DNA from: Eubacteriales bacterium
GTDB lineage: Bacteria; Bacillota; Clostridia; Oscillospirales; Butyricicoccaceae
Assembly (NCBI GenBank): GCA_030523305.1
Contig: JAUNIY010000009.1
Span: forward strand, 1 to 43,020
Length of the DNA stretch: 43,020 bases
Direction: 5' to 3'
The notes beneath the pieces were generated by a model, which saw nothing but the letters and a program-made list of their open reading frames with translations, was not told where the DNA came from and searched no databases. The position numbers and the translations under genes were made by a program. This document shows, in pieces, positions 1 through 43,020 of the stretch. Within the stretch, counting starts at the first letter, position 1. Each line of letters starts with the position of its first letter.

Positions 1-7
1 AAAACAA

Positions 8-44
8 ACGCAGCAGCTTGGCATTTTGCCAGCTGCTGCGTTTT
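8..44. terminator. Rho-independent terminator, probably bidirectional
   Basis: The arms AACGCAGCAGCT(T)GGC and GCCAGCTGCTGCGTT pair with one bulged T around a short loop. The hairpin is preceded by A residues and followed by TTTT, so it can work in both directions. It probably ends a gene lying to the left of the window. Confidence 0.8.
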
Positions 45-127
45 ATAAACGTCCCCCAGAACTTGCTGCCCCGGTGTAGAGAGCTACTTATTCCGATGTG
101 TCAATAAGATATCTCATGTTTCCATTA

Positions 128-133
128 TATAAT
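128..133 (+). promoter_or_regulatory. possible -10 box for the small HTH regulator
   Basis: A perfect TATAAT lies about 75 bases upstream of the regulator start. No good -35 hexamer is seen 16-18 bases upstream (TAAGAT at 105-110), so the promoter is weak or needs an activator. Assignment is by position only. Confidence 0.35.
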
Positions 134-206
134 GTGAAAATCTACATGTCAACATATGAATTCCTTTACTATCGAATGGAAACAGTAGATAGTGGGAGGG
201 AGTTGC

Positions 207-428
207 ATGGTGCATTTGAATGTTCTGGAGCTGTTGCAGAAGCGGGGGCACACAAAATACTGGCTATACAAACAACTGGGGATGAGCTATCAGAATTTTA
301 ACAGGATGGTAAACAATCAAACGTCGTCGATACGATATGAAAATATAGAAGCGATATGTCAATTGCTGGAGTGCACGCCGAATGAGTTGTTTTCCTTTGA
401 CGAGGATACATTCGATCAAAATAAGTGA
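207..428 (+). CDS. small Cro/C1-type helix-turn-helix regulator
   Basis: Encodes 73 residues that form little more than one DNA-binding domain of the compact Cro/C1 (HTH_26-like) type. The segment LYKQLGMSYQNFNRMVNNQT reads as the helix-turn-helix, followed by the NIEAICQLLECTPNELF segment typical of these proteins. The ATG at 207 is chosen because GGGAGGG sits 6-7 bases upstream; a GTG at 192 is in frame but has no SD. The gene stands alone, ends just before a terminator and converges on cls. The target is unknown; such proteins often repress their own promoter or nearby genes. Confidence 0.85.
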   Translation: MVHLNVLELLQKRGHTKYWLYKQLGMSYQNFNRMVNNQTSSIRYENIEAICQLLECTPNELFSFDEDTFDQNK

Positions 429-432
429 AATG

Positions 433-463
433 AAAAGCAGCGAGTTAGCAATCGCTGCTTTTT
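433..463. terminator. bidirectional terminator between the HTH gene and cls
   Basis: An 11-bp perfect stem, AAAAGCAGCGA with TCGCTGCTTTT, encloses an 8-base loop. A residues on the left and T residues on the right allow it to serve both convergent genes. Confidence 0.88.
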
Positions 464-464
464 G

Positions 465-2027
465 CTACATCAGGGGGATGAACAGAGACAATAAGGATGC
501 GTACATGGATTGAATCCAAGAATAATTTTCCAGCCACTCGGCATCAATTTCCCGTGATTTGCTGATGGTTTCCAAAATATCGTCCCGCACTTTGTCCACA
601 ATGGAAGAGCGATAAAATACGGTGCCGCACTCAAAATGAAGATAAAAACTGCGAAAATCCATGTTGATTGTGCCGACGACTGCAATGTCATGATCGGCTA
701 CGATCATTTTTTCATGCAGGAATCCGGGTGTATATTCATAGATGCGTACGCCTGCTTCTATGAGCTGCTTGTAAAAGGAGCGGGTGATCGTGTATACGGT
801 CTTCTTGTCCGGAATGCCCGGCGTCACGATGCGTACATCGATGCCCGACTGGGCCGCCGTACACAGGGCGGTAATCATCTCATTGTCCAGCGCTAGATAG
901 GGCGTGGTAATATATACGCTTCGGGTCGCACCGGAAATGATATTCATAAAAACGCATTCGCTGACGTTGTAATTGTCTAATGGAGAATCGGCAAAAGCCT
1001 GTACATAGCCGTCGCTGGGGGCTTGTATGGTAGGGCTGTAATCGCGCAGGCTTGGTACCCAGGTTTCTGTAGAAAAATCCCAGAGCTGTAGGAACAGGGC
1101 GGTCAGGTTGATAACGCCGCTGCCGGTCAGCTTGACGCCGGTATCCTTCCAGTGGCCGAAACGTTCCTTCTGGTTGATGTATTCATCTGCCAGATTGATG
1201 CCGCCGGTATAGCCAATGTTCCCATCGATGATACAGATTTTTCGGTGGTCCCGATAGTTCAGGTAGGTATTCAGCATTGGCAAAAAGCGGTTGAAGCGGA
1301 CGACATGGAAGCCCATTGCCTGTAGCTTTTTGTGGTAGCCCATAGGTAGGGTGGATATGCAACCCACGTCGTCGTACATAATACGGATTTCCACGCCGGC
1401 GGCCGCCTTTTCCTTGAGGATATCCAAAATGGAATCCCACATAATGCCGGGTTCAATGATAAAGTATTCCATAAAAATAAAGCGTTCCGCTTTTTTCAAA
1501 TCGATCAGCATGGACTGGTGCTGGTATTCGCCCAGAGGAAAAAATTCGCATGCAGTGTTTTTCCAGGCCGGCATTTCGGCAATGTGATAGAGATATTCGC
1601 AATTGCGTCGGAAGTGCGGGTAGGTTGTGCACAGGCTGCGTGTGTCTGAAGGGGAAAAGGTGTCAAAAAGGTCGGTGTGGATGGGCTGGATTTTGACAAG
1701 GCGCGCACGGTTAAACGGCGTGTTGCCCCAAAGCAGGTAAAAAAATGCGCCGAACGGGGAAAACAACATAATAATGATAATCCAAGGGATTTTATAGGCT
1801 GGGTTGTCCGGTTTGCGGATGAGCCATATGACGACAAAACAGCTGATGACCTGTAATGCACGGTAGACATACAGCATACGCCCGCGCATCATCGTCAGAA
1901 CATACACAAGAAAGACGAATTGGATTAGAATCAGAAACGCGCTGATGGTCAAACGACTGAAGAGGAAGCTGAAAATGGATTTTTTCACACGCCTTCCAGC
2001 TTCGTGAGGGAACTCTGGTTTTTGCAT
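465..2027 (-). CDS. cls: cardiolipin synthase (phospholipase D family)
   Basis: Membrane enzyme that joins two phosphatidylglycerol molecules into cardiolipin plus glycerol. The 520-residue length is normal for bacterial Cls. Hydrophobic segments lie near residues 25-45, 53-71 and 82-100. Two phospholipase D HKD motifs are present: HRKICIID with His261, Lys263 and Asp268, and HEKMIVAD with His438, Lys440 and Asp445, each followed by the usual GxxN (GGIN, GTIN). The ATG at 2027 has GGAGG six bases upstream on the minus strand. The gene is monocistronic, with its own strong promoter at 2070-2098 and a shared terminator downstream. No defect is seen. Confidence 0.95.
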   Translation of the reverse strand: MQKPEFPHEAGRRVKKSIFSFLFSRLTISAFLILIQFVFLVYVLTMMRGRMLYVYRALQVISCFVVIWLIRKPDNPAYKIPWIIIIMLFSPFGAFFYLLWGNTPFNRARLVKIQPIHTDLFDTFSPSDTRSLCTTYPHFRRNCEYLYHIAEMPAWKNTACEFFPLGEYQHQSMLIDLKKAERFIFMEYFIIEPGIMWDSILDILKEKAAAGVEIRIMYDDVGCISTLPMGYHKKLQAMGFHVVRFNRFLPMLNTYLNYRDHRKICIIDGNIGYTGGINLADEYINQKERFGHWKDTGVKLTGSGVINLTALFLQLWDFSTETWVPSLRDYSPTIQAPSDGYVQAFADSPLDNYNVSECVFMNIISGATRSVYITTPYLALDNEMITALCTAAQSGIDVRIVTPGIPDKKTVYTITRSFYKQLIEAGVRIYEYTPGFLHEKMIVADHDIAVVGTINMDFRSFYLHFECGTVFYRSSIVDKVRDDILETISKSREIDAEWLENYSWIQSMYASLLSLFIPLM

Positions 2028-2069
2028 TACATGCCTCCGTTCAACATAAGAATTCTTTTTCTACGCTTC

Positions 2070-2098
2070 ATCATACCCATTTTGTATGGGAAAGTCAA
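2070..2098 (-). promoter_or_regulatory. cls promoter with an inverted repeat in the spacer
   Basis: On the minus strand TTGACT (2098-2093) and TATGAT (2075-2070) are separated by exactly 17 bases, a near-consensus sigma-70/SigA promoter. The spacer contains CCCAT-TTTGT-ATGGG (2076-2090 on the plus strand), an inverted repeat placed where a repressor could block polymerase. The promoter lies about 45 bases upstream of the cls start. Confidence 0.82.
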
Positions 2099-2469
2099 TC
2101 CGGGAAATCGTTCAAATCTATTTCATCGATTCGCATTCTGTGGAAGAGAACAGTGGGTAGAAGAGCGTTTGCAATGTCAAATGAAATTTCCTGCAAAAAT
2201 ACCGTTAAAAATATTCGGTTGCCTCCAAGAAAACTGGGTGGAATACGCAAAAATATGAGTGAAAATACTTTAAAAGTAGTATGTTTGGGATTTTGCAAGA
2301 ATTTGTGCAAAAAACATAAATGCGGCATGATTTGTTGCAAAAATGCACTGTTTTATGGAAAACATCGGCTTTGTACCCAAAAGGAAGACATGGTAAATCA
2401 AAAAGAATGGGGGAAGAAGTCGAGAAAATGGGGATTTAGAAAAAAATTATGAATTTTGCAATTTTTGTA

Positions 2470-2498
2470 TTTTCAAATTGCCAAATATATGGTATCAT
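2470..2498 (+). promoter_or_regulatory. probable gdhA promoter
   Basis: TTTTCA (2470-2475) and TATCAT (2493-2498) are 17 bases apart, about 50 bases ahead of the gdhA ATG. The -35 match is moderate. Neighbouring A/T-rich hexamers could give other pairings. Confidence 0.5.
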
Positions 2499-2519
2499 TA
2501 TAAACCGAAGATGTGATGA

Positions 2520-3890
<1,371 letters not shown>

Positions 3891-3926
3891 TTTATCGCAG
3901 CCAATCCAATTAGAAACATAAGAAAG

Positions 3927-3957
3927 TCCCCGTTTCCGTAAGGAGGCGGGGATTTTT
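3927..3957 (+). terminator. gdhA terminator
   Basis: TCCCCGTTTCC pairs with GGAGGCGGGGA (11 bp with two G-U pairs), followed by TTTTT. It starts 37 bases after the gdhA stop codon. Confidence 0.88.
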
Positions 3958-4104
3958 GTGTCGTGGCTGTGGGATGTAAAACATGGTTGTTATGGTTGTT
4001 CTTATTGCCCTCCGTGCGGAAAGAAACCGCGCCGGTCTCTTTTGGAAAGTCGGCCTTCACGGCCGCAGGCGTGTAGGGAAATCCGTCGGTATGTGCAAAT
4101 TCGG

Positions 4105-4133
4105 TTGTTTTTTTCGAGAAAATCATGTATGCT
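4105..4133 (+). promoter_or_regulatory. probable promoter of the first AraC regulator
   Basis: TTGTTT (4105-4110) and TATGCT (4128-4133) have a 17-base spacer and lie about 40 bases ahead of the start codon at 4173. Confidence 0.5.
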
Positions 4134-4172
4134 ATGTATAGCAATCACCGTTCGGAAAGAGGAGGGTATGGT

Positions 4173-5135
4173 ATGGCGCAGCATGAACCGCTGAATGCAC
4201 AGTGCTTTGTGAAAAAGGAATTTCATCCGATCTTTGTGGGGGATAACAATCCGCAGCTCCTGTATGTCTGCAAGGTCAGCCCGGATATCAGCAGCAGGCA
4301 TCCGCGTATCATGCATTCGCATGGTGAGCTGGTTGAGCTGGTGCTGATTTACAGCGGCGAAAGCGACTATTTGATCCATGATAAAAAATGCACAGTGCGG
4401 GCGGGGGATTTGCTGATTTATAATTCCGGCGTCGTGCATGATGAAATGTCTGGCCCGGATTCCCTGCTCGGGTTTATCACCATCGCAGTCGGGGGGCTGC
4501 ACATGCCTGGCCTGCGGGAACATGCGTTGATTCCGGATGACGCAGGCTTTCTGTTCCCCACCGGGCACAATTTTGAGGACATCCGCCAGCTGCTCGAATT
4601 GATGTTCCGCAACCTGTCCGAGCAGGAGCCGGATGCGGAAGCGTTTTGCAACAGCCTGATGCATGCCCTGCTGCGCAAGGTACTCACCGTCGTGCAGGAG
4701 CATACCGGGACGATGCAAAAAGAAGCCGCACTTTCTGATGCCGACGAACCAAATATTTTGGGGCACCGCGTGAAGGATTTCATCGATCAGAATTATACGC
4801 AGCCGATTACCCTGCAAACCATCGCCGAAGCGCTGCATACCAGCCCATATTATATGTCGCATGTGTTTAAGGAAATGAGCGGGTATTCGCCCATCCAATA
4901 TTTGTTGCGCAGGCGCATCGGGGAGGCACAGACCCTGCTCATCACAACCGATTATTCCATTACGGATATTGCCGGGATGGTTGGATACGATACGCAAAGC
5001 TATTTTAACATGCAGTTTACCAAGCATGTCGGCATGCCGCCGAAGAAATTCCGTCAAAATTATATCGTTGCGGAAAAGGAAAAGCAGACGCGTGTTAGAA
5101 AACCGCGCGCAAAAAAGAATGAAAACCGGCAATAG
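4173..5135 (+). CDS. AraC-family transcriptional regulator with cupin sensor domain
   Basis: Encodes 320 residues. The N-terminal half (about residues 30-110) is a cupin-like sensor with HSHGELVELVLIYSG and a later GDLLIYNSGVVHDE segment. The C-terminal ~100 residues (about 200-297) carry the two AraC helix-turn-helices: ITLQTIAEALHTSPYYMSHV, then the SITDIAGMVGYDTQSYF segment. The ATG at 4173 follows AGAGGAGGG by six bases; the in-frame ATG at 4125 has no SD and overlaps the promoter. The gene converges on the catabolic pair at 5231-7337 and is a likely activator of it or of the plus-strand set at 8924-12041. The inducer is probably a sugar or cyclitol. The basic tail (residues 302-320) is unusual. 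Confidence 0.92.
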   Translation: MAQHEPLNAQCFVKKEFHPIFVGDNNPQLLYVCKVSPDISSRHPRIMHSHGELVELVLIYSGESDYLIHDKKCTVRAGDLLIYNSGVVHDEMSGPDSLLGFITIAVGGLHMPGLREHALIPDDAGFLFPTGHNFEDIRQLLELMFRNLSEQEPDAEAFCNSLMHALLRKVLTVVQEHTGTMQKEAALSDADEPNILGHRVKDFIDQNYTQPITLQTIAEALHTSPYYMSHVFKEMSGYSPIQYLLRRRIGEAQTLLITTDYSITDIAGMVGYDTQSYFNMQFTKHVGMPPKKFRQNYIVAEKEKQTRVRKPRAKKNENRQ

Positions 5136-5150
5136 CCGCCGCTGGATATG

Positions 5151-5194
5151 CAGCAAGCCCACCCGCAAACAATGCAGGTGGGCTTGCTGTTTTG
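5151..5194 (+). terminator. terminator of the first AraC gene
   Basis: A perfect 13-bp stem, CAGCAAGCCCACC with GGTGGGCTTGCTG, followed by TTTTG. It may also help end transcription of the convergent dehydrogenase gene, although the A-run needed on that side is missing. Confidence 0.88.
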
Positions 5195-5230
5195 TAAAGG
5201 ATATTGAGAGAAATTCAGACGATAGAAATG

Positions 5231-6373
5231 TTACGCTTTGGCATCCATTTCGGAAACCTTGACCCATCTGCCCTCCTTGGCAGAGGTAGCCATAGCTTCC
5301 AGGATCTTGTCCACATAGTGGCCGTATGCCATGTCAATTTCGACCTTGCGGTCTTCGGTGATCGCGGTCAGGATGTCATGTGCCTGGATCGACATAATCT
5401 CGTTGTATGCAATGCCCTGCTCGTCGGTGCCGCAGAAGTTTGCGTAATCGCCGTTGCGGGTGTTGCCCTTGATGGTCTTATAGCCGCGCTCCTTTGGATC
5501 ACAGTCATTGGAGTAATACAGCAGCTCGTTGATGCGGGTCATCTCAAACTTGACGCTGCCCTTGCTGCCCTGGATTTCATAGGCGAGGCTGACCGGACGT
5601 GCGACGGAAATACGGCTGGAGGACATGGAGCCAATGCGGCCGTCCTCATACTTCACGATGACATAAATTTGGTCATCGGTGTCGATGTCAAGGGTTTTGG
5701 TGTTGTCGCGGGCATCCGGACGCTTGTCATACGGCGTATCCCAGGAAGCGAAAACTTCTACGATCTTCTTGCCGACGATCATGTCGGACAAGCTGACAAC
5801 GTGCGCGGTCAGATCACCCAGCGCGCCCGAACCGGCCGTTGCGGCTAGCTGCCGCCAGGTTGCCGGTGTGGACGGGTCTGCACAGTAAGAGCAGTCAAAC
5901 TCGCCGCGGAACGTGACAAACTCGCCCAGCTTGCCGGTGTCCATCAGTTCCTTTGCCAGGATGTTTGCCGGGCATTTGGTGTAAATGAAGTCAACCAGGC
6001 TCTTGACGCCAGCTTTTTCTACAGCGTCAACCATCCGCTGGCCCTCTTCCAAGGTGTTCGCCATTGGTTTTTCGCAGAGGATATGCTTGCCCGCTTCTGC
6101 CGCTGCAATCGCAATTTCCGCATGGGTGAAGTTCGGAGTTGCGATGATAACCAGGTCAACCTCCGGGTCATTGACAACGTCGTGCCAGTCGGTGGTAACC
6201 TTTTTATAGCCAAAGCGTTCTGCGGCCAGGTTTGCAGCCTGTTCGTTGACATCTGCGACGATCTCAAAGACCGGCTTGACGTCGTGGTAAGCCTGGCGTA
6301 CGTTTGTCATGCCGATGGAATGGAAGCTGCCCATCCAATTCGCGCCGCAAAGGCCGATTTTTACTTCTTTCAT
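5231..6373 (-). CDS. Gfo/Idh/MocA family oxidoreductase
   Basis: A 380-residue NAD(P)-dependent sugar or cyclitol dehydrogenase. The N-terminal Rossmann fold begins IGLCGANWMGSFHSIG, followed by IIATPNFTHAEIA. The family Glu-Lys-Pro motif is at residues 101-103 (CEKPMA), where the lysine is catalytic. The C-terminal alpha/beta domain follows. The SD GAGGAGG lies upstream of the ATG on the minus strand. It sits 34 bases downstream of a TIM-barrel isomerase gene on the same strand, so the pair is very likely one operon. That pairing is usual in inositol and rare-sugar catabolism, but the substrate cannot be read from sequence. It is clearly divergent from the second dehydrogenase in this window (11034-12041). 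Confidence 0.9.
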   Translation of the reverse strand: MKEVKIGLCGANWMGSFHSIGMTNVRQAYHDVKPVFEIVADVNEQAANLAAERFGYKKVTTDWHDVVNDPEVDLVIIATPNFTHAEIAIAAAEAGKHILCEKPMANTLEEGQRMVDAVEKAGVKSLVDFIYTKCPANILAKELMDTGKLGEFVTFRGEFDCSYCADPSTPATWRQLAATAGSGALGDLTAHVVSLSDMIVGKKIVEVFASWDTPYDKRPDARDNTKTLDIDTDDQIYVIVKYEDGRIGSMSSSRISVARPVSLAYEIQGSKGSVKFEMTRINELLYYSNDCDPKERGYKTIKGNTRNGDYANFCGTDEQGIAYNEIMSIQAHDILTAITEDRKVEIDMAYGHYVDKILEAMATSAKEGRWVKVSEMDAKA

Positions 6374-6407
6374 AATCCTGTCCTCCTCAATGATGCAATT
6401 TCATCCT

Positions 6408-7337
6408 TTAAATGTCATATCCGATACCCTTTAGGTATGTTACGCTTGCCTTGACGTTGGCAAGGCTGTTTGCTACATTGCGCGGGTCGCATTCCTGTTC
6501 GATGGTGATATAGCCGTTGTAGCCGATCTCATCCAAAACGTCCGCAATGGCGCGGTAATCCAGCATACCCTTGCCGATCGGGCACATGGAACCCTTGGCA
6601 CAGCCTTCAAAGAAACGGATGTGCTCGCCCATGACCTCGTCGTATACTGTTTTATCGATGTCCTTGAAATGGACGTAATCCAGGCGGTCTTTGTATTTTC
6701 TCAGCCATTCGACGGGATCCATCCCCGCATAGGTCAGATGGCCGGTATCCAGCACGAAACCTGCCAGATCGTTCGGGATTTCCTCGGCCAGACGGTCGAT
6801 TTCATCTGCAAATTCGATGTAGCCGCCGCAATGCGGGTGCAGGACTGGACGGACGCCGTAGCTGTTTGCCTTTTCGCACAGGCCATTGAAATGGGAAATC
6901 AGCTTAGCCCAGCCGGCTTCGTCCAACCGCGGCGCGCGGTCAGAATGTCCAGCTGCATAGTCACGTTCGTCATGGCCCCAATCCATTACGGTCATATACG
7001 GCGTGGGCCATCGCTGGCCATCCTCGCGCGGAAGCGGCGGCAGCTTGGTAATCAGCGAACAGATGCCGTCTACCTGCTGGAGCAGTTTTTCGTAGTTGTC
7101 ATCGCTGAGTACGTCGTCAAAGATTGTACCAGCTACGATGGAAAGGTTATTTTTGTTCAGCTCGGCCGAGACGCCTTCGATATCGTCGGTCGGGATCCAG
7201 CCGTTCGGCCCCAGCTCAATGGCGCGGTAGCCAGCCTCATGCGCTTCGCGCAGGACGCGCTGCCATGTTGGAAGATTTGGATTGGTGATGTCATCTACGC
7301 CCCAGCAGCAGGGAGCGCCACATATTTTGATTCCCAT
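6408..7337 (-). CDS. sugar phosphate isomerase/epimerase, IolE-like TIM barrel
   Basis: A 309-residue xylose-isomerase-like TIM-barrel protein. Its start, MGIKICGAPCCWGVDD, resembles inosose dehydratase (IolE)-type proteins. Likely metal and active-site segments are IELGPNGW, LHPHCGGYIEF, LDTGHLTYAG, YVHFKDID and YITIEQECD. The ATG at 7337 is chosen because AGGAGG lies six bases upstream; the frame stays open to 7460 without an SD. It is first gene of the minus-strand pair with the dehydrogenase at 5231. The likely role is isomerisation or dehydration of the keto-sugar or keto-inositol made by the dehydrogenase. The substrate remains a guess. Confidence 0.88.
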   Translation of the reverse strand: MGIKICGAPCCWGVDDITNPNLPTWQRVLREAHEAGYRAIELGPNGWIPTDDIEGVSAELNKNNLSIVAGTIFDDVLSDDNYEKLLQQVDGICSLITKLPPLPREDGQRWPTPYMTVMDWGHDERDYAAGHSDRAPRLDEAGWAKLISHFNGLCEKANSYGVRPVLHPHCGGYIEFADEIDRLAEEIPNDLAGFVLDTGHLTYAGMDPVEWLRKYKDRLDYVHFKDIDKTVYDEVMGEHIRFFEGCAKGSMCPIGKGMLDYRAIADVLDEIGYNGYITIEQECDPRNVANSLANVKASVTYLKGIGYDI

Positions 7338-7824
7338 GTGATTCCTCCTGATCGATTTCCTTCTCTTTGCGGTTTTCTTACGATGGCAATAGTTTACCAG
7401 ACGTTCGTCTGCGTTTCTTTCAACATCTTGACTTTTGTCCCTTTTCACAAGAAAAAACATTTTTTCTCATTTTTTTGTGGAATTTGCACACAAATAGTCG
7501 AATCGATCGGCGTACAGGATGCCGATTTCCCGCGCAGAGAGAAGGGGAACCGCGCCATGTCCGCGCATTTTTTTGCATTTCTCGCTGTTCCATGGCGGTG
7601 GAGCGTATGCGGACGCAGGAATCCGGATGACAAGAGTCTCTATATTGCGGTATTTCGGTGTTATTGTACAAAATCTTGCTTTTTTGGCGCGGAACGGGTA
7701 GTATTTTGCGGTGATCTGTGGTATTTTGTAATCGTACCCAATAGACCTGCGCGTCAATGGGATGTCATTGGAAACCCAATGTTTTAGGCAGCATTCTATC
7801 TGCATTGTTCCAAGGAGACACCAT
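7338..7824. other. divergent regulatory region between the isomerase and the second AraC gene
   Basis: This 487-base spacer contains no convincing gene. A short inverted repeat, CAGACG-TT-CGTCTG (7398-7411), lies about 60 bases upstream of the minus-strand isomerase and is a candidate operator. No good minus-strand -10/-35 pair was found, which fits activator-dependent control. The related motifs GCGGTATTT (about 7647) and GTGGTATTTT (about 7718) might be AraC-type half sites. Confidence 0.45.
7676..7704 (+). promoter_or_regulatory. weak candidate promoter of the second AraC gene
   Basis: TTGCTT and TAGTAT are separated by 17 bases, about 120 bases ahead of the start codon at 7825. Both hexamers are only partial matches to consensus. 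Confidence 0.35.
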
Positions 7825-8661
7825 ATGAAAAAAGATAGTATGGCTTTGGCTGCACAATTTGTCACGTTGCATTTTGTAAATGAAACATATCATAAGAATC
7901 ATGCGCAGCTCATCCACCGACATGAAGACGTGATCGAGCTGCTGTATATCATGTACGGCACAGGGCAGTATATTGTGGATGGAAAAGTGTACCCAGTGCA
8001 GCCTGGGAACCTCATCATCTGTAACGAAGGTGTGATGCACGGCGAAGCGCCGTATTTAAAGCATTGTGCCGAGAGCTATTGCCTCGTTCTCCGGGAGTTG
8101 CATGTGCCGGATCTTCCTGCAAACACACTTTCTAAGCTGACGGATACCCCTGTGTATTATTTTACCGAAGAGCGCGCTGCGCTCGAGCATATGATGCTGG
8201 CGCTGCACGAGCGGCGGGCGTATTTTGCAGAAGAAGATGTCGTCTGCAATCTGCTTGCCAATGCGCTGCTGAACCTCATCTACGCCAAAATTGTCAGTCG
8301 CCAGAAGAGCGATGCATCGATCCAGCGGGGCAACGAGGAATTTTTTCAAAACATGATCCGGTTTCTTGATACACATTATCAGGAACCCCTGACGTTGGAG
8401 CAGCTGGGAAGGGAATTTCACATCAGCCCGTCTCACTTGTCACATATATTCAAGACAGAAATTGGCCTGCCGCCGATGAAATACTTGATGAACCGGAAAA
8501 TTGGTGAATCGCAAAACCTGTTGATGAATACCAACCTTCCGGTAGCTGAAATTGGCGGGCAACTGGGATTCAATGACAGCGGGCATTTTAGTCGGACATT
8601 TAAAAAATATATTGGCATCACGCCGTCGGAATACCGCCGGTATTTCCGGAGCCACACATAA
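7825..8661 (+). CDS. AraC-family transcriptional regulator with cupin sensor domain
   Basis: Encodes 278 residues with the same plan as the regulator at 4173. An N-terminal cupin-like domain contains HRHEDVIELLYIMYGTG and GNLIICNEGVMHGE. The C-terminal AraC DNA-binding domain (about residues 175-275) has LTLEQLGREFHISPSHLSHI and VAEIGGQLGFNDSGHFSRTF. AAGGAGA upstream supports the ATG at 7825; the frame is open back to 7762 without an SD. It lies between the divergent isomerase/dehydrogenase pair and the binding-protein set, so it is the best candidate regulator of both. The two AraC proteins are recognisably similar but not near-identical. A strong terminator separates it from the downstream binding protein. 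Confidence 0.92.
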   Translation: MKKDSMALAAQFVTLHFVNETYHKNHAQLIHRHEDVIELLYIMYGTGQYIVDGKVYPVQPGNLIICNEGVMHGEAPYLKHCAESYCLVLRELHVPDLPANTLSKLTDTPVYYFTEERAALEHMMLALHERRAYFAEEDVVCNLLANALLNLIYAKIVSRQKSDASIQRGNEEFFQNMIRFLDTHYQEPLTLEQLGREFHISPSHLSHIFKTEIGLPPMKYLMNRKIGESQNLLMNTNLPVAEIGGQLGFNDSGHFSRTFKKYIGITPSEYRRYFRSHT

Positions 8662-8678
8662 CTGTGCAACACAAACAG

Positions 8679-8707
8679 AGGGAAGCGAAACATCCGCTTC
8701 CCTTTTT
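8679..8707 (+). terminator. terminator of the second AraC gene
   Basis: AGGGAAGCG pairs with CGCTTCCCT over a 7-base loop, and the stem runs into TTTTT. It begins 17 bases after the stop codon and insulates the regulator from the binding-protein promoter. Confidence 0.9.
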
Positions 8708-8777
8708 GTATGTTTTAAATAAAAACAATGCCCGTTTTTCGACTGCCAAAGCAGGAATGTACAAATGAAAGAAAAAA

Positions 8778-8795
8778 TTTCCCCGTATTTCCCCG
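8778..8795 (+). promoter_or_regulatory. tandem TTTCCCCG direct repeat upstream of the binding-protein gene
   Basis: TTTCCCCG occurs at 8778-8785 and 8788-8795, a 10-base period or about one helical turn. It is followed by AGGAATTTCCT (8806-8816). The pair lies about 45-65 bases upstream of the -10 box, where AraC-type activators commonly bind direct repeats. The binding role is inferred. Confidence 0.4.
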
Positions 8796-8839
8796 AAAAT
8801 CAAACAGGAATTTCCTAACGGTTTTTCGCTTGATCTGCG

Positions 8840-8869
8840 TATAATAAGACCATACTCATTCATGAATGA
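8840..8869 (+). promoter_or_regulatory. binding-protein promoter -10 with a 14-bp palindrome at the start site
   Basis: A perfect TATAAT (8840-8845) has no recognisable -35 at 16-18 bases (AACGGT at 17), which suggests activator dependence. A perfect palindrome, TCATTCATGAATGA (8856-8869), covers roughly +5 to +18 of the expected transcript. It could be a repressor operator or a second regulator site. Confidence 0.55.
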
Positions 8870-8923
8870 CACCACGGCAAACAACAAAGAAAATAAGGAG
8901 TATACGGAAAGGAAAGCAATATT

Positions 8924-9952
8924 ATGACCATGAAGAAAAGATTGATAAGCATGACTTTGGCAGGTGTCATGTGCGCAGGCATGCTGGCAGGCTGCGGCGA
9001 TTCCTCGAGCGATAACAGCAGCGCGGCTTCCGGTTCCGGCTCCACCGGATCCTCCGGTGATGCGTATAAGGTTTGCGTTATCGTCAAGCTGACGGACGGA
9101 CACTTCAATAAGGTCATCGCCGGTGCAGAAGCGTATGCGGAAGAGCACGACAACGTAACGGTGGATATCCAGTCTCCGACTTCTGCGACCGCGTATGACG
9201 AGCAGAACAATATGATCGAGACTACGCTGGGCAGCCCGACCTATGATGCGGTGGTTATCGCGCCGCAGCAATCCGCGGCGGCAGCAACTAAGGTCGCGTC
9301 TACCGATAAGGTTATCGTTGCGCTGGATACCGATTTTGATTCCGACAAGAAGTCTACGTTTGTCGGTACAGGCAACTTTGACGCTGCAAAAGCTGGAGGC
9401 ACAGCGGCTGCAGAAGCTGCAAAGGAAGCCGGTATAGAGCATCCGACCGCGGTGATCCTGACCGGCGTGCAGGGTGACGAAACCCATGACACACGTCTGG
9501 AAGGCTATACGGAAGGCATTGAAGAAGCTGGCGGTGAAGTTGTAGAAGTGCAGTACTGCGACGCATTGGCAGACAAGGCTGCAAACGCAATGGAGGCCAT
9601 TATCCAGAAATATCCGGATGGCATTGATATCATCCTGAATACCTGCGATGATATGGCTGTAGCAGCGGTAAAGGTTATCCAGGATTCCGGCAGCGAAATT
9701 TATGCCAATTCCATCGTATGTGGCTTCGATGGCAACCAGGCTGCCATTGAGCTGATTGAGGAAGGCAAGCTGGCGATGGACGTAGCACAGCTGGGCTATG
9801 ATATGGGATATAAGGCAGTGGAGGCCGCTGTCAACGTGCTGGAAGGCAATGAAGTGGATACCTTTATTGATTCTGGTTCTCAGGTTGTCTCTTCCGAAAA
9901 TATCGATGATTATATTGATGATATGAAGGACAAGGGCCTGTGGGAGGAATAA
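8924..9952 (+). CDS. lipoprotein sugar-binding protein of an ABC-type uptake system
   Basis: A 342-residue periplasmic-binding-protein-like lipoprotein of the type I (ribose/galactose/inositol) fold. The signal peptide ends in a lipobox, LAGC, with Cys24 as the lipid attachment site. A Ser/Gly-rich linker follows, then the two-lobed binding domain starting YKVCVIVKLTDGHFNKVIAGA. The segments DAVVIAPQQS and GFDGNQAAIE are typical of the fold. The SD is a GGAAAGG-like stretch; ATGs at 8924 and 8930 are both possible. The usual permease and ATPase genes are absent here. The next genes are a TIM-barrel isomerase and an IolG-type dehydrogenase, which suggests a cyclitol or related sugar as ligand. 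Confidence 0.93.
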   Translation: MTMKKRLISMTLAGVMCAGMLAGCGDSSSDNSSAASGSGSTGSSGDAYKVCVIVKLTDGHFNKVIAGAEAYAEEHDNVTVDIQSPTSATAYDEQNNMIETTLGSPTYDAVVIAPQQSAAAATKVASTDKVIVALDTDFDSDKKSTFVGTGNFDAAKAGGTAAAEAAKEAGIEHPTAVILTGVQGDETHDTRLEGYTEGIEEAGGEVVEVQYCDALADKAANAMEAIIQKYPDGIDIILNTCDDMAVAAVKVIQDSGSEIYANSIVCGFDGNQAAIELIEEGKLAMDVAQLGYDMGYKAVEAAVNVLEGNEVDTFIDSGSQVVSSENIDDYIDDMKDKGLWEE

Positions 9953-9993
9953 TTTCCGGTCTCGTATAGAAAGGCAATCGGAAAAGACAAAAT

Positions 9994-10028
9994 GGCCCTG
10001 ACCGGTCTTGCATCGGCCGGGGCCTTTT
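9994..10028 (+). terminator. intra-operon terminator after the binding-protein gene
   Basis: GGCCCTGACCG pairs with CGGCCGGGGCC, with one mismatch and one G-U pair, and is followed by TTTT. No promoter is evident between here and 10182. Partial read-through would give much more binding protein than catabolic enzymes, a usual arrangement for binding-protein operons. Confidence 0.7.
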
Positions 10029-10181
10029 GGAAGGCATCCTCTGTGGAAGAAGGCGACAGTCCAGGCGTGAATACGCAGCGGGATTCCGCGTTACGCGAAC
10101 AGAGACGCAACGGCGCGCAATACAGTAGGCGATTGAGATGAACGTCAAAGCGCACGAACAAATGCAAAAGGAGGACTTTTT

Positions 10182-10997
10182 ATGAAATCGATTAAAATTG
10201 GCGCATGCGATTGGGCGCTCCCTGGTTCTGGCCTGTATGCGACGCAAATTGCGGCGGCAGCCGGATTGGATGCCCTGTCTCTGAAGATTGGGTTATATGA
10301 AAACGACTATCCCATCACCCATGCGGAAATGCAGCGGATCTATCTCAACGAGCAGCAGAAATATGGCATCGAATACTGCGCCATTGCACTCAATGACTTT
10401 GATAACATTCCGATGCATGCGCGCAAAGGGACGAAGGAATATGATATCGTTTGGGATTTGCTGCGTCGCGCCGTCCTGACGGCAAAGGCGCTAGGCGTAC
10501 ATATCATTCAGGTACCGGGGTTTGCGGCAAGCGAGGTCAAATCCGAAGAGGATATGGTACACAGCGCGCGGGCATTCCAATATCTGTGTGATGCGGCGGG
10601 GGAGCATGGCATCGCAGTTGCAGGCGAGAACCTCATGGCGCCCGATACATTTAAACAGCTGTACGATAGGGTGGACCGCAAGAATTTCCACTTGTATTTT
10701 GACAGCCAGAACTACAATGTATTCCGCGGGTATTCAGAGATCGATATCCTGGAAGGCTTGTATCCATACATGTGCAACCAGCTGCATGTCAAGGACGGCG
10801 AGGAGATGAGCGGCGGCCTGCTGGGCACCGGCCCATCTCAGTTTTTTGAAACGATGCAGTGGCTGAATGAGCATGATTACACCGGCTATATCCTGCTGGA
10901 AAATTATTATGACCAGCTGCCGCTCCGCTTGCAGCACGAAAATCCGTACGAGCTGCTCCGGCAGGATATTGCGACCCTGAAAAAAGCAATTCAATAA
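10182..10997 (+). CDS. sugar phosphate isomerase/epimerase, TIM barrel
   Basis: A 271-residue xylose-isomerase-like TIM-barrel protein. The N-terminus KIGACDWALPG, and the segments VAGENLM, YFDSQNY, NQLHVKDG and YILLENYY, sit where this superfamily places metal ligands and active-site residues (Glu, Asp, His, Glu). AAAAGGAGG precedes the ATG. The IolG-type dehydrogenase follows 36 bases later, so the two are co-transcribed. It probably isomerises or dehydrates a keto-sugar or inosose. It is only distantly similar to the isomerase at 6408, so the two are not simple duplicates. Confidence 0.88.
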   Translation: MKSIKIGACDWALPGSGLYATQIAAAAGLDALSLKIGLYENDYPITHAEMQRIYLNEQQKYGIEYCAIALNDFDNIPMHARKGTKEYDIVWDLLRRAVLTAKALGVHIIQVPGFAASEVKSEEDMVHSARAFQYLCDAAGEHGIAVAGENLMAPDTFKQLYDRVDRKNFHLYFDSQNYNVFRGYSEIDILEGLYPYMCNQLHVKDGEEMSGGLLGTGPSQFFETMQWLNEHDYTGYILLENYYDQLPLRLQHENPYELLRQDIATLKKAIQ

Positions 10998-11033
10998 TTT
11001 ATTTTCTTGATTCATTTAAAAAGGAGATATCAT

Positions 11034-12041
11034 ATGAAAGTAGCAGTGATTGGCGCAGGACGCATTGGCCGCGTCCACATTGAAAATATCAGCACCAGCG
11101 TGCGCGACATGGAGATTCAGACGGTGGCAGACCCGTTTTTGACCAGCGATACGGTGGATTTCTGCAATAGCTTTGGCATTACAAACGTTACGAAGGACGT
11201 CGATTCTGTTTTTGTAGATCCGGAAATCGAAGCTGTCCTCATTTGCTCCTCTACCGACACACATGCGGACTTGATTATGCAGGCGTGCGAAGCCGGTAAG
11301 CATATTTTTTGTGAAAAGCCGGTTGACCATGATGTGAAACGCGTGCGGATGGCCTTGGACGCGGTCAGGAAGGCTGGCGTCAAGCTGCAGATCGGTTTTG
11401 TTCGCCGCTTTGATCACAACCATCGCGGCGTATATGACGCGGTGCGCAGCGGAAAAATTGGTACGCCGCATATCCTAAAAATCAGTTCCCGCGATCCGCA
11501 GCCGCCCACAATCGAATATGTGCGTCGTTCTGGTGGCATCTTTTATGATATGATGATTCATGATTTCGACATGATCCGCTTTCTGGCAGGCTGCGAGGTG
11601 ACCGAGGTCTATGCAAAGGGTGCGGTTCTCGTTGATCCGGCGATTGGCGCAGAGGGCGATGTCGATACCGCTCTGGTTACGCTAACCTTTGAAAACGGAG
11701 CGATCGGTATCATTGACAACAGCCGTCAGGCTGTCTATGGATACGATCAGCGTCTGGAGGTGTTTGGATCAGAAGGTGCTGTACAGGACGAGAACGATAT
11801 CCCGAATACTGTTGTGGTATCCCGCGCAGATGGCACGACATATGGCACGTGCTATCAGGTGATGTGGGATCGGTATACCCAAGCATTTGTCGACGAGATG
11901 AAGGCGTTTGCGGATGCCGTTATTCATGACAAGGTGCCGCCGGTCACCGATTTGGACGGATTGTATCCGGTGCTGATGGCGGCCGCCGCGAACAAATCGA
12001 TGCAGGAGGGCCGCCCGGTCAAGATTTCCGAGGTTTCCTGA
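11034..12041 (+). CDS. iolG: inositol 2-dehydrogenase-type Gfo/Idh/MocA oxidoreductase
   Basis: A 335-residue NAD-dependent dehydrogenase expected to oxidise myo-inositol (or a close relative) to the inosose. The Rossmann motif is VAVIGAGRIGRVHIENI. CEKPVDHD carries the catalytic Lys. IGFVRRFD and MMIHDFDMIRFLAG match the conserved core of the IolG family, where Asp and His near the HD pair act in catalysis. The ATG at 11034 follows AAAAAGGAG; the in-frame ATG at 11007 has no SD. It is the last gene of the plus-strand catabolic set and is closed by a strong terminator. Overall resemblance to IolG is clear from memory of the family, but substrate preference is untested. Confidence 0.85.
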   Translation: MKVAVIGAGRIGRVHIENISTSVRDMEIQTVADPFLTSDTVDFCNSFGITNVTKDVDSVFVDPEIEAVLICSSTDTHADLIMQACEAGKHIFCEKPVDHDVKRVRMALDAVRKAGVKLQIGFVRRFDHNHRGVYDAVRSGKIGTPHILKISSRDPQPPTIEYVRRSGGIFYDMMIHDFDMIRFLAGCEVTEVYAKGAVLVDPAIGAEGDVDTALVTLTFENGAIGIIDNSRQAVYGYDQRLEVFGSEGAVQDENDIPNTVVVSRADGTTYGTCYQVMWDRYTQAFVDEMKAFADAVIHDKVPPVTDLDGLYPVLMAAAANKSMQEGRPVKISEVS

Positions 12042-12489
12042 CGGCTAGAGAAAAGAGAATACAACATCCGTTGAGCATGGGGCGGGTAACCGCTCCCGTA
12101 TGGAAGAGGACGACGGCTGGATCCATTTCTGTGTGGAATTATCCACGATGGAAATAGATCCAGCCGTTTTTTTGTTTCGCATGATGTACCAGTATACAAG
12201 ATGATATTCCTGAAAAATGGTTTTTTGCAATATATTTAAGATGTGGGAAAATAAGAACGCGATCATGTATAATATATGCATGAACCATTTGCCATATTTT
12301 TTGCGATGTGTTGATAAATCGGGAAAAAAGAAATAATATTCAGCAGGCAGCGCAGCAGCGATTTGATATCCATGCCACAGAAGGAGAGAACAGAACGGTG
12401 GTATGCCTGTTGCAAGGATACATTCCGTTGCATTGGATATTCTGTATGATAAACAGCAGTTATCCCGTTGGAAAGAGAGGTAGCGAAAA
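12042..12489. other. intergenic region before the recombinase gene
   Basis: Holds the iolG terminator (12113-12173) and then about 315 bases without a convincing gene. A perfect TATAAT (12268-12273) lies 216 bases ahead of the recombinase start but lacks a recognisable -35. A short frame beginning near 12308 overlaps the recombinase start and has no SD. Confidence 0.5.
12113..12173 (+). terminator. iolG operon terminator
   Basis: A 17-bp stem with a single mismatch (ACGGCTGGATCCATTTC with GAAATAGATCCAGCCGT) has a smaller inner GTGGA/TCCAC stem and ends in seven T residues. Confidence 0.93.
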
Positions 12490-13332
12490 ATGGAATATAT
12501 CATCACAGAGAGTATATGGGAGCAATTTCGACAGGCGATGAAGGAGCAGGAGAAAAGCGCGGCAACCCAAGCGAAGTACGTCAATGATTTGCGTTGTTTT
12601 TGCCGTTACTTGGGGAGTGAAAGGACGGTGACAAAGGAAACGGTCATTGCATATAAGGAATATCTGGCGGAGAACTACGCGAAAACCAGCGCCAATTCTA
12701 TGCTGGCAGCCATAAACTATTTCTTTTCCGTGGTGGGCTGGCTGGACTGCAAGGTCCGTATGTTTAAGCTTCAACGCGAAATCTTCCGGGCCAGTGAAAA
12801 GAATCTGACAAAACAGGAGTATTTCCGTCTGCTGGAGACGGCAAAGCAGCAAAAAAATGAAAGGTTGTATCTTTTGATGCAGACCATTTGTGGGACAGGG
12901 ATCCGCGTGAGCGAGCTGCAGTTCATCACGGTAGAAGCCCTGCGTACGCAGCGGGCTGCGGTATCGTTAAAGGGGAAATCCAGGATCGTACTGATTCCCA
13001 AAAAGCTGTGTCAAAAATTAAAGGCTTATGCGAAGCGGCAGGGGATCTTACGGGGGAGCGTTTTCGTCACGAAGAGCGGCAAGCCGATGGATCGCAGCAA
13101 CATCGCACATGAAATGAAGCGGCTGTGCACTGCCGCAGGGGTAGCGGAAGAAAAAGTATTTCCGCATAATCTCCGGCATTTGTTCGCTGTGACGTTTTAT
13201 CAGAAGGAGGGGGACTTATGTTATCTGGCGGATATTCTGGGGCATGCCAACATCAACACGACGAGAATTTATACGCGCGTCAGCTGCGAAGAGCAGGGGC
13301 GGAGGCTGGAACGGCTGGGATTGGTCTCATAA
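12490..13332 (+). CDS. tyrosine recombinase, likely the inversion switch recombinase
   Basis: A 280-residue XerC/XerD-like tyrosine recombinase. The N-terminal SAM-like arm-binding domain covers about residues 1-95 and the catalytic domain about 105-275. All catalytic residues are visible: Arg139 (GTGIRVSEL), Lys163 (KGKSR), His226 and Arg229 (PHNLRH), His252 (LGHANI) and nucleophile Tyr261 (TTRIYTR). The SD is AGAGAGG. The gene ends 28 bases before the left arm of a perfect 27-bp inverted repeat enclosing a promoter, so its most likely job is to invert that segment. It is the size of single-domain switch recombinases. No phage genes accompany it, which argues against a prophage integrase. 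The specific pairing is inferred from position. Confidence 0.93.
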   Translation: MEYIITESIWEQFRQAMKEQEKSAATQAKYVNDLRCFCRYLGSERTVTKETVIAYKEYLAENYAKTSANSMLAAINYFFSVVGWLDCKVRMFKLQREIFRASEKNLTKQEYFRLLETAKQQKNERLYLLMQTICGTGIRVSELQFITVEALRTQRAAVSLKGKSRIVLIPKKLCQKLKAYAKRQGILRGSVFVTKSGKPMDRSNIAHEMKRLCTAAGVAEEKVFPHNLRHLFAVTFYQKEGDLCYLADILGHANINTTRIYTRVSCEEQGRRLERLGLVS

Positions 13333-13360
13333 AAGGAAAGAAAAATGAAGATAAAATAAA

Positions 13361-13387
13361 ACCACATAATATGCATTATGTGGTAGC
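13361..13387 (+). repeat. left inverted repeat of the invertible segment (IRL)
   Basis: This 27-base arm is the exact reverse complement of 13661-13687. It is itself quasi-palindromic: ACCACATA and TATGTGGT flank the asymmetric 8-base centre ATATGCAT, and AGC extends one side. Two inward half-sites around a 6-8 base spacer is the usual layout of a tyrosine recombinase site, and the asymmetric centre would set direction. Confidence 0.92.
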
Positions 13388-13465
13388 CAGACAGGGCTTT
13401 ACAGATTTAGGCCGCATGATTTTTGTATTTTTTGTCGAAGCTGGCCATCTGAAGGGATAGCAAAC

Positions 13466-13498
13466 AGACCGATGAATGAATGTGTTTTCACTCGGTCT
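13466..13498. terminator. hairpin inside the invertible segment, weak terminator candidate
   Basis: AGACCGA (13466-13472) pairs with TCGGTCT (13492-13498), with an inner GTG/CAC pairing, and is followed only by TTTC. It could dampen read-through from the recombinase gene into the promoter region. In the flipped state it would stand between the promoter and the surface gene. The short T run keeps confidence low. Confidence 0.4.
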
Positions 13499-13572
13499 TT
13501 CATCTATGATAATTTTTACTCCGGATAAACAAAATACAATAGAAATTTAGCCATAATTTGTGGCTTTGGGAC

Positions 13573-13601
13573 TTGCAATTGCCGCAAATACTATGTATGA
13601 T
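13573..13601 (+). promoter_or_regulatory. switch promoter within the invertible segment
   Basis: TTGCAA (13573-13578) and TATGAT (13596-13601) are separated by exactly 17 bases. It is the best promoter match between the recombinase gene and the surface protein. Expected transcription begins near 13608 and crosses the right repeat, giving a leader of about 390 bases before the start at 13998. Confidence 0.75.
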
Positions 13602-13660
13602 AGAAAAGAAAAAACAATTCGTAGACTGTATGATAAAAACTGGACATGGATTTCATTTAT

Positions 13661-13687
13661 GCTACCACATAATGCATATTATGTGGT
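13661..13687 (-). repeat. right inverted repeat of the invertible segment (IRR)
   Basis: Perfect 27-base reverse complement of 13361-13387. The match stops exactly at both ends: the flanking bases at 13388/13660 and 13360/13688 do not pair. This defines a discrete site. In the presumed ON state it is transcribed as part of the leader and can fold as a hairpin. Confidence 0.92.
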
Positions 13688-13997
13688 GGAGCAGCTGGAA
13701 TCCGAAGCCTGTTTCCGGCATGTGCCGGGCAGTCACAGCCTTCTATGTGTAGAATTCTTTGGGGGCAAAGAAAGACTGGCGAACCATTTGACCTAGCTGA
13801 AATGCTGGTTTGGGAGGTGAACATGATTCCAAAATAATGTAACGGTTGGAAAGATATTTCAAATATAGCGGCGGTATCGCTGCACGGATGGCGGGCCAGA
13901 TGATGCGTGTTATCGCAGCAGAGGTGCGCTGGATCGGCGTAGCCGGATGATTTGAGATTTCTTTTATAAAATCCTGTTTATTTAAGGAGATGGAAAG
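13688..13997 (+). other. leader region between the switch and the surface-protein gene
   Basis: No full gene and no second convincing promoter are seen in these 310 bases. A four-codon frame, Met-Ile-Pro-Lys-stop (13823-13837), has an excellent GGAGGTGA SD. A later frame from a TTG at 13846 to a TGA near 13950 encodes about 34 residues and resembles the tail of a lost gene, though no family is recognised. TATAAA at 13965-13970 lacks a -35. AAGGAG directly precedes the surface-protein ATG. Confidence 0.5.
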
Positions 13998-16900
13998 ATG
14001 AAAAGCTATCTGAACAGACTGCTTAGCTTTCTGCTTTCGCTTGCGATAGCCAGTGGCGTTCTAGTAACGCCGGGCTTCGCGGTCGAAGAGAAAACAGCAG
14101 AGGATGCGTCTGCAACGACAGATGTTGCGGATACGCAGGCTGCTGAGCAAGAAAGTGCAGCGAATGGTGCGGAAGCGTCCGGTACCATTACGGTAGAACA
14201 AAACTATGGAAGCTACACCGTCACGGCGAGCGGTATCGATGCGGCGAGCGCAGTTTCGGATGTTACGCTTCCAGCGGAAGATGTTGCCGTCGATTCGAAC
14301 GACCCAGCGACTGCAGCCGTTGAGGAAGAACTGAACGACATGACGGTCTTGAACGAAAACGGGAAATCCGTTGGCTTGACCGACGAGCAGATCGAAACGG
14401 TTTTGCAGATGTACACACAGTACAAGCAGAATTGGGAACAGAATGCAGATGTGCTGGGGGCGCAAATGCCATTCTATTTGCAGTATAACGATGACAACGA
14501 GGATGGTCTGGGGGTTTTAGGCGAAATGCTGGTTCTGGCTGGCTATACAGTCGATGACGTCAGAAGCGGCAAATATAGTTATGATGATCTGACCGGCATG
14601 ATCACGACCTTCTATTACGGCGATACGTTGGGTGTGGACTATTACGGTGATACCATCCGCAGCCAGCGTGACGATGCCCTGAAGACAGTAGAAGAATCGG
14701 GCGCGAAGACAGAATACCAGAAGCTGCTGGTCCTGAACGACTGGCTGGCAACGGTGGACAGCTTCGATATGTCGTACATCATGAACGCCGGCGAGGAAAC
14801 GCCGTCGATGCAGGCGGAGGAAGCAACCAAGCACGCCCATTATGATGATATTTACGGCGTGATGTATGATTTTTATCAGCCGCAGATTGAGAAAAACTTC
14901 CATGACCAGATTTATGAAGGCGTAAAATCCAACCTGCGCCAGCAGGTTTATGAGAAAGGCATTCGGGAAGCTGCTTATCAGGCGTACCTTCGTGACGAGA
15001 CGAATGGCATTGCAGATCCGAACAATCCGACAGAGGAGGAACAGGCCAAGGCCAATGCCGCGATTGACGAATGGATGGAGGAAAATGCGGATGCCATTGC
15101 TTCTAATCCGTCCGAGTTTGCTAAAGAGAATCTTGGAGAAGACGTAAAGAAGGAGCTCGATGCGCAGGCAGATGCATTCATTTCCACAGCGGAAACGGAT
15201 GGCATCGAGGTAGACCCGGAAAATGCGCCGGGCGTGAAGATGACCATCGAGCAAATGACCCAGCAGATGCTGGAAAGTGAAGACAAGAATGTCGATCTGG
15301 ACGGCGATGGAACTGCGGACGCTTCGTTTGCGGAGGCGATTGCGCTGTATTCCGACCAGGCGGCTTCCGGCCTGACCACCGGCGTGCTCAACTACTGGGA
15401 AGGCAACCACATCGGCGCGCTGGCAGAAGGCAAGTCGGTTTGCCTTGGCTATGCAAAGGCGTATGCATACCTGATTCAGTGCATGCATCCGGAGCTTTAT
15501 GGCAAAGACGGTGCGGGCACGGATATGACGCAGGCTGCAAACTGGAAGCCTGCCACCGAACTGTACTATGACAGCGACGGAAACCTGGATATCGATGCCG
15601 ATTATGAAGTCGATTTGGTGCGCATCACGTTTGATACGTCTGTCACCATGTACGGCGAGACCAAAGAGGGCTTCAACTCCGACCATTTCTGGAATGCCGT
15701 CAAGGTTGACGGGAAGTGGTACTATATCGACCCGTGCTATAACGACGTCTACAGCGAAGTTATGATCCGCGACCGTGTGGAGACAGCAGGTTTCATCAAC
15801 CACATGTACTTCATGTTCAGCCATGACACAACGACAGCGCTGTATGACGGCTATTACAGCGAGATCAAGACGATGTATGCAGAGGCTGCCAACGACAAGA
15901 CCTATGAGGACGCGTGGTTTGCCCGCGCCAAGACCAATGTATATTCCGACGGAAGCAAATACTATTATGTTTATGATTCCACCGATCTGATTTCCATGCT
16001 GGAGGAATACAACAACAGCCAGGATTATTCCGATCTGATGAGTGAAAGCGCACGGTATAAGCTGGTCAGCCGGGATATCACGGACAAGGACAACGGTGAC
16101 GGCGATACCGATTACAATGCGCTGATTGAGTTCAACTATTCGGAAGATGAAGACGATGAGTTGGGCGTAGCACGCGTTTACAACCCGTCTACCGGCGAGA
16201 TGGAAGAAAATGAACTGCTCACGGAGCTGTATGCAAAGCATGCGGAACAAGCAGAAATCTATCCATCGATCTTTATTACAACGGCATTGTCCGACGGCAA
16301 ACTGTATTTTAATCTGTCCAACTGTATTTTGACCTATGATCTGGAAAGCGGCGCTGTCCAGGTGGTGAAGGAATACAAAACGACCTACGGAACCCGGGAT
16401 AAGACCAAGGCGTTCGGCGGTATGGCGTTCGCTCTGTCCGAGAGCGAAGGAACGTTCCAGTTTGAGAACCATCCAATCGCAGGCATTTGTCAGGATGGCG
16501 ACAATCTGATCGTTTCCATTGCGACCAATTTGGCGTATATCTCCGGCAAGGACGATGGAACGCGCTCTGGCAGCTATACCGCAGACAACGCAGAAAACGG
16601 ATATGGCTACGAGTACGAAGAGTCCAACTACAATCCGGATTATAGCAACTACAAAATGGGCGATTATGACGATGATATGATCGAACAGTTTGGCTATACG
16701 AAGGAAATCAATGACAACGACGAATTTATGTGGGTTGCCAATCTTGTAGGCACGGTGCCGTTCTCGGAGCTGTCACCGGTAGAGGATTTCAAGGTTTCGA
16801 GCTGCAAGCATCATTATATCCACTTTGCAGAGCAGTATTTTACCAAAGATGACGACGGCAACTGGAACACTGGTGAATGCTACGTCTGCACGCAGTGCGG

Positions 16901-19900
16901 CAAGGCTGTTGAAGAACCGACCGAGCCGAAAGAAAATGCAAACTGGAACCAGACTGGAACCAGCTACGAGGAACAGAAAGCACAGTACGATAAGGACAAG
17001 GCGGAATATGATGAAATTGTCGCTTCTGCCGGTCATACGTATCAGCCTACGGATGCGGAATGGAACAGCGATGAAGAAGGCAACCAGACGGTTTCGTTCT
17101 CAAATCTGGAATGCTCCGCAGACTGTGCGCAAAAGAAAAATCATCTGGATTGCCTGATCAATGATGACACCATCCAGGTCACACTGGAGGAAGCAGTTAC
17201 CAGCACAGAGGTTGAGAAGAAGGTCCAGGGCAATTGTGAGGAAGGCTCGGAAGTTGTCTACACGGCGACTGGCAAGACAGCCGAAGGCTATGCATACACG
17301 GCAACCAAAACCGAACAGCAGGACCCTGGTGAGCACAGCTACGAAAGCACATTTACATGGACGAAAGGTGAAGACGGAGGCTATACGGCAACCGTAGATC
17401 TGGTTTGTGCCGTCTGCGGCGATGAGCAAAAGGGCATTGAGGCTACCGTCACCGAAGACACAACCGAAGCTACCTGCACCGAAGCAGGCAAGACCGTATA
17501 TACTGCTACCGCAGCACAGGGTGACAAGACCTATACCGAGGACAAGACGATAGAAATCCCGGCGACCGGCCACGATTACGAAAGCAAATTTACGTGGACG
17601 GAGAATGAAACCGGAGGCTATGCGGCAACGGCGAAGTTGGTTTGTTCCAAGTGCAACGATGAGCAAGAGGAAGTTGCAGCTACCGTCACCGACAAAACAA
17701 CGGCTGCTACCTGTACCGAAGCGGGCGAGACCGTATATACCGCTACGGTAGAACTCGACGGGGAAACCTATACCGATACCAAGACAATAGAGATCCCGGC
17801 GACCGGCCACAAGTACGAAAGCAAATTTACGTGGACGGAAGCTGGAACCGGAGGCTATACGGCAACAGCAAGCCTGACGTGTGAAGGCTGCGGAGACAAG
17901 AAAGAAGATGTCCCGGCGACTGTCACTTCAGACACAACCGACGCTACCTGCACCGAAGCAGGCGCAACCGTATATACTGCCACTGCAGAACTCGACGGGA
18001 AAACCTATACCGACACCAAGACGGTAAAGATCCCAGCGCTTGGCCACGATTACGACAGCACATTCGCGTGGGCAGAGAGTGAAGACGGAGGCTATACCGC
18101 GACGGCAAACCTGGTTTGCTCCAGATGTGATGACAAGCAAGAGGGCATTGCAGCTACCGTTACCGACAAGACAACGGCTGCTACCTGTACCGAAGCAGGC
18201 GAGACCGTATATACCGCTACTGTAGAGCAGGATGGAAAAACCTATACCGATACCCAGACGGTAGAACTTCCGGCGACCGGCCACAAATACGAAAGCAAAT
18301 TTACGTGGACGGAAGGTGAAGACGGAGGCTATACGGCAACGGCAAGTCTGACCTGTGATAACTGCGGCGACAAGAAAGAAAATACTCCGGCGACTGTCAC
18401 TGCAAAGACAACTGACGCTACCTGCACGGAGGCAGGCGCAACCGTATATACTGCCACCGCAGAACTCGACGGGGAAACCTATACCGAGGACAAGACGGTA
18501 GAAATCCCGGCGCTCGGCCATGATTACACCAGCACATTCGCGTGGGCAGAGAGTGAGGACGGAGGCTATACCGCGACGGCAAACCTGGTTTGCTCCAGAT
18601 GTGATGACAAGCAAGAGGGCATTGCAGCTACCGTTACCGACAAGACAACGGCTGCTACCTGTACCGAAGCAGGCGAGACCGTATATACCGCTACTGTAGA
18701 GCAGGATGGAAAAACCTATACCGATACCCAGACGGTAGAACTTCCGGCGACCGGCCACAAATATGAAAGCAAATTTACGTGGACGGATGCTGAAGACGGA
18801 GGCTATACGGCAACGGCAAGTCTGACCTGTGCTGGCTGCGGAGACAAGAAAGAAGATGTCCCGGCGACTGTCACTGTAGAGACAACCGACGCTACCTGCA
18901 CCGAGGCAGGCGCAACCGTATATACTGCTACCGCAACGCTCGAAGGGGAAACCTATACCGACACCAAGACGGAAGAGATCCCAGCGCTTGGCCATGATTA
19001 CACCAGCACATTCGCGTGGGCAGAGAGTGAAGACGGAGGCTATACGGCAACGGTAGATCTGGTTTGTGCCGTCTGCGGCGATGAGCAAAAGGGCATTGCA
19101 GCTACTGTCACCGAAGAGACAAAGGCTGCTACCTGCACTGAAGCGGGCGAGACCGTATATACAGCTACCGTAGAGCAGGATGGAAAAACCTATACCGATA
19201 CCAAGACGGTAGAACTCCCGGCGACCGGCCACAAATACGAAAGCAAATTTACGTGGACGGATGCTGAAGACGGAGGCTATGCGGCAACGGCAAGCCTGGG
19301 TTGCTCTAGGTGTGATGGCAAGCAAGCGGGGATTGCAGCTGCCGTCACCGAACAGACAACAGCTGCCACCTGCACCGAAGCGGGCGCAACCGTATATACT
19401 GCTTCCGCAGAGGTCGAAGGGGAAACCTATACCGACATCAAGACGGTAGCGATCCCGGCACTCGGCCACAAGTGGGATGACGGTGTCGTCACAAAGGAAC
19501 CGACGACAACCGAGAGCGGTATCAAAACCTATACTTGCACCGTGTGCATGCAGACCCGAACCGAGGAGATCGATCCGCTTCCGGACGACTCGAAGCCGGT
19601 TTACGAAATCTTTTCCGACCTGTCCGCAGGCGCATGGTATATCGATGCCATTCAATATGCATATGACAACAACATCATGGCCGGTATGGGGAATGGGACC
19701 TTTGAGCCCAACTCGTCGATGACCCGCGCGATGGTTGCGCAGATTGTGTATAATGTGGCAGGCGCGCCTGAGGTTTCCGGTGATATCCCGTTCGTGGATG
19801 TACCGTCCGATAGATGGTATTCCGACGCCATCCTTTGGGCAAGCCAAAACAATGTTGTGGCAGGCATGGGAGACGGCACGTTCCATCCGAACGACGTTAT

Positions 19901-20147
19901 CACGCGTGAACAATATGCCTCTATCTTGTATCATTATGAGAAACAACCGGCGGTTTCCGGTTCCCTGGATTTCCCGGATGCTGCGGAAGTCGGCAGCTGG
20001 GCAGTCGATGCTATGCTGTGGGCAAACCAGCGTGGTATTATCACTGGTACAAAAGAAGGCGACACGGTACTGCTGCAGCCGAAGGGCTCTGCAACTCGTG
20101 CACAAAGTGCAATGATATTGATGAATTATCTGAAAACAGCATCTTAA
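13998..20147 (+). CDS. giant secreted SLH surface protein with transglutaminase-like domain and nine repeats
   Basis: A 2049-residue secreted protein. The signal peptide covers residues 1 to about 30 (LLSFLLSLAIASG, cleavage near GFA). An acidic helical region follows. A transglutaminase/papain-like domain has Cys482 (GKSVCLGYAKAY), His563 (DHFWNAV) and Asp578 (WYYIDPC) spaced as a catalytic triad. A Cys-rich unit (GECYVCTQCGK) and a degenerate repeat lead into nine 79-residue repeats (residues 1113-1823), a half repeat (HKWDDGVVTK onward) and three SLH domains (about 1870-1925, 1932-1987 and 1993-2049). SLH domains anchor proteins to pyruvylated cell-wall polymer. The start has AAGGAG. The only good promoter upstream is the invertible one. 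The protein may crosslink or process surface proteins or act as an adhesin; that function is inferred. Confidence 0.93.
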   Translation: MKSYLNRLLSFLLSLAIASGVLVTPGFAVEEKTAEDASATTDVADTQAAEQESAANGAEASGTITVEQNYGSYTVTASGIDAASAVSDVTLPAEDVAVDSNDPATAAVEEELNDMTVLNENGKSVGLTDEQIETVLQMYTQYKQNWEQNADVLGAQMPFYLQYNDDNEDGLGVLGEMLVLAGYTVDDVRSGKYSYDDLTGMITTFYYGDTLGVDYYGDTIRSQRDDALKTVEESGAKTEYQKLLVLNDWLATVDSFDMSYIMNAGEETPSMQAEEATKHAHYDDIYGVMYDFYQPQIEKNFHDQIYEGVKSNLRQQVYEKGIREAAYQAYLRDETNGIADPNNPTEEEQAKANAAIDEWMEENADAIASNPSEFAKENLGEDVKKELDAQADAFISTAETDGIEVDPENAPGVKMTIEQMTQQMLESEDKNVDLDGDGTADASFAEAIALYSDQAASGLTTGVLNYWEGNHIGALAEGKSVCLGYAKAYAYLIQCMHPELYGKDGAGTDMTQAANWKPATELYYDSDGNLDIDADYEVDLVRITFDTSVTMYGETKEGFNSDHFWNAVKVDGKWYYIDPCYNDVYSEVMIRDRVETAGFINHMYFMFSHDTTTALYDGYYSEIKTMYAEAANDKTYEDAWFARAKTNVYSDGSKYYYVYDSTDLISMLEEYNNSQDYSDLMSESARYKLVSRDITDKDNGDGDTDYNALIEFNYSEDEDDELGVARVYNPSTGEMEENELLTELYAKHAEQAEIYPSIFITTALSDGKLYFNLSNCILTYDLESGAVQVVKEYKTTYGTRDKTKAFGGMAFALSESEGTFQFENHPIAGICQDGDNLIVSIATNLAYISGKDDGTRSGSYTADNAENGYGYEYEESNYNPDYSNYKMGDYDDDMIEQFGYTKEINDNDEFMWVANLVGTVPFSELSPVEDFKVSSCKHHYIHFAEQYFTKDDDGNWNTGECYVCTQCGKAVEEPTEPKENANWNQTGTSYEEQKAQYDKDKAEYDEIVASAGHTYQPTDAEWNSDEEGNQTVSFSNLECSADCAQKKNHLDCLINDDTIQVTLEEAVTSTEVEKKVQGNCEEGSEVVYTATGKTAEGYAYTATKTEQQDPGEHSYESTFTWTKGEDGGYTATVDLVCAVCGDEQKGIEATVTEDTTEATCTEAGKTVYTATAAQGDKTYTEDKTIEIPATGHDYESKFTWTENETGGYAATAKLVCSKCNDEQEEVAATVTDKTTAATCTEAGETVYTATVELDGETYTDTKTIEIPATGHKYESKFTWTEAGTGGYTATASLTCEGCGDKKEDVPATVTSDTTDATCTEAGATVYTATAELDGKTYTDTKTVKIPALGHDYDSTFAWAESEDGGYTATANLVCSRCDDKQEGIAATVTDKTTAATCTEAGETVYTATVEQDGKTYTDTQTVELPATGHKYESKFTWTEGEDGGYTATASLTCDNCGDKKENTPATVTAKTTDATCTEAGATVYTATAELDGETYTEDKTVEIPALGHDYTSTFAWAESEDGGYTATANLVCSRCDDKQEGIAATVTDKTTAATCTEAGETVYTATVEQDGKTYTDTQTVELPATGHKYESKFTWTDAEDGGYTATASLTCAGCGDKKEDVPATVTVETTDATCTEAGATVYTATATLEGETYTDTKTEEIPALGHDYTSTFAWAESEDGGYTATVDLVCAVCGDEQKGIAATVTEETKAATCTEAGETVYTATVEQDGKTYTDTKTVELPATGHKYESKFTWTDAEDGGYAATASLGCSRCDGKQAGIAAAVTEQTTAATCTEAGATVYTASAEVEGETYTDIKTVAIPALGHKWDDGVVTKEPTTTESGIKTYTCTVCMQTRTEEIDPLPDDSKPVYEIFSDLSAGAWYIDAIQYAYDNNIMAGMGNGTFEPNSSMTRAMVAQIVYNVAGAPEVSGDIPFVDVPSDRWYSDAILWASQNNVVAGMGDGTFHPNDVITREQYASILYHYEKQPAVSGSLDFPDAAEVGSWAVDAMLWANQRGIITGTKEGDTVLLQPKGSATRAQSAMILMNYLKTAS
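17334..19466 (+). repeat. nine tandem 237-bp repeats encoding 79-residue units
   Basis: Nine in-frame units run from a His codon at 17334 to a Gly codon at 19466, with no spacer. Each unit begins H(D/K/S)Y, contains a CxxC pair (such as LVCAVCGDEQ or LTCEGCGDKK) and a later ATCTEAG, and ends ETYTDTKT-x-x-(I/L)PA(T/L)G. Later units alternate between an HD-type and an HK-type. Units 4 and 6 are almost identical in DNA, so a 474-bp double unit was copied recently. Three cysteines per unit suggest metal binding or disulphides. Confidence 0.95.
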
Positions 20148-20444
20148 ATCATATTATGCCGTATTGTCTGAGGCAAAAGCGGAAGGTGCAGGCTTTACGG
20201 ATGCACCGGAACGCATGGACGCGCTTTTGAGGCGAGCAACTTGATTTCGCCGCGCTGCGCCCGTATTTTATCTGCTGTCCGGCTCTGCCGGACAGCAGCT
20301 TATTTTATGTTTCTGGTGTGGGAATAAAAGGAAGCGCCTTTTGCCTGTTGCAGCAATTATGATGATTTACCAGATACCCATCCACATGGCAGCGCTTACG
20401 TTGCGCTGCGATATCACGGAGCGATAAAGGGGGTAAGGAGAACA
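20148..20444. other. intergenic region between the surface protein and the HTH regulator
   Basis: Contains the surface-gene terminator (20272-20308) and a second hairpin, GCAGCGC-TTACGTT-GCGCTGC (20387-20407), just ahead of the regulator start. No clear promoter pair and no gene are seen. Confidence 0.5.
20272..20308 (+). terminator. terminator after the surface-protein gene
   Basis: A perfect 12-bp stem, CTGCTGTCCGGC with GCCGGACAGCAG, over a 3-base loop, followed by a T-rich CTTATTTTA stretch. It lies about 125 bases after the stop codon. Confidence 0.75.
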
Positions 20445-21932
20445 ATGGAAGAAAAAAACAGATTCGGGAAATTGCTGGATCAAATGATGTCCGCGGTAGA
20501 CATGAAAAACTATACGTTGTCGAAGGCATTAAAATATGACGTTTCTTATATCAGCAAATGGGTGAACGGGCATATACTGCCGTCGGAAAAAACGGCGGAA
20601 CAGATCATTGGGAACATTATCCGCTGTATTATCAGCTCTGCGAATGAAGGGCAAAAGCAGATGTTCTTACAGGATTATCAGGTTCACAATGAACAGGAAT
20701 TGGAAGCGGCAATGTACGACCACCTGAAATGTGAATACGATTATGCGAGGATTCAGCAAAAGAGCCAGAATGCTGCGAATACATCCTACTTTGTATACTA
20801 TCCTGAGCTAAGCTTGGCGCAGTTTATTGTCCGGCAAAACCATCCTGTCTTACGCCGTGTGAGTTCTCTGAATATTATGGCGTCGATGGATTTGCTGTCC
20901 ATGGAACATGAATACCGACTGCATATTGTCAGCGTGCAGCATGAATGGGCACACCCGAGCTTGACGTTCCCCAATGTACATTTTTCTTTGTCCATCGACA
21001 TCGAGCGGTGGGCGGAACATATCATATATGACACCATCTTTTTGCTCAACCTGCTTTCCAGCTGCATGCATATCGATTTTAAGCTATACGGAAGCAGCCA
21101 CTCCCGTGGACATCTTCTGTTTGCGGTGGAAAAAGATTTTTCCATCGCGGGCCTGCTGATGGACCAGCGGAGGTGCTTGTCCGTTGTGGTGAGCGAGGAC
21201 CCGGATACGGCCCAGATCATGTATGAAAATATCAAGCATTTCTGTGTGCGGGAAAACCTGCTGTTTCGGAAAACCACGATAGCGCATATGATCCAGAAAA
21301 ATGGATATCTGCAAACCCTATTGGGACAGAACAACTGTTGGCTCATGGGGCGGCTGACGGAGCATTTTCTGCCAGACGATTTATTTGAAGAACTGTTGGA
21401 ATCTGTTTGGGAACAGCTGGAAAACAATAGAGAGCTGCACAACAAAGAAGAACTCAAGAAGCTGCACATGCTGACATGCAATATGTTGGAAACTGTCCCG
21501 CTGCGCGTTCTCGTTTATGAAACTGCGTTTCAGGACATGATTGTCAACCGGCAGATTGACTTTTTCAATCAAAAGATCACCCTGACCGAAACGCAGTGTA
21601 AGCGGTATTTGCAGCATCTGTTTGGCCTTGTAAAACACCAACCGACCTTCCAATTCCGGCTGATACAGGGACAATTTGTTTCGGACTATCGCTATGTTAC
21701 CTCGCAATGTCTGTTTTTAAACGACGCAGTTTCTTATTTGTATCTGGACAACGAATCCAGCGGCACAGTGGTTTTGGTTGCCAACCGAAGCGATGTGAAG
21801 GAACGGCTGAAAGCATTTTTTGAGGAGATATGGTCGGAGAAAACGGATTGTATCATCTGCGGAACGGAGGACATTCACGCATATTTGGACGACACGCTCC
21901 GACATTTCAAGATGATCTATGGACTGCAATAG
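20445..21932 (+). CDS. HTH protein with a large unrecognised C-terminal region
   Basis: A 495-residue protein. Residues 1-60 look like a Cro/C1-type DNA-binding domain (YTLSKALKYDVSYISKWVNG, then LPSEKTAEQI). The remaining ~430 residues match no family I know. They appear soluble and alpha/beta, with no membrane segments, signal peptide or obvious catalytic motif. AAGGAG lies just upstream of the ATG. It stands between the phase-variable surface protein and the polysaccharide locus, both transcribed in the same direction, so it may regulate the polysaccharide operon or respond to the cell surface. That role rests on position alone. The length rules out a simple repressor and implies a sensor or protein-interaction domain. 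Confidence 0.8.
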   Translation: MEEKNRFGKLLDQMMSAVDMKNYTLSKALKYDVSYISKWVNGHILPSEKTAEQIIGNIIRCIISSANEGQKQMFLQDYQVHNEQELEAAMYDHLKCEYDYARIQQKSQNAANTSYFVYYPELSLAQFIVRQNHPVLRRVSSLNIMASMDLLSMEHEYRLHIVSVQHEWAHPSLTFPNVHFSLSIDIERWAEHIIYDTIFLLNLLSSCMHIDFKLYGSSHSRGHLLFAVEKDFSIAGLLMDQRRCLSVVVSEDPDTAQIMYENIKHFCVRENLLFRKTTIAHMIQKNGYLQTLLGQNNCWLMGRLTEHFLPDDLFEELLESVWEQLENNRELHNKEELKKLHMLTCNMLETVPLRVLVYETAFQDMIVNRQIDFFNQKITLTETQCKRYLQHLFGLVKHQPTFQFRLIQGQFVSDYRYVTSQCLFLNDAVSYLYLDNESSGTVVLVANRSDVKERLKAFFEEIWSEKTDCIICGTEDIHAYLDDTLRHFKMIYGLQ

Positions 21933-22237
21933 TCGAAGCTGCTGCGGAACCATGCTGTGGTGTGCGCCACATACAGATTGTTTGGATAAAACATGAAAGA
22001 AAGGAATTATTTGCTATTTTTCGTGTTGAAAGTTTGTGATTCATCTTTTATGGAAAATTGTCCAGTTGATGAATGTGACAGTAAAAATTGGATATGTTAT
22101 CATAATACTTGGCTAAAGCTTGACCGGAATAGTAGATCAGGGGGAATGAGACTTGCTTCTCCGCATGCGCGCGTTTTGTTCCGGATAAGCTTTTCTATTC
22201 TGTTTTGGCTGTTATGGAACTTTATGAGGTGAACAAA
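21933..22237. other. promoter region of the polysaccharide locus
   Basis: This 305-base spacer holds the promoter at 22075-22103. No terminator for the preceding regulator and no small gene are recognised, so some read-through from the regulator is possible. Confidence 0.5.
22075..22103 (+). promoter_or_regulatory. promoter of the adenylate-forming ligase and polysaccharide locus
   Basis: GTGACA (22075-22080) and TATCAT (22098-22103), each five of six matches to consensus, are separated by 17 bases. They lie about 135 bases before the start codon at 22238. Confidence 0.75.
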
Positions 22238-23980
22238 ATGAAACAAACTTCTGTTACTGGGAAACCCAGTGTGGATAGACCTTGGATGAAGTATTATCCG
22301 CAGGCATTGTTGGACATGATCCAGCTGCCGGACTGTACATTGGAGCAGTATTTGCGTGAGCACTGCCCTGGCATGGAGGTCCCCGCCGTGGAATATTACG
22401 GCGAGCAAATCCGCTGGGCATCTGTTTTTGAGGAAACCGACCAGATCGCCCGCTCCCTGCGCGCGCTTGGATTCGGCGAAGGGGATCAAATCCCGACGTT
22501 CTGGCGGATGGTGCCGGAATTCGTCCCGATGCTGCTCGCTGCGGAACGGATCGGTGCGTCGATTCTTTGCCGGGACAACACGATAGAAGAGAATGTAGAA
22601 GCGGCGGTTAAGTCTGGTGCAAAGGCGATCTTTGTCCACGATTTCCTGACCCAAAAGGAGCTGGAAAAGTTCCGCAAGGGAGGAATTCAAACCATCGTCG
22701 TTCTGCCGACCATGCAGCACGGAAGCCGTAAGGATATGCCGGAGCACAACCGCGAATGTCTGGATTCGTATTATATCGGGCAGCTGTGTTCTGCAAAGGA
22801 AACCTTGAGCTGGGACATGTTCCTCAAGATCGGGAACTATTATGTTGGAGACCTGTATGCGCCGACTGACACACACAGGCCGCTGTACCGTTGCTATACC
22901 AGTGGGTCGACCGGCCCTTCCAAGCAGGTCATCCACTCGGCGGATACGATGTTGGGCATTATTTGCCAGATGAACTTTTATGGCAGTGCAGAGGGATTCC
23001 GCCCCAACTGGCTGGTCACCTGTCTTCCGCCGTCTTTGGTGGCTGTTGTCGTATGTATGGTTCTTTTGCCGATGGCCTCCAACAAGCTGCTGATTCTGGA
23101 TCCCTTTGTTTTTGAAGAGGATGTAGATCTGGAAATCATGCGGTATAAAGCGAACAATTGGCCGCAGATCCCGCTGTTTATGGAAACCATTATGCGCAGC
23201 AAACGCATTCCGGATGACTACGATATGTCGCATCTGCTGGCGGGCGGCGCAGGCTGCGAAGCAATCAACAACAACCAGTTGCGCCGGGCACAGAAATATT
23301 TTGACAGCCACGGCTGCAAATTCCGCTACACCACGGGATACGGGTGCAGCGAAGCGGGTTCCAATGTCACGCTGCATATGTCACCCAAGCCGTTGGGCAA
23401 TGGCAATGTCGGTGTTCCGCTGCCGCTGAGTATCATATCGATCTTCAAGCCGGGGACACAGGAAGAGCTGGGCTACAATCAGGTCGGCGAGATTTGCAAA
23501 ACTGGCGTCGGGAACATGTTGGGATATGATGATCCGAAGGCGACCGCAAAAGCATTGCAGCTGCATCAGGATGGCAACGTATGGCTGCATATGGGCGACC
23601 TCGGGTATATGGATGAGGACGGCGTAATTTATGTTGTCACCCGCGGACAGTCCCCGCGCCATGGCGGTGGATATCTGGATATCCAGACGATGGAAAACCG
23701 GGTTGCAGATGCGGATATTCCGGGGATTGACGATGAATTTTTTGTCAATTGCCCAGATGAGGAGCACGAAGGCTGCTTCCTGCCCTATTTGTTTGTTGTC
23801 CTGAAACCAGGCCATACGGTGGACGATATCCGGGATGCAGTGGATGCCTGCCTGGAGCCGCATATGCGCCCGGAAGAGATCATTGCACTGAAAGAACGGC
23901 CGTTCTGGCATTTTAAGACCAACCGGATAGGGCTTTCCAAGGAAATTATTGCGTCCCGCAGGCTGGAAAATGCTGTCTGA
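22238..23980 (+). CDS. AMP-binding (adenylate-forming) ligase
   Basis: A 580-residue member of the acyl-CoA synthetase/NRPS adenylation/luciferase superfamily, which activates a carboxylic acid as acyl-AMP. The core phosphate-binding motif YTSGSTGPSKQ is at residues 220-230. Also visible are GYGCSEAG (the A5-like motif), MGDLGYMDEDGVIYVVTRG (hinge and ribose-binding Asp) and a C-terminal RIGLSKEII whose Lys would be the catalytic lysine. The ATG at 22238 has AGGTGAAC upstream. There is no carrier domain and no nearby carrier-protein gene, so the acceptor is probably CoA or an external carrier. Its place at the head of the polysaccharide locus suggests it supplies an acyl group for glycan decoration, but it could be unrelated. 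Confidence 0.88.
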   Translation: MKQTSVTGKPSVDRPWMKYYPQALLDMIQLPDCTLEQYLREHCPGMEVPAVEYYGEQIRWASVFEETDQIARSLRALGFGEGDQIPTFWRMVPEFVPMLLAAERIGASILCRDNTIEENVEAAVKSGAKAIFVHDFLTQKELEKFRKGGIQTIVVLPTMQHGSRKDMPEHNRECLDSYYIGQLCSAKETLSWDMFLKIGNYYVGDLYAPTDTHRPLYRCYTSGSTGPSKQVIHSADTMLGIICQMNFYGSAEGFRPNWLVTCLPPSLVAVVVCMVLLPMASNKLLILDPFVFEEDVDLEIMRYKANNWPQIPLFMETIMRSKRIPDDYDMSHLLAGGAGCEAINNNQLRRAQKYFDSHGCKFRYTTGYGCSEAGSNVTLHMSPKPLGNGNVGVPLPLSIISIFKPGTQEELGYNQVGEICKTGVGNMLGYDDPKATAKALQLHQDGNVWLHMGDLGYMDEDGVIYVVTRGQSPRHGGGYLDIQTMENRVADADIPGIDDEFFVNCPDEEHEGCFLPYLFVVLKPGHTVDDIRDAVDACLEPHMRPEEIIALKERPFWHFKTNRIGLSKEIIASRRLENAV

Positions 23981-24206
23981 CGCGATCGTATCTATGCGCT
24001 GCGGAAATACCATATTGCCGGTGTTTCCGCAGGTCATGCAGATGCGCCTGCTTTGGCAGTCCCAGCTTGTCTATGGGAAACCAGGCGGAGCAGCGTAAGC
24101 ATGGCTGGATTGGAAAAGTCGGATTCCGTGCGTTGGCCTTGGGATTTGTTTTGCATGCTGTTGGCGGTTAGATGGAAAGCGCGTTTTGGATAGCGGGAGG
24201 AATGGT

Positions 24207-25445
24207 TTGGAACAACGGAGGAACATTGCCGTAGCAGGCATGGGATATGTTGGCCTGTCGCTGGCGGTCCTGTTGTCGCAGAAAAACCATGTTACAGTGG
24301 TTGACATTGTATCGGAAAAGGTGGACATGCTCAACAGACGGGAGTCGCCGATACGCGATGCGGAAATCGAACAATACTTACGCGAAAAAGATTTGGATTT
24401 ACACGCAGTCTCGGATGCAGACGAGGCGTACCGGGATGCGGAATGGATTCTTGTTGCAACGCCGACCAACTATGATCCCCAGAAGAATTTTTTTGACACA
24501 TCGGCAGTGGAATCCGTGCTGACGCAGATCGAACGCGTGAATCCGGATGCCACTGTTGTCATCAAATCGACTGTGCCTGTCGGATTTACAGAAACGGTGT
24601 GTGAAGCATATCCCATGGATCTTTTGTTCAGCCCCGAATTTTTGCGGGAATCCAAGGCATTATATGACAATTTGTATCCATCCCGCATTATTGTCGGATA
24701 TCCGCGCCGTGCGCCTGCGCTGCTGGAGCAGGCGCAGCTTTTTGCGGGATTGCTCCAGGCATGTGCAAAGAAAGCCGATATCCCCACATTGTTTATGGGC
24801 TGTACGGAGGCGGAAGCCGTCAAGCTATTTGCCAATACCTACTTGGCGCTGCGCGTCAGTTATTTCAATGAATTGGATACCTATGCGGAGAGCAAAGGGC
24901 TGCGGACAGAGAAAATTATCCGAGGCGTTTGCTTGGATCCGCGCATCGGAAGCCAGTATAACAATCCCAGCTTTGGCTATGGCGGGTATTGCTTACCGAA
25001 GGACACCAAGCAATTGCTCGCAAATTATTCCGACGTGCCGCAGAATATGATATCCGCGATTGTCGAAAGCAACCGCACAAGGAAGGATTTTATCGCGGAG
25101 CGCGTATTGCGTATGGCAGGATATGACGATGATGCACTGTACGGGGAAGGGAAGAAACCTCCCGTTACGATCGGCATATTCCGTTTGACGATGAAATCCG
25201 GATCGGATAATTTCCGGCAATCATCGATCCAAGGCATCATGAAGCGCGTAAAAGCAAAAGGTGCGAATGTGGTTATCTACGAGCCGACGCTGCCCGATCA
25301 CAGCACGTTTTGGGGTTCGGCGGTTGTCAACGATTTGGCTGCGTTCAAGGCGCAAAGCGAGGTCATTTTGGCAAATCGATACGAACGATGCTTGGACGAT
25401 GTGCGGGAAAAGGTATATACCAGGGATATTTTTCAAAGAGATTGA
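24207..25445 (+). CDS. ugd: UDP-glucose 6-dehydrogenase
   Basis: A 412-residue nucleotide-sugar dehydrogenase oxidising UDP-glucose to UDP-glucuronate with two NAD. The Rossmann motif AGMGYVGLS is at residues 10-18. [19 protein letters not shown], Lys206 and Asn210 ([10 protein letters not shown]), and catalytic Cys262 in [15 protein letters not shown] are all present. A TTG start at 24207 is chosen because GGGAGG lies six bases upstream and no in-frame ATG exists before the Rossmann motif. It is short and of the bacterial Ugd/TuaD type. With the epimerase at 30485 it would provide UDP-glucuronate and UDP-galacturonate for the polymer. The 226 bases before it hold an imperfect hairpin near 24001-24033 without a T run, and no gene. 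Confidence 0.93.
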
Positions 25446-25521
25446 TGGAATGATAGGGACCGTCCGGCACACAAACAGGAACGCCGGCGGAAAATGGGGG
25501 AAGCCTTAGGAGAGTGAAACG

Positions 25522-26235
25522 ATGCAAATGATCAAGCGCCATACAGACAGAATTGAAATCAATATTTTTGCTTTGGCGCGGCTACTTTGGAAAAAAATAT
25601 TGCTCTTGCTGCTGTGTGGTTTGTTGTGCGCAGCCGCAGCTTTTTTCTGTGTCAAGGTTTTTGTGACACCGCAATATACGGCGTCAGCTATGCTTTATGT
25701 CAACAACACGCGGTACACCGATGCCGTGACGTCGATATCCGAAAGCGATTTGACGGCGTCTGCGCAGCTGGTGGAGACCTGTACGGTCATTATCACCAGT
25801 GATGCTGTGTTAACGCCCGCGATACAGAGGCTGGATGGGAATTGGACAACGGAAATGCTGACGGAAAAGCTTTCCGTGGAAGCGGTCAACGGCACGGAGG
25901 TATTTCAAATTTCTGTGGAAGATGAAAGCCCGGAACAGGCAGCGCAGATTGCACAGACGTTGACCGAGGTGGCTTCTGGCAAGATCGCTGAAATTGTGGA
26001 GGGCAGTTCCGTCCGCGTCATTGTCGGCGCGTCTGTCCCAACAGAGCCGTCGTCGCCGGATTATGTCAAATATACGGCAGTCGGGTTCTTGCTGGGCTTT
26101 TTACTCGGCATCATCATGATAGTTCTGCGGGAAATACTGGATGACCGGATCAAACAGAAGGCAGATCTGGAGGAAAAGGAATACCCTGTGCTTGGCACGA
26201 TTCCGGAATTTTCAGCGGCGGAAAGGCTCCGTTAA
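25522..26235 (+). CDS. CpsC/Wzz-type chain-length and kinase-activator membrane protein
   Basis: A 237-residue polysaccharide co-polymerase. A membrane segment near residues 22-46 (ILLLLLCGLLCAAAAFF) and another near 182-203 (VGFLLGFLLGIIMIVL) frame an extracellular Wzz domain, with the Pro-rich PTEPSSPDYVKYT just before the second. The family controls polymer chain length and activates the partner tyrosine kinase. The partner is encoded directly downstream (16 bases away), which is the split arrangement of Gram-positive bacteria. The SD is AGGAGAG. The length is normal for CpsC/YveK-type proteins. Confidence 0.93.
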   Translation: MQMIKRHTDRIEINIFALARLLWKKILLLLLCGLLCAAAAFFCVKVFVTPQYTASAMLYVNNTRYTDAVTSISESDLTASAQLVETCTVIITSDAVLTPAIQRLDGNWTTEMLTEKLSVEAVNGTEVFQISVEDESPEQAAQIAQTLTEVASGKIAEIVEGSSVRVIVGASVPTEPSSPDYVKYTAVGFLLGFLLGIIMIVLREILDDRIKQKADLEEKEYPVLGTIPEFSAAERLR

Positions 26236-26251
26236 GGGGAAGGAGGAACGG

Positions 26252-27022
26252 ATGAGGATACGGAAAGATAGAAAGATATCCCGAAAACAAAACACGAACA
26301 GGAATTGGCTTTTGACAGATCATATGCCGTTTTCTGTGATGGAAGCATACAAATCCGTACGGACCAACTTGATTTTTTCCCTGCCGGAGGAAAGCTGTAA
26401 AAAAATTTTAATCACCAGCGCACTGCCGGGCGAAGGGAAGAGCATTACGGCAATCAATTTGGCGTTGTCCTTCGCGCAGAACAAATCGCGCGTGCTGCTG
26501 ATCGACTGCGATCTTCGGCTGCCGACAACGGCCAGCAAATTGGGTACGAAGCATGTCCCTGGGTTGACCAATGTATTGGTGGGAATTCATTCCATGCGCG
26601 ATGCGTTGCAGCATTTTCCTGTTGGGCTAGATTACCTTCCAGCCGGGGATATCCCCCCGAACCCAGTAGAATTGTTGGGGACAAAGAAAATGGAACAGCT
26701 GGTAGAAGAGCTCAGCCAGTCTTATGACTATATCATCTTTGATGACCCGCCGGTAGAAGAGCTGTCCGATTCGATCGTTTTGTCCAAGCTGATGTCGGGC
26801 GTTGTGTTTGTTGTGAAAACCGGCAGTACCACGCACGGTAGTTTGGATAGCGCGGTATCCCGGTTGCAAATGTCCGGCGCCAAAATTCTTGGATTTATCA
26901 TGACCCAGGCGCCGCTCGATCATGACCGGAAATATGCTTATAAGAAAAAATATGGTTACGGTTATGGCTATGGCTATGCGAGCAGCTATGCCAATGCGCA
27001 GAAAACCGGAGAGCAGGTATGA
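26252..27022 (+). CDS. CpsD-type bacterial tyrosine kinase
   Basis: A 256-residue BY-kinase ATPase, the cytoplasmic partner of CpsC. Walker A is ALPGEGKS (residues 57-64), Walker A' is LLIDCDLR (82-89) and Walker B is YIIFDDPP (160-167). The C-terminal tyrosine cluster, where autophosphorylation occurs, contains eight Tyr between residues 228 and 246 in a striking run of Gly-Tyr repeats. The ATG at 26252 has AGGAGG upstream; the frame stays open further back into cpsC without an SD. The stop overlaps the start of the phosphatase gene by four bases, so expression is coupled. Confidence 0.95.
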   Translation: MRIRKDRKISRKQNTNRNWLLTDHMPFSVMEAYKSVRTNLIFSLPEESCKKILITSALPGEGKSITAINLALSFAQNKSRVLLIDCDLRLPTTASKLGTKHVPGLTNVLVGIHSMRDALQHFPVGLDYLPAGDIPPNPVELLGTKKMEQLVEELSQSYDYIIFDDPPVEELSDSIVLSKLMSGVVFVVKTGSTTHGSLDSAVSRLQMSGAKILGFIMTQAPLDHDRKYAYKKKYGYGYGYGYASSYANAQKTGEQV

Positions 27023-27729
27023 TTATTGATTTTCATACCCATATTTTGCCTGGCATCGACGATGGAAGCCCAAATCTTGCTGTGTCAATGGATATGCTCA
27101 GGGAGATGCTCCGTCAGCAGGTGGGCTGCGTCGTCGCAACGCCGCACTGCAATGTATATCGGACATCTGTGGATGATTTTTTGCGCCGGAGGGAGCGTGC
27201 CCAGCATGCGCTGCTGGAGGCTGCCCATTCGGAACATATGGATATCCGGCTCATTGCCGGTGCTGAGGTTTCCTTTTTTCCGGGTATTTCCATGCTGCAT
27301 GGCATAGAGCAGTTGTGTATCCAAGGGACCAACCTATGTTTGCTGGAAATGCCGTTTCGCACATGGTCACGACAGGATATCCAGGAAGTCAACAGCCTGA
27401 TCCAACAGGGAATCGTGCCGGTGATTGCGCACTTAGAACGATATCAGCAGGGAAAAGAGGCGCTTGACATGCTGCTGGCCCTACCGGTTTATGCGCAGAT
27501 GAATGCGGAATACCTATTGAAATGGAGTACGCGACGCCAGGCGCTGCGCTGGATCAAGGCGGATATGGTACAGCTACTCGGTTCGGATTGCCACAACACA
27601 GCATCCAGGCCGCCCAATTTGCAAGCGGGACGGAACGTGCTGCGAGAGAAACTGGGACAGGCGTTTTTGCATCAAATGGATCTCTTTGGCCAAAAGCTGT
27701 TGGGAGTATACGAAGACGGAGAATTGTGA
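27019..27729 (+). CDS. CpsB-type PHP-family protein tyrosine phosphatase
   Basis: A 236-residue metal-dependent phosphatase of the PHP fold that removes phosphate from the CpsD tyrosine cluster. Metal-ligand motifs are in the expected order: DFHTHILPGIDDG (His6, His8), VVATPHCN, GAEVSFFPG, VIAHLERY and GSDCHN. Its ATG overlaps the kinase stop (ATGA). Kinase, activator and phosphatase together set the phosphorylation cycle that tunes polymer length and export. It is complete and of normal length. Confidence 0.94.
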   Translation: MIIDFHTHILPGIDDGSPNLAVSMDMLREMLRQQVGCVVATPHCNVYRTSVDDFLRRRERAQHALLEAAHSEHMDIRLIAGAEVSFFPGISMLHGIEQLCIQGTNLCLLEMPFRTWSRQDIQEVNSLIQQGIVPVIAHLERYQQGKEALDMLLALPVYAQMNAEYLLKWSTRRQALRWIKADMVQLLGSDCHNTASRPPNLQAGRNVLREKLGQAFLHQMDLFGQKLLGVYEDGEL

Positions 27730-28436
27730 TGGAAACGATATATGCGGAGGAGCAAAACGCTGCCCGCGATCGCACAGCATGGGCAGAGCAGATAGAACGG
27801 GAATTGACCCAACGGATCGCAGAGGAAAGCAAGGCCTATGGCGTGATCAAACGGGTGGGGGATATTGTGCTGTCTTTGGGGGGATTGCTGTTCCTGCTGC
27901 CGTTGTTTGCAGCATTGTGCGTTGTCATTTATCTGGATGATCCGCATGGAAGCCCCATCTATTCCCAGATCCGCATTGGAAAGGATGGAAAGCCGTTCCG
28001 GTTTTACAAATTCCGCAGTATGGTTGTAAATGCCGATCAGCTGCGCGGCAGCCTGGAAGCATACAATGAAAAGGACGGGCCTGTTTTTAAGATGAAGCAA
28101 GATCCGAGAATTACGCGGGTTGGCCGCGTGATCCGGCGCACCAGCTTGGACGAGCTGCCACAGCTGTGGAACGTGCTGCGCGGAGAAATGTCAATGGTAG
28201 GCCCTAGGCCGCCCCTGCCTGACGAGGTGGCGCAATATGATGCGTATCATAAACTGCGCCTGCTGGTCAAGCCGGGGCTAACCTGTTTTTGGCAGGTCAA
28301 AAAGACCAGGGACCAGGTCGGATTCAGCAAATGGATGGATATGGACATAGAGTATATCAGGAAACGCTCCTTGCTCGTGGATATCAAATTGATTTTTCTG
28401 ACGTTTGGCGCAGTTTTTCGCGGACAGGGAGAATGA
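27729..28436 (+). CDS. initiating undecaprenyl-phosphate sugar transferase
   Basis: A 235-residue member of the bacterial sugar transferase family (short WbaP/CpsE/WcaJ C-terminal type). It transfers a sugar phosphate from a UDP-sugar to undecaprenyl phosphate, the first step of repeat-unit assembly. One membrane or re-entrant segment (about residues 44-66) is followed by FYKFRSMVVNAD, the Asp-Glu DELPQLWNVLRGE and MSMVGPRPPLP, all hallmark motifs. Its ATG shares one base with the phosphatase stop codon. The N-terminal membrane domain of long homologues is absent, which is common. Which sugar it transfers cannot be told from sequence. Confidence 0.93.
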   Translation: METIYAEEQNAARDRTAWAEQIERELTQRIAEESKAYGVIKRVGDIVLSLGGLLFLLPLFAALCVVIYLDDPHGSPIYSQIRIGKDGKPFRFYKFRSMVVNADQLRGSLEAYNEKDGPVFKMKQDPRITRVGRVIRRTSLDELPQLWNVLRGEMSMVGPRPPLPDEVAQYDAYHKLRLLVKPGLTCFWQVKKTRDQVGFSKWMDMDIEYIRKRSLLVDIKLIFLTFGAVFRGQGE

Positions 28437-28438
28437 AG

Positions 28439-28912
28439 ATGAGGGACAAGAGACGGAAAAAAATTTGTTTTGCGGCATCGTGCGGCGGGCATTATGAGCA
28501 GCTGATGATGCTCAAACCATTGATGGAGAAATATGACAGCTTTGTATTGACGGAAAAAACGCAGTACGACGTGCAGGACGAAGCGGTAAAATTATATCGC
28601 GTCCCGCAGGTCAACCGGAAGGAAAAGCTGTGCTTGCTCAAGATGCTGTGGATTTCCATGGTGTCCCTTTGGCTGTTTATCAAAGAAAAGCCGGAGGTGG
28701 TTGTCTGTACCGGCGTGCTGGCGATGATCCCGATCTGTCTGATTATGAAGCTATTTGGCCGGAAAGTCATTTATATTGAATCGTTTGCCATGATCCATGC
28801 CCCGACGCGGACAGGGCGGCTGTTGTATCCATTGGCAGACCGGTTTTATGTACAGTGGGAGAGCATGAAAGCATATTATCCGAACGCAATTTATTTGGGC
28901 GCGATATATTGA
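28439..28912 (+). CDS. PssD/Alg14-like glycosyltransferase membrane subunit
   Basis: A 157-residue protein of the Alg14 family. It recruits the catalytic partner to the membrane to add the second sugar of a lipid-linked unit. CFAASCGGHYEQLMML begins the fold, followed by VVVCTGVLAMIP and IYIESFAMIHAPTRTG. The ATG at 28439 has GGGAGA six bases upstream; another ATG at 28433 lies too close to that SD. The PssE-like partner follows immediately. In streptococcal capsule loci this two-gene transferase adds galactose or glucuronate to the first sugar; here the sugar is unknown. Confidence 0.88.
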   Translation: MRDKRRKKICFAASCGGHYEQLMMLKPLMEKYDSFVLTEKTQYDVQDEAVKLYRVPQVNRKEKLCLLKMLWISMVSLWLFIKEKPEVVVCTGVLAMIPICLIMKLFGRKVIYIESFAMIHAPTRTGRLLYPLADRFYVQWESMKAYYPNAIYLGAIY

Positions 28913-28944
28913 TATGCCGCATGTATGGATCGGGAGAAGATGAG

Positions 28945-29427
28945 ATGGTTTTTGTCACAGTAGGCTCGCAAAAGTTTCCGTTCAACCGTCTGTTGGAGCA
29001 AATTGATGGATTGATGGAAAAGGGAGTTTTGACCGAAGAGGTTTTCGCACAGACCGGGTACAGCGATTATTTGCCCAAGCATTATGCGTTTGCGCATTTT
29101 CTCGATCGGAAGGAATTTGCTGCGTGGGAAGAAAAAGCTGAGATTGTGATCTCGCACGGTGGAACCGGCGCGATGATTGGAGCGGTGAAAAAGGGCAAAA
29201 AAGTCATTGCGGTGCCACGGTTGGCAAGATATGGTGAACATGTAGACGACCATCAATTGCAGATTATTGCAGAGTTTGAAAAACAAAATCTCGTTTATGG
29301 CCTGCGGGATTGCAGTGAGTTGGAAAAAGCGCTGCAATTTGTGCGTATGCATGCATTTGGCACATATACGTCCAACATAGACAGGCTGATTGCAGATATC
29401 GAAACATACATAGAGGATATCATATGA
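28945..29427 (+). CDS. PssE/Alg13-like glycosyltransferase catalytic subunit
   Basis: A 160-residue protein with the C-terminal GT28-like nucleotide-sugar-binding half: MVFVTVGSQKFPFNRLL at the start, and VISHGGTGAMIGAV and VIAVPRLARYGEHVDDHQ later. It works with the Alg14-like protein encoded just upstream. GGGAGA precedes the ATG at 28945. Its stop overlaps the next start by four bases (ATGA). Confidence 0.9.
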   Translation: MVFVTVGSQKFPFNRLLEQIDGLMEKGVLTEEVFAQTGYSDYLPKHYAFAHFLDRKEFAAWEEKAEIVISHGGTGAMIGAVKKGKKVIAVPRLARYGEHVDDHQLQIIAEFEKQNLVYGLRDCSELEKALQFVRMHAFGTYTSNIDRLIADIETYIEDII

Positions 29428-30488
29428 ATGTACTGATGGTAGGGAATGATCTGTCTGTACAAGGCGGCATCACCAGCGTTATGACGCAGCTGCTGGAATA
29501 CAACTGGGAAAAGCAAAACATAGAGATGAAATACATCCCGACATATGTTGAGGCGGGGATGTTGCGGAAATTTGTTTTTTTCGCGAAGGCATATCGAAGG
29601 ATCAACCAGGAAATCAGACAAAATAAGCCGGATCTTGTACACATACACATGTCGTACAGAGGAAGCTTTTTTCGGAAATATCTCATACACAAGCTGTGCC
29701 AAAAGAACAGGATTCCGGATGTTGTCCATCTGCACGGTTCGGAATTTGCGCAGTGGTATGCTGCATCCGGACATGCCCTGCAAAAAAGGATCCAGTCTAT
29801 GCTGCGGGAGTGCAGCTTGTGCATTGTGCTCGGGGAAAAGTGGAACCGGACGATCAAGAAGATTGAACCTGCCGCTACGACGATGATCGTGCGCAATGCC
29901 GTGCATATCCCACATGAAACGGTTGCATGGCGCATCCCGTTTACCATTTTGTTTTTGGGCGCACTGATCCCGCGAAAGGGCGTGGCAGATCTCTTGCAAG
30001 CGTTGCAGCAGATCAAGGGAATGCATGGCCTGGAGCATATCCGGCTGGTCATTGCCGGAACCGGCGCGGAGGAAGGCGCATTGCGTGCACGCAGCGCGCA
30101 ATTATCAATCGGGCCATATGTCACGTTTGCGGGATGGGTAGACGGGGAGGCGAAGAAGAAGCTGCTCCGCGAATGCCAGATGTTGGTGCTGCCTTCCTAT
30201 CATGAGGGATTGCCGGTCGCAATATTAGAAGCGATGAGCTATGGAATGCCGATTGTTGCAACAGACGTAGGGGACATATCGGCGGCCGTTCACGAAGGGG
30301 AAAACGGTTTTCTGGTTCGGCCCGGCGATATTGACGGTTTGGCAGACCGCATGTACGCACTGGCATCGAATCAGGGATTGTTTGACCGTATGTGCAGGCG
30401 ATCCAAAGCAATCGTACGGGAATTTTCGGATGAGGCCTATGGGGAGCAAATGGTGAAGGCTTATGTAAAGGGAATGACGAACATATGA
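29424..30488 (+). CDS. GT4-family glycosyltransferase
   Basis: A 354-residue GT-B glycosyltransferase. The N-terminal acceptor domain begins NVLMVGNDLSVQGGITSV with the Gly-Gly-Ile loop. The C-terminal donor domain shows ILFLGALIPRKGVADLL and the E-x7-E motif in YHEGLPVAILEAMSYG, followed by GFLVRPGD. These are the hallmarks of retaining GT4 enzymes. It overlaps the preceding and following genes by four bases each. The donor sugar cannot be told. Confidence 0.93.
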   Translation: MNVLMVGNDLSVQGGITSVMTQLLEYNWEKQNIEMKYIPTYVEAGMLRKFVFFAKAYRRINQEIRQNKPDLVHIHMSYRGSFFRKYLIHKLCQKNRIPDVVHLHGSEFAQWYAASGHALQKRIQSMLRECSLCIVLGEKWNRTIKKIEPAATTMIVRNAVHIPHETVAWRIPFTILFLGALIPRKGVADLLQALQQIKGMHGLEHIRLVIAGTGAEEGALRARSAQLSIGPYVTFAGWVDGEAKKKLLRECQMLVLPSYHEGLPVAILEAMSYGMPIVATDVGDISAAVHEGENGFLVRPGDIDGLADRMYALASNQGLFDRMCRRSKAIVREFSDEAYGEQMVKAYVKGMTNI

Positions 30489-31525
30489 AGGACATTGATT
30501 TGACGGGAAAAACCGTCTTGATTACCGGCGTCGGCGGCTTCATCGGCGCTCATTTGGCGTCTTGCCTGCTGGAAACGGTTCCGGGTATTGTCATCGTCGG
30601 GCTGGATAACGTGAATGATTACTACGATGTATCACTGAAGGAGTACCGCCTGCGGAGGTTTGACGCGCAAAAACGGTTTATCTTTTTCAGAGGAGATATT
30701 GCAGACGACGGTTTGTTAGAAAAGCTGTTTGCACAGTACCGGCCGCATGTTGTGGTTCATCTGGCAGCGCAGGCTGGCGTGCGGTATTCCATCACACATC
30801 CGGATGCGTATATATCTACCAATCTAGTGGGGTTTTATCGTGTGTTGGAGGCGTGCCGCCACTGTCCGGTAGAGCATCTGGTATATGCGTCCTCCTCCTC
30901 TGTATATGGGCTCAATGAGAACGTTCCGTACGGTACGCAGGACAAAACAGACCGGCCGGTTTCGCTGTATGCCGCGACGAAAAAATCGAATGAATTGATG
31001 GCGCATGCCTATAGCAAGCTGTATGATATCCCCTGCACCGGGCTGCGTTTTTTTACGGTCTATGGACCGGCAGGGCGGCCGGATATGGCGTATTTCAGCT
31101 TTACCGATAAAATGATCCGGGGGGAACCGGTGCAGCTGTTCCATTATGGGGATATGAAGCGGGATTTTACCTATATCGATGATGCTGTGGAAAGTGTGAT
31201 GCGTATTCTGCGTCGGGCGCCGGAGCCGGATGCAAATCAGGTTTCCAGCCGGATTTACAACATAGGCAATCAGCATCCGGAAACGTTGTTGGATTTTGTA
31301 AACACATTGGAGATATGCCTGTTGCAGGAGGGGTTGATTTCCCAGCCCGTGGAAAAACAGCTGCTCCCGATGCAGCCGGGAGATGTGTATCAAACCTACG
31401 CGGATGTATCCGATTTGGTACGAGATTTTGGATTTCGTCCATCCACGAGCTTGAAAACCGGATTGCAACGGTTTGCTGCATGGTATCGGACATATTATTT
31501 TGGCTCGGAAAGAACAACGATATGA
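30485..31525 (+). CDS. UDP-glucuronate 4-epimerase
   Basis: A 346-residue extended short-chain dehydrogenase/reductase that converts UDP-glucuronate to UDP-galacturonate. The NAD motif GVGGFIG is at residues 15-21, the catalytic YxxxK is Tyr162/Lys166 (YAATKKSNE), and the serine cluster is YASSSSVYG. The segment DNVNDYYDVSLKEYRL and the QAGVRYS motif are characteristic of the uronate epimerase subgroup rather than GalE. The enzyme fits directly with Ugd in the same locus. Its start overlaps the previous stop by four bases. Confidence 0.92.
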   Translation: MKDIDLTGKTVLITGVGGFIGAHLASCLLETVPGIVIVGLDNVNDYYDVSLKEYRLRRFDAQKRFIFFRGDIADDGLLEKLFAQYRPHVVVHLAAQAGVRYSITHPDAYISTNLVGFYRVLEACRHCPVEHLVYASSSSVYGLNENVPYGTQDKTDRPVSLYAATKKSNELMAHAYSKLYDIPCTGLRFFTVYGPAGRPDMAYFSFTDKMIRGEPVQLFHYGDMKRDFTYIDDAVESVMRILRRAPEPDANQVSSRIYNIGNQHPETLLDFVNTLEICLLQEGLISQPVEKQLLPMQPGDVYQTYADVSDLVRDFGFRPSTSLKTGLQRFAAWYRTYYFGSERTTI

Positions 31526-32574
31526 AACAGATCTTTTTTATTACCCCCAATCTAGCGAATGGGGGCGCCGAACACATCACCGCGCTTCTGGCCAATGGAC
31601 TGGCGCAGCGAGGGAAACACGTTGTTGTACTCTGCATGAAAGACCACAAGCGCGTGTTTCCGCTCGATAGCAGCGTACCCATTGTGTCGTTGTTCGATGC
31701 GCGCGGCGGCATAGGGAAAATCCCACGCAAGGTTCTGCGGCTGCGCCGGATGATGAAACAATATCCGGAGGCTACCTTTGTGGCCATGCTGCCATATGAA
31801 ACGCTATATACCTTTTTGGCATCCATCGGCCTGCGTCGCCGCATGGTATATTCACTGCGCAATGACCCTGCTCATATGAAAGGGCTGCTCCATTGGTTTA
31901 TCTGGAACGCAGTGTATCCAACGGCTCACTGCGTTGTCTTTCAGACAGAGGAGGCATGTCATTTTTTCCCTGACCGTGTGAGAGAAAAAGGCGTGGTGAT
32001 TCCGAATCCGATCGAGACAAACCTACCCAGACGCTTCACGGAGGAGCGGCGGCATGAAGTGGTAACCGTCGGCCGCCTGACACGGCAGAAAAACATTCCC
32101 ATGCTATTGCGCGCGTTTGCGCAAGTGCATGCAGCGCATACCGATTGGACATTGAAGATATATGGCGAAGGGCCGTTGCGCGCAGAGCTGGAGCAGCTGC
32201 GGGAACAATTGGGTTTGACGGAAGCAGTGTCGTTTTGTGGATTTGTGGATCATGTGGCCGAACAAATCAATCAAAGCGGGATGTTTGTGTTGGCGTCGAC
32301 ATATGAAGGCATATCCAACGCCATGCTCGAAGCGTTGGCCACCGGTGTGCCGTGCATCTGTACAGACTGCCCGGCAGGCGGCGCACGTATGATGATACAA
32401 AGTGGTGAAAATGGTATTTTGGTGCCGGTGAATGGGGAACGTGAGCTGGCTGATGCCATGCTTGCATTGATCGAGCATCCGGAATTGGCGGAGCGATATT
32501 CCCGCGCGGCGGTGCGGCGGTGCGCTTCGCTTTCCGAACAAAATATTCTGGAGCAGTGGGAACAGGTTTTATGA
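31522..32574 (+). CDS. GT4-family glycosyltransferase
   Basis: A 350-residue GT-B glycosyltransferase. It starts MKQIFFITPNLANGGAEHIT (the GGAE loop). The donor domain shows VVTVGRLTRQKNIPMLLRAF, then TYEGISNAMLEALATGVPCI with the E-x7-E motif, and NGILVPVN. The ATG at 31522 overlaps the epimerase stop by four bases; the open frame further upstream is inside the epimerase gene and is not used. It likely adds one residue of the repeat unit. Confidence 0.92.
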   Translation: MKQIFFITPNLANGGAEHITALLANGLAQRGKHVVVLCMKDHKRVFPLDSSVPIVSLFDARGGIGKIPRKVLRLRRMMKQYPEATFVAMLPYETLYTFLASIGLRRRMVYSLRNDPAHMKGLLHWFIWNAVYPTAHCVVFQTEEACHFFPDRVREKGVVIPNPIETNLPRRFTEERRHEVVTVGRLTRQKNIPMLLRAFAQVHAAHTDWTLKIYGEGPLRAELEQLREQLGLTEAVSFCGFVDHVAEQINQSGMFVLASTYEGISNAMLEALATGVPCICTDCPAGGARMMIQSGENGILVPVNGERELADAMLALIEHPELAERYSRAAVRRCASLSEQNILEQWEQVL

Positions 32575-33824
32575 ACATATCGAGTAAAGTGATCATTCCA
32601 AAAACAATTCACGTACACTTGTGCGATATCGCGTTGCTGATTTATTTTTGTGTGATGTTTGCGCATCAGCAGGAGACGTTATTCGGGCGGTGCCTGCGAT
32701 ATGGCAGCCTGTTTTTTGTGCTTGGAAGTACGCTCGTCACATATCCGATTCCGCTTGACCGGAAAAACCGGATCGAGTGGCATGTGGACAGCTTCGGGCT
32801 TTGGATGCTGGCTGTGCTTTGCTATGGGGCTGTTTCGATGATATGGTGCATGGATATGGGAAGCGCCGTGAATGTGCTATGGAATCTTGTGAAGGTTTTG
32901 GCTGTCTGTTTTTGCTTGGCACCAAGGCTGAACAGCGAAAAAGAGATCGAGCGGATATGCAGCCTTCTGCTGCTTGCACTCGTTTATATGGTCATCCTGC
33001 TGCTGGTGCTGACGCCGCGGGATGCGCTGGGAACCATACGGATTGGCAGCGAGTTAGGGCAGAACTCCAATGAAATCGGTCGGCTGGCCGGGCTTGGATC
33101 GCTGCTTTCGTTTTATTTTTATACGAGAAAACAACATAAAATGTATCTCCTTCTTGTGGCAGTATTTGCCGGTACGGCGCTGCTGACGGGCTCTAAAAAC
33201 GCGATACTGATTTTGCTTTTTCAGCTGGGCTTGTATATCTTTTTGATTGCGGGCAGTTGGAAAAAGCTGCTCGCGGTTGCCGCTGCGGCAGCTGGTGCGG
33301 TTGCCTTGTATTGGCTGGTTATGCATAACGCCGTATTGTATGGGCTGGTGGGATCGCGTATTGAGCGCATGCTCGGCTTTTTGGGCGGAGGAGATGTGGA
33401 CGGCAGTACCATGGAACGGTTATATTTTATGCGGACGGCAGCACAATTGTTTTTGCAGCATCCGCTCAAGGGCATCGGCCTGGATAGCTTTTCCGCATAC
33501 CTTGCTTCGATTGGATATCACAATGCGGTATACAGCCATTGTGGTTTTTTAGAGCTCTTATCTACGCTTGGTGTAGTAGGATTTGTGCTGTACTATGGCA
33601 TGTATGCAAAGATATTGTCTGGATTGCGCAAACCTGCGCTTGCACGCAAGATGCTGCTGGCCGTATGTTTTACGCTGGCGCTGCGGATGTTTTTGTTTGA
33701 CATATCTACGATCAGCCTATATACCTATCATTCCTATATCTTGTTATTGCTTGCATATGCCTGCATGCATGTGCAACAGAGGCCGCAGGAGATGAGGATG
33801 TCCGGTAAACGAGGGGAGCGGTAA
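32571..33824 (+). CDS. O-antigen polymerase/ligase-like membrane protein (Wzy-type)
   Basis: A 417-residue hydrophobic protein with about ten membrane segments. A central loop, TGSKNAILILLFQLG, and the large extracellular loop ending HPLKGIGLDSFSAYL, with NAVYSHCGFLELLSTLG after it, match the Wzy_C/O-antigen ligase domain. It probably joins lipid-linked repeat units into polymer on the outer face of the membrane. The start at 32571 overlaps the previous stop by four bases. Polymerases have poor sequence conservation, so the call rests on topology, the short motif and position. Confidence 0.85.
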   Translation: MNISSKVIIPKTIHVHLCDIALLIYFCVMFAHQQETLFGRCLRYGSLFFVLGSTLVTYPIPLDRKNRIEWHVDSFGLWMLAVLCYGAVSMIWCMDMGSAVNVLWNLVKVLAVCFCLAPRLNSEKEIERICSLLLLALVYMVILLLVLTPRDALGTIRIGSELGQNSNEIGRLAGLGSLLSFYFYTRKQHKMYLLLVAVFAGTALLTGSKNAILILLFQLGLYIFLIAGSWKKLLAVAAAAAGAVALYWLVMHNAVLYGLVGSRIERMLGFLGGGDVDGSTMERLYFMRTAAQLFLQHPLKGIGLDSFSAYLASIGYHNAVYSHCGFLELLSTLGVVGFVLYYGMYAKILSGLRKPALARKMLLAVCFTLALRMFLFDISTISLYTYHSYILLLLAYACMHVQQRPQEMRMSGKRGER

Positions 33825-33826
33825 AT

Positions 33827-34822
33827 ATGGACGAAATGATGGTTTCTGTATTGACGACAGCCTATAATCACGCGCCATATATCCGTCAGACGCTGGACAG
33901 CATTTTGTCGCAAAAGACACGCTTTTCCTACGAGCTGTTGATCCATGACGACGCGTCGACAGATGGTACGGCGGATATCATACGGGACTATGCGCGGCGG
34001 TATCCGGATCGCATCCGTGTCGTATTGCAAAAGGAGAACCAGTATAAAAAGGGGATCGATGTGTATGGCTTCCTGAAGCCGCTGATCCGCGGTAAATATA
34101 TTGCACAATGCGAAGGGGACGATTATTGGTGTGACGACTGCAAGCTGCAAAAGCAGGTGGACTATATGGAGCAGCATCCGGAATGCGTCGCCTGCGTACA
34201 CCAAACAAAGCAAATCAATATGATGACAGGAGAAACCAGTGTGGTTTCCAAGCGAACGGGGGATGGCACGCTGGACTTTTCTGAAATCATTGTAGATGGC
34301 AATCAGGCGTTTCAGGCATCTTCCTTGCTGATGCGGAGGACAGATCTGTTTTGGGAAAATCCTCCGGATTTTCTATTGGCCTCTTCCATGATAGGAGACT
34401 ATCCGTTGGCGATTTTTTTGGCGCTACAGGGGAATATTTTCTATATGCATGAGACCATGTCAGTGTATCGATATGCTTCGCGGGAGACATCCTGGACGTA
34501 CCGGATGAGAAAAAACAGAGAGATGCGCACACAGCACCATACTGAAATGATTCAAATGCTGCGGATGGTGGATACCTATTCGCAGAACAGATATCATGCA
34601 CTGATTGAACAATATATCAAAAAACATATGTACGAGATATGGAGAGATCAGCCGGACGGAACAATCCTGTTTGACAGCCAGTTTCGTCGGTATTTTCGCA
34701 GAGAGCCCAAACGAATACAGGGGATCGTGCTTTTGAAACTACTTTTGCCGGATAGCTGGATAGCATCTATCCGGAAATGGAAAGGCAAATGGGAGGAAAA
34801 ACGGGCATGGAACCAACAGTAA
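33827..34822 (+). CDS. GT2-family glycosyltransferase
   Basis: A 331-residue GT-A glycosyltransferase. VSVLTTAYNHAPYIRQTLDS starts the nucleotide-binding fold, LLIHDDASTDGTADII carries the first Asp motif, and CEGDDYWCDDCKLQKQVD holds the DxD-like metal site and acceptor region. The C-terminal part resembles enzymes that work on lipid-linked acceptors. It starts two bases after the polymerase stop, with GAGGGGAG as SD, and its 3' end overlaps the next gene by 16 bases. Confidence 0.9.
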   Translation: MDEMMVSVLTTAYNHAPYIRQTLDSILSQKTRFSYELLIHDDASTDGTADIIRDYARRYPDRIRVVLQKENQYKKGIDVYGFLKPLIRGKYIAQCEGDDYWCDDCKLQKQVDYMEQHPECVACVHQTKQINMMTGETSVVSKRTGDGTLDFSEIIVDGNQAFQASSLLMRRTDLFWENPPDFLLASSMIGDYPLAIFLALQGNIFYMHETMSVYRYASRETSWTYRMRKNREMRTQHHTEMIQMLRMVDTYSQNRYHALIEQYIKKHMYEIWRDQPDGTILFDSQFRRYFRREPKRIQGIVLLKLLLPDSWIASIRKWKGKWEEKRAWNQQ

Positions 34823-35877
34823 GCGTACTGGTTCCCGTATATAATGTGGAGCCATATCTCAGGCAGTGTATTGATTCTATAATGGGGCAAACCTTTTCGG
34901 ATTTTGAATTGATTTTATGCGACGATGGGTCAACCGACTGCAGCGGCCAGATATGCGATACATATGCGGCAAAGGACAGCCGTGTTCGCGTGGTTCACAA
35001 AAAAAATGAAGGGCTGCTTTGGACACGCAGGGTATTGCTGCGCCATGCAACCGGGCGGTATGTGTTGTTCGTGGATTCGGATGACTGGATTGCGCCGGAG
35101 CTTTTGGAAAAAACAGTGGCCTGTGCGCAGCGTACTGGGAGCGATATTGTGCTGTTTGGGTATATCGATGTGACTGACGGCGGGATTCCGCGGCAGGCGC
35201 ATGCAGATTTGTATCCGGATGGCGCAAGCTTTTTTGGAGAAAAACGGATGGAGCTCTATCAAACGTTTGCGGTTACTGGGCATCTTAACCATGTATGGGA
35301 TAAGTTGATCCTACGGTCGCTGTTTTGTGAGGAAGATTAACATGACCCGCTGTATCATCGGCATATCATGGGGGAGGATCGGCTTCAATTGATTCCAGTA
35401 TTGGAACGTGCCAACCGGTTTTGCTATCTAGCGCAGCCCTTTTATTATTATCGCGCCAGTGCGACCGGAATGGGACGCAATCATCAGCTGCATTATATTG
35501 ATGATATGTGGCAAGTAAACCTGCGCATTTGGGCGTTTATGCAGCGCACAGGCGTGGCAGAACTTCCGGGAATGGAGGATGCATTTTACCAGAAAAATGC
35601 AAAAAGTATCGCTGGATTTCTTGTCGTGACAGCGCACAGCAAAGCATTTTCGGAAAGACAGCTGGCAGCGTGCTACAGGCAGGTTGCGCAGTCGGAGATG
35701 GGACGGCAGGCAAAAAAACATGTGCGTGCCATCGATGGAAAGCTGCTTCACCGGGCAGCATACCAGTTGTTCCGACACCACATGTACCGCCTGGACATCT
35801 GGATGCTGCGGCTGGAACGCAGAGGAATGGATGCGTTGCGCTGTCTGCGTAATCCAAAAACCAGAGAAAGAATGTGA
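34807..35877 (+). pseudogene. GT2-family glycosyltransferase split by an in-frame TAA
   Basis: The first part (34807-35340) encodes a good GT2 N-terminus: VSVLVPVYNVEPYLRQCID, ILCDDGSTDCSGQIC and VLFVDSDDWIAPELL. It reads into a TAA at 35338-35340. The same frame then continues without another stop to 35877 and encodes HDPLYHRHIMGEDRLQLIPVLE and a plausible C-terminal half (MGEDRLQ resembles the GEDL region of GT2 enzymes). Removing one stop codon gives a normal ~356-residue enzyme. One base change could create this TAA. The downstream part also has an SD-like GGGGGAGG before GTG/ATG codons, so two separate proteins are possible but unlikely. A sequencing error remains possible. Confidence 0.82.
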
Positions 35878-35883
35878 TCTGGC

Positions 35884-37329
35884 ATGCAAAAGAAATCGAC
35901 TGTTGCGGCAAATATGCTGTGGCGCTTTGCAGAGCGCAGCGGCGCGCAGGGGGTATCGTTTGTCGTATCTATCATTCTGGCGCGCTTGCTGGAGCCGGAG
36001 GTATATGGCGTTGTATCCTTGATTACGGTGATTACAACGATTTTGAACCTGTTTGTCGACAGTGGATTTAAAAATGCGCTCATTCAGAAGCAGGATGCGG
36101 ATCAACTGGATTTTTCCACAGTATTCTATTTTAATGTAGGACTGGGCGTTGTGCTATATCTTGGCATGGCCGCCGCCGCTCCTGCCATCGCGTATTTTTA
36201 TCATCAAGAGTATATGACGCCATATATCCGTGTGCTGTCGCTCACGCTGGTACTGGGTGGGATCAACGGTGTACAGACGGCGATTGTGTCCAAACGGATG
36301 GAATTCAAACGGTTTTTTTATGCGACGCTCGGCGGCACGCTGGTTTCCGCTGTTGTCGGCATTGCCATGGCGTATTGTGGTATGGGCGTGTGGGCGTTGA
36401 TTGCGCAGCGGCTGGTCAACCAGACCATCGACACATTGGTGCTCTGGCGCACCGTTCGCTGGAGGCCGTCGTTGGTTTTTTCATACCGGCGGCTCAAGCC
36501 GATGTTTGCCTATGGAAGCAAGCTGCTGGGATCGTCTTTGCTCGATTCCTTTACAACCAATCTGACCAGTTTGATCGTAGGCAAGCTGTATTCTGTAGAA
36601 GCGCTTGCATATTATGAAAAAGGGCGGAATGTACCGTTTTTGGTCGTTCAAAATCTTCAAACAGCTGTACAAAGCGTGCTGTTCCCCGTGATTGCGGAAT
36701 GCCAGGATGAAGAGCAGAGGGTACGGATGATCCTGCATCGGTCATTGCAGACCAGCGCGTACTGCATTTTCCCCTGCATGATATGGCTCGGCGTGTGCGC
36801 AGAGCCGCTGATTCGGCTGCTGTTTACGGAAAAATGGATTGCTATGGTGCCGTATATGCAGCTGTGGTGTTTGATTTGTGCATTTTATTTGTTGCATACT
36901 GCCAATTTACAGGTCATTCAGGCGCTGGGCCGCAGCGATATTTATCTAAAAATTGAGTGTATCAAGCAAGGGCTAACATTGGCAGGTATTGTCGCGGCGG
37001 CGCCCTTTGGTACGCTGGCGATGCTGAAAATGATGGCTGCCGTTACGGTAGTTAGCTTCGGCATCAATGCGAAACCAAACGAGGCGCTGGTTTCTTATGG
37101 CCTTGTCAAACAGGTAAAGGCACTGAGCCGAATTTTGCTCTTGAATGTTGTTATGGGGTGTGCCGTTTATCTGACAGGTTTCTTGCCAGTTGCGGATATT
37201 GGGCGGCTTATGTTGCAGGCGGTTACAGGAATCACAGTCTATTTGGCTGGATCCAGCTTGTTGAAGCTGGATGTTTTTGTATGGCTGTTGGAAACGGTTC
37301 GGGATATGCTCAAACGGCATAACCAGTAA
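35884..37329 (+). CDS. polysaccharide flippase (Wzx/WzxC-type)
   Basis: A 481-residue membrane protein of the MOP exporter superfamily with about 12-14 membrane segments. The N-terminus NMLWRFAERSGAQGVSFVVS and ILARLLEPEVYGVVSL, then FVDSGFKNALIQK, are typical of the polysaccharide-biosynthesis flippases. It carries completed lipid-linked units across the membrane for the polymerase. It starts six bases after the broken GT2 gene, and no strong SD is seen. Confidence 0.92.
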   Translation: MQKKSTVAANMLWRFAERSGAQGVSFVVSIILARLLEPEVYGVVSLITVITTILNLFVDSGFKNALIQKQDADQLDFSTVFYFNVGLGVVLYLGMAAAAPAIAYFYHQEYMTPYIRVLSLTLVLGGINGVQTAIVSKRMEFKRFFYATLGGTLVSAVVGIAMAYCGMGVWALIAQRLVNQTIDTLVLWRTVRWRPSLVFSYRRLKPMFAYGSKLLGSSLLDSFTTNLTSLIVGKLYSVEALAYYEKGRNVPFLVVQNLQTAVQSVLFPVIAECQDEEQRVRMILHRSLQTSAYCIFPCMIWLGVCAEPLIRLLFTEKWIAMVPYMQLWCLICAFYLLHTANLQVIQALGRSDIYLKIECIKQGLTLAGIVAAAPFGTLAMLKMMAAVTVVSFGINAKPNEALVSYGLVKQVKALSRILLLNVVMGCAVYLTGFLPVADIGRLMLQAVTGITVYLAGSSLLKLDVFVWLLETVRDMLKRHNQ

Positions 37330-37350
37330 GAAGCAGGAAGGTGTGATACG

Positions 37351-38484
37351 ATGGAAGATAGGATTTGGGTTACGCGGCCTGCAATGCCGCCGTTGGATGA
37401 ATATATAGAAGAGATCCGGGATATATGGGATAGCCGAAGGCTGACCAATATGGGGCCGAAGCACGAGGCGTTTCGCGGCGCGCTCTGTTCCTATCTGGGC
37501 GTAGCGCATACGGAATTGCTGACTAACGGGCATATGGCGTTGGAGATGACGATGCAGGCTATGAAGCTGGCGGGGGAAGTGATTACGACGCCGTTTACAT
37601 TTGCTTCTACCACGCACGCCATTGTACGCAGTGGCCTGACACCGGTATTTTGCGACATTGATCCAGAAAATTACACCATAGACACCGCGCAGCTGGAATC
37701 GCTCATCACGGAGCGCACAAGCGCGATTGTACCGGTGCATGTATATGGGAATGTGTGTGACGTCGAAGCGATTGACAAGATTGCACGAAAATATGGCCTA
37801 AAAGTCATTTATGATGCGGCGCATGCATTTGGCGTTACATATCAGGGAAAGGGGATTGGATCCTTCGGGGATGCGTCCTGCTTTAGTTTCCATGCAACCA
37901 AGGTGTTCCATTCGGTCGAGGGCGGCGCTGTTTGCTTTCGTGAGGAAGCGTTGGGCAAAGAGCTGCATTTGTTGAAAAATTTCGGGATTTTCAGACCGGA
38001 ACATGTAGACGGCATTGGTGCAAACGCAAAAATGAATGAATTTTGTGCAGCCATGGGCCTTTGCAACCTGCGGCATATCGAAGATGTGATAGAACAAAGG
38101 GGCCGTGTGGATGCGCTGTATCACAGCTACCTGGAAGGTATTCCGGGGATCAAGCTGCCTGCGCGGCAGCCGGGGGTAAAACCAAACTATGCCTATTTCC
38201 CGATTGTATTGGACGAAACGGTTTGTGGTGCGAGCAGGGATGCAGTTGACGCGGCGCTGCGTGAAGCTGGGATTTTTGCCCGAAAATACTTTTATCCGCC
38301 GACCAATGCGTTGGATTGCTTTCACGGCGCATACGATGTCAATCAAACGCCGGTTGCCCGGAAGCTCAGCCAGAGCGTGTTGACTTTGCCGCTGTATGCA
38401 GAGCTGGAGCCGCCGCAGGTAGAGCGCATTTGCCGCATTGTTTTACAATGTGTGACCCAATCGAAGAAAAGGAGCGTAACATGA
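37351..38484 (+). CDS. DegT/DnrJ/EryC1 family sugar aminotransferase
   Basis: A 377-residue pyridoxal-phosphate enzyme of the nucleotide-sugar aminotransferase type. Asp155 in IYDAAHAFG should pair with the cofactor ring nitrogen. Lys184 in SFHATKVFHSVEGG is the Schiff-base lysine. PFTFASTTHAIVRSG and DIDPENYTI fit the family. It makes an amino sugar, often a 4-amino-4,6-dideoxy sugar, from a keto sugar. The dehydratase that would make the keto sugar is not in the window. The WbqC gene overlaps its stop (ATGA), and an ATP-grasp gene follows. Confidence 0.9.
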   Translation: MEDRIWVTRPAMPPLDEYIEEIRDIWDSRRLTNMGPKHEAFRGALCSYLGVAHTELLTNGHMALEMTMQAMKLAGEVITTPFTFASTTHAIVRSGLTPVFCDIDPENYTIDTAQLESLITERTSAIVPVHVYGNVCDVEAIDKIARKYGLKVIYDAAHAFGVTYQGKGIGSFGDASCFSFHATKVFHSVEGGAVCFREEALGKELHLLKNFGIFRPEHVDGIGANAKMNEFCAAMGLCNLRHIEDVIEQRGRVDALYHSYLEGIPGIKLPARQPGVKPNYAYFPIVLDETVCGASRDAVDAALREAGIFARKYFYPPTNALDCFHGAYDVNQTPVARKLSQSVLTLPLYAELEPPQVERICRIVLQCVTQSKKRSVT

Positions 38485-39182
38485 AACTGGGGATTATGCA
38501 GCCATATTTTTTCCCTTATCTGGGGTATTGGCAGCTGATGAATGCTGTGGATACCTATGTCGTGTGTGACGACGTTACGTATATCAAGGGAGGATGGATT
38601 AACCGCAACCAAATCAAAATAAACGGCGCGCCCAGCATGATTTGCGTTCCGGTTAAGGATGTGAGCCAAAACAGGATGATTTGCAAGCACGAATTGGCCA
38701 TCGATGAGAAACAGAAGCAAAAATTGTGCCAATCCGTCGATTTGGCTTATCGGCACGCGCCATATCATGCGGACGTGATGCAGCTGTTTTGCCGTGTCAT
38801 GGATGCGGCGTCCGGCAATCTCGTCCAGTTTTTGCTGCGTAGTATACGCGATACGGCGGAGTATCTCGGCATACAAACCCAGCTTTTGCTGTCCTCCGAG
38901 ATGGAAAAAGACACATCAAAGAAAAAGCAGGAAAAGATACTGGACATTTGCAGCCGTCTGAATGCGACGGAATATTACAATGCCATTGGAGGGAAAGCGT
39001 TGTACGATGCGCCGACGTTCCGGGAACATGGCATTGACCTTCACTTTTTAAAAATGGATGAAGATATCCGGTATCCGCAAGGAAAGGGAGACTTCCTTCC
39101 GTATTTATCCATCCTGGATGTCATGATGTATAACAGCAAGGAAGAATTCCACGCGCTCCTTTCACGGTATACATTGGAATGA
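38481..39182 (+). CDS. WbqC-family protein
   Basis: A 233-residue member of the WbqC-like family. The N-terminus GIMQPYFFPYLGYWQLMNAV and VCDDVTYIKGGWINRNQIK are its signature. The biochemical role of the family is not settled; its members sit in O-antigen and capsule loci near amino-sugar genes. The ATG at 38481 follows AAAGGAG and overlaps the aminotransferase stop. It lies between an aminotransferase and an ATP-grasp ligase, suggesting a joint role in modifying the amino sugar. Confidence 0.9.
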   Translation: MKLGIMQPYFFPYLGYWQLMNAVDTYVVCDDVTYIKGGWINRNQIKINGAPSMICVPVKDVSQNRMICKHELAIDEKQKQKLCQSVDLAYRHAPYHADVMQLFCRVMDAASGNLVQFLLRSIRDTAEYLGIQTQLLLSSEMEKDTSKKKQEKILDICSRLNATEYYNAIGGKALYDAPTFREHGIDLHFLKMDEDIRYPQGKGDFLPYLSILDVMMYNSKEEFHALLSRYTLE

Positions 39183-39208
39183 ATGATTTTCATTGGGAGG
39201 AAATGGAC

Positions 39209-40465
39209 ATGGAAAACAAGCTTTTGTTTCTAGGTGTCGATACGACAACAAAATACGCCCTCGCGTATGCGAAGGAGCGGGGTGTTACGACAATCATTAC
39301 CGACTATTATCCGATAGACAGCAGCCTGGAACGAAGGATGGCGGACGAGCAATGGGCGGTTGATGTTGTAGATTTGGATACCTTGGAAGAAAACTGCCGG
39401 CGCGCGCATGTTACCGGTGTCTATGCGGGAAACCATGAATTGTGTCTGGATATGGCCAAAGCGCTTTGCAAGCGGCTGGGGCTTCCGTTTTATGCATCGG
39501 ATGAGGGTTGGGCCTGTGCCCGCGATAAATTGCGGTTCAAACGGCATTGCATCGCATGCGGCTTGTCCGTGCCCAAGCAATATGATTTAACATTGCCATT
39601 TCAGCAGGATATCCTGGACAAGATTTCGTACCCGGTCATTGTAAAACCGGCCGATGCCTGTGCGCAAAGAGGATTGTCTTTGTGCCACAATGAGGAAGAA
39701 CTGCGCGCAGCATATCCATTGGCGTTGCGCTTTTCAGATTCCGGCACAGTTTTGGTAGAAGAGTGGATACAGGGCGAAGAAATCAGCATTGATTACCTGT
39801 TTATCGATGGGAAACCACACATTGTAGGGCTAAACCGCGGCATCTTCATGGAGGTCAATCAAAGACACAATTTTTCCCTCTTTTTGGAGCCGTCCATACA
39901 CTATGCCGCCTATGCGAAGCAGACAGAGGGGAAAGTAGAACAACTGTTTGAACGCATGCATTGGACAACGGGCATTGCTTTTCTCCAGGCGATTTGCCGC
40001 GAAGGGGAGTATTATTTCCTGGAAATGGGAGGCCGGATGGACGGCGTTGGTTCCTGGACAAAGGAAAAGGATATCATCGGAAAAAGCAGGTTGGAATATA
40101 TGGTGGATTTGGCGCTTGGACAGCCGATCCAGCCCGTTTGCGATCCCAATATATATCACTATGAGCAGGATAGTACGGTATATCTGGTTTGGGCAAAGGC
40201 TGGTAACATCAACCGGGTTGCCGGAGAGGCGGAGCTTGCTTCTATGCCCGGTGTTCATATCGTACTCAAACGCTTTGCGCAGGGGGAAACCATACAGGCA
40301 ACCGATAATATGCTGCAAATTGCATACTATTTGACCATTGTTGCAGACTGCCGCGCGCAGCTGATTCAAAAAATCCAAACGATCAACCAAACGCTCCATC
40401 TGTACGATGAGCAGGGCCGCGAGCTATTGCTGCCGTTTACAGCATATGACGCATTGATGGAGTGA
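39209..40465 (+). CDS. ATP-grasp ligase
   Basis: A 418-residue ATP-grasp enzyme of the carbamoyl-phosphate synthase/D-Ala-D-Ala ligase type. It has an N-terminal Rossmann-like preATP domain (LLFLGVDTTTKYALAY), YPVIVKPADACAQRGL as ATP-binding lysine and flexible loop, LVEEWIQGEEISIDYLF, and FLEMGGRMDG with metal-binding residues. Such enzymes join a carboxylate to an amine through an acyl phosphate. The ATG at 39209 is eight bases after GGGAGG; the ATG at 39203 is too close to the SD. It could acylate the amino sugar made by the aminotransferase upstream. Confidence 0.88.
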   Translation: MENKLLFLGVDTTTKYALAYAKERGVTTIITDYYPIDSSLERRMADEQWAVDVVDLDTLEENCRRAHVTGVYAGNHELCLDMAKALCKRLGLPFYASDEGWACARDKLRFKRHCIACGLSVPKQYDLTLPFQQDILDKISYPVIVKPADACAQRGLSLCHNEEELRAAYPLALRFSDSGTVLVEEWIQGEEISIDYLFIDGKPHIVGLNRGIFMEVNQRHNFSLFLEPSIHYAAYAKQTEGKVEQLFERMHWTTGIAFLQAICREGEYYFLEMGGRMDGVGSWTKEKDIIGKSRLEYMVDLALGQPIQPVCDPNIYHYEQDSTVYLVWAKAGNINRVAGEAELASMPGVHIVLKRFAQGETIQATDNMLQIAYYLTIVADCRAQLIQKIQTINQTLHLYDEQGRELLLPFTAYDALME

Positions 40466-40491
40466 CAACAAGCGGGAAAGGAGCGTGAACC

Positions 40492-41898
40492 ATGACGAAA
40501 GGCAAAGTTGTGCTGGCTGCGGTGGTAGGGCTGCTTATGATTGCAGCTGCAATATTGTATCATGCACTGCCGTCCGTTTCGGTGGATTTTTCGCAGGAAT
40601 TGGGCGATATAAAAGAAATAAATGGCATCAATAACGGGCCCAAATCCAATTATAGCGAGAGCGAAAACGGACAGGCTCAGTGGGCGTTGGACGCTACAGA
40701 TCTGTACCGGGAGCTCGGCATTCCGTGTGTGCGTACGCATGACACGGAGTTTCCATATGGCGGAGAGGCGTTTGTTGATATCCACTGTATTTTTCCGGAC
40801 TGGAGTCAGAGCGCGGATGATCCGTCTGCATACCATTTTGCGGAAACCGATCTGTATATACAAAATATTTTGGATTCCGGCGCAAAGGTATTGTTCCGGC
40901 TTGGGGAATCCATCAGCCCATCCGAAAACGACATCCGGTATACATATCCGCCGGAAGATAAGCAAAAATGGGCGGAGATCTGCTGGCATATCGTGAGCCA
41001 CTATAACCATGGCTGGGCGGATGGATTTTATGATGCGGTTGCTTATTGGGAAATTTGGAATGAACCCGATGTATATCGCCAATGGTCTGGCGATATCGAT
41101 GAATACTATGCGCTGTATCAGACTACGGCACGTTACCTGAAGGGAAAAGATCCGGAACTCATAGTCGGAGGCGGCGCGTTGGGCGATGCATCGGAGCAAG
41201 CGATAACGGCCTTTTTGCAGGGCATTACGGACGATGGCGAGGATACGCCGCTGGATTTTTTTAGCTGGCACTGCTACAGCAGCAAACCGGATATCTTTTT
41301 GGAACAAGCAACGGTTGTCAGGGATACACTGGACCGCAGCGGCTTTACAGAAACGCAGAGCTTTTTGGATGAATGGAATTACGTTGCGGATTGGGAGCAC
41401 TTAGAAAGTACGTGGGAAGTGCTGCAATCGACAGACGCAGCGGCATTTTATGCGCAAAGCCTCATCTGCATGCAAAACGCCCCGATCGATCAAGCGATGT
41501 ACTATGACGGCGCATTTGTGAGCGGTGTTGCGGAATGGGAAGGATTGGCCGAGTGGTGCGGGTTGTATGATGCGGATGGAAATAAGCTGCCAGGATACTA
41601 TGCGTTTGCGATGTTCCACGCGCTTCAGGAAGCAGGGACACAGGTTGAAGCAGAAACCGATGTGAAAGGCTTGTATTGCTGTGCGGCGAAAGGGGATCGC
41701 AATGGGATCCTGCTGGTAAACAGCGGCAGCGAAGCCAAAAGATTTTTGTTAAAATTGTCCGGTGACCAGCGGGATGCATCGATCACCAGGGTCAACCGGG
41801 ACCATCCGGACGGTGTGACCGAACAGAAGAACTGGATGCTGGGCGTGGCAGCGATCCGTATGGAGGCAGGAGAAGTTTTGTATATTTCGTTGGAATAG
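40492..41898 (+). CDS. membrane-anchored GH39-like glycoside hydrolase
   Basis: A 468-residue protein with one N-terminal membrane segment (residues 5-24, VVLAAVVGLLMIAAAILY) and an extracellular TIM-barrel glycosidase. The acid/base Glu191 lies in WEIWNEPDV and the nucleophile Glu294 in FLDEWNY, the clan GH-A pattern seen in GH39. GIPCVRTHD near the N-terminus is also typical. It ends the polysaccharide locus, much as the GH39 enzyme PslG belongs to the Psl locus of Pseudomonas, where it cleaves the polymer. It probably trims or releases the polymer. The SD is AAAGGAG. Confidence 0.87.
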   Translation: MTKGKVVLAAVVGLLMIAAAILYHALPSVSVDFSQELGDIKEINGINNGPKSNYSESENGQAQWALDATDLYRELGIPCVRTHDTEFPYGGEAFVDIHCIFPDWSQSADDPSAYHFAETDLYIQNILDSGAKVLFRLGESISPSENDIRYTYPPEDKQKWAEICWHIVSHYNHGWADGFYDAVAYWEIWNEPDVYRQWSGDIDEYYALYQTTARYLKGKDPELIVGGGALGDASEQAITAFLQGITDDGEDTPLDFFSWHCYSSKPDIFLEQATVVRDTLDRSGFTETQSFLDEWNYVADWEHLESTWEVLQSTDAAAFYAQSLICMQNAPIDQAMYYDGAFVSGVAEWEGLAEWCGLYDADGNKLPGYYAFAMFHALQEAGTQVEAETDVKGLYCCAAKGDRNGILLVNSGSEAKRFLLKLSGDQRDASITRVNRDHPDGVTEQKNWMLGVAAIRMEAGEVLYISLE

Positions 41899-42277
41899 GC
41901 TGCGGCCTATAGAAGCAGTTCCACAACGCCGCCGGACGGCAGTGAACGGATAGGACCACGATCACATCGGCGTAAGCGGCGGGACGTCTGAGCATCCATG
42001 CCGTGGCGATCGGTGCATATGCGATAGGATGCCCTCTGTGAGGTGGGATCAGAAGATCCGGCTTTACAGGGGGCATTTGTGTGGCAGTGATGAAACCAAG
42101 CGTTTGGACACGGAAAGCAACGCTGTTCGGGGGAGCCAATGGCAGGATATCAGCAAAGGAAAGGATGTGCGAGACAATACCATATGATGGGGCAGCTGGG
42201 CTTACAAAATACGCCGCGATGTGATATAATACAGGCAAACGGGTGCGCGGCGCCGGCATAAAGGGCTGGGGTATATA
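41899..42277. other. intergenic region after the polysaccharide locus
   Basis: A 379-base spacer with no convincing gene. It holds a large imperfect hairpin (42029-42076: ATGCCCTCTG with CAGGGGGCAT, enclosing GGATC-AGAA-GATCC) without a strong T run, and the promoter at 42202-42230. No clear Rho-independent terminator follows the hydrolase gene. Confidence 0.5.
42202..42230 (+). promoter_or_regulatory. extended -10 promoter of the sensor gene
   Basis: A perfect TATAAT (42225-42230) is preceded by TGA at 42222-42224, the extended -10 element. TTACAA lies 17 bases upstream as a weak -35. The start codon is 48 bases downstream of the -10. Confidence 0.75.
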
Positions 42278-43020
42278 ATGAAGCTGGGATTGCAGGAAAA
42301 AATTATAAGCAGTATCCTACTGGTATCAATGGTGGTATCGGTTGTGCTCTCTGTGATGTTTTATAACAACTCTGTCGAGGTCATTGAAAACAATTATGTC
42401 TCTTCTGTGACAGACAATTTGACTGTATGCGCCGGTATGTTTGATGATATTATGAAGGATGCGTATTATATTGCGGTCAATGTATCTTCAGATGACATTG
42501 TGCAGGAACTGGTGCAGCGTGATACGGAAACCGGGCGGGCGGAGCTACTGGAACAGCTAACCAGTTATCGGGAAGGCCAGATCGATTCCATCTATTGTTA
42601 TTTACCGGCGGATGCTCTGCTGCTCAAGGCAACTCGATCTGAGGTGGTTGCGCAGCCGTGCAGCGAGGAAGATCTGGCATGGCTGGAGCAGGTGATCCAG
42701 GAGCCGGACAATCCGTTGTGTCCCCAATATTGCATGGATGAGACAGAGCTGCTAAAAAAACAAAGCTTTCTATATGCCAAACCCGTGATAGATACAGCAA
42801 GTGGAGAAGTAGCAGCATATATCATTGTCAATGTATATGAGCGGGATATTTTCTTTGGCTGTTTGCAGGGATATGGCGATTTTAGCGACAGCAGCACTTA
42901 TATTGCCACGCCGGATGGAAAAATTGCATCCGGTACAAATTTGAAGCAATTGGGGCAAGAAGAACCGGAACCGGCGGAGGGGATGCTGGTCACCTCCGTG
43001 ACTGCTCCGCTCAGTGCCTA
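42278..43020 (+). CDS. membrane sensor protein, 3' end cut by the window (possible sensor histidine kinase)
   Basis: An open frame runs from the ATG at 42278 to the window edge (247 codons) without a stop. A membrane segment (residues 9-29, IISSILLVSMVVSVVLSVMFY) is followed by an extracellular region with the feel of a Cache-type sensor: NYVSSVTDNLTVCAGMFDDI, SFLYAKPVIDTASGEVAAYI, then YIATPDGKIASGTN. This layout fits YesM-type histidine kinases or methyl-accepting proteins; the deciding cytoplasmic part is outside the window. The SD is weak (GGGCTGGGG). Confidence 0.75.
   Translation, partial: MKLGLQEKIISSILLVSMVVSVVLSVMFYNNSVEVIENNYVSSVTDNLTVCAGMFDDIMKDAYYIAVNVSSDDIVQELVQRDTETGRAELLEQLTSYREGQIDSIYCYLPADALLLKATRSEVVAQPCSEEDLAWLEQVIQEPDNPLCPQYCMDETELLKKQSFLYAKPVIDTASGEVAAYIIVNVYERDIFFGCLQGYGDFSDSSTYIATPDGKIASGTNLKQLGQEEPEPAEGMLVTSVTAPLSA

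Follow-up and report, generated by a model that had tools for sequence, protein, structure and literature searches.

A probable fim-like invertible-promoter switch, with an adjacent recombinase gene, upstream of a giant SLH surface protein in a gut clostridial lineage

Invertible promoters are well known. In Escherichia coli, the fimS promoter lies in a segment of about 300 bp that is flipped by the adjacent tyrosine recombinases FimB and FimE, giving ON/OFF control of a surface structure. The locus described here shares this layout and, we predict, this kind of control, although it has one recombinase rather than two, different sites and an SLH protein rather than fimbriae as its cargo.

Inversion also takes place 5′ of a very large cell-wall protein in a gut Clostridium, Clostridioides difficile, where cwpV is switched by RecV, a tyrosine recombinase of the XerC/D family (PMC2784873). 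In that system, however, the inverted DNA does not include the promoter, a terminator carried by the OFF transcript exerts control, and recV lies elsewhere (PMC2784873). The first-pass annotation of the present locus had named cwpV as its architectural model, which proved to be the wrong choice: neither a promoter outside the segment nor a recombinase encoded elsewhere is found here. With its internal promoter and neighbouring recombinase gene, the locus is rightly compared with a fim-like switch. Cdi7 of C. difficile R20291, the only inversion site in that strain with a recombinase in its vicinity, is RecV-independent (PMC5903667); it resembles our locus in this proximity.

Among gut invertons, Jin et al. 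(2025) described inverton group 139, comprising 33 invertons, of which 32 are from Clostridia and nearly all are near a tyrosine-type recombinase (PMC11892184). The group is significantly linked to one tyrosine recombinase group (invertase group 35), its example segments are about 255 bp long, and read-level orientation shifts are reported in Clostridium sp. D5 and Intestinimonas (PMC11892184). The family studied here is probably inverton group 139 with invertase group 35, the agreement being one of host class, adjacency and span only, and the part of that report describing the group gives neither site anatomy nor a reshuffling of recombinases and cargo (PMC11892184). New in the present case are this cargo, the anatomy of the sites and the pairing of one switch unit with unrelated cargo.

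We interpret the locus as a self-contained fim-like invertible-promoter switch, currently ON, that would be flipped by the adjacent recombinase and would control the SLH protein, and we give this reading a probability of about 0.92. The locus would offer a defined, experimentally testable switch of a giant SLH protein in the family to which Butyricicoccus belongs, a gut lineage that has received little study.

Anatomy of the locus

The window is the whole stretch of DNA that was analysed (43,020 nucleotides), and its relevant features are the following.

12490 to 13332, + strand: tyrosine recombinase, 280 aa, XerC/D/A-like, the probable inverting enzyme (Pfam Phage_integrase, 3e-29)
13361 to 13387, + strand: left recombination arm, a 27-bp inverted repeat; core site 13364-13381 with spacer ATGC at 13371-13374 (consensus ACATAAT-NNNN-ATTATGT from 87 cassettes)
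13361 to 13384, − strand: left arm read leftward, a 10-bp hairpin followed by a T-rich tail, terminator-like (−11 kcal/mol, z −3.25)
13388 to 13660, no strand assigned: putative invertible segment, 273 bp (homologous segments are inverted between relatives)
13466 to 13498, no strand assigned: internal hairpin, probable bidirectional terminator or insulator (z −2.0 and −3.5 on the two strands; a hairpin recurs in related cassettes)
13573 to 13601, + strand: predicted sigma-70-type promoter TTGCAA-17-TATGAT, directed toward the SLH gene, the ON orientation (consensus match; aligned promoter in the sister cassette L062)
13661 to 13687, − strand: right recombination arm; core site 13667-13684, spacer inverted
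13688 to 13997, + strand: leader separating the switch from the SLH gene (without an Rfam match)
13998 to 20147, + strand: SLH protein, the cargo, 2049 aa, secreted (signal peptide, transglutaminase-like core, Cys-pair repeats and C-terminal SLH domains)
20445 to 21932, + strand: 495-aa gene, possibly co-transcribed with the SLH gene (a homologue adjoins the SLH orthologue in G010)

The first-pass annotation had reported perfect 27-bp inverted repeats that enclose 273 bp with a good promoter, lying between genes for a tyrosine recombinase and a 2049-residue SLH protein, and our measurements bear this out. The two arms are 100% complementary and 273 nt apart, the promoter faces the 13998 gene, and both flanking reading frames were identified by domain matches. 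The left arm begins 28 bp past the recombinase stop codon, and each arm is a 10-4-10 near-palindrome (ACCACATAAT-ATGC-ATTATGTGGT). No second non-local inverted repeat of at least 16 nt within 1.5 kb was found across the 43-kb window; the three others of this length are local palindromes or a hairpin with a 5-nt loop. A chance origin of the repeats is excluded: 446 control stretches yielded no inverted-repeat score higher than 14, compared with the 27 matched bases here. The locus has inverted repeats bounding a promoter and an adjacent intact recombinase, two of the marks of a fim-like inverton.

The recombinase has all of the catalytic residues (R139, K163, H226, R229, H252 and Y261), which are conserved in 21 homologues. 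Its best NCBIfam models are XerA, XerD and XerC, all below their cut-offs, and the solved structures nearest to it are XerC-like, XerA and XerD. Unlike FimB and FimE, it is XerC/D/A-like, and its scores fall well short of the cut-offs set for Fim-type tyrosine DNA invertase models (26.3 against 221 bits and 24.1 against 222 bits). It probably acts on the adjacent arm sites.

We predict that the recombinase binds the two inverted ACCACATAAT-ATGC-ATTATGTGGT sites and that strand exchange in the asymmetric spacer would flip 13361-13687. In the ON state, as assembled, the promoter at 13573-13601 would drive the giant SLH protein, and in the flipped OFF state it would face the recombinase gene. The internal hairpin would then lie between promoter and cargo, with recombinase read-through kept from the cargo, and the left arm with its T-tail would probably stop the leftward transcript. 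The outcome would be ON/OFF phase variation of the large surface protein, which we consider probable, with 13361-13687 predicted to flip in cells and its orientation predicted to affect SLH gene expression.

Promoter and terminator calls are based on consensus. Across the family, a hairpin recurs about 88 bp from the recombinase-side arm (in the ON orientation), with a hairpin score that is reached by 59% of segments compared with 4.6% of mononucleotide-shuffled segments, and its flanks, A-rich on the 5′ side and T-rich on the 3′ side, are like those of a bidirectional terminator. Such a hairpin would part recombinase transcription from the cargo in either orientation, leaving cargo expression to the promoter alone. 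Read leftward, the left arm could halt OFF-state transcription into the recombinase gene. Because the A-rich flank left of arm 1 is only modestly enriched family-wide (46% A vs 38% A right of arm 2), we propose a terminator at this arm tentatively and for the window alone. Rfam families had no match anywhere in the window. A separate strong hairpin at 12113-12167, 3′ of an oxidoreductase gene, is probably the terminator of that gene.

Paired sites in related cassettes

Recombinase matches were present in 57 of 60 genomes of the same genus, family and order; many are merely general Xer-like, and close relatives (about 45-60% identity) are frequent among those 60 genomes. A scan of species genomes returned at least 586 recombinase relatives, of which 80 were kept; these come from Lachnospiraceae, Oscillospiraceae and other Clostridia, mostly of gut or faecal origin going by their record titles. 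An inverted repeat scoring at least 17 lies right after the recombinase stop codon in about 60 loci, compared with a maximum of 14 in the 446 control stretches, and the adjacency of recombinase and sites is conserved in related cassettes.

Tyrosine recombinase strand exchange demands a matched, asymmetric spacer between fixed half-sites. In 87 related cassettes, the site pair ACATAAT-NNNN-ATTATGT lies 3′ of the recombinase with a spacer that varies between cassettes, is never palindromic and is identical (inverted) within 86 of the 87 pairs, against 0.9 expected. Long inverted repeats were part of the basis for selecting this set, which tilts it towards matched spacers, so a spacer-blind site scan is the less biased test; it found 79 cassettes with two strong sites, and in 77 of them the spacers are inverted and matched (one exception, L136, has three sites), and two-site windows numbered 0 of 1141 among controls. 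A spacer that is variable yet internally matched and asymmetric is hard to explain except by tyrosine recombinase strand exchange. Base position 4 of the half-site tracks the recombinase tree, which was built by a quick method (7 changes vs 17.3 when shuffled), linking the enzyme to its adjacent site. The resulting sequence rule, a recombinase stop codon followed by an inverted ACATAAT-NNNN-ATTATGT pair, can reveal such switches in assemblies without the use of reads.

A further candidate rule, that spacers differ among the cassettes of one genome, fails: L151 and L158 share TCGC, and two invertons of G094 share GTGA. Three-site cassettes occur at L065:5036-5375, L136 and L198, two of the sites being direct copies about 62-86 bp apart. 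The orthologous family recombinases L195 and L196 have no recognisable downstream sites, one of them carrying a deletion of about 180 bp, and are decayed switches. G097 belongs to the window's family, and 11 kb of it match the Butyricicoccus faecihominis DFI.6.109 record (L155) at 100% identity. G094 and G097 contain invertons with the same half-sites and no adjacent recombinase (L172, L173, L174, L176, L177 and L178). Several of these precede SLH-like proteins, and they are presumably flipped in trans by one of the several family recombinases there.

Segment orientation among relatives and competing explanations

Most segments have one clearly best promoter, which points outward and usually lies 25-50 bp inside an arm. 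On this basis 20 segments are ON (promoter toward the downstream gene), 59 are OFF (toward the recombinase) and 6 are ambiguous. Wherever homology between an ON and an OFF segment is detectable (13 pairs), the match is on opposite strands, without exception. L095 and L126, for instance, have recombinases and arms that align collinearly (83% identity) and a common spacer, and the segment aligns only if flipped; L119/L127, L094/L156 and L096/L098 show the same pattern. The orthologous recombinase-less invertons L172 and L176 (of G094 and G097) also align better flipped, which is secondary evidence because the interior is partly self-complementary. Homology on opposite strands between OFF segments is short and probably reflects the palindromic hairpin. 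Near-identical cassette pairs of two sister species (L197/L198 and L199/L200) share one orientation, with no flip. On the tree, orientation changes at least 14 times, compared with 18.2 when shuffled (0 of 300 shuffles as low), which points to repeated flips with some lineage bias; the partial clustering suggests that some lineages may be biased or locked.

The first-pass annotation had called for a search of related genomes for the segment in both orientations. Homologous cassettes were indeed recovered both ON and OFF, and the exact locus was recovered in one orientation; exact-pattern and protein scans of viral contigs gave no match and so no second orientation of the window locus there. 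Its reading of the locus as recombinase-driven promoter inversion is strongly supported by the variable, matched spacers, the two promoter orientations across relatives and the inversions confined to the segment.

This evidence also bears on three other accounts. The switch might have functioned in ancestors and now be locked ON in this strain, given that the window's assembly shows one orientation and that decayed relatives exist in L195 and L196, whose recombinases lack recognisable sites. Perfect 27-bp arms with an identical asymmetric spacer and a recombinase with all of its catalytic residues make this improbable. The palindromic form of each arm, and the terminator-like nature of the left arm read leftward, would also suit a pair of terminator hairpins or of repressor operators whose inverted repetition is incidental, but such elements would not need spacers that differ between cassettes yet are matched and inverted within each, nor would they yield opposite segment orientations between relatives. 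We regard this account as very improbable, and find it just as hard to credit that an integrating mobile element left the recombinase and repeats behind, the repeats being its attachment sites. The spacers are inverted, not direct, in 77 of the 79 cassettes with two strong sites, and mobile-element genes are absent from the enclosed DNA, which consists of a promoter and a hairpin, even though a tyrosine recombinase adjoins the repeats, a related SLH gene in G010 has no upstream cassette, and related cassettes precede unrelated genes.

Cargo genes and the spread of the switch unit

The protein encoded at 13998 combines an N-terminal signal sequence, read directly, with three SLH stretches (5e-30), as expected of an SLH-anchored surface protein. 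Its region encoded at 14298-16200 has no Pfam match; it is weakly similar to a transglutaminase-related family, with Cys, His and Asp conserved in three homologues. An orthologue in the same genus (L169, G010:C1) is 46% identical over the protein and shares the downstream genes, and has no recombinase or switch upstream, making it a natural comparison for the window's SLH gene.

The genome that contains the window has a second cassette, on contig C223 (L062), with a recombinase 75% identical to that of the window, its own inverted sites with spacer GCTT instead of ATGC, and a promoter (TTGAAA-17-TATTAT) that aligns with the position of the window promoter. The gene 3′ of this cassette encodes not a surface protein but a DEAD/ResIII helicase with helicase-associated repeats. 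This helicase (G000:C223, L062:5684-8874) has weak matches to defence proteins, and similar helicases follow the cassettes in L017 and L117; such helicase cassettes possibly represent phase-variable defence.

Across the family, cassettes precede many different genes, most of them specifying secreted or surface products. These downstream genes often encode proteins of 500-2700 aa, many with signal sequences, and others encode capsule, pilus/TasA-like and helicase functions. Pfam families among the cargo include Listeria-Bacteroides repeats, dockerin, SLH, LRR, collagen repeats and camelysin. In L095, L126, L098 and L105, related recombinases accompany genes that look unrelated by sequence, indicating that the switch can be uncoupled from its cargo. 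On balance, we lean towards the view that recombinase, sites, promoter and bidirectional terminator together make up a portable cassette for phase variation, which has spread among gut Clostridia by placement before unrelated genes (giant adhesin-like proteins, capsule operons, pili and a restriction-type helicase), with half-sites that track the recombinase and a 4-base spacer free to vary except for the match within each pair. From the cargo it seems that, in many gut Clostridia, variation of this kind affects surface proteins, capsule and possibly defence genes.

Small regulator-like or zinc-ribbon-like ORFs directly follow the inverton in L094, L127, L131, L071, L019 and L021, and in several of these giant proteins come next. 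In the window itself, 24186-42000 holds a capsule/exopolysaccharide cluster with genes for a UDP-sugar dehydrogenase, Wzz, a kinase, CpsB, a flippase and glycosyltransferases.

Follow-up and report, generated by a model that had tools for sequence, protein, structure and literature searches.

The protein encoded by the central gene of the window, a 43,020-nt stretch that is one entire contig of a 2.79 Mb genome in 251 contigs (G000), is best explained, with a modest balance of probability on our side, as an active and phase-variable surface amidotransferase or hydrolase that would be held at the wall by SLH domains on a stalk of repeats, both the catalysis and the inversion being predicted from sequence. 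In the proposed mechanism the protein would be secreted, anchored through SLH and kept off the wall by nine beta repeats, its Cys-His-Asp domain, judged by conservation of the triad, is most likely catalytically active, and its probable action is to form or cleave amide bonds in surface molecules, either those of its own cell or those of neighbours. This transglutaminase-like (TG) enzyme would share one functional set with an AMP-forming ligase and an HTH protein. An active surface enzyme is the reading ranked first, with transfer and hydrolysis left undivided, as the TG superfamily is known to contain peptidases and deamidases (WbmE) alongside crosslinkers (TgpA, which acts as a TG in vitro; PMC3507681, PMC10318531).

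The transglutaminase-like domain and its stalk

The gene and the 3' hairpin that follows it are laid out thus:

13998..20147, + strand: TG-like SLH-anchored surface protein, ATG start, 2049 aa
13998..14081, + strand: signal peptide, residues about 1-28, MKSYLNRLLSFLLSLAIASGVLVTPGFA
14181..15254, + strand: N-terminal helical region, family-conserved, about residues 62-419 (alignment and secondary structure of the model)
15255..15977, + strand: transglutaminase-like domain, residues 420-660 (profile and fold matches)
15441..15443, + strand: codon of the predicted nucleophile Cys482, invariant in 17 sequences, opening model helix 421-435
15684..15686, + strand: codon of the predicted catalytic His563, invariant, within model strand 493-509
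15729..15731, + strand: codon of the predicted catalytic Asp578, invariant, immediately after model strand 512-516
15792..16823, + strand: beta-propeller-like region, residues about 599-942 (weak fold matches, Z about 7)
17331..19463 (DNA array 17340-19469), + strand: nine 79-residue all-beta repeats, residues 1112-1822
19602..20135, + strand: three SLH domains, approximate outer limits (Pfam PF00395, 3 stretches, E 5.2e-30)
20272..20298, + strand: intrinsic terminator-like hairpin, 12-bp stem, 3' of the TG gene

The first-pass annotation had described a secreted, wall-anchored protein with a Cys482-His563-Asp578 triad and a 711-residue stalk, and this description holds in each of its parts; the open reading frame, its coordinates and the named residues were confirmed (C482 by position, H563 and D578 by alignment columns), the stalk resolves into nine repeats at exact 79-residue spacing, and both features of an SLH-anchored surface protein are present, with three SLH domains in the Pfam scan (E 5e-30) and a signal peptide read by eye in the translation. 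The repeats themselves are modelled with high confidence as all-beta with six strands each (three-repeat model, pLDDT 93.7), and have no structural match above Z 4.7, which does not demonstrate a new fold. A period of 474 bp fits the array better than one of 237 bp (85% vs 72% matches), therefore two repeat subtypes alternate, which suggests that the array grew by duplication of repeat pairs. With regard to possible zinc binding, the first aligned repeat shows no variation at the first Cys of the CxxC motif or at a Cys further on, whereas the second Cys of the motif is variable.

From the single sequence the TG domain is barely visible: in a Pfam scan up to E 1 there was no match to Transglut_core (PF01841) and SLH was the sole match above cut-off, and a phmmer search of the PDB gave no TG match, whereas profile methods did. 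In NCBIfam the single sequence partially matches a TG-related lipoprotein model, with NF045980 giving E 1.6e-8 on the TG domain, under its curated cut-off, and the lipoprotein model matches all 16 family members, also below its cut-off. Related genomes and a genome collection were the sources of relatives of the TG module; the named ones are Clostridia of gut or rumen, among them Oliverpabstia intestinalis and an Anaerostipes strain. C482, H563 and D578 are invariant in the 16 aligned sequences, together with a WYY-D motif and further residues, and a further protein of 23% identity, that of G228 from another family, keeps the same triad, making 17 sequences in total; Y485, Q494, N566, W574, Y576 and D583 are likewise invariant across the 17. 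Conservation over this range of sequences, the most divergent member included, excludes a chance occurrence of the triad.

Profile-profile comparison of the TG domain with twelve Transglut_core TG proteins gave a probability of 98.9 and E 1.1e-17, the triad residues falling in register; a longer region gave E 4.2e-20. The first-pass annotation had also proposed that a predicted structure be compared with TG and papain folds; in the AlphaFold model of residues 62-965, which is of moderate confidence (pLDDT 75.5, pTM 0.74), the Cys is the first residue of a helix, the His lies inside a strand and the Asp just past the next strand, as in the papain/TG fold (PMC10318531). Streptococcus pyogenes TglA (9crn) was ranked first by both Foldseek and VIA-align (Z 14.2 over 203 residues), followed in VIA-align by the TGase 4xz7 (Z 10.6), with the remaining rows at about 7.5 or less, and a viral structure library yielded no meaningful match. 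The Cys and His-Asp motifs of TglA align with the family profile, but its solved chain is of 361 residues, is only 12% identical and has neither repeat stalk nor SLH. Placement of the conserved triad, profile match and modelled fold thus all assign the domain to the transglutaminase-like superfamily, as predicted from sequence and model.

Recurrence of the architecture and its partner genes

Whilst the TG module is conserved among the relatives, the part downstream of it differs, and may consist of SLH (L033, L035, L036, L039), Ig-like domains (L037, L038), Fn3 (L025-L028, L032), Big_2 (L034) or choline-binding repeats (L031). Repeats of the GHxY/CxxC/TCTEAG type are found in many of these proteins, and some retain the TG core with few or no GHxY-type repeats. 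The first-pass annotation did not recognise the architecture as a described one and suggested that the same domain order be sought in other genomes; the full order of TG module, GHxY-type repeats and SLH recurs in L036, L035 and L033, with L039 ending at a contig end. Two other TG and SLH proteins are encoded in the genome of the window itself (L002 and L003, on C86 and C242), and another in a relative (L014); these are secreted like the protein of the window, but they lack the GHxY stalk, have a shorter Cys-His spacing and carry a TG domain that Pfam recognises as Transglut_core. One of L002 and L003 additionally bears an InlB-type repeat domain. The architecture is thus one version of a design that recurs, set apart by its long regular stalk. 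A literature search returned nothing on TG with SLH, on TG with phase variation or on the function of S. pyogenes TglA.

The two genes immediately downstream of the TG gene, which the first-pass annotation had passed over, accompany the TG module in other genomes:

20445..21932, + strand: HTH-containing partner protein, 495 aa (weak HTH_3 match; co-occurrence)
22205..23980, + strand: AMP-forming ligase, true start may be ATG 22238 (Pfam PF00501, 2.7e-37)

Minus-strand genes called at 22100-24037 were rejected as an antisense artefact, the actual gene being that of the plus-strand ligase.

In a set made up of this genome and 149 relatives, five carry the TG module (G000, G001, G008, G009 and G010), and the ligase and HTH protein are each present in the same five plus G003, which is 65% complete. 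Taken over all TG-positive genomes the ligase is present in 16 of 17, and the sole TG-negative genome with a ligase among hundreds of relatives is this 65%-complete assembly. In an order-wide sample the ligase was found in G000, G001, G009, G010 and G228, and a high-score TG domain in all of these save G001, where the TG gene is interrupted by a contig end ahead of the domain. Furthermore, twelve additional genomes picked for their TG module contain the ligase in 11 cases (E 6e-226 or better) and the HTH protein in nine. A hypergeometric calculation for the order sample gives about 1e-11 on the assumption of independent genomes, which these are not, and 0.008 within the genus alone; co-occurrence is better supported by the return of the pattern in other lineages (L031, L032, L035, G228). 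A class-wide sample held strong TG and ligase copies in the genome of the window only, and so shows rarity and adds nothing on co-occurrence.

The ligase gene of L031 stops about 40 bases ahead of the TG gene; L036 and L032 likewise have it immediately upstream. Two ligase copies flank the TG and HTH genes in one case (G010, L036 5426-7177 and 15857-17557). The HTH and ligase genes usually adjoin one another (G000-G010, G228, L025-L035), sometimes on a different contig from the TG gene. Clustering of ORFs from 36 neighbourhoods returned TG, ligase and HTH as widely shared families, and as the neighbourhoods had been picked around these genes this shows only that no fourth gene is equally shared.

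We infer from these patterns that TG module, ligase and HTH protein belong to one functional set, in which the parts played by the latter two can be proposed only provisionally. A tentative extension, which we hold to be possible though less probable than not, is that the three constitute one undescribed surface-modification system of gut Clostridia, where the TG enzyme would attach or remove, at the surface, an activated acyl group or modified precursor made ready by the ligase.

A putative promoter switch upstream of the gene

The suggestion that the gene is under a phase switch is borne out, as far as can be predicted from sequence, by the region that precedes it:

12490..13332, + strand: tyrosine recombinase, likely inversion catalyst (Pfam PF00589, 3e-29)
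13361..13387, no strand: left inverted repeat arm, 27 bp, 100% complementary to the right arm
13573..13601, + strand: promoter-like TTGCAA-17-TATGAT within the invertible segment (consensus scan)
13661..13687, no strand: right inverted repeat arm, 27 bp, 100% complementary to the left arm

The perfect arms bracket 273 bp and the recombinase ORF adjoins them. Each arm is near-palindromic about a centre of 4 bp, ATGC in one arm and GCAT in its partner, which we interpret as what would be expected of a tyrosine recombinase core site. In the assembled orientation the promoter-like element faces the TG gene, which would be the ON state, and inversion driven by the recombinase would turn the promoter away and the gene OFF; only part of the population would then carry the TG protein. 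Given the strong terminator-like hairpin after the TG gene, likewise passed over in the first-pass annotation, this is probably a single-gene unit and the switch probably controls the TG gene alone.

A second recombinase, 75% identical, is encoded elsewhere in the genome (L058, on C223, 5684-6853) beside a 253-bp segment with related arms, which sits upstream of a helicase-like ORF and genes for sugar transferase/glycosyltransferase. Much of the other segment sequence differs between the two switches, but they share TTGNAA-17-TATNAT with TG preceding the second hexamer (TTGAAA-17-TATTAT in C223) and a nearby hairpin starting ACCGATG. Upstream of the TG genes of 13 relatives no comparable inverted arms were found, only short pairs, so the switch is a local addition that lies outside the common features of the family.

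The nearest functional analogue for switch and repeats, by comparison with published descriptions, is CwpV of Clostridioides difficile, a wall protein of very large size that likewise has nine repeats in tandem and inverted arms upstream, with inversion carried out by a tyrosine recombinase (PMC2784873, PMC3080850). The two differ in anchor and in the layout of the switch: CwpV is anchored by PF04122 domains, which are absent from the TG protein in a Pfam scan up to E 1, and the invertible segment of CwpV does not contain the promoter, whereas the promoter-like element of the TG gene lies inside.

Possible activities and their consequences

Downstream of the TG gene, on the same strand, runs a polysaccharide cluster (24186-41898) with genes for UDP-glucose 6-dehydrogenase, Wzz, ParA-like, PHP, sugar transferase, glycosyltransferases, aminotransferase, ATP-grasp-like and GH39-like proteins. 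On the other side, upstream of the recombinase, are a xylose isomerase-like TIM barrel protein and an inositol 2-dehydrogenase (10182-12041). No Rfam family reached threshold within the window, and a scan for defence systems gave one chance-level match and none that was noteworthy.

The position of the TG gene at the head of this run, which includes the enzyme for a uronic acid donor (UDP-glucose 6-dehydrogenase) alongside Wzz, sugar transferase and ATP-grasp-like genes, raises the possibility that the domain is an amidase of polysaccharide and not a crosslinker of protein, with uronamide-type groups as its target in the exopolysaccharide that the cluster makes. The analogy is with WbmE of Bordetella bronchiseptica, an extracytoplasmic enzyme of the TG superfamily that acts on a surface polysaccharide, deamidating the uronamide-rich chains of the O antigen (PMC3507681), and L033, L037 and L038 likewise have genes of Wzz/ParA type close to their TG gene. 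Against this, L030, L031, L034 and L035 are without the polysaccharide genes of the window beside the TG gene, within the stretches compared, the terminator-like hairpin parts the TG gene from the cluster, and WbmE is periplasmic and is likened here by its published description; we would give such an amidase perhaps one chance among several. Slightly less probable again is that the domain is a protease which processes surface proteins or those of neighbours: the fold and the Cys-His-Asp arrangement are common to TG and papain enzymes (PMC10318531), and the beta-propeller-like region beside the catalytic domain, into which the profile match from other TG proteins extends, could bind a substrate, but a TG-like protein and a TGase lead the structural matches and the signature in the sequence is TG-like, findings that are nonetheless compatible with proteolysis. 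It would seem improbable that the TG fold is catalytically dead and the repeats do the work through aggregation, as those of CwpV do (PMC3080850), for although the large repeat array of a probably phase-variable surface protein and the differing repeats and anchors of relatives could be read that way, the first-pass suggestion of a degenerate enzyme serving as an adhesin is disfavoured by a triad that is invariant in 17 members, one of them only 23% identical, which argues for catalysis, and by retention of the TG core where such repeats are few or missing.

An active enzyme at the surface is therefore the explanation that we retain. TG-like proteins recur in these genomes, and no described substrate was found for the TG-module family, which has a testable active site and is accompanied by two partner genes. 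This co-occurrence is a concrete genetic handle on the function of the family, and the tracking of the TG module by its partners points to an unrecognised gene set for surface modification. The switch should yield ON and OFF cells within one strain, and if the enzyme is active it would be a phase-variable one on the surface of a gut commensal, which could alter adhesion, biofilm, capsule or contact with host proteins.
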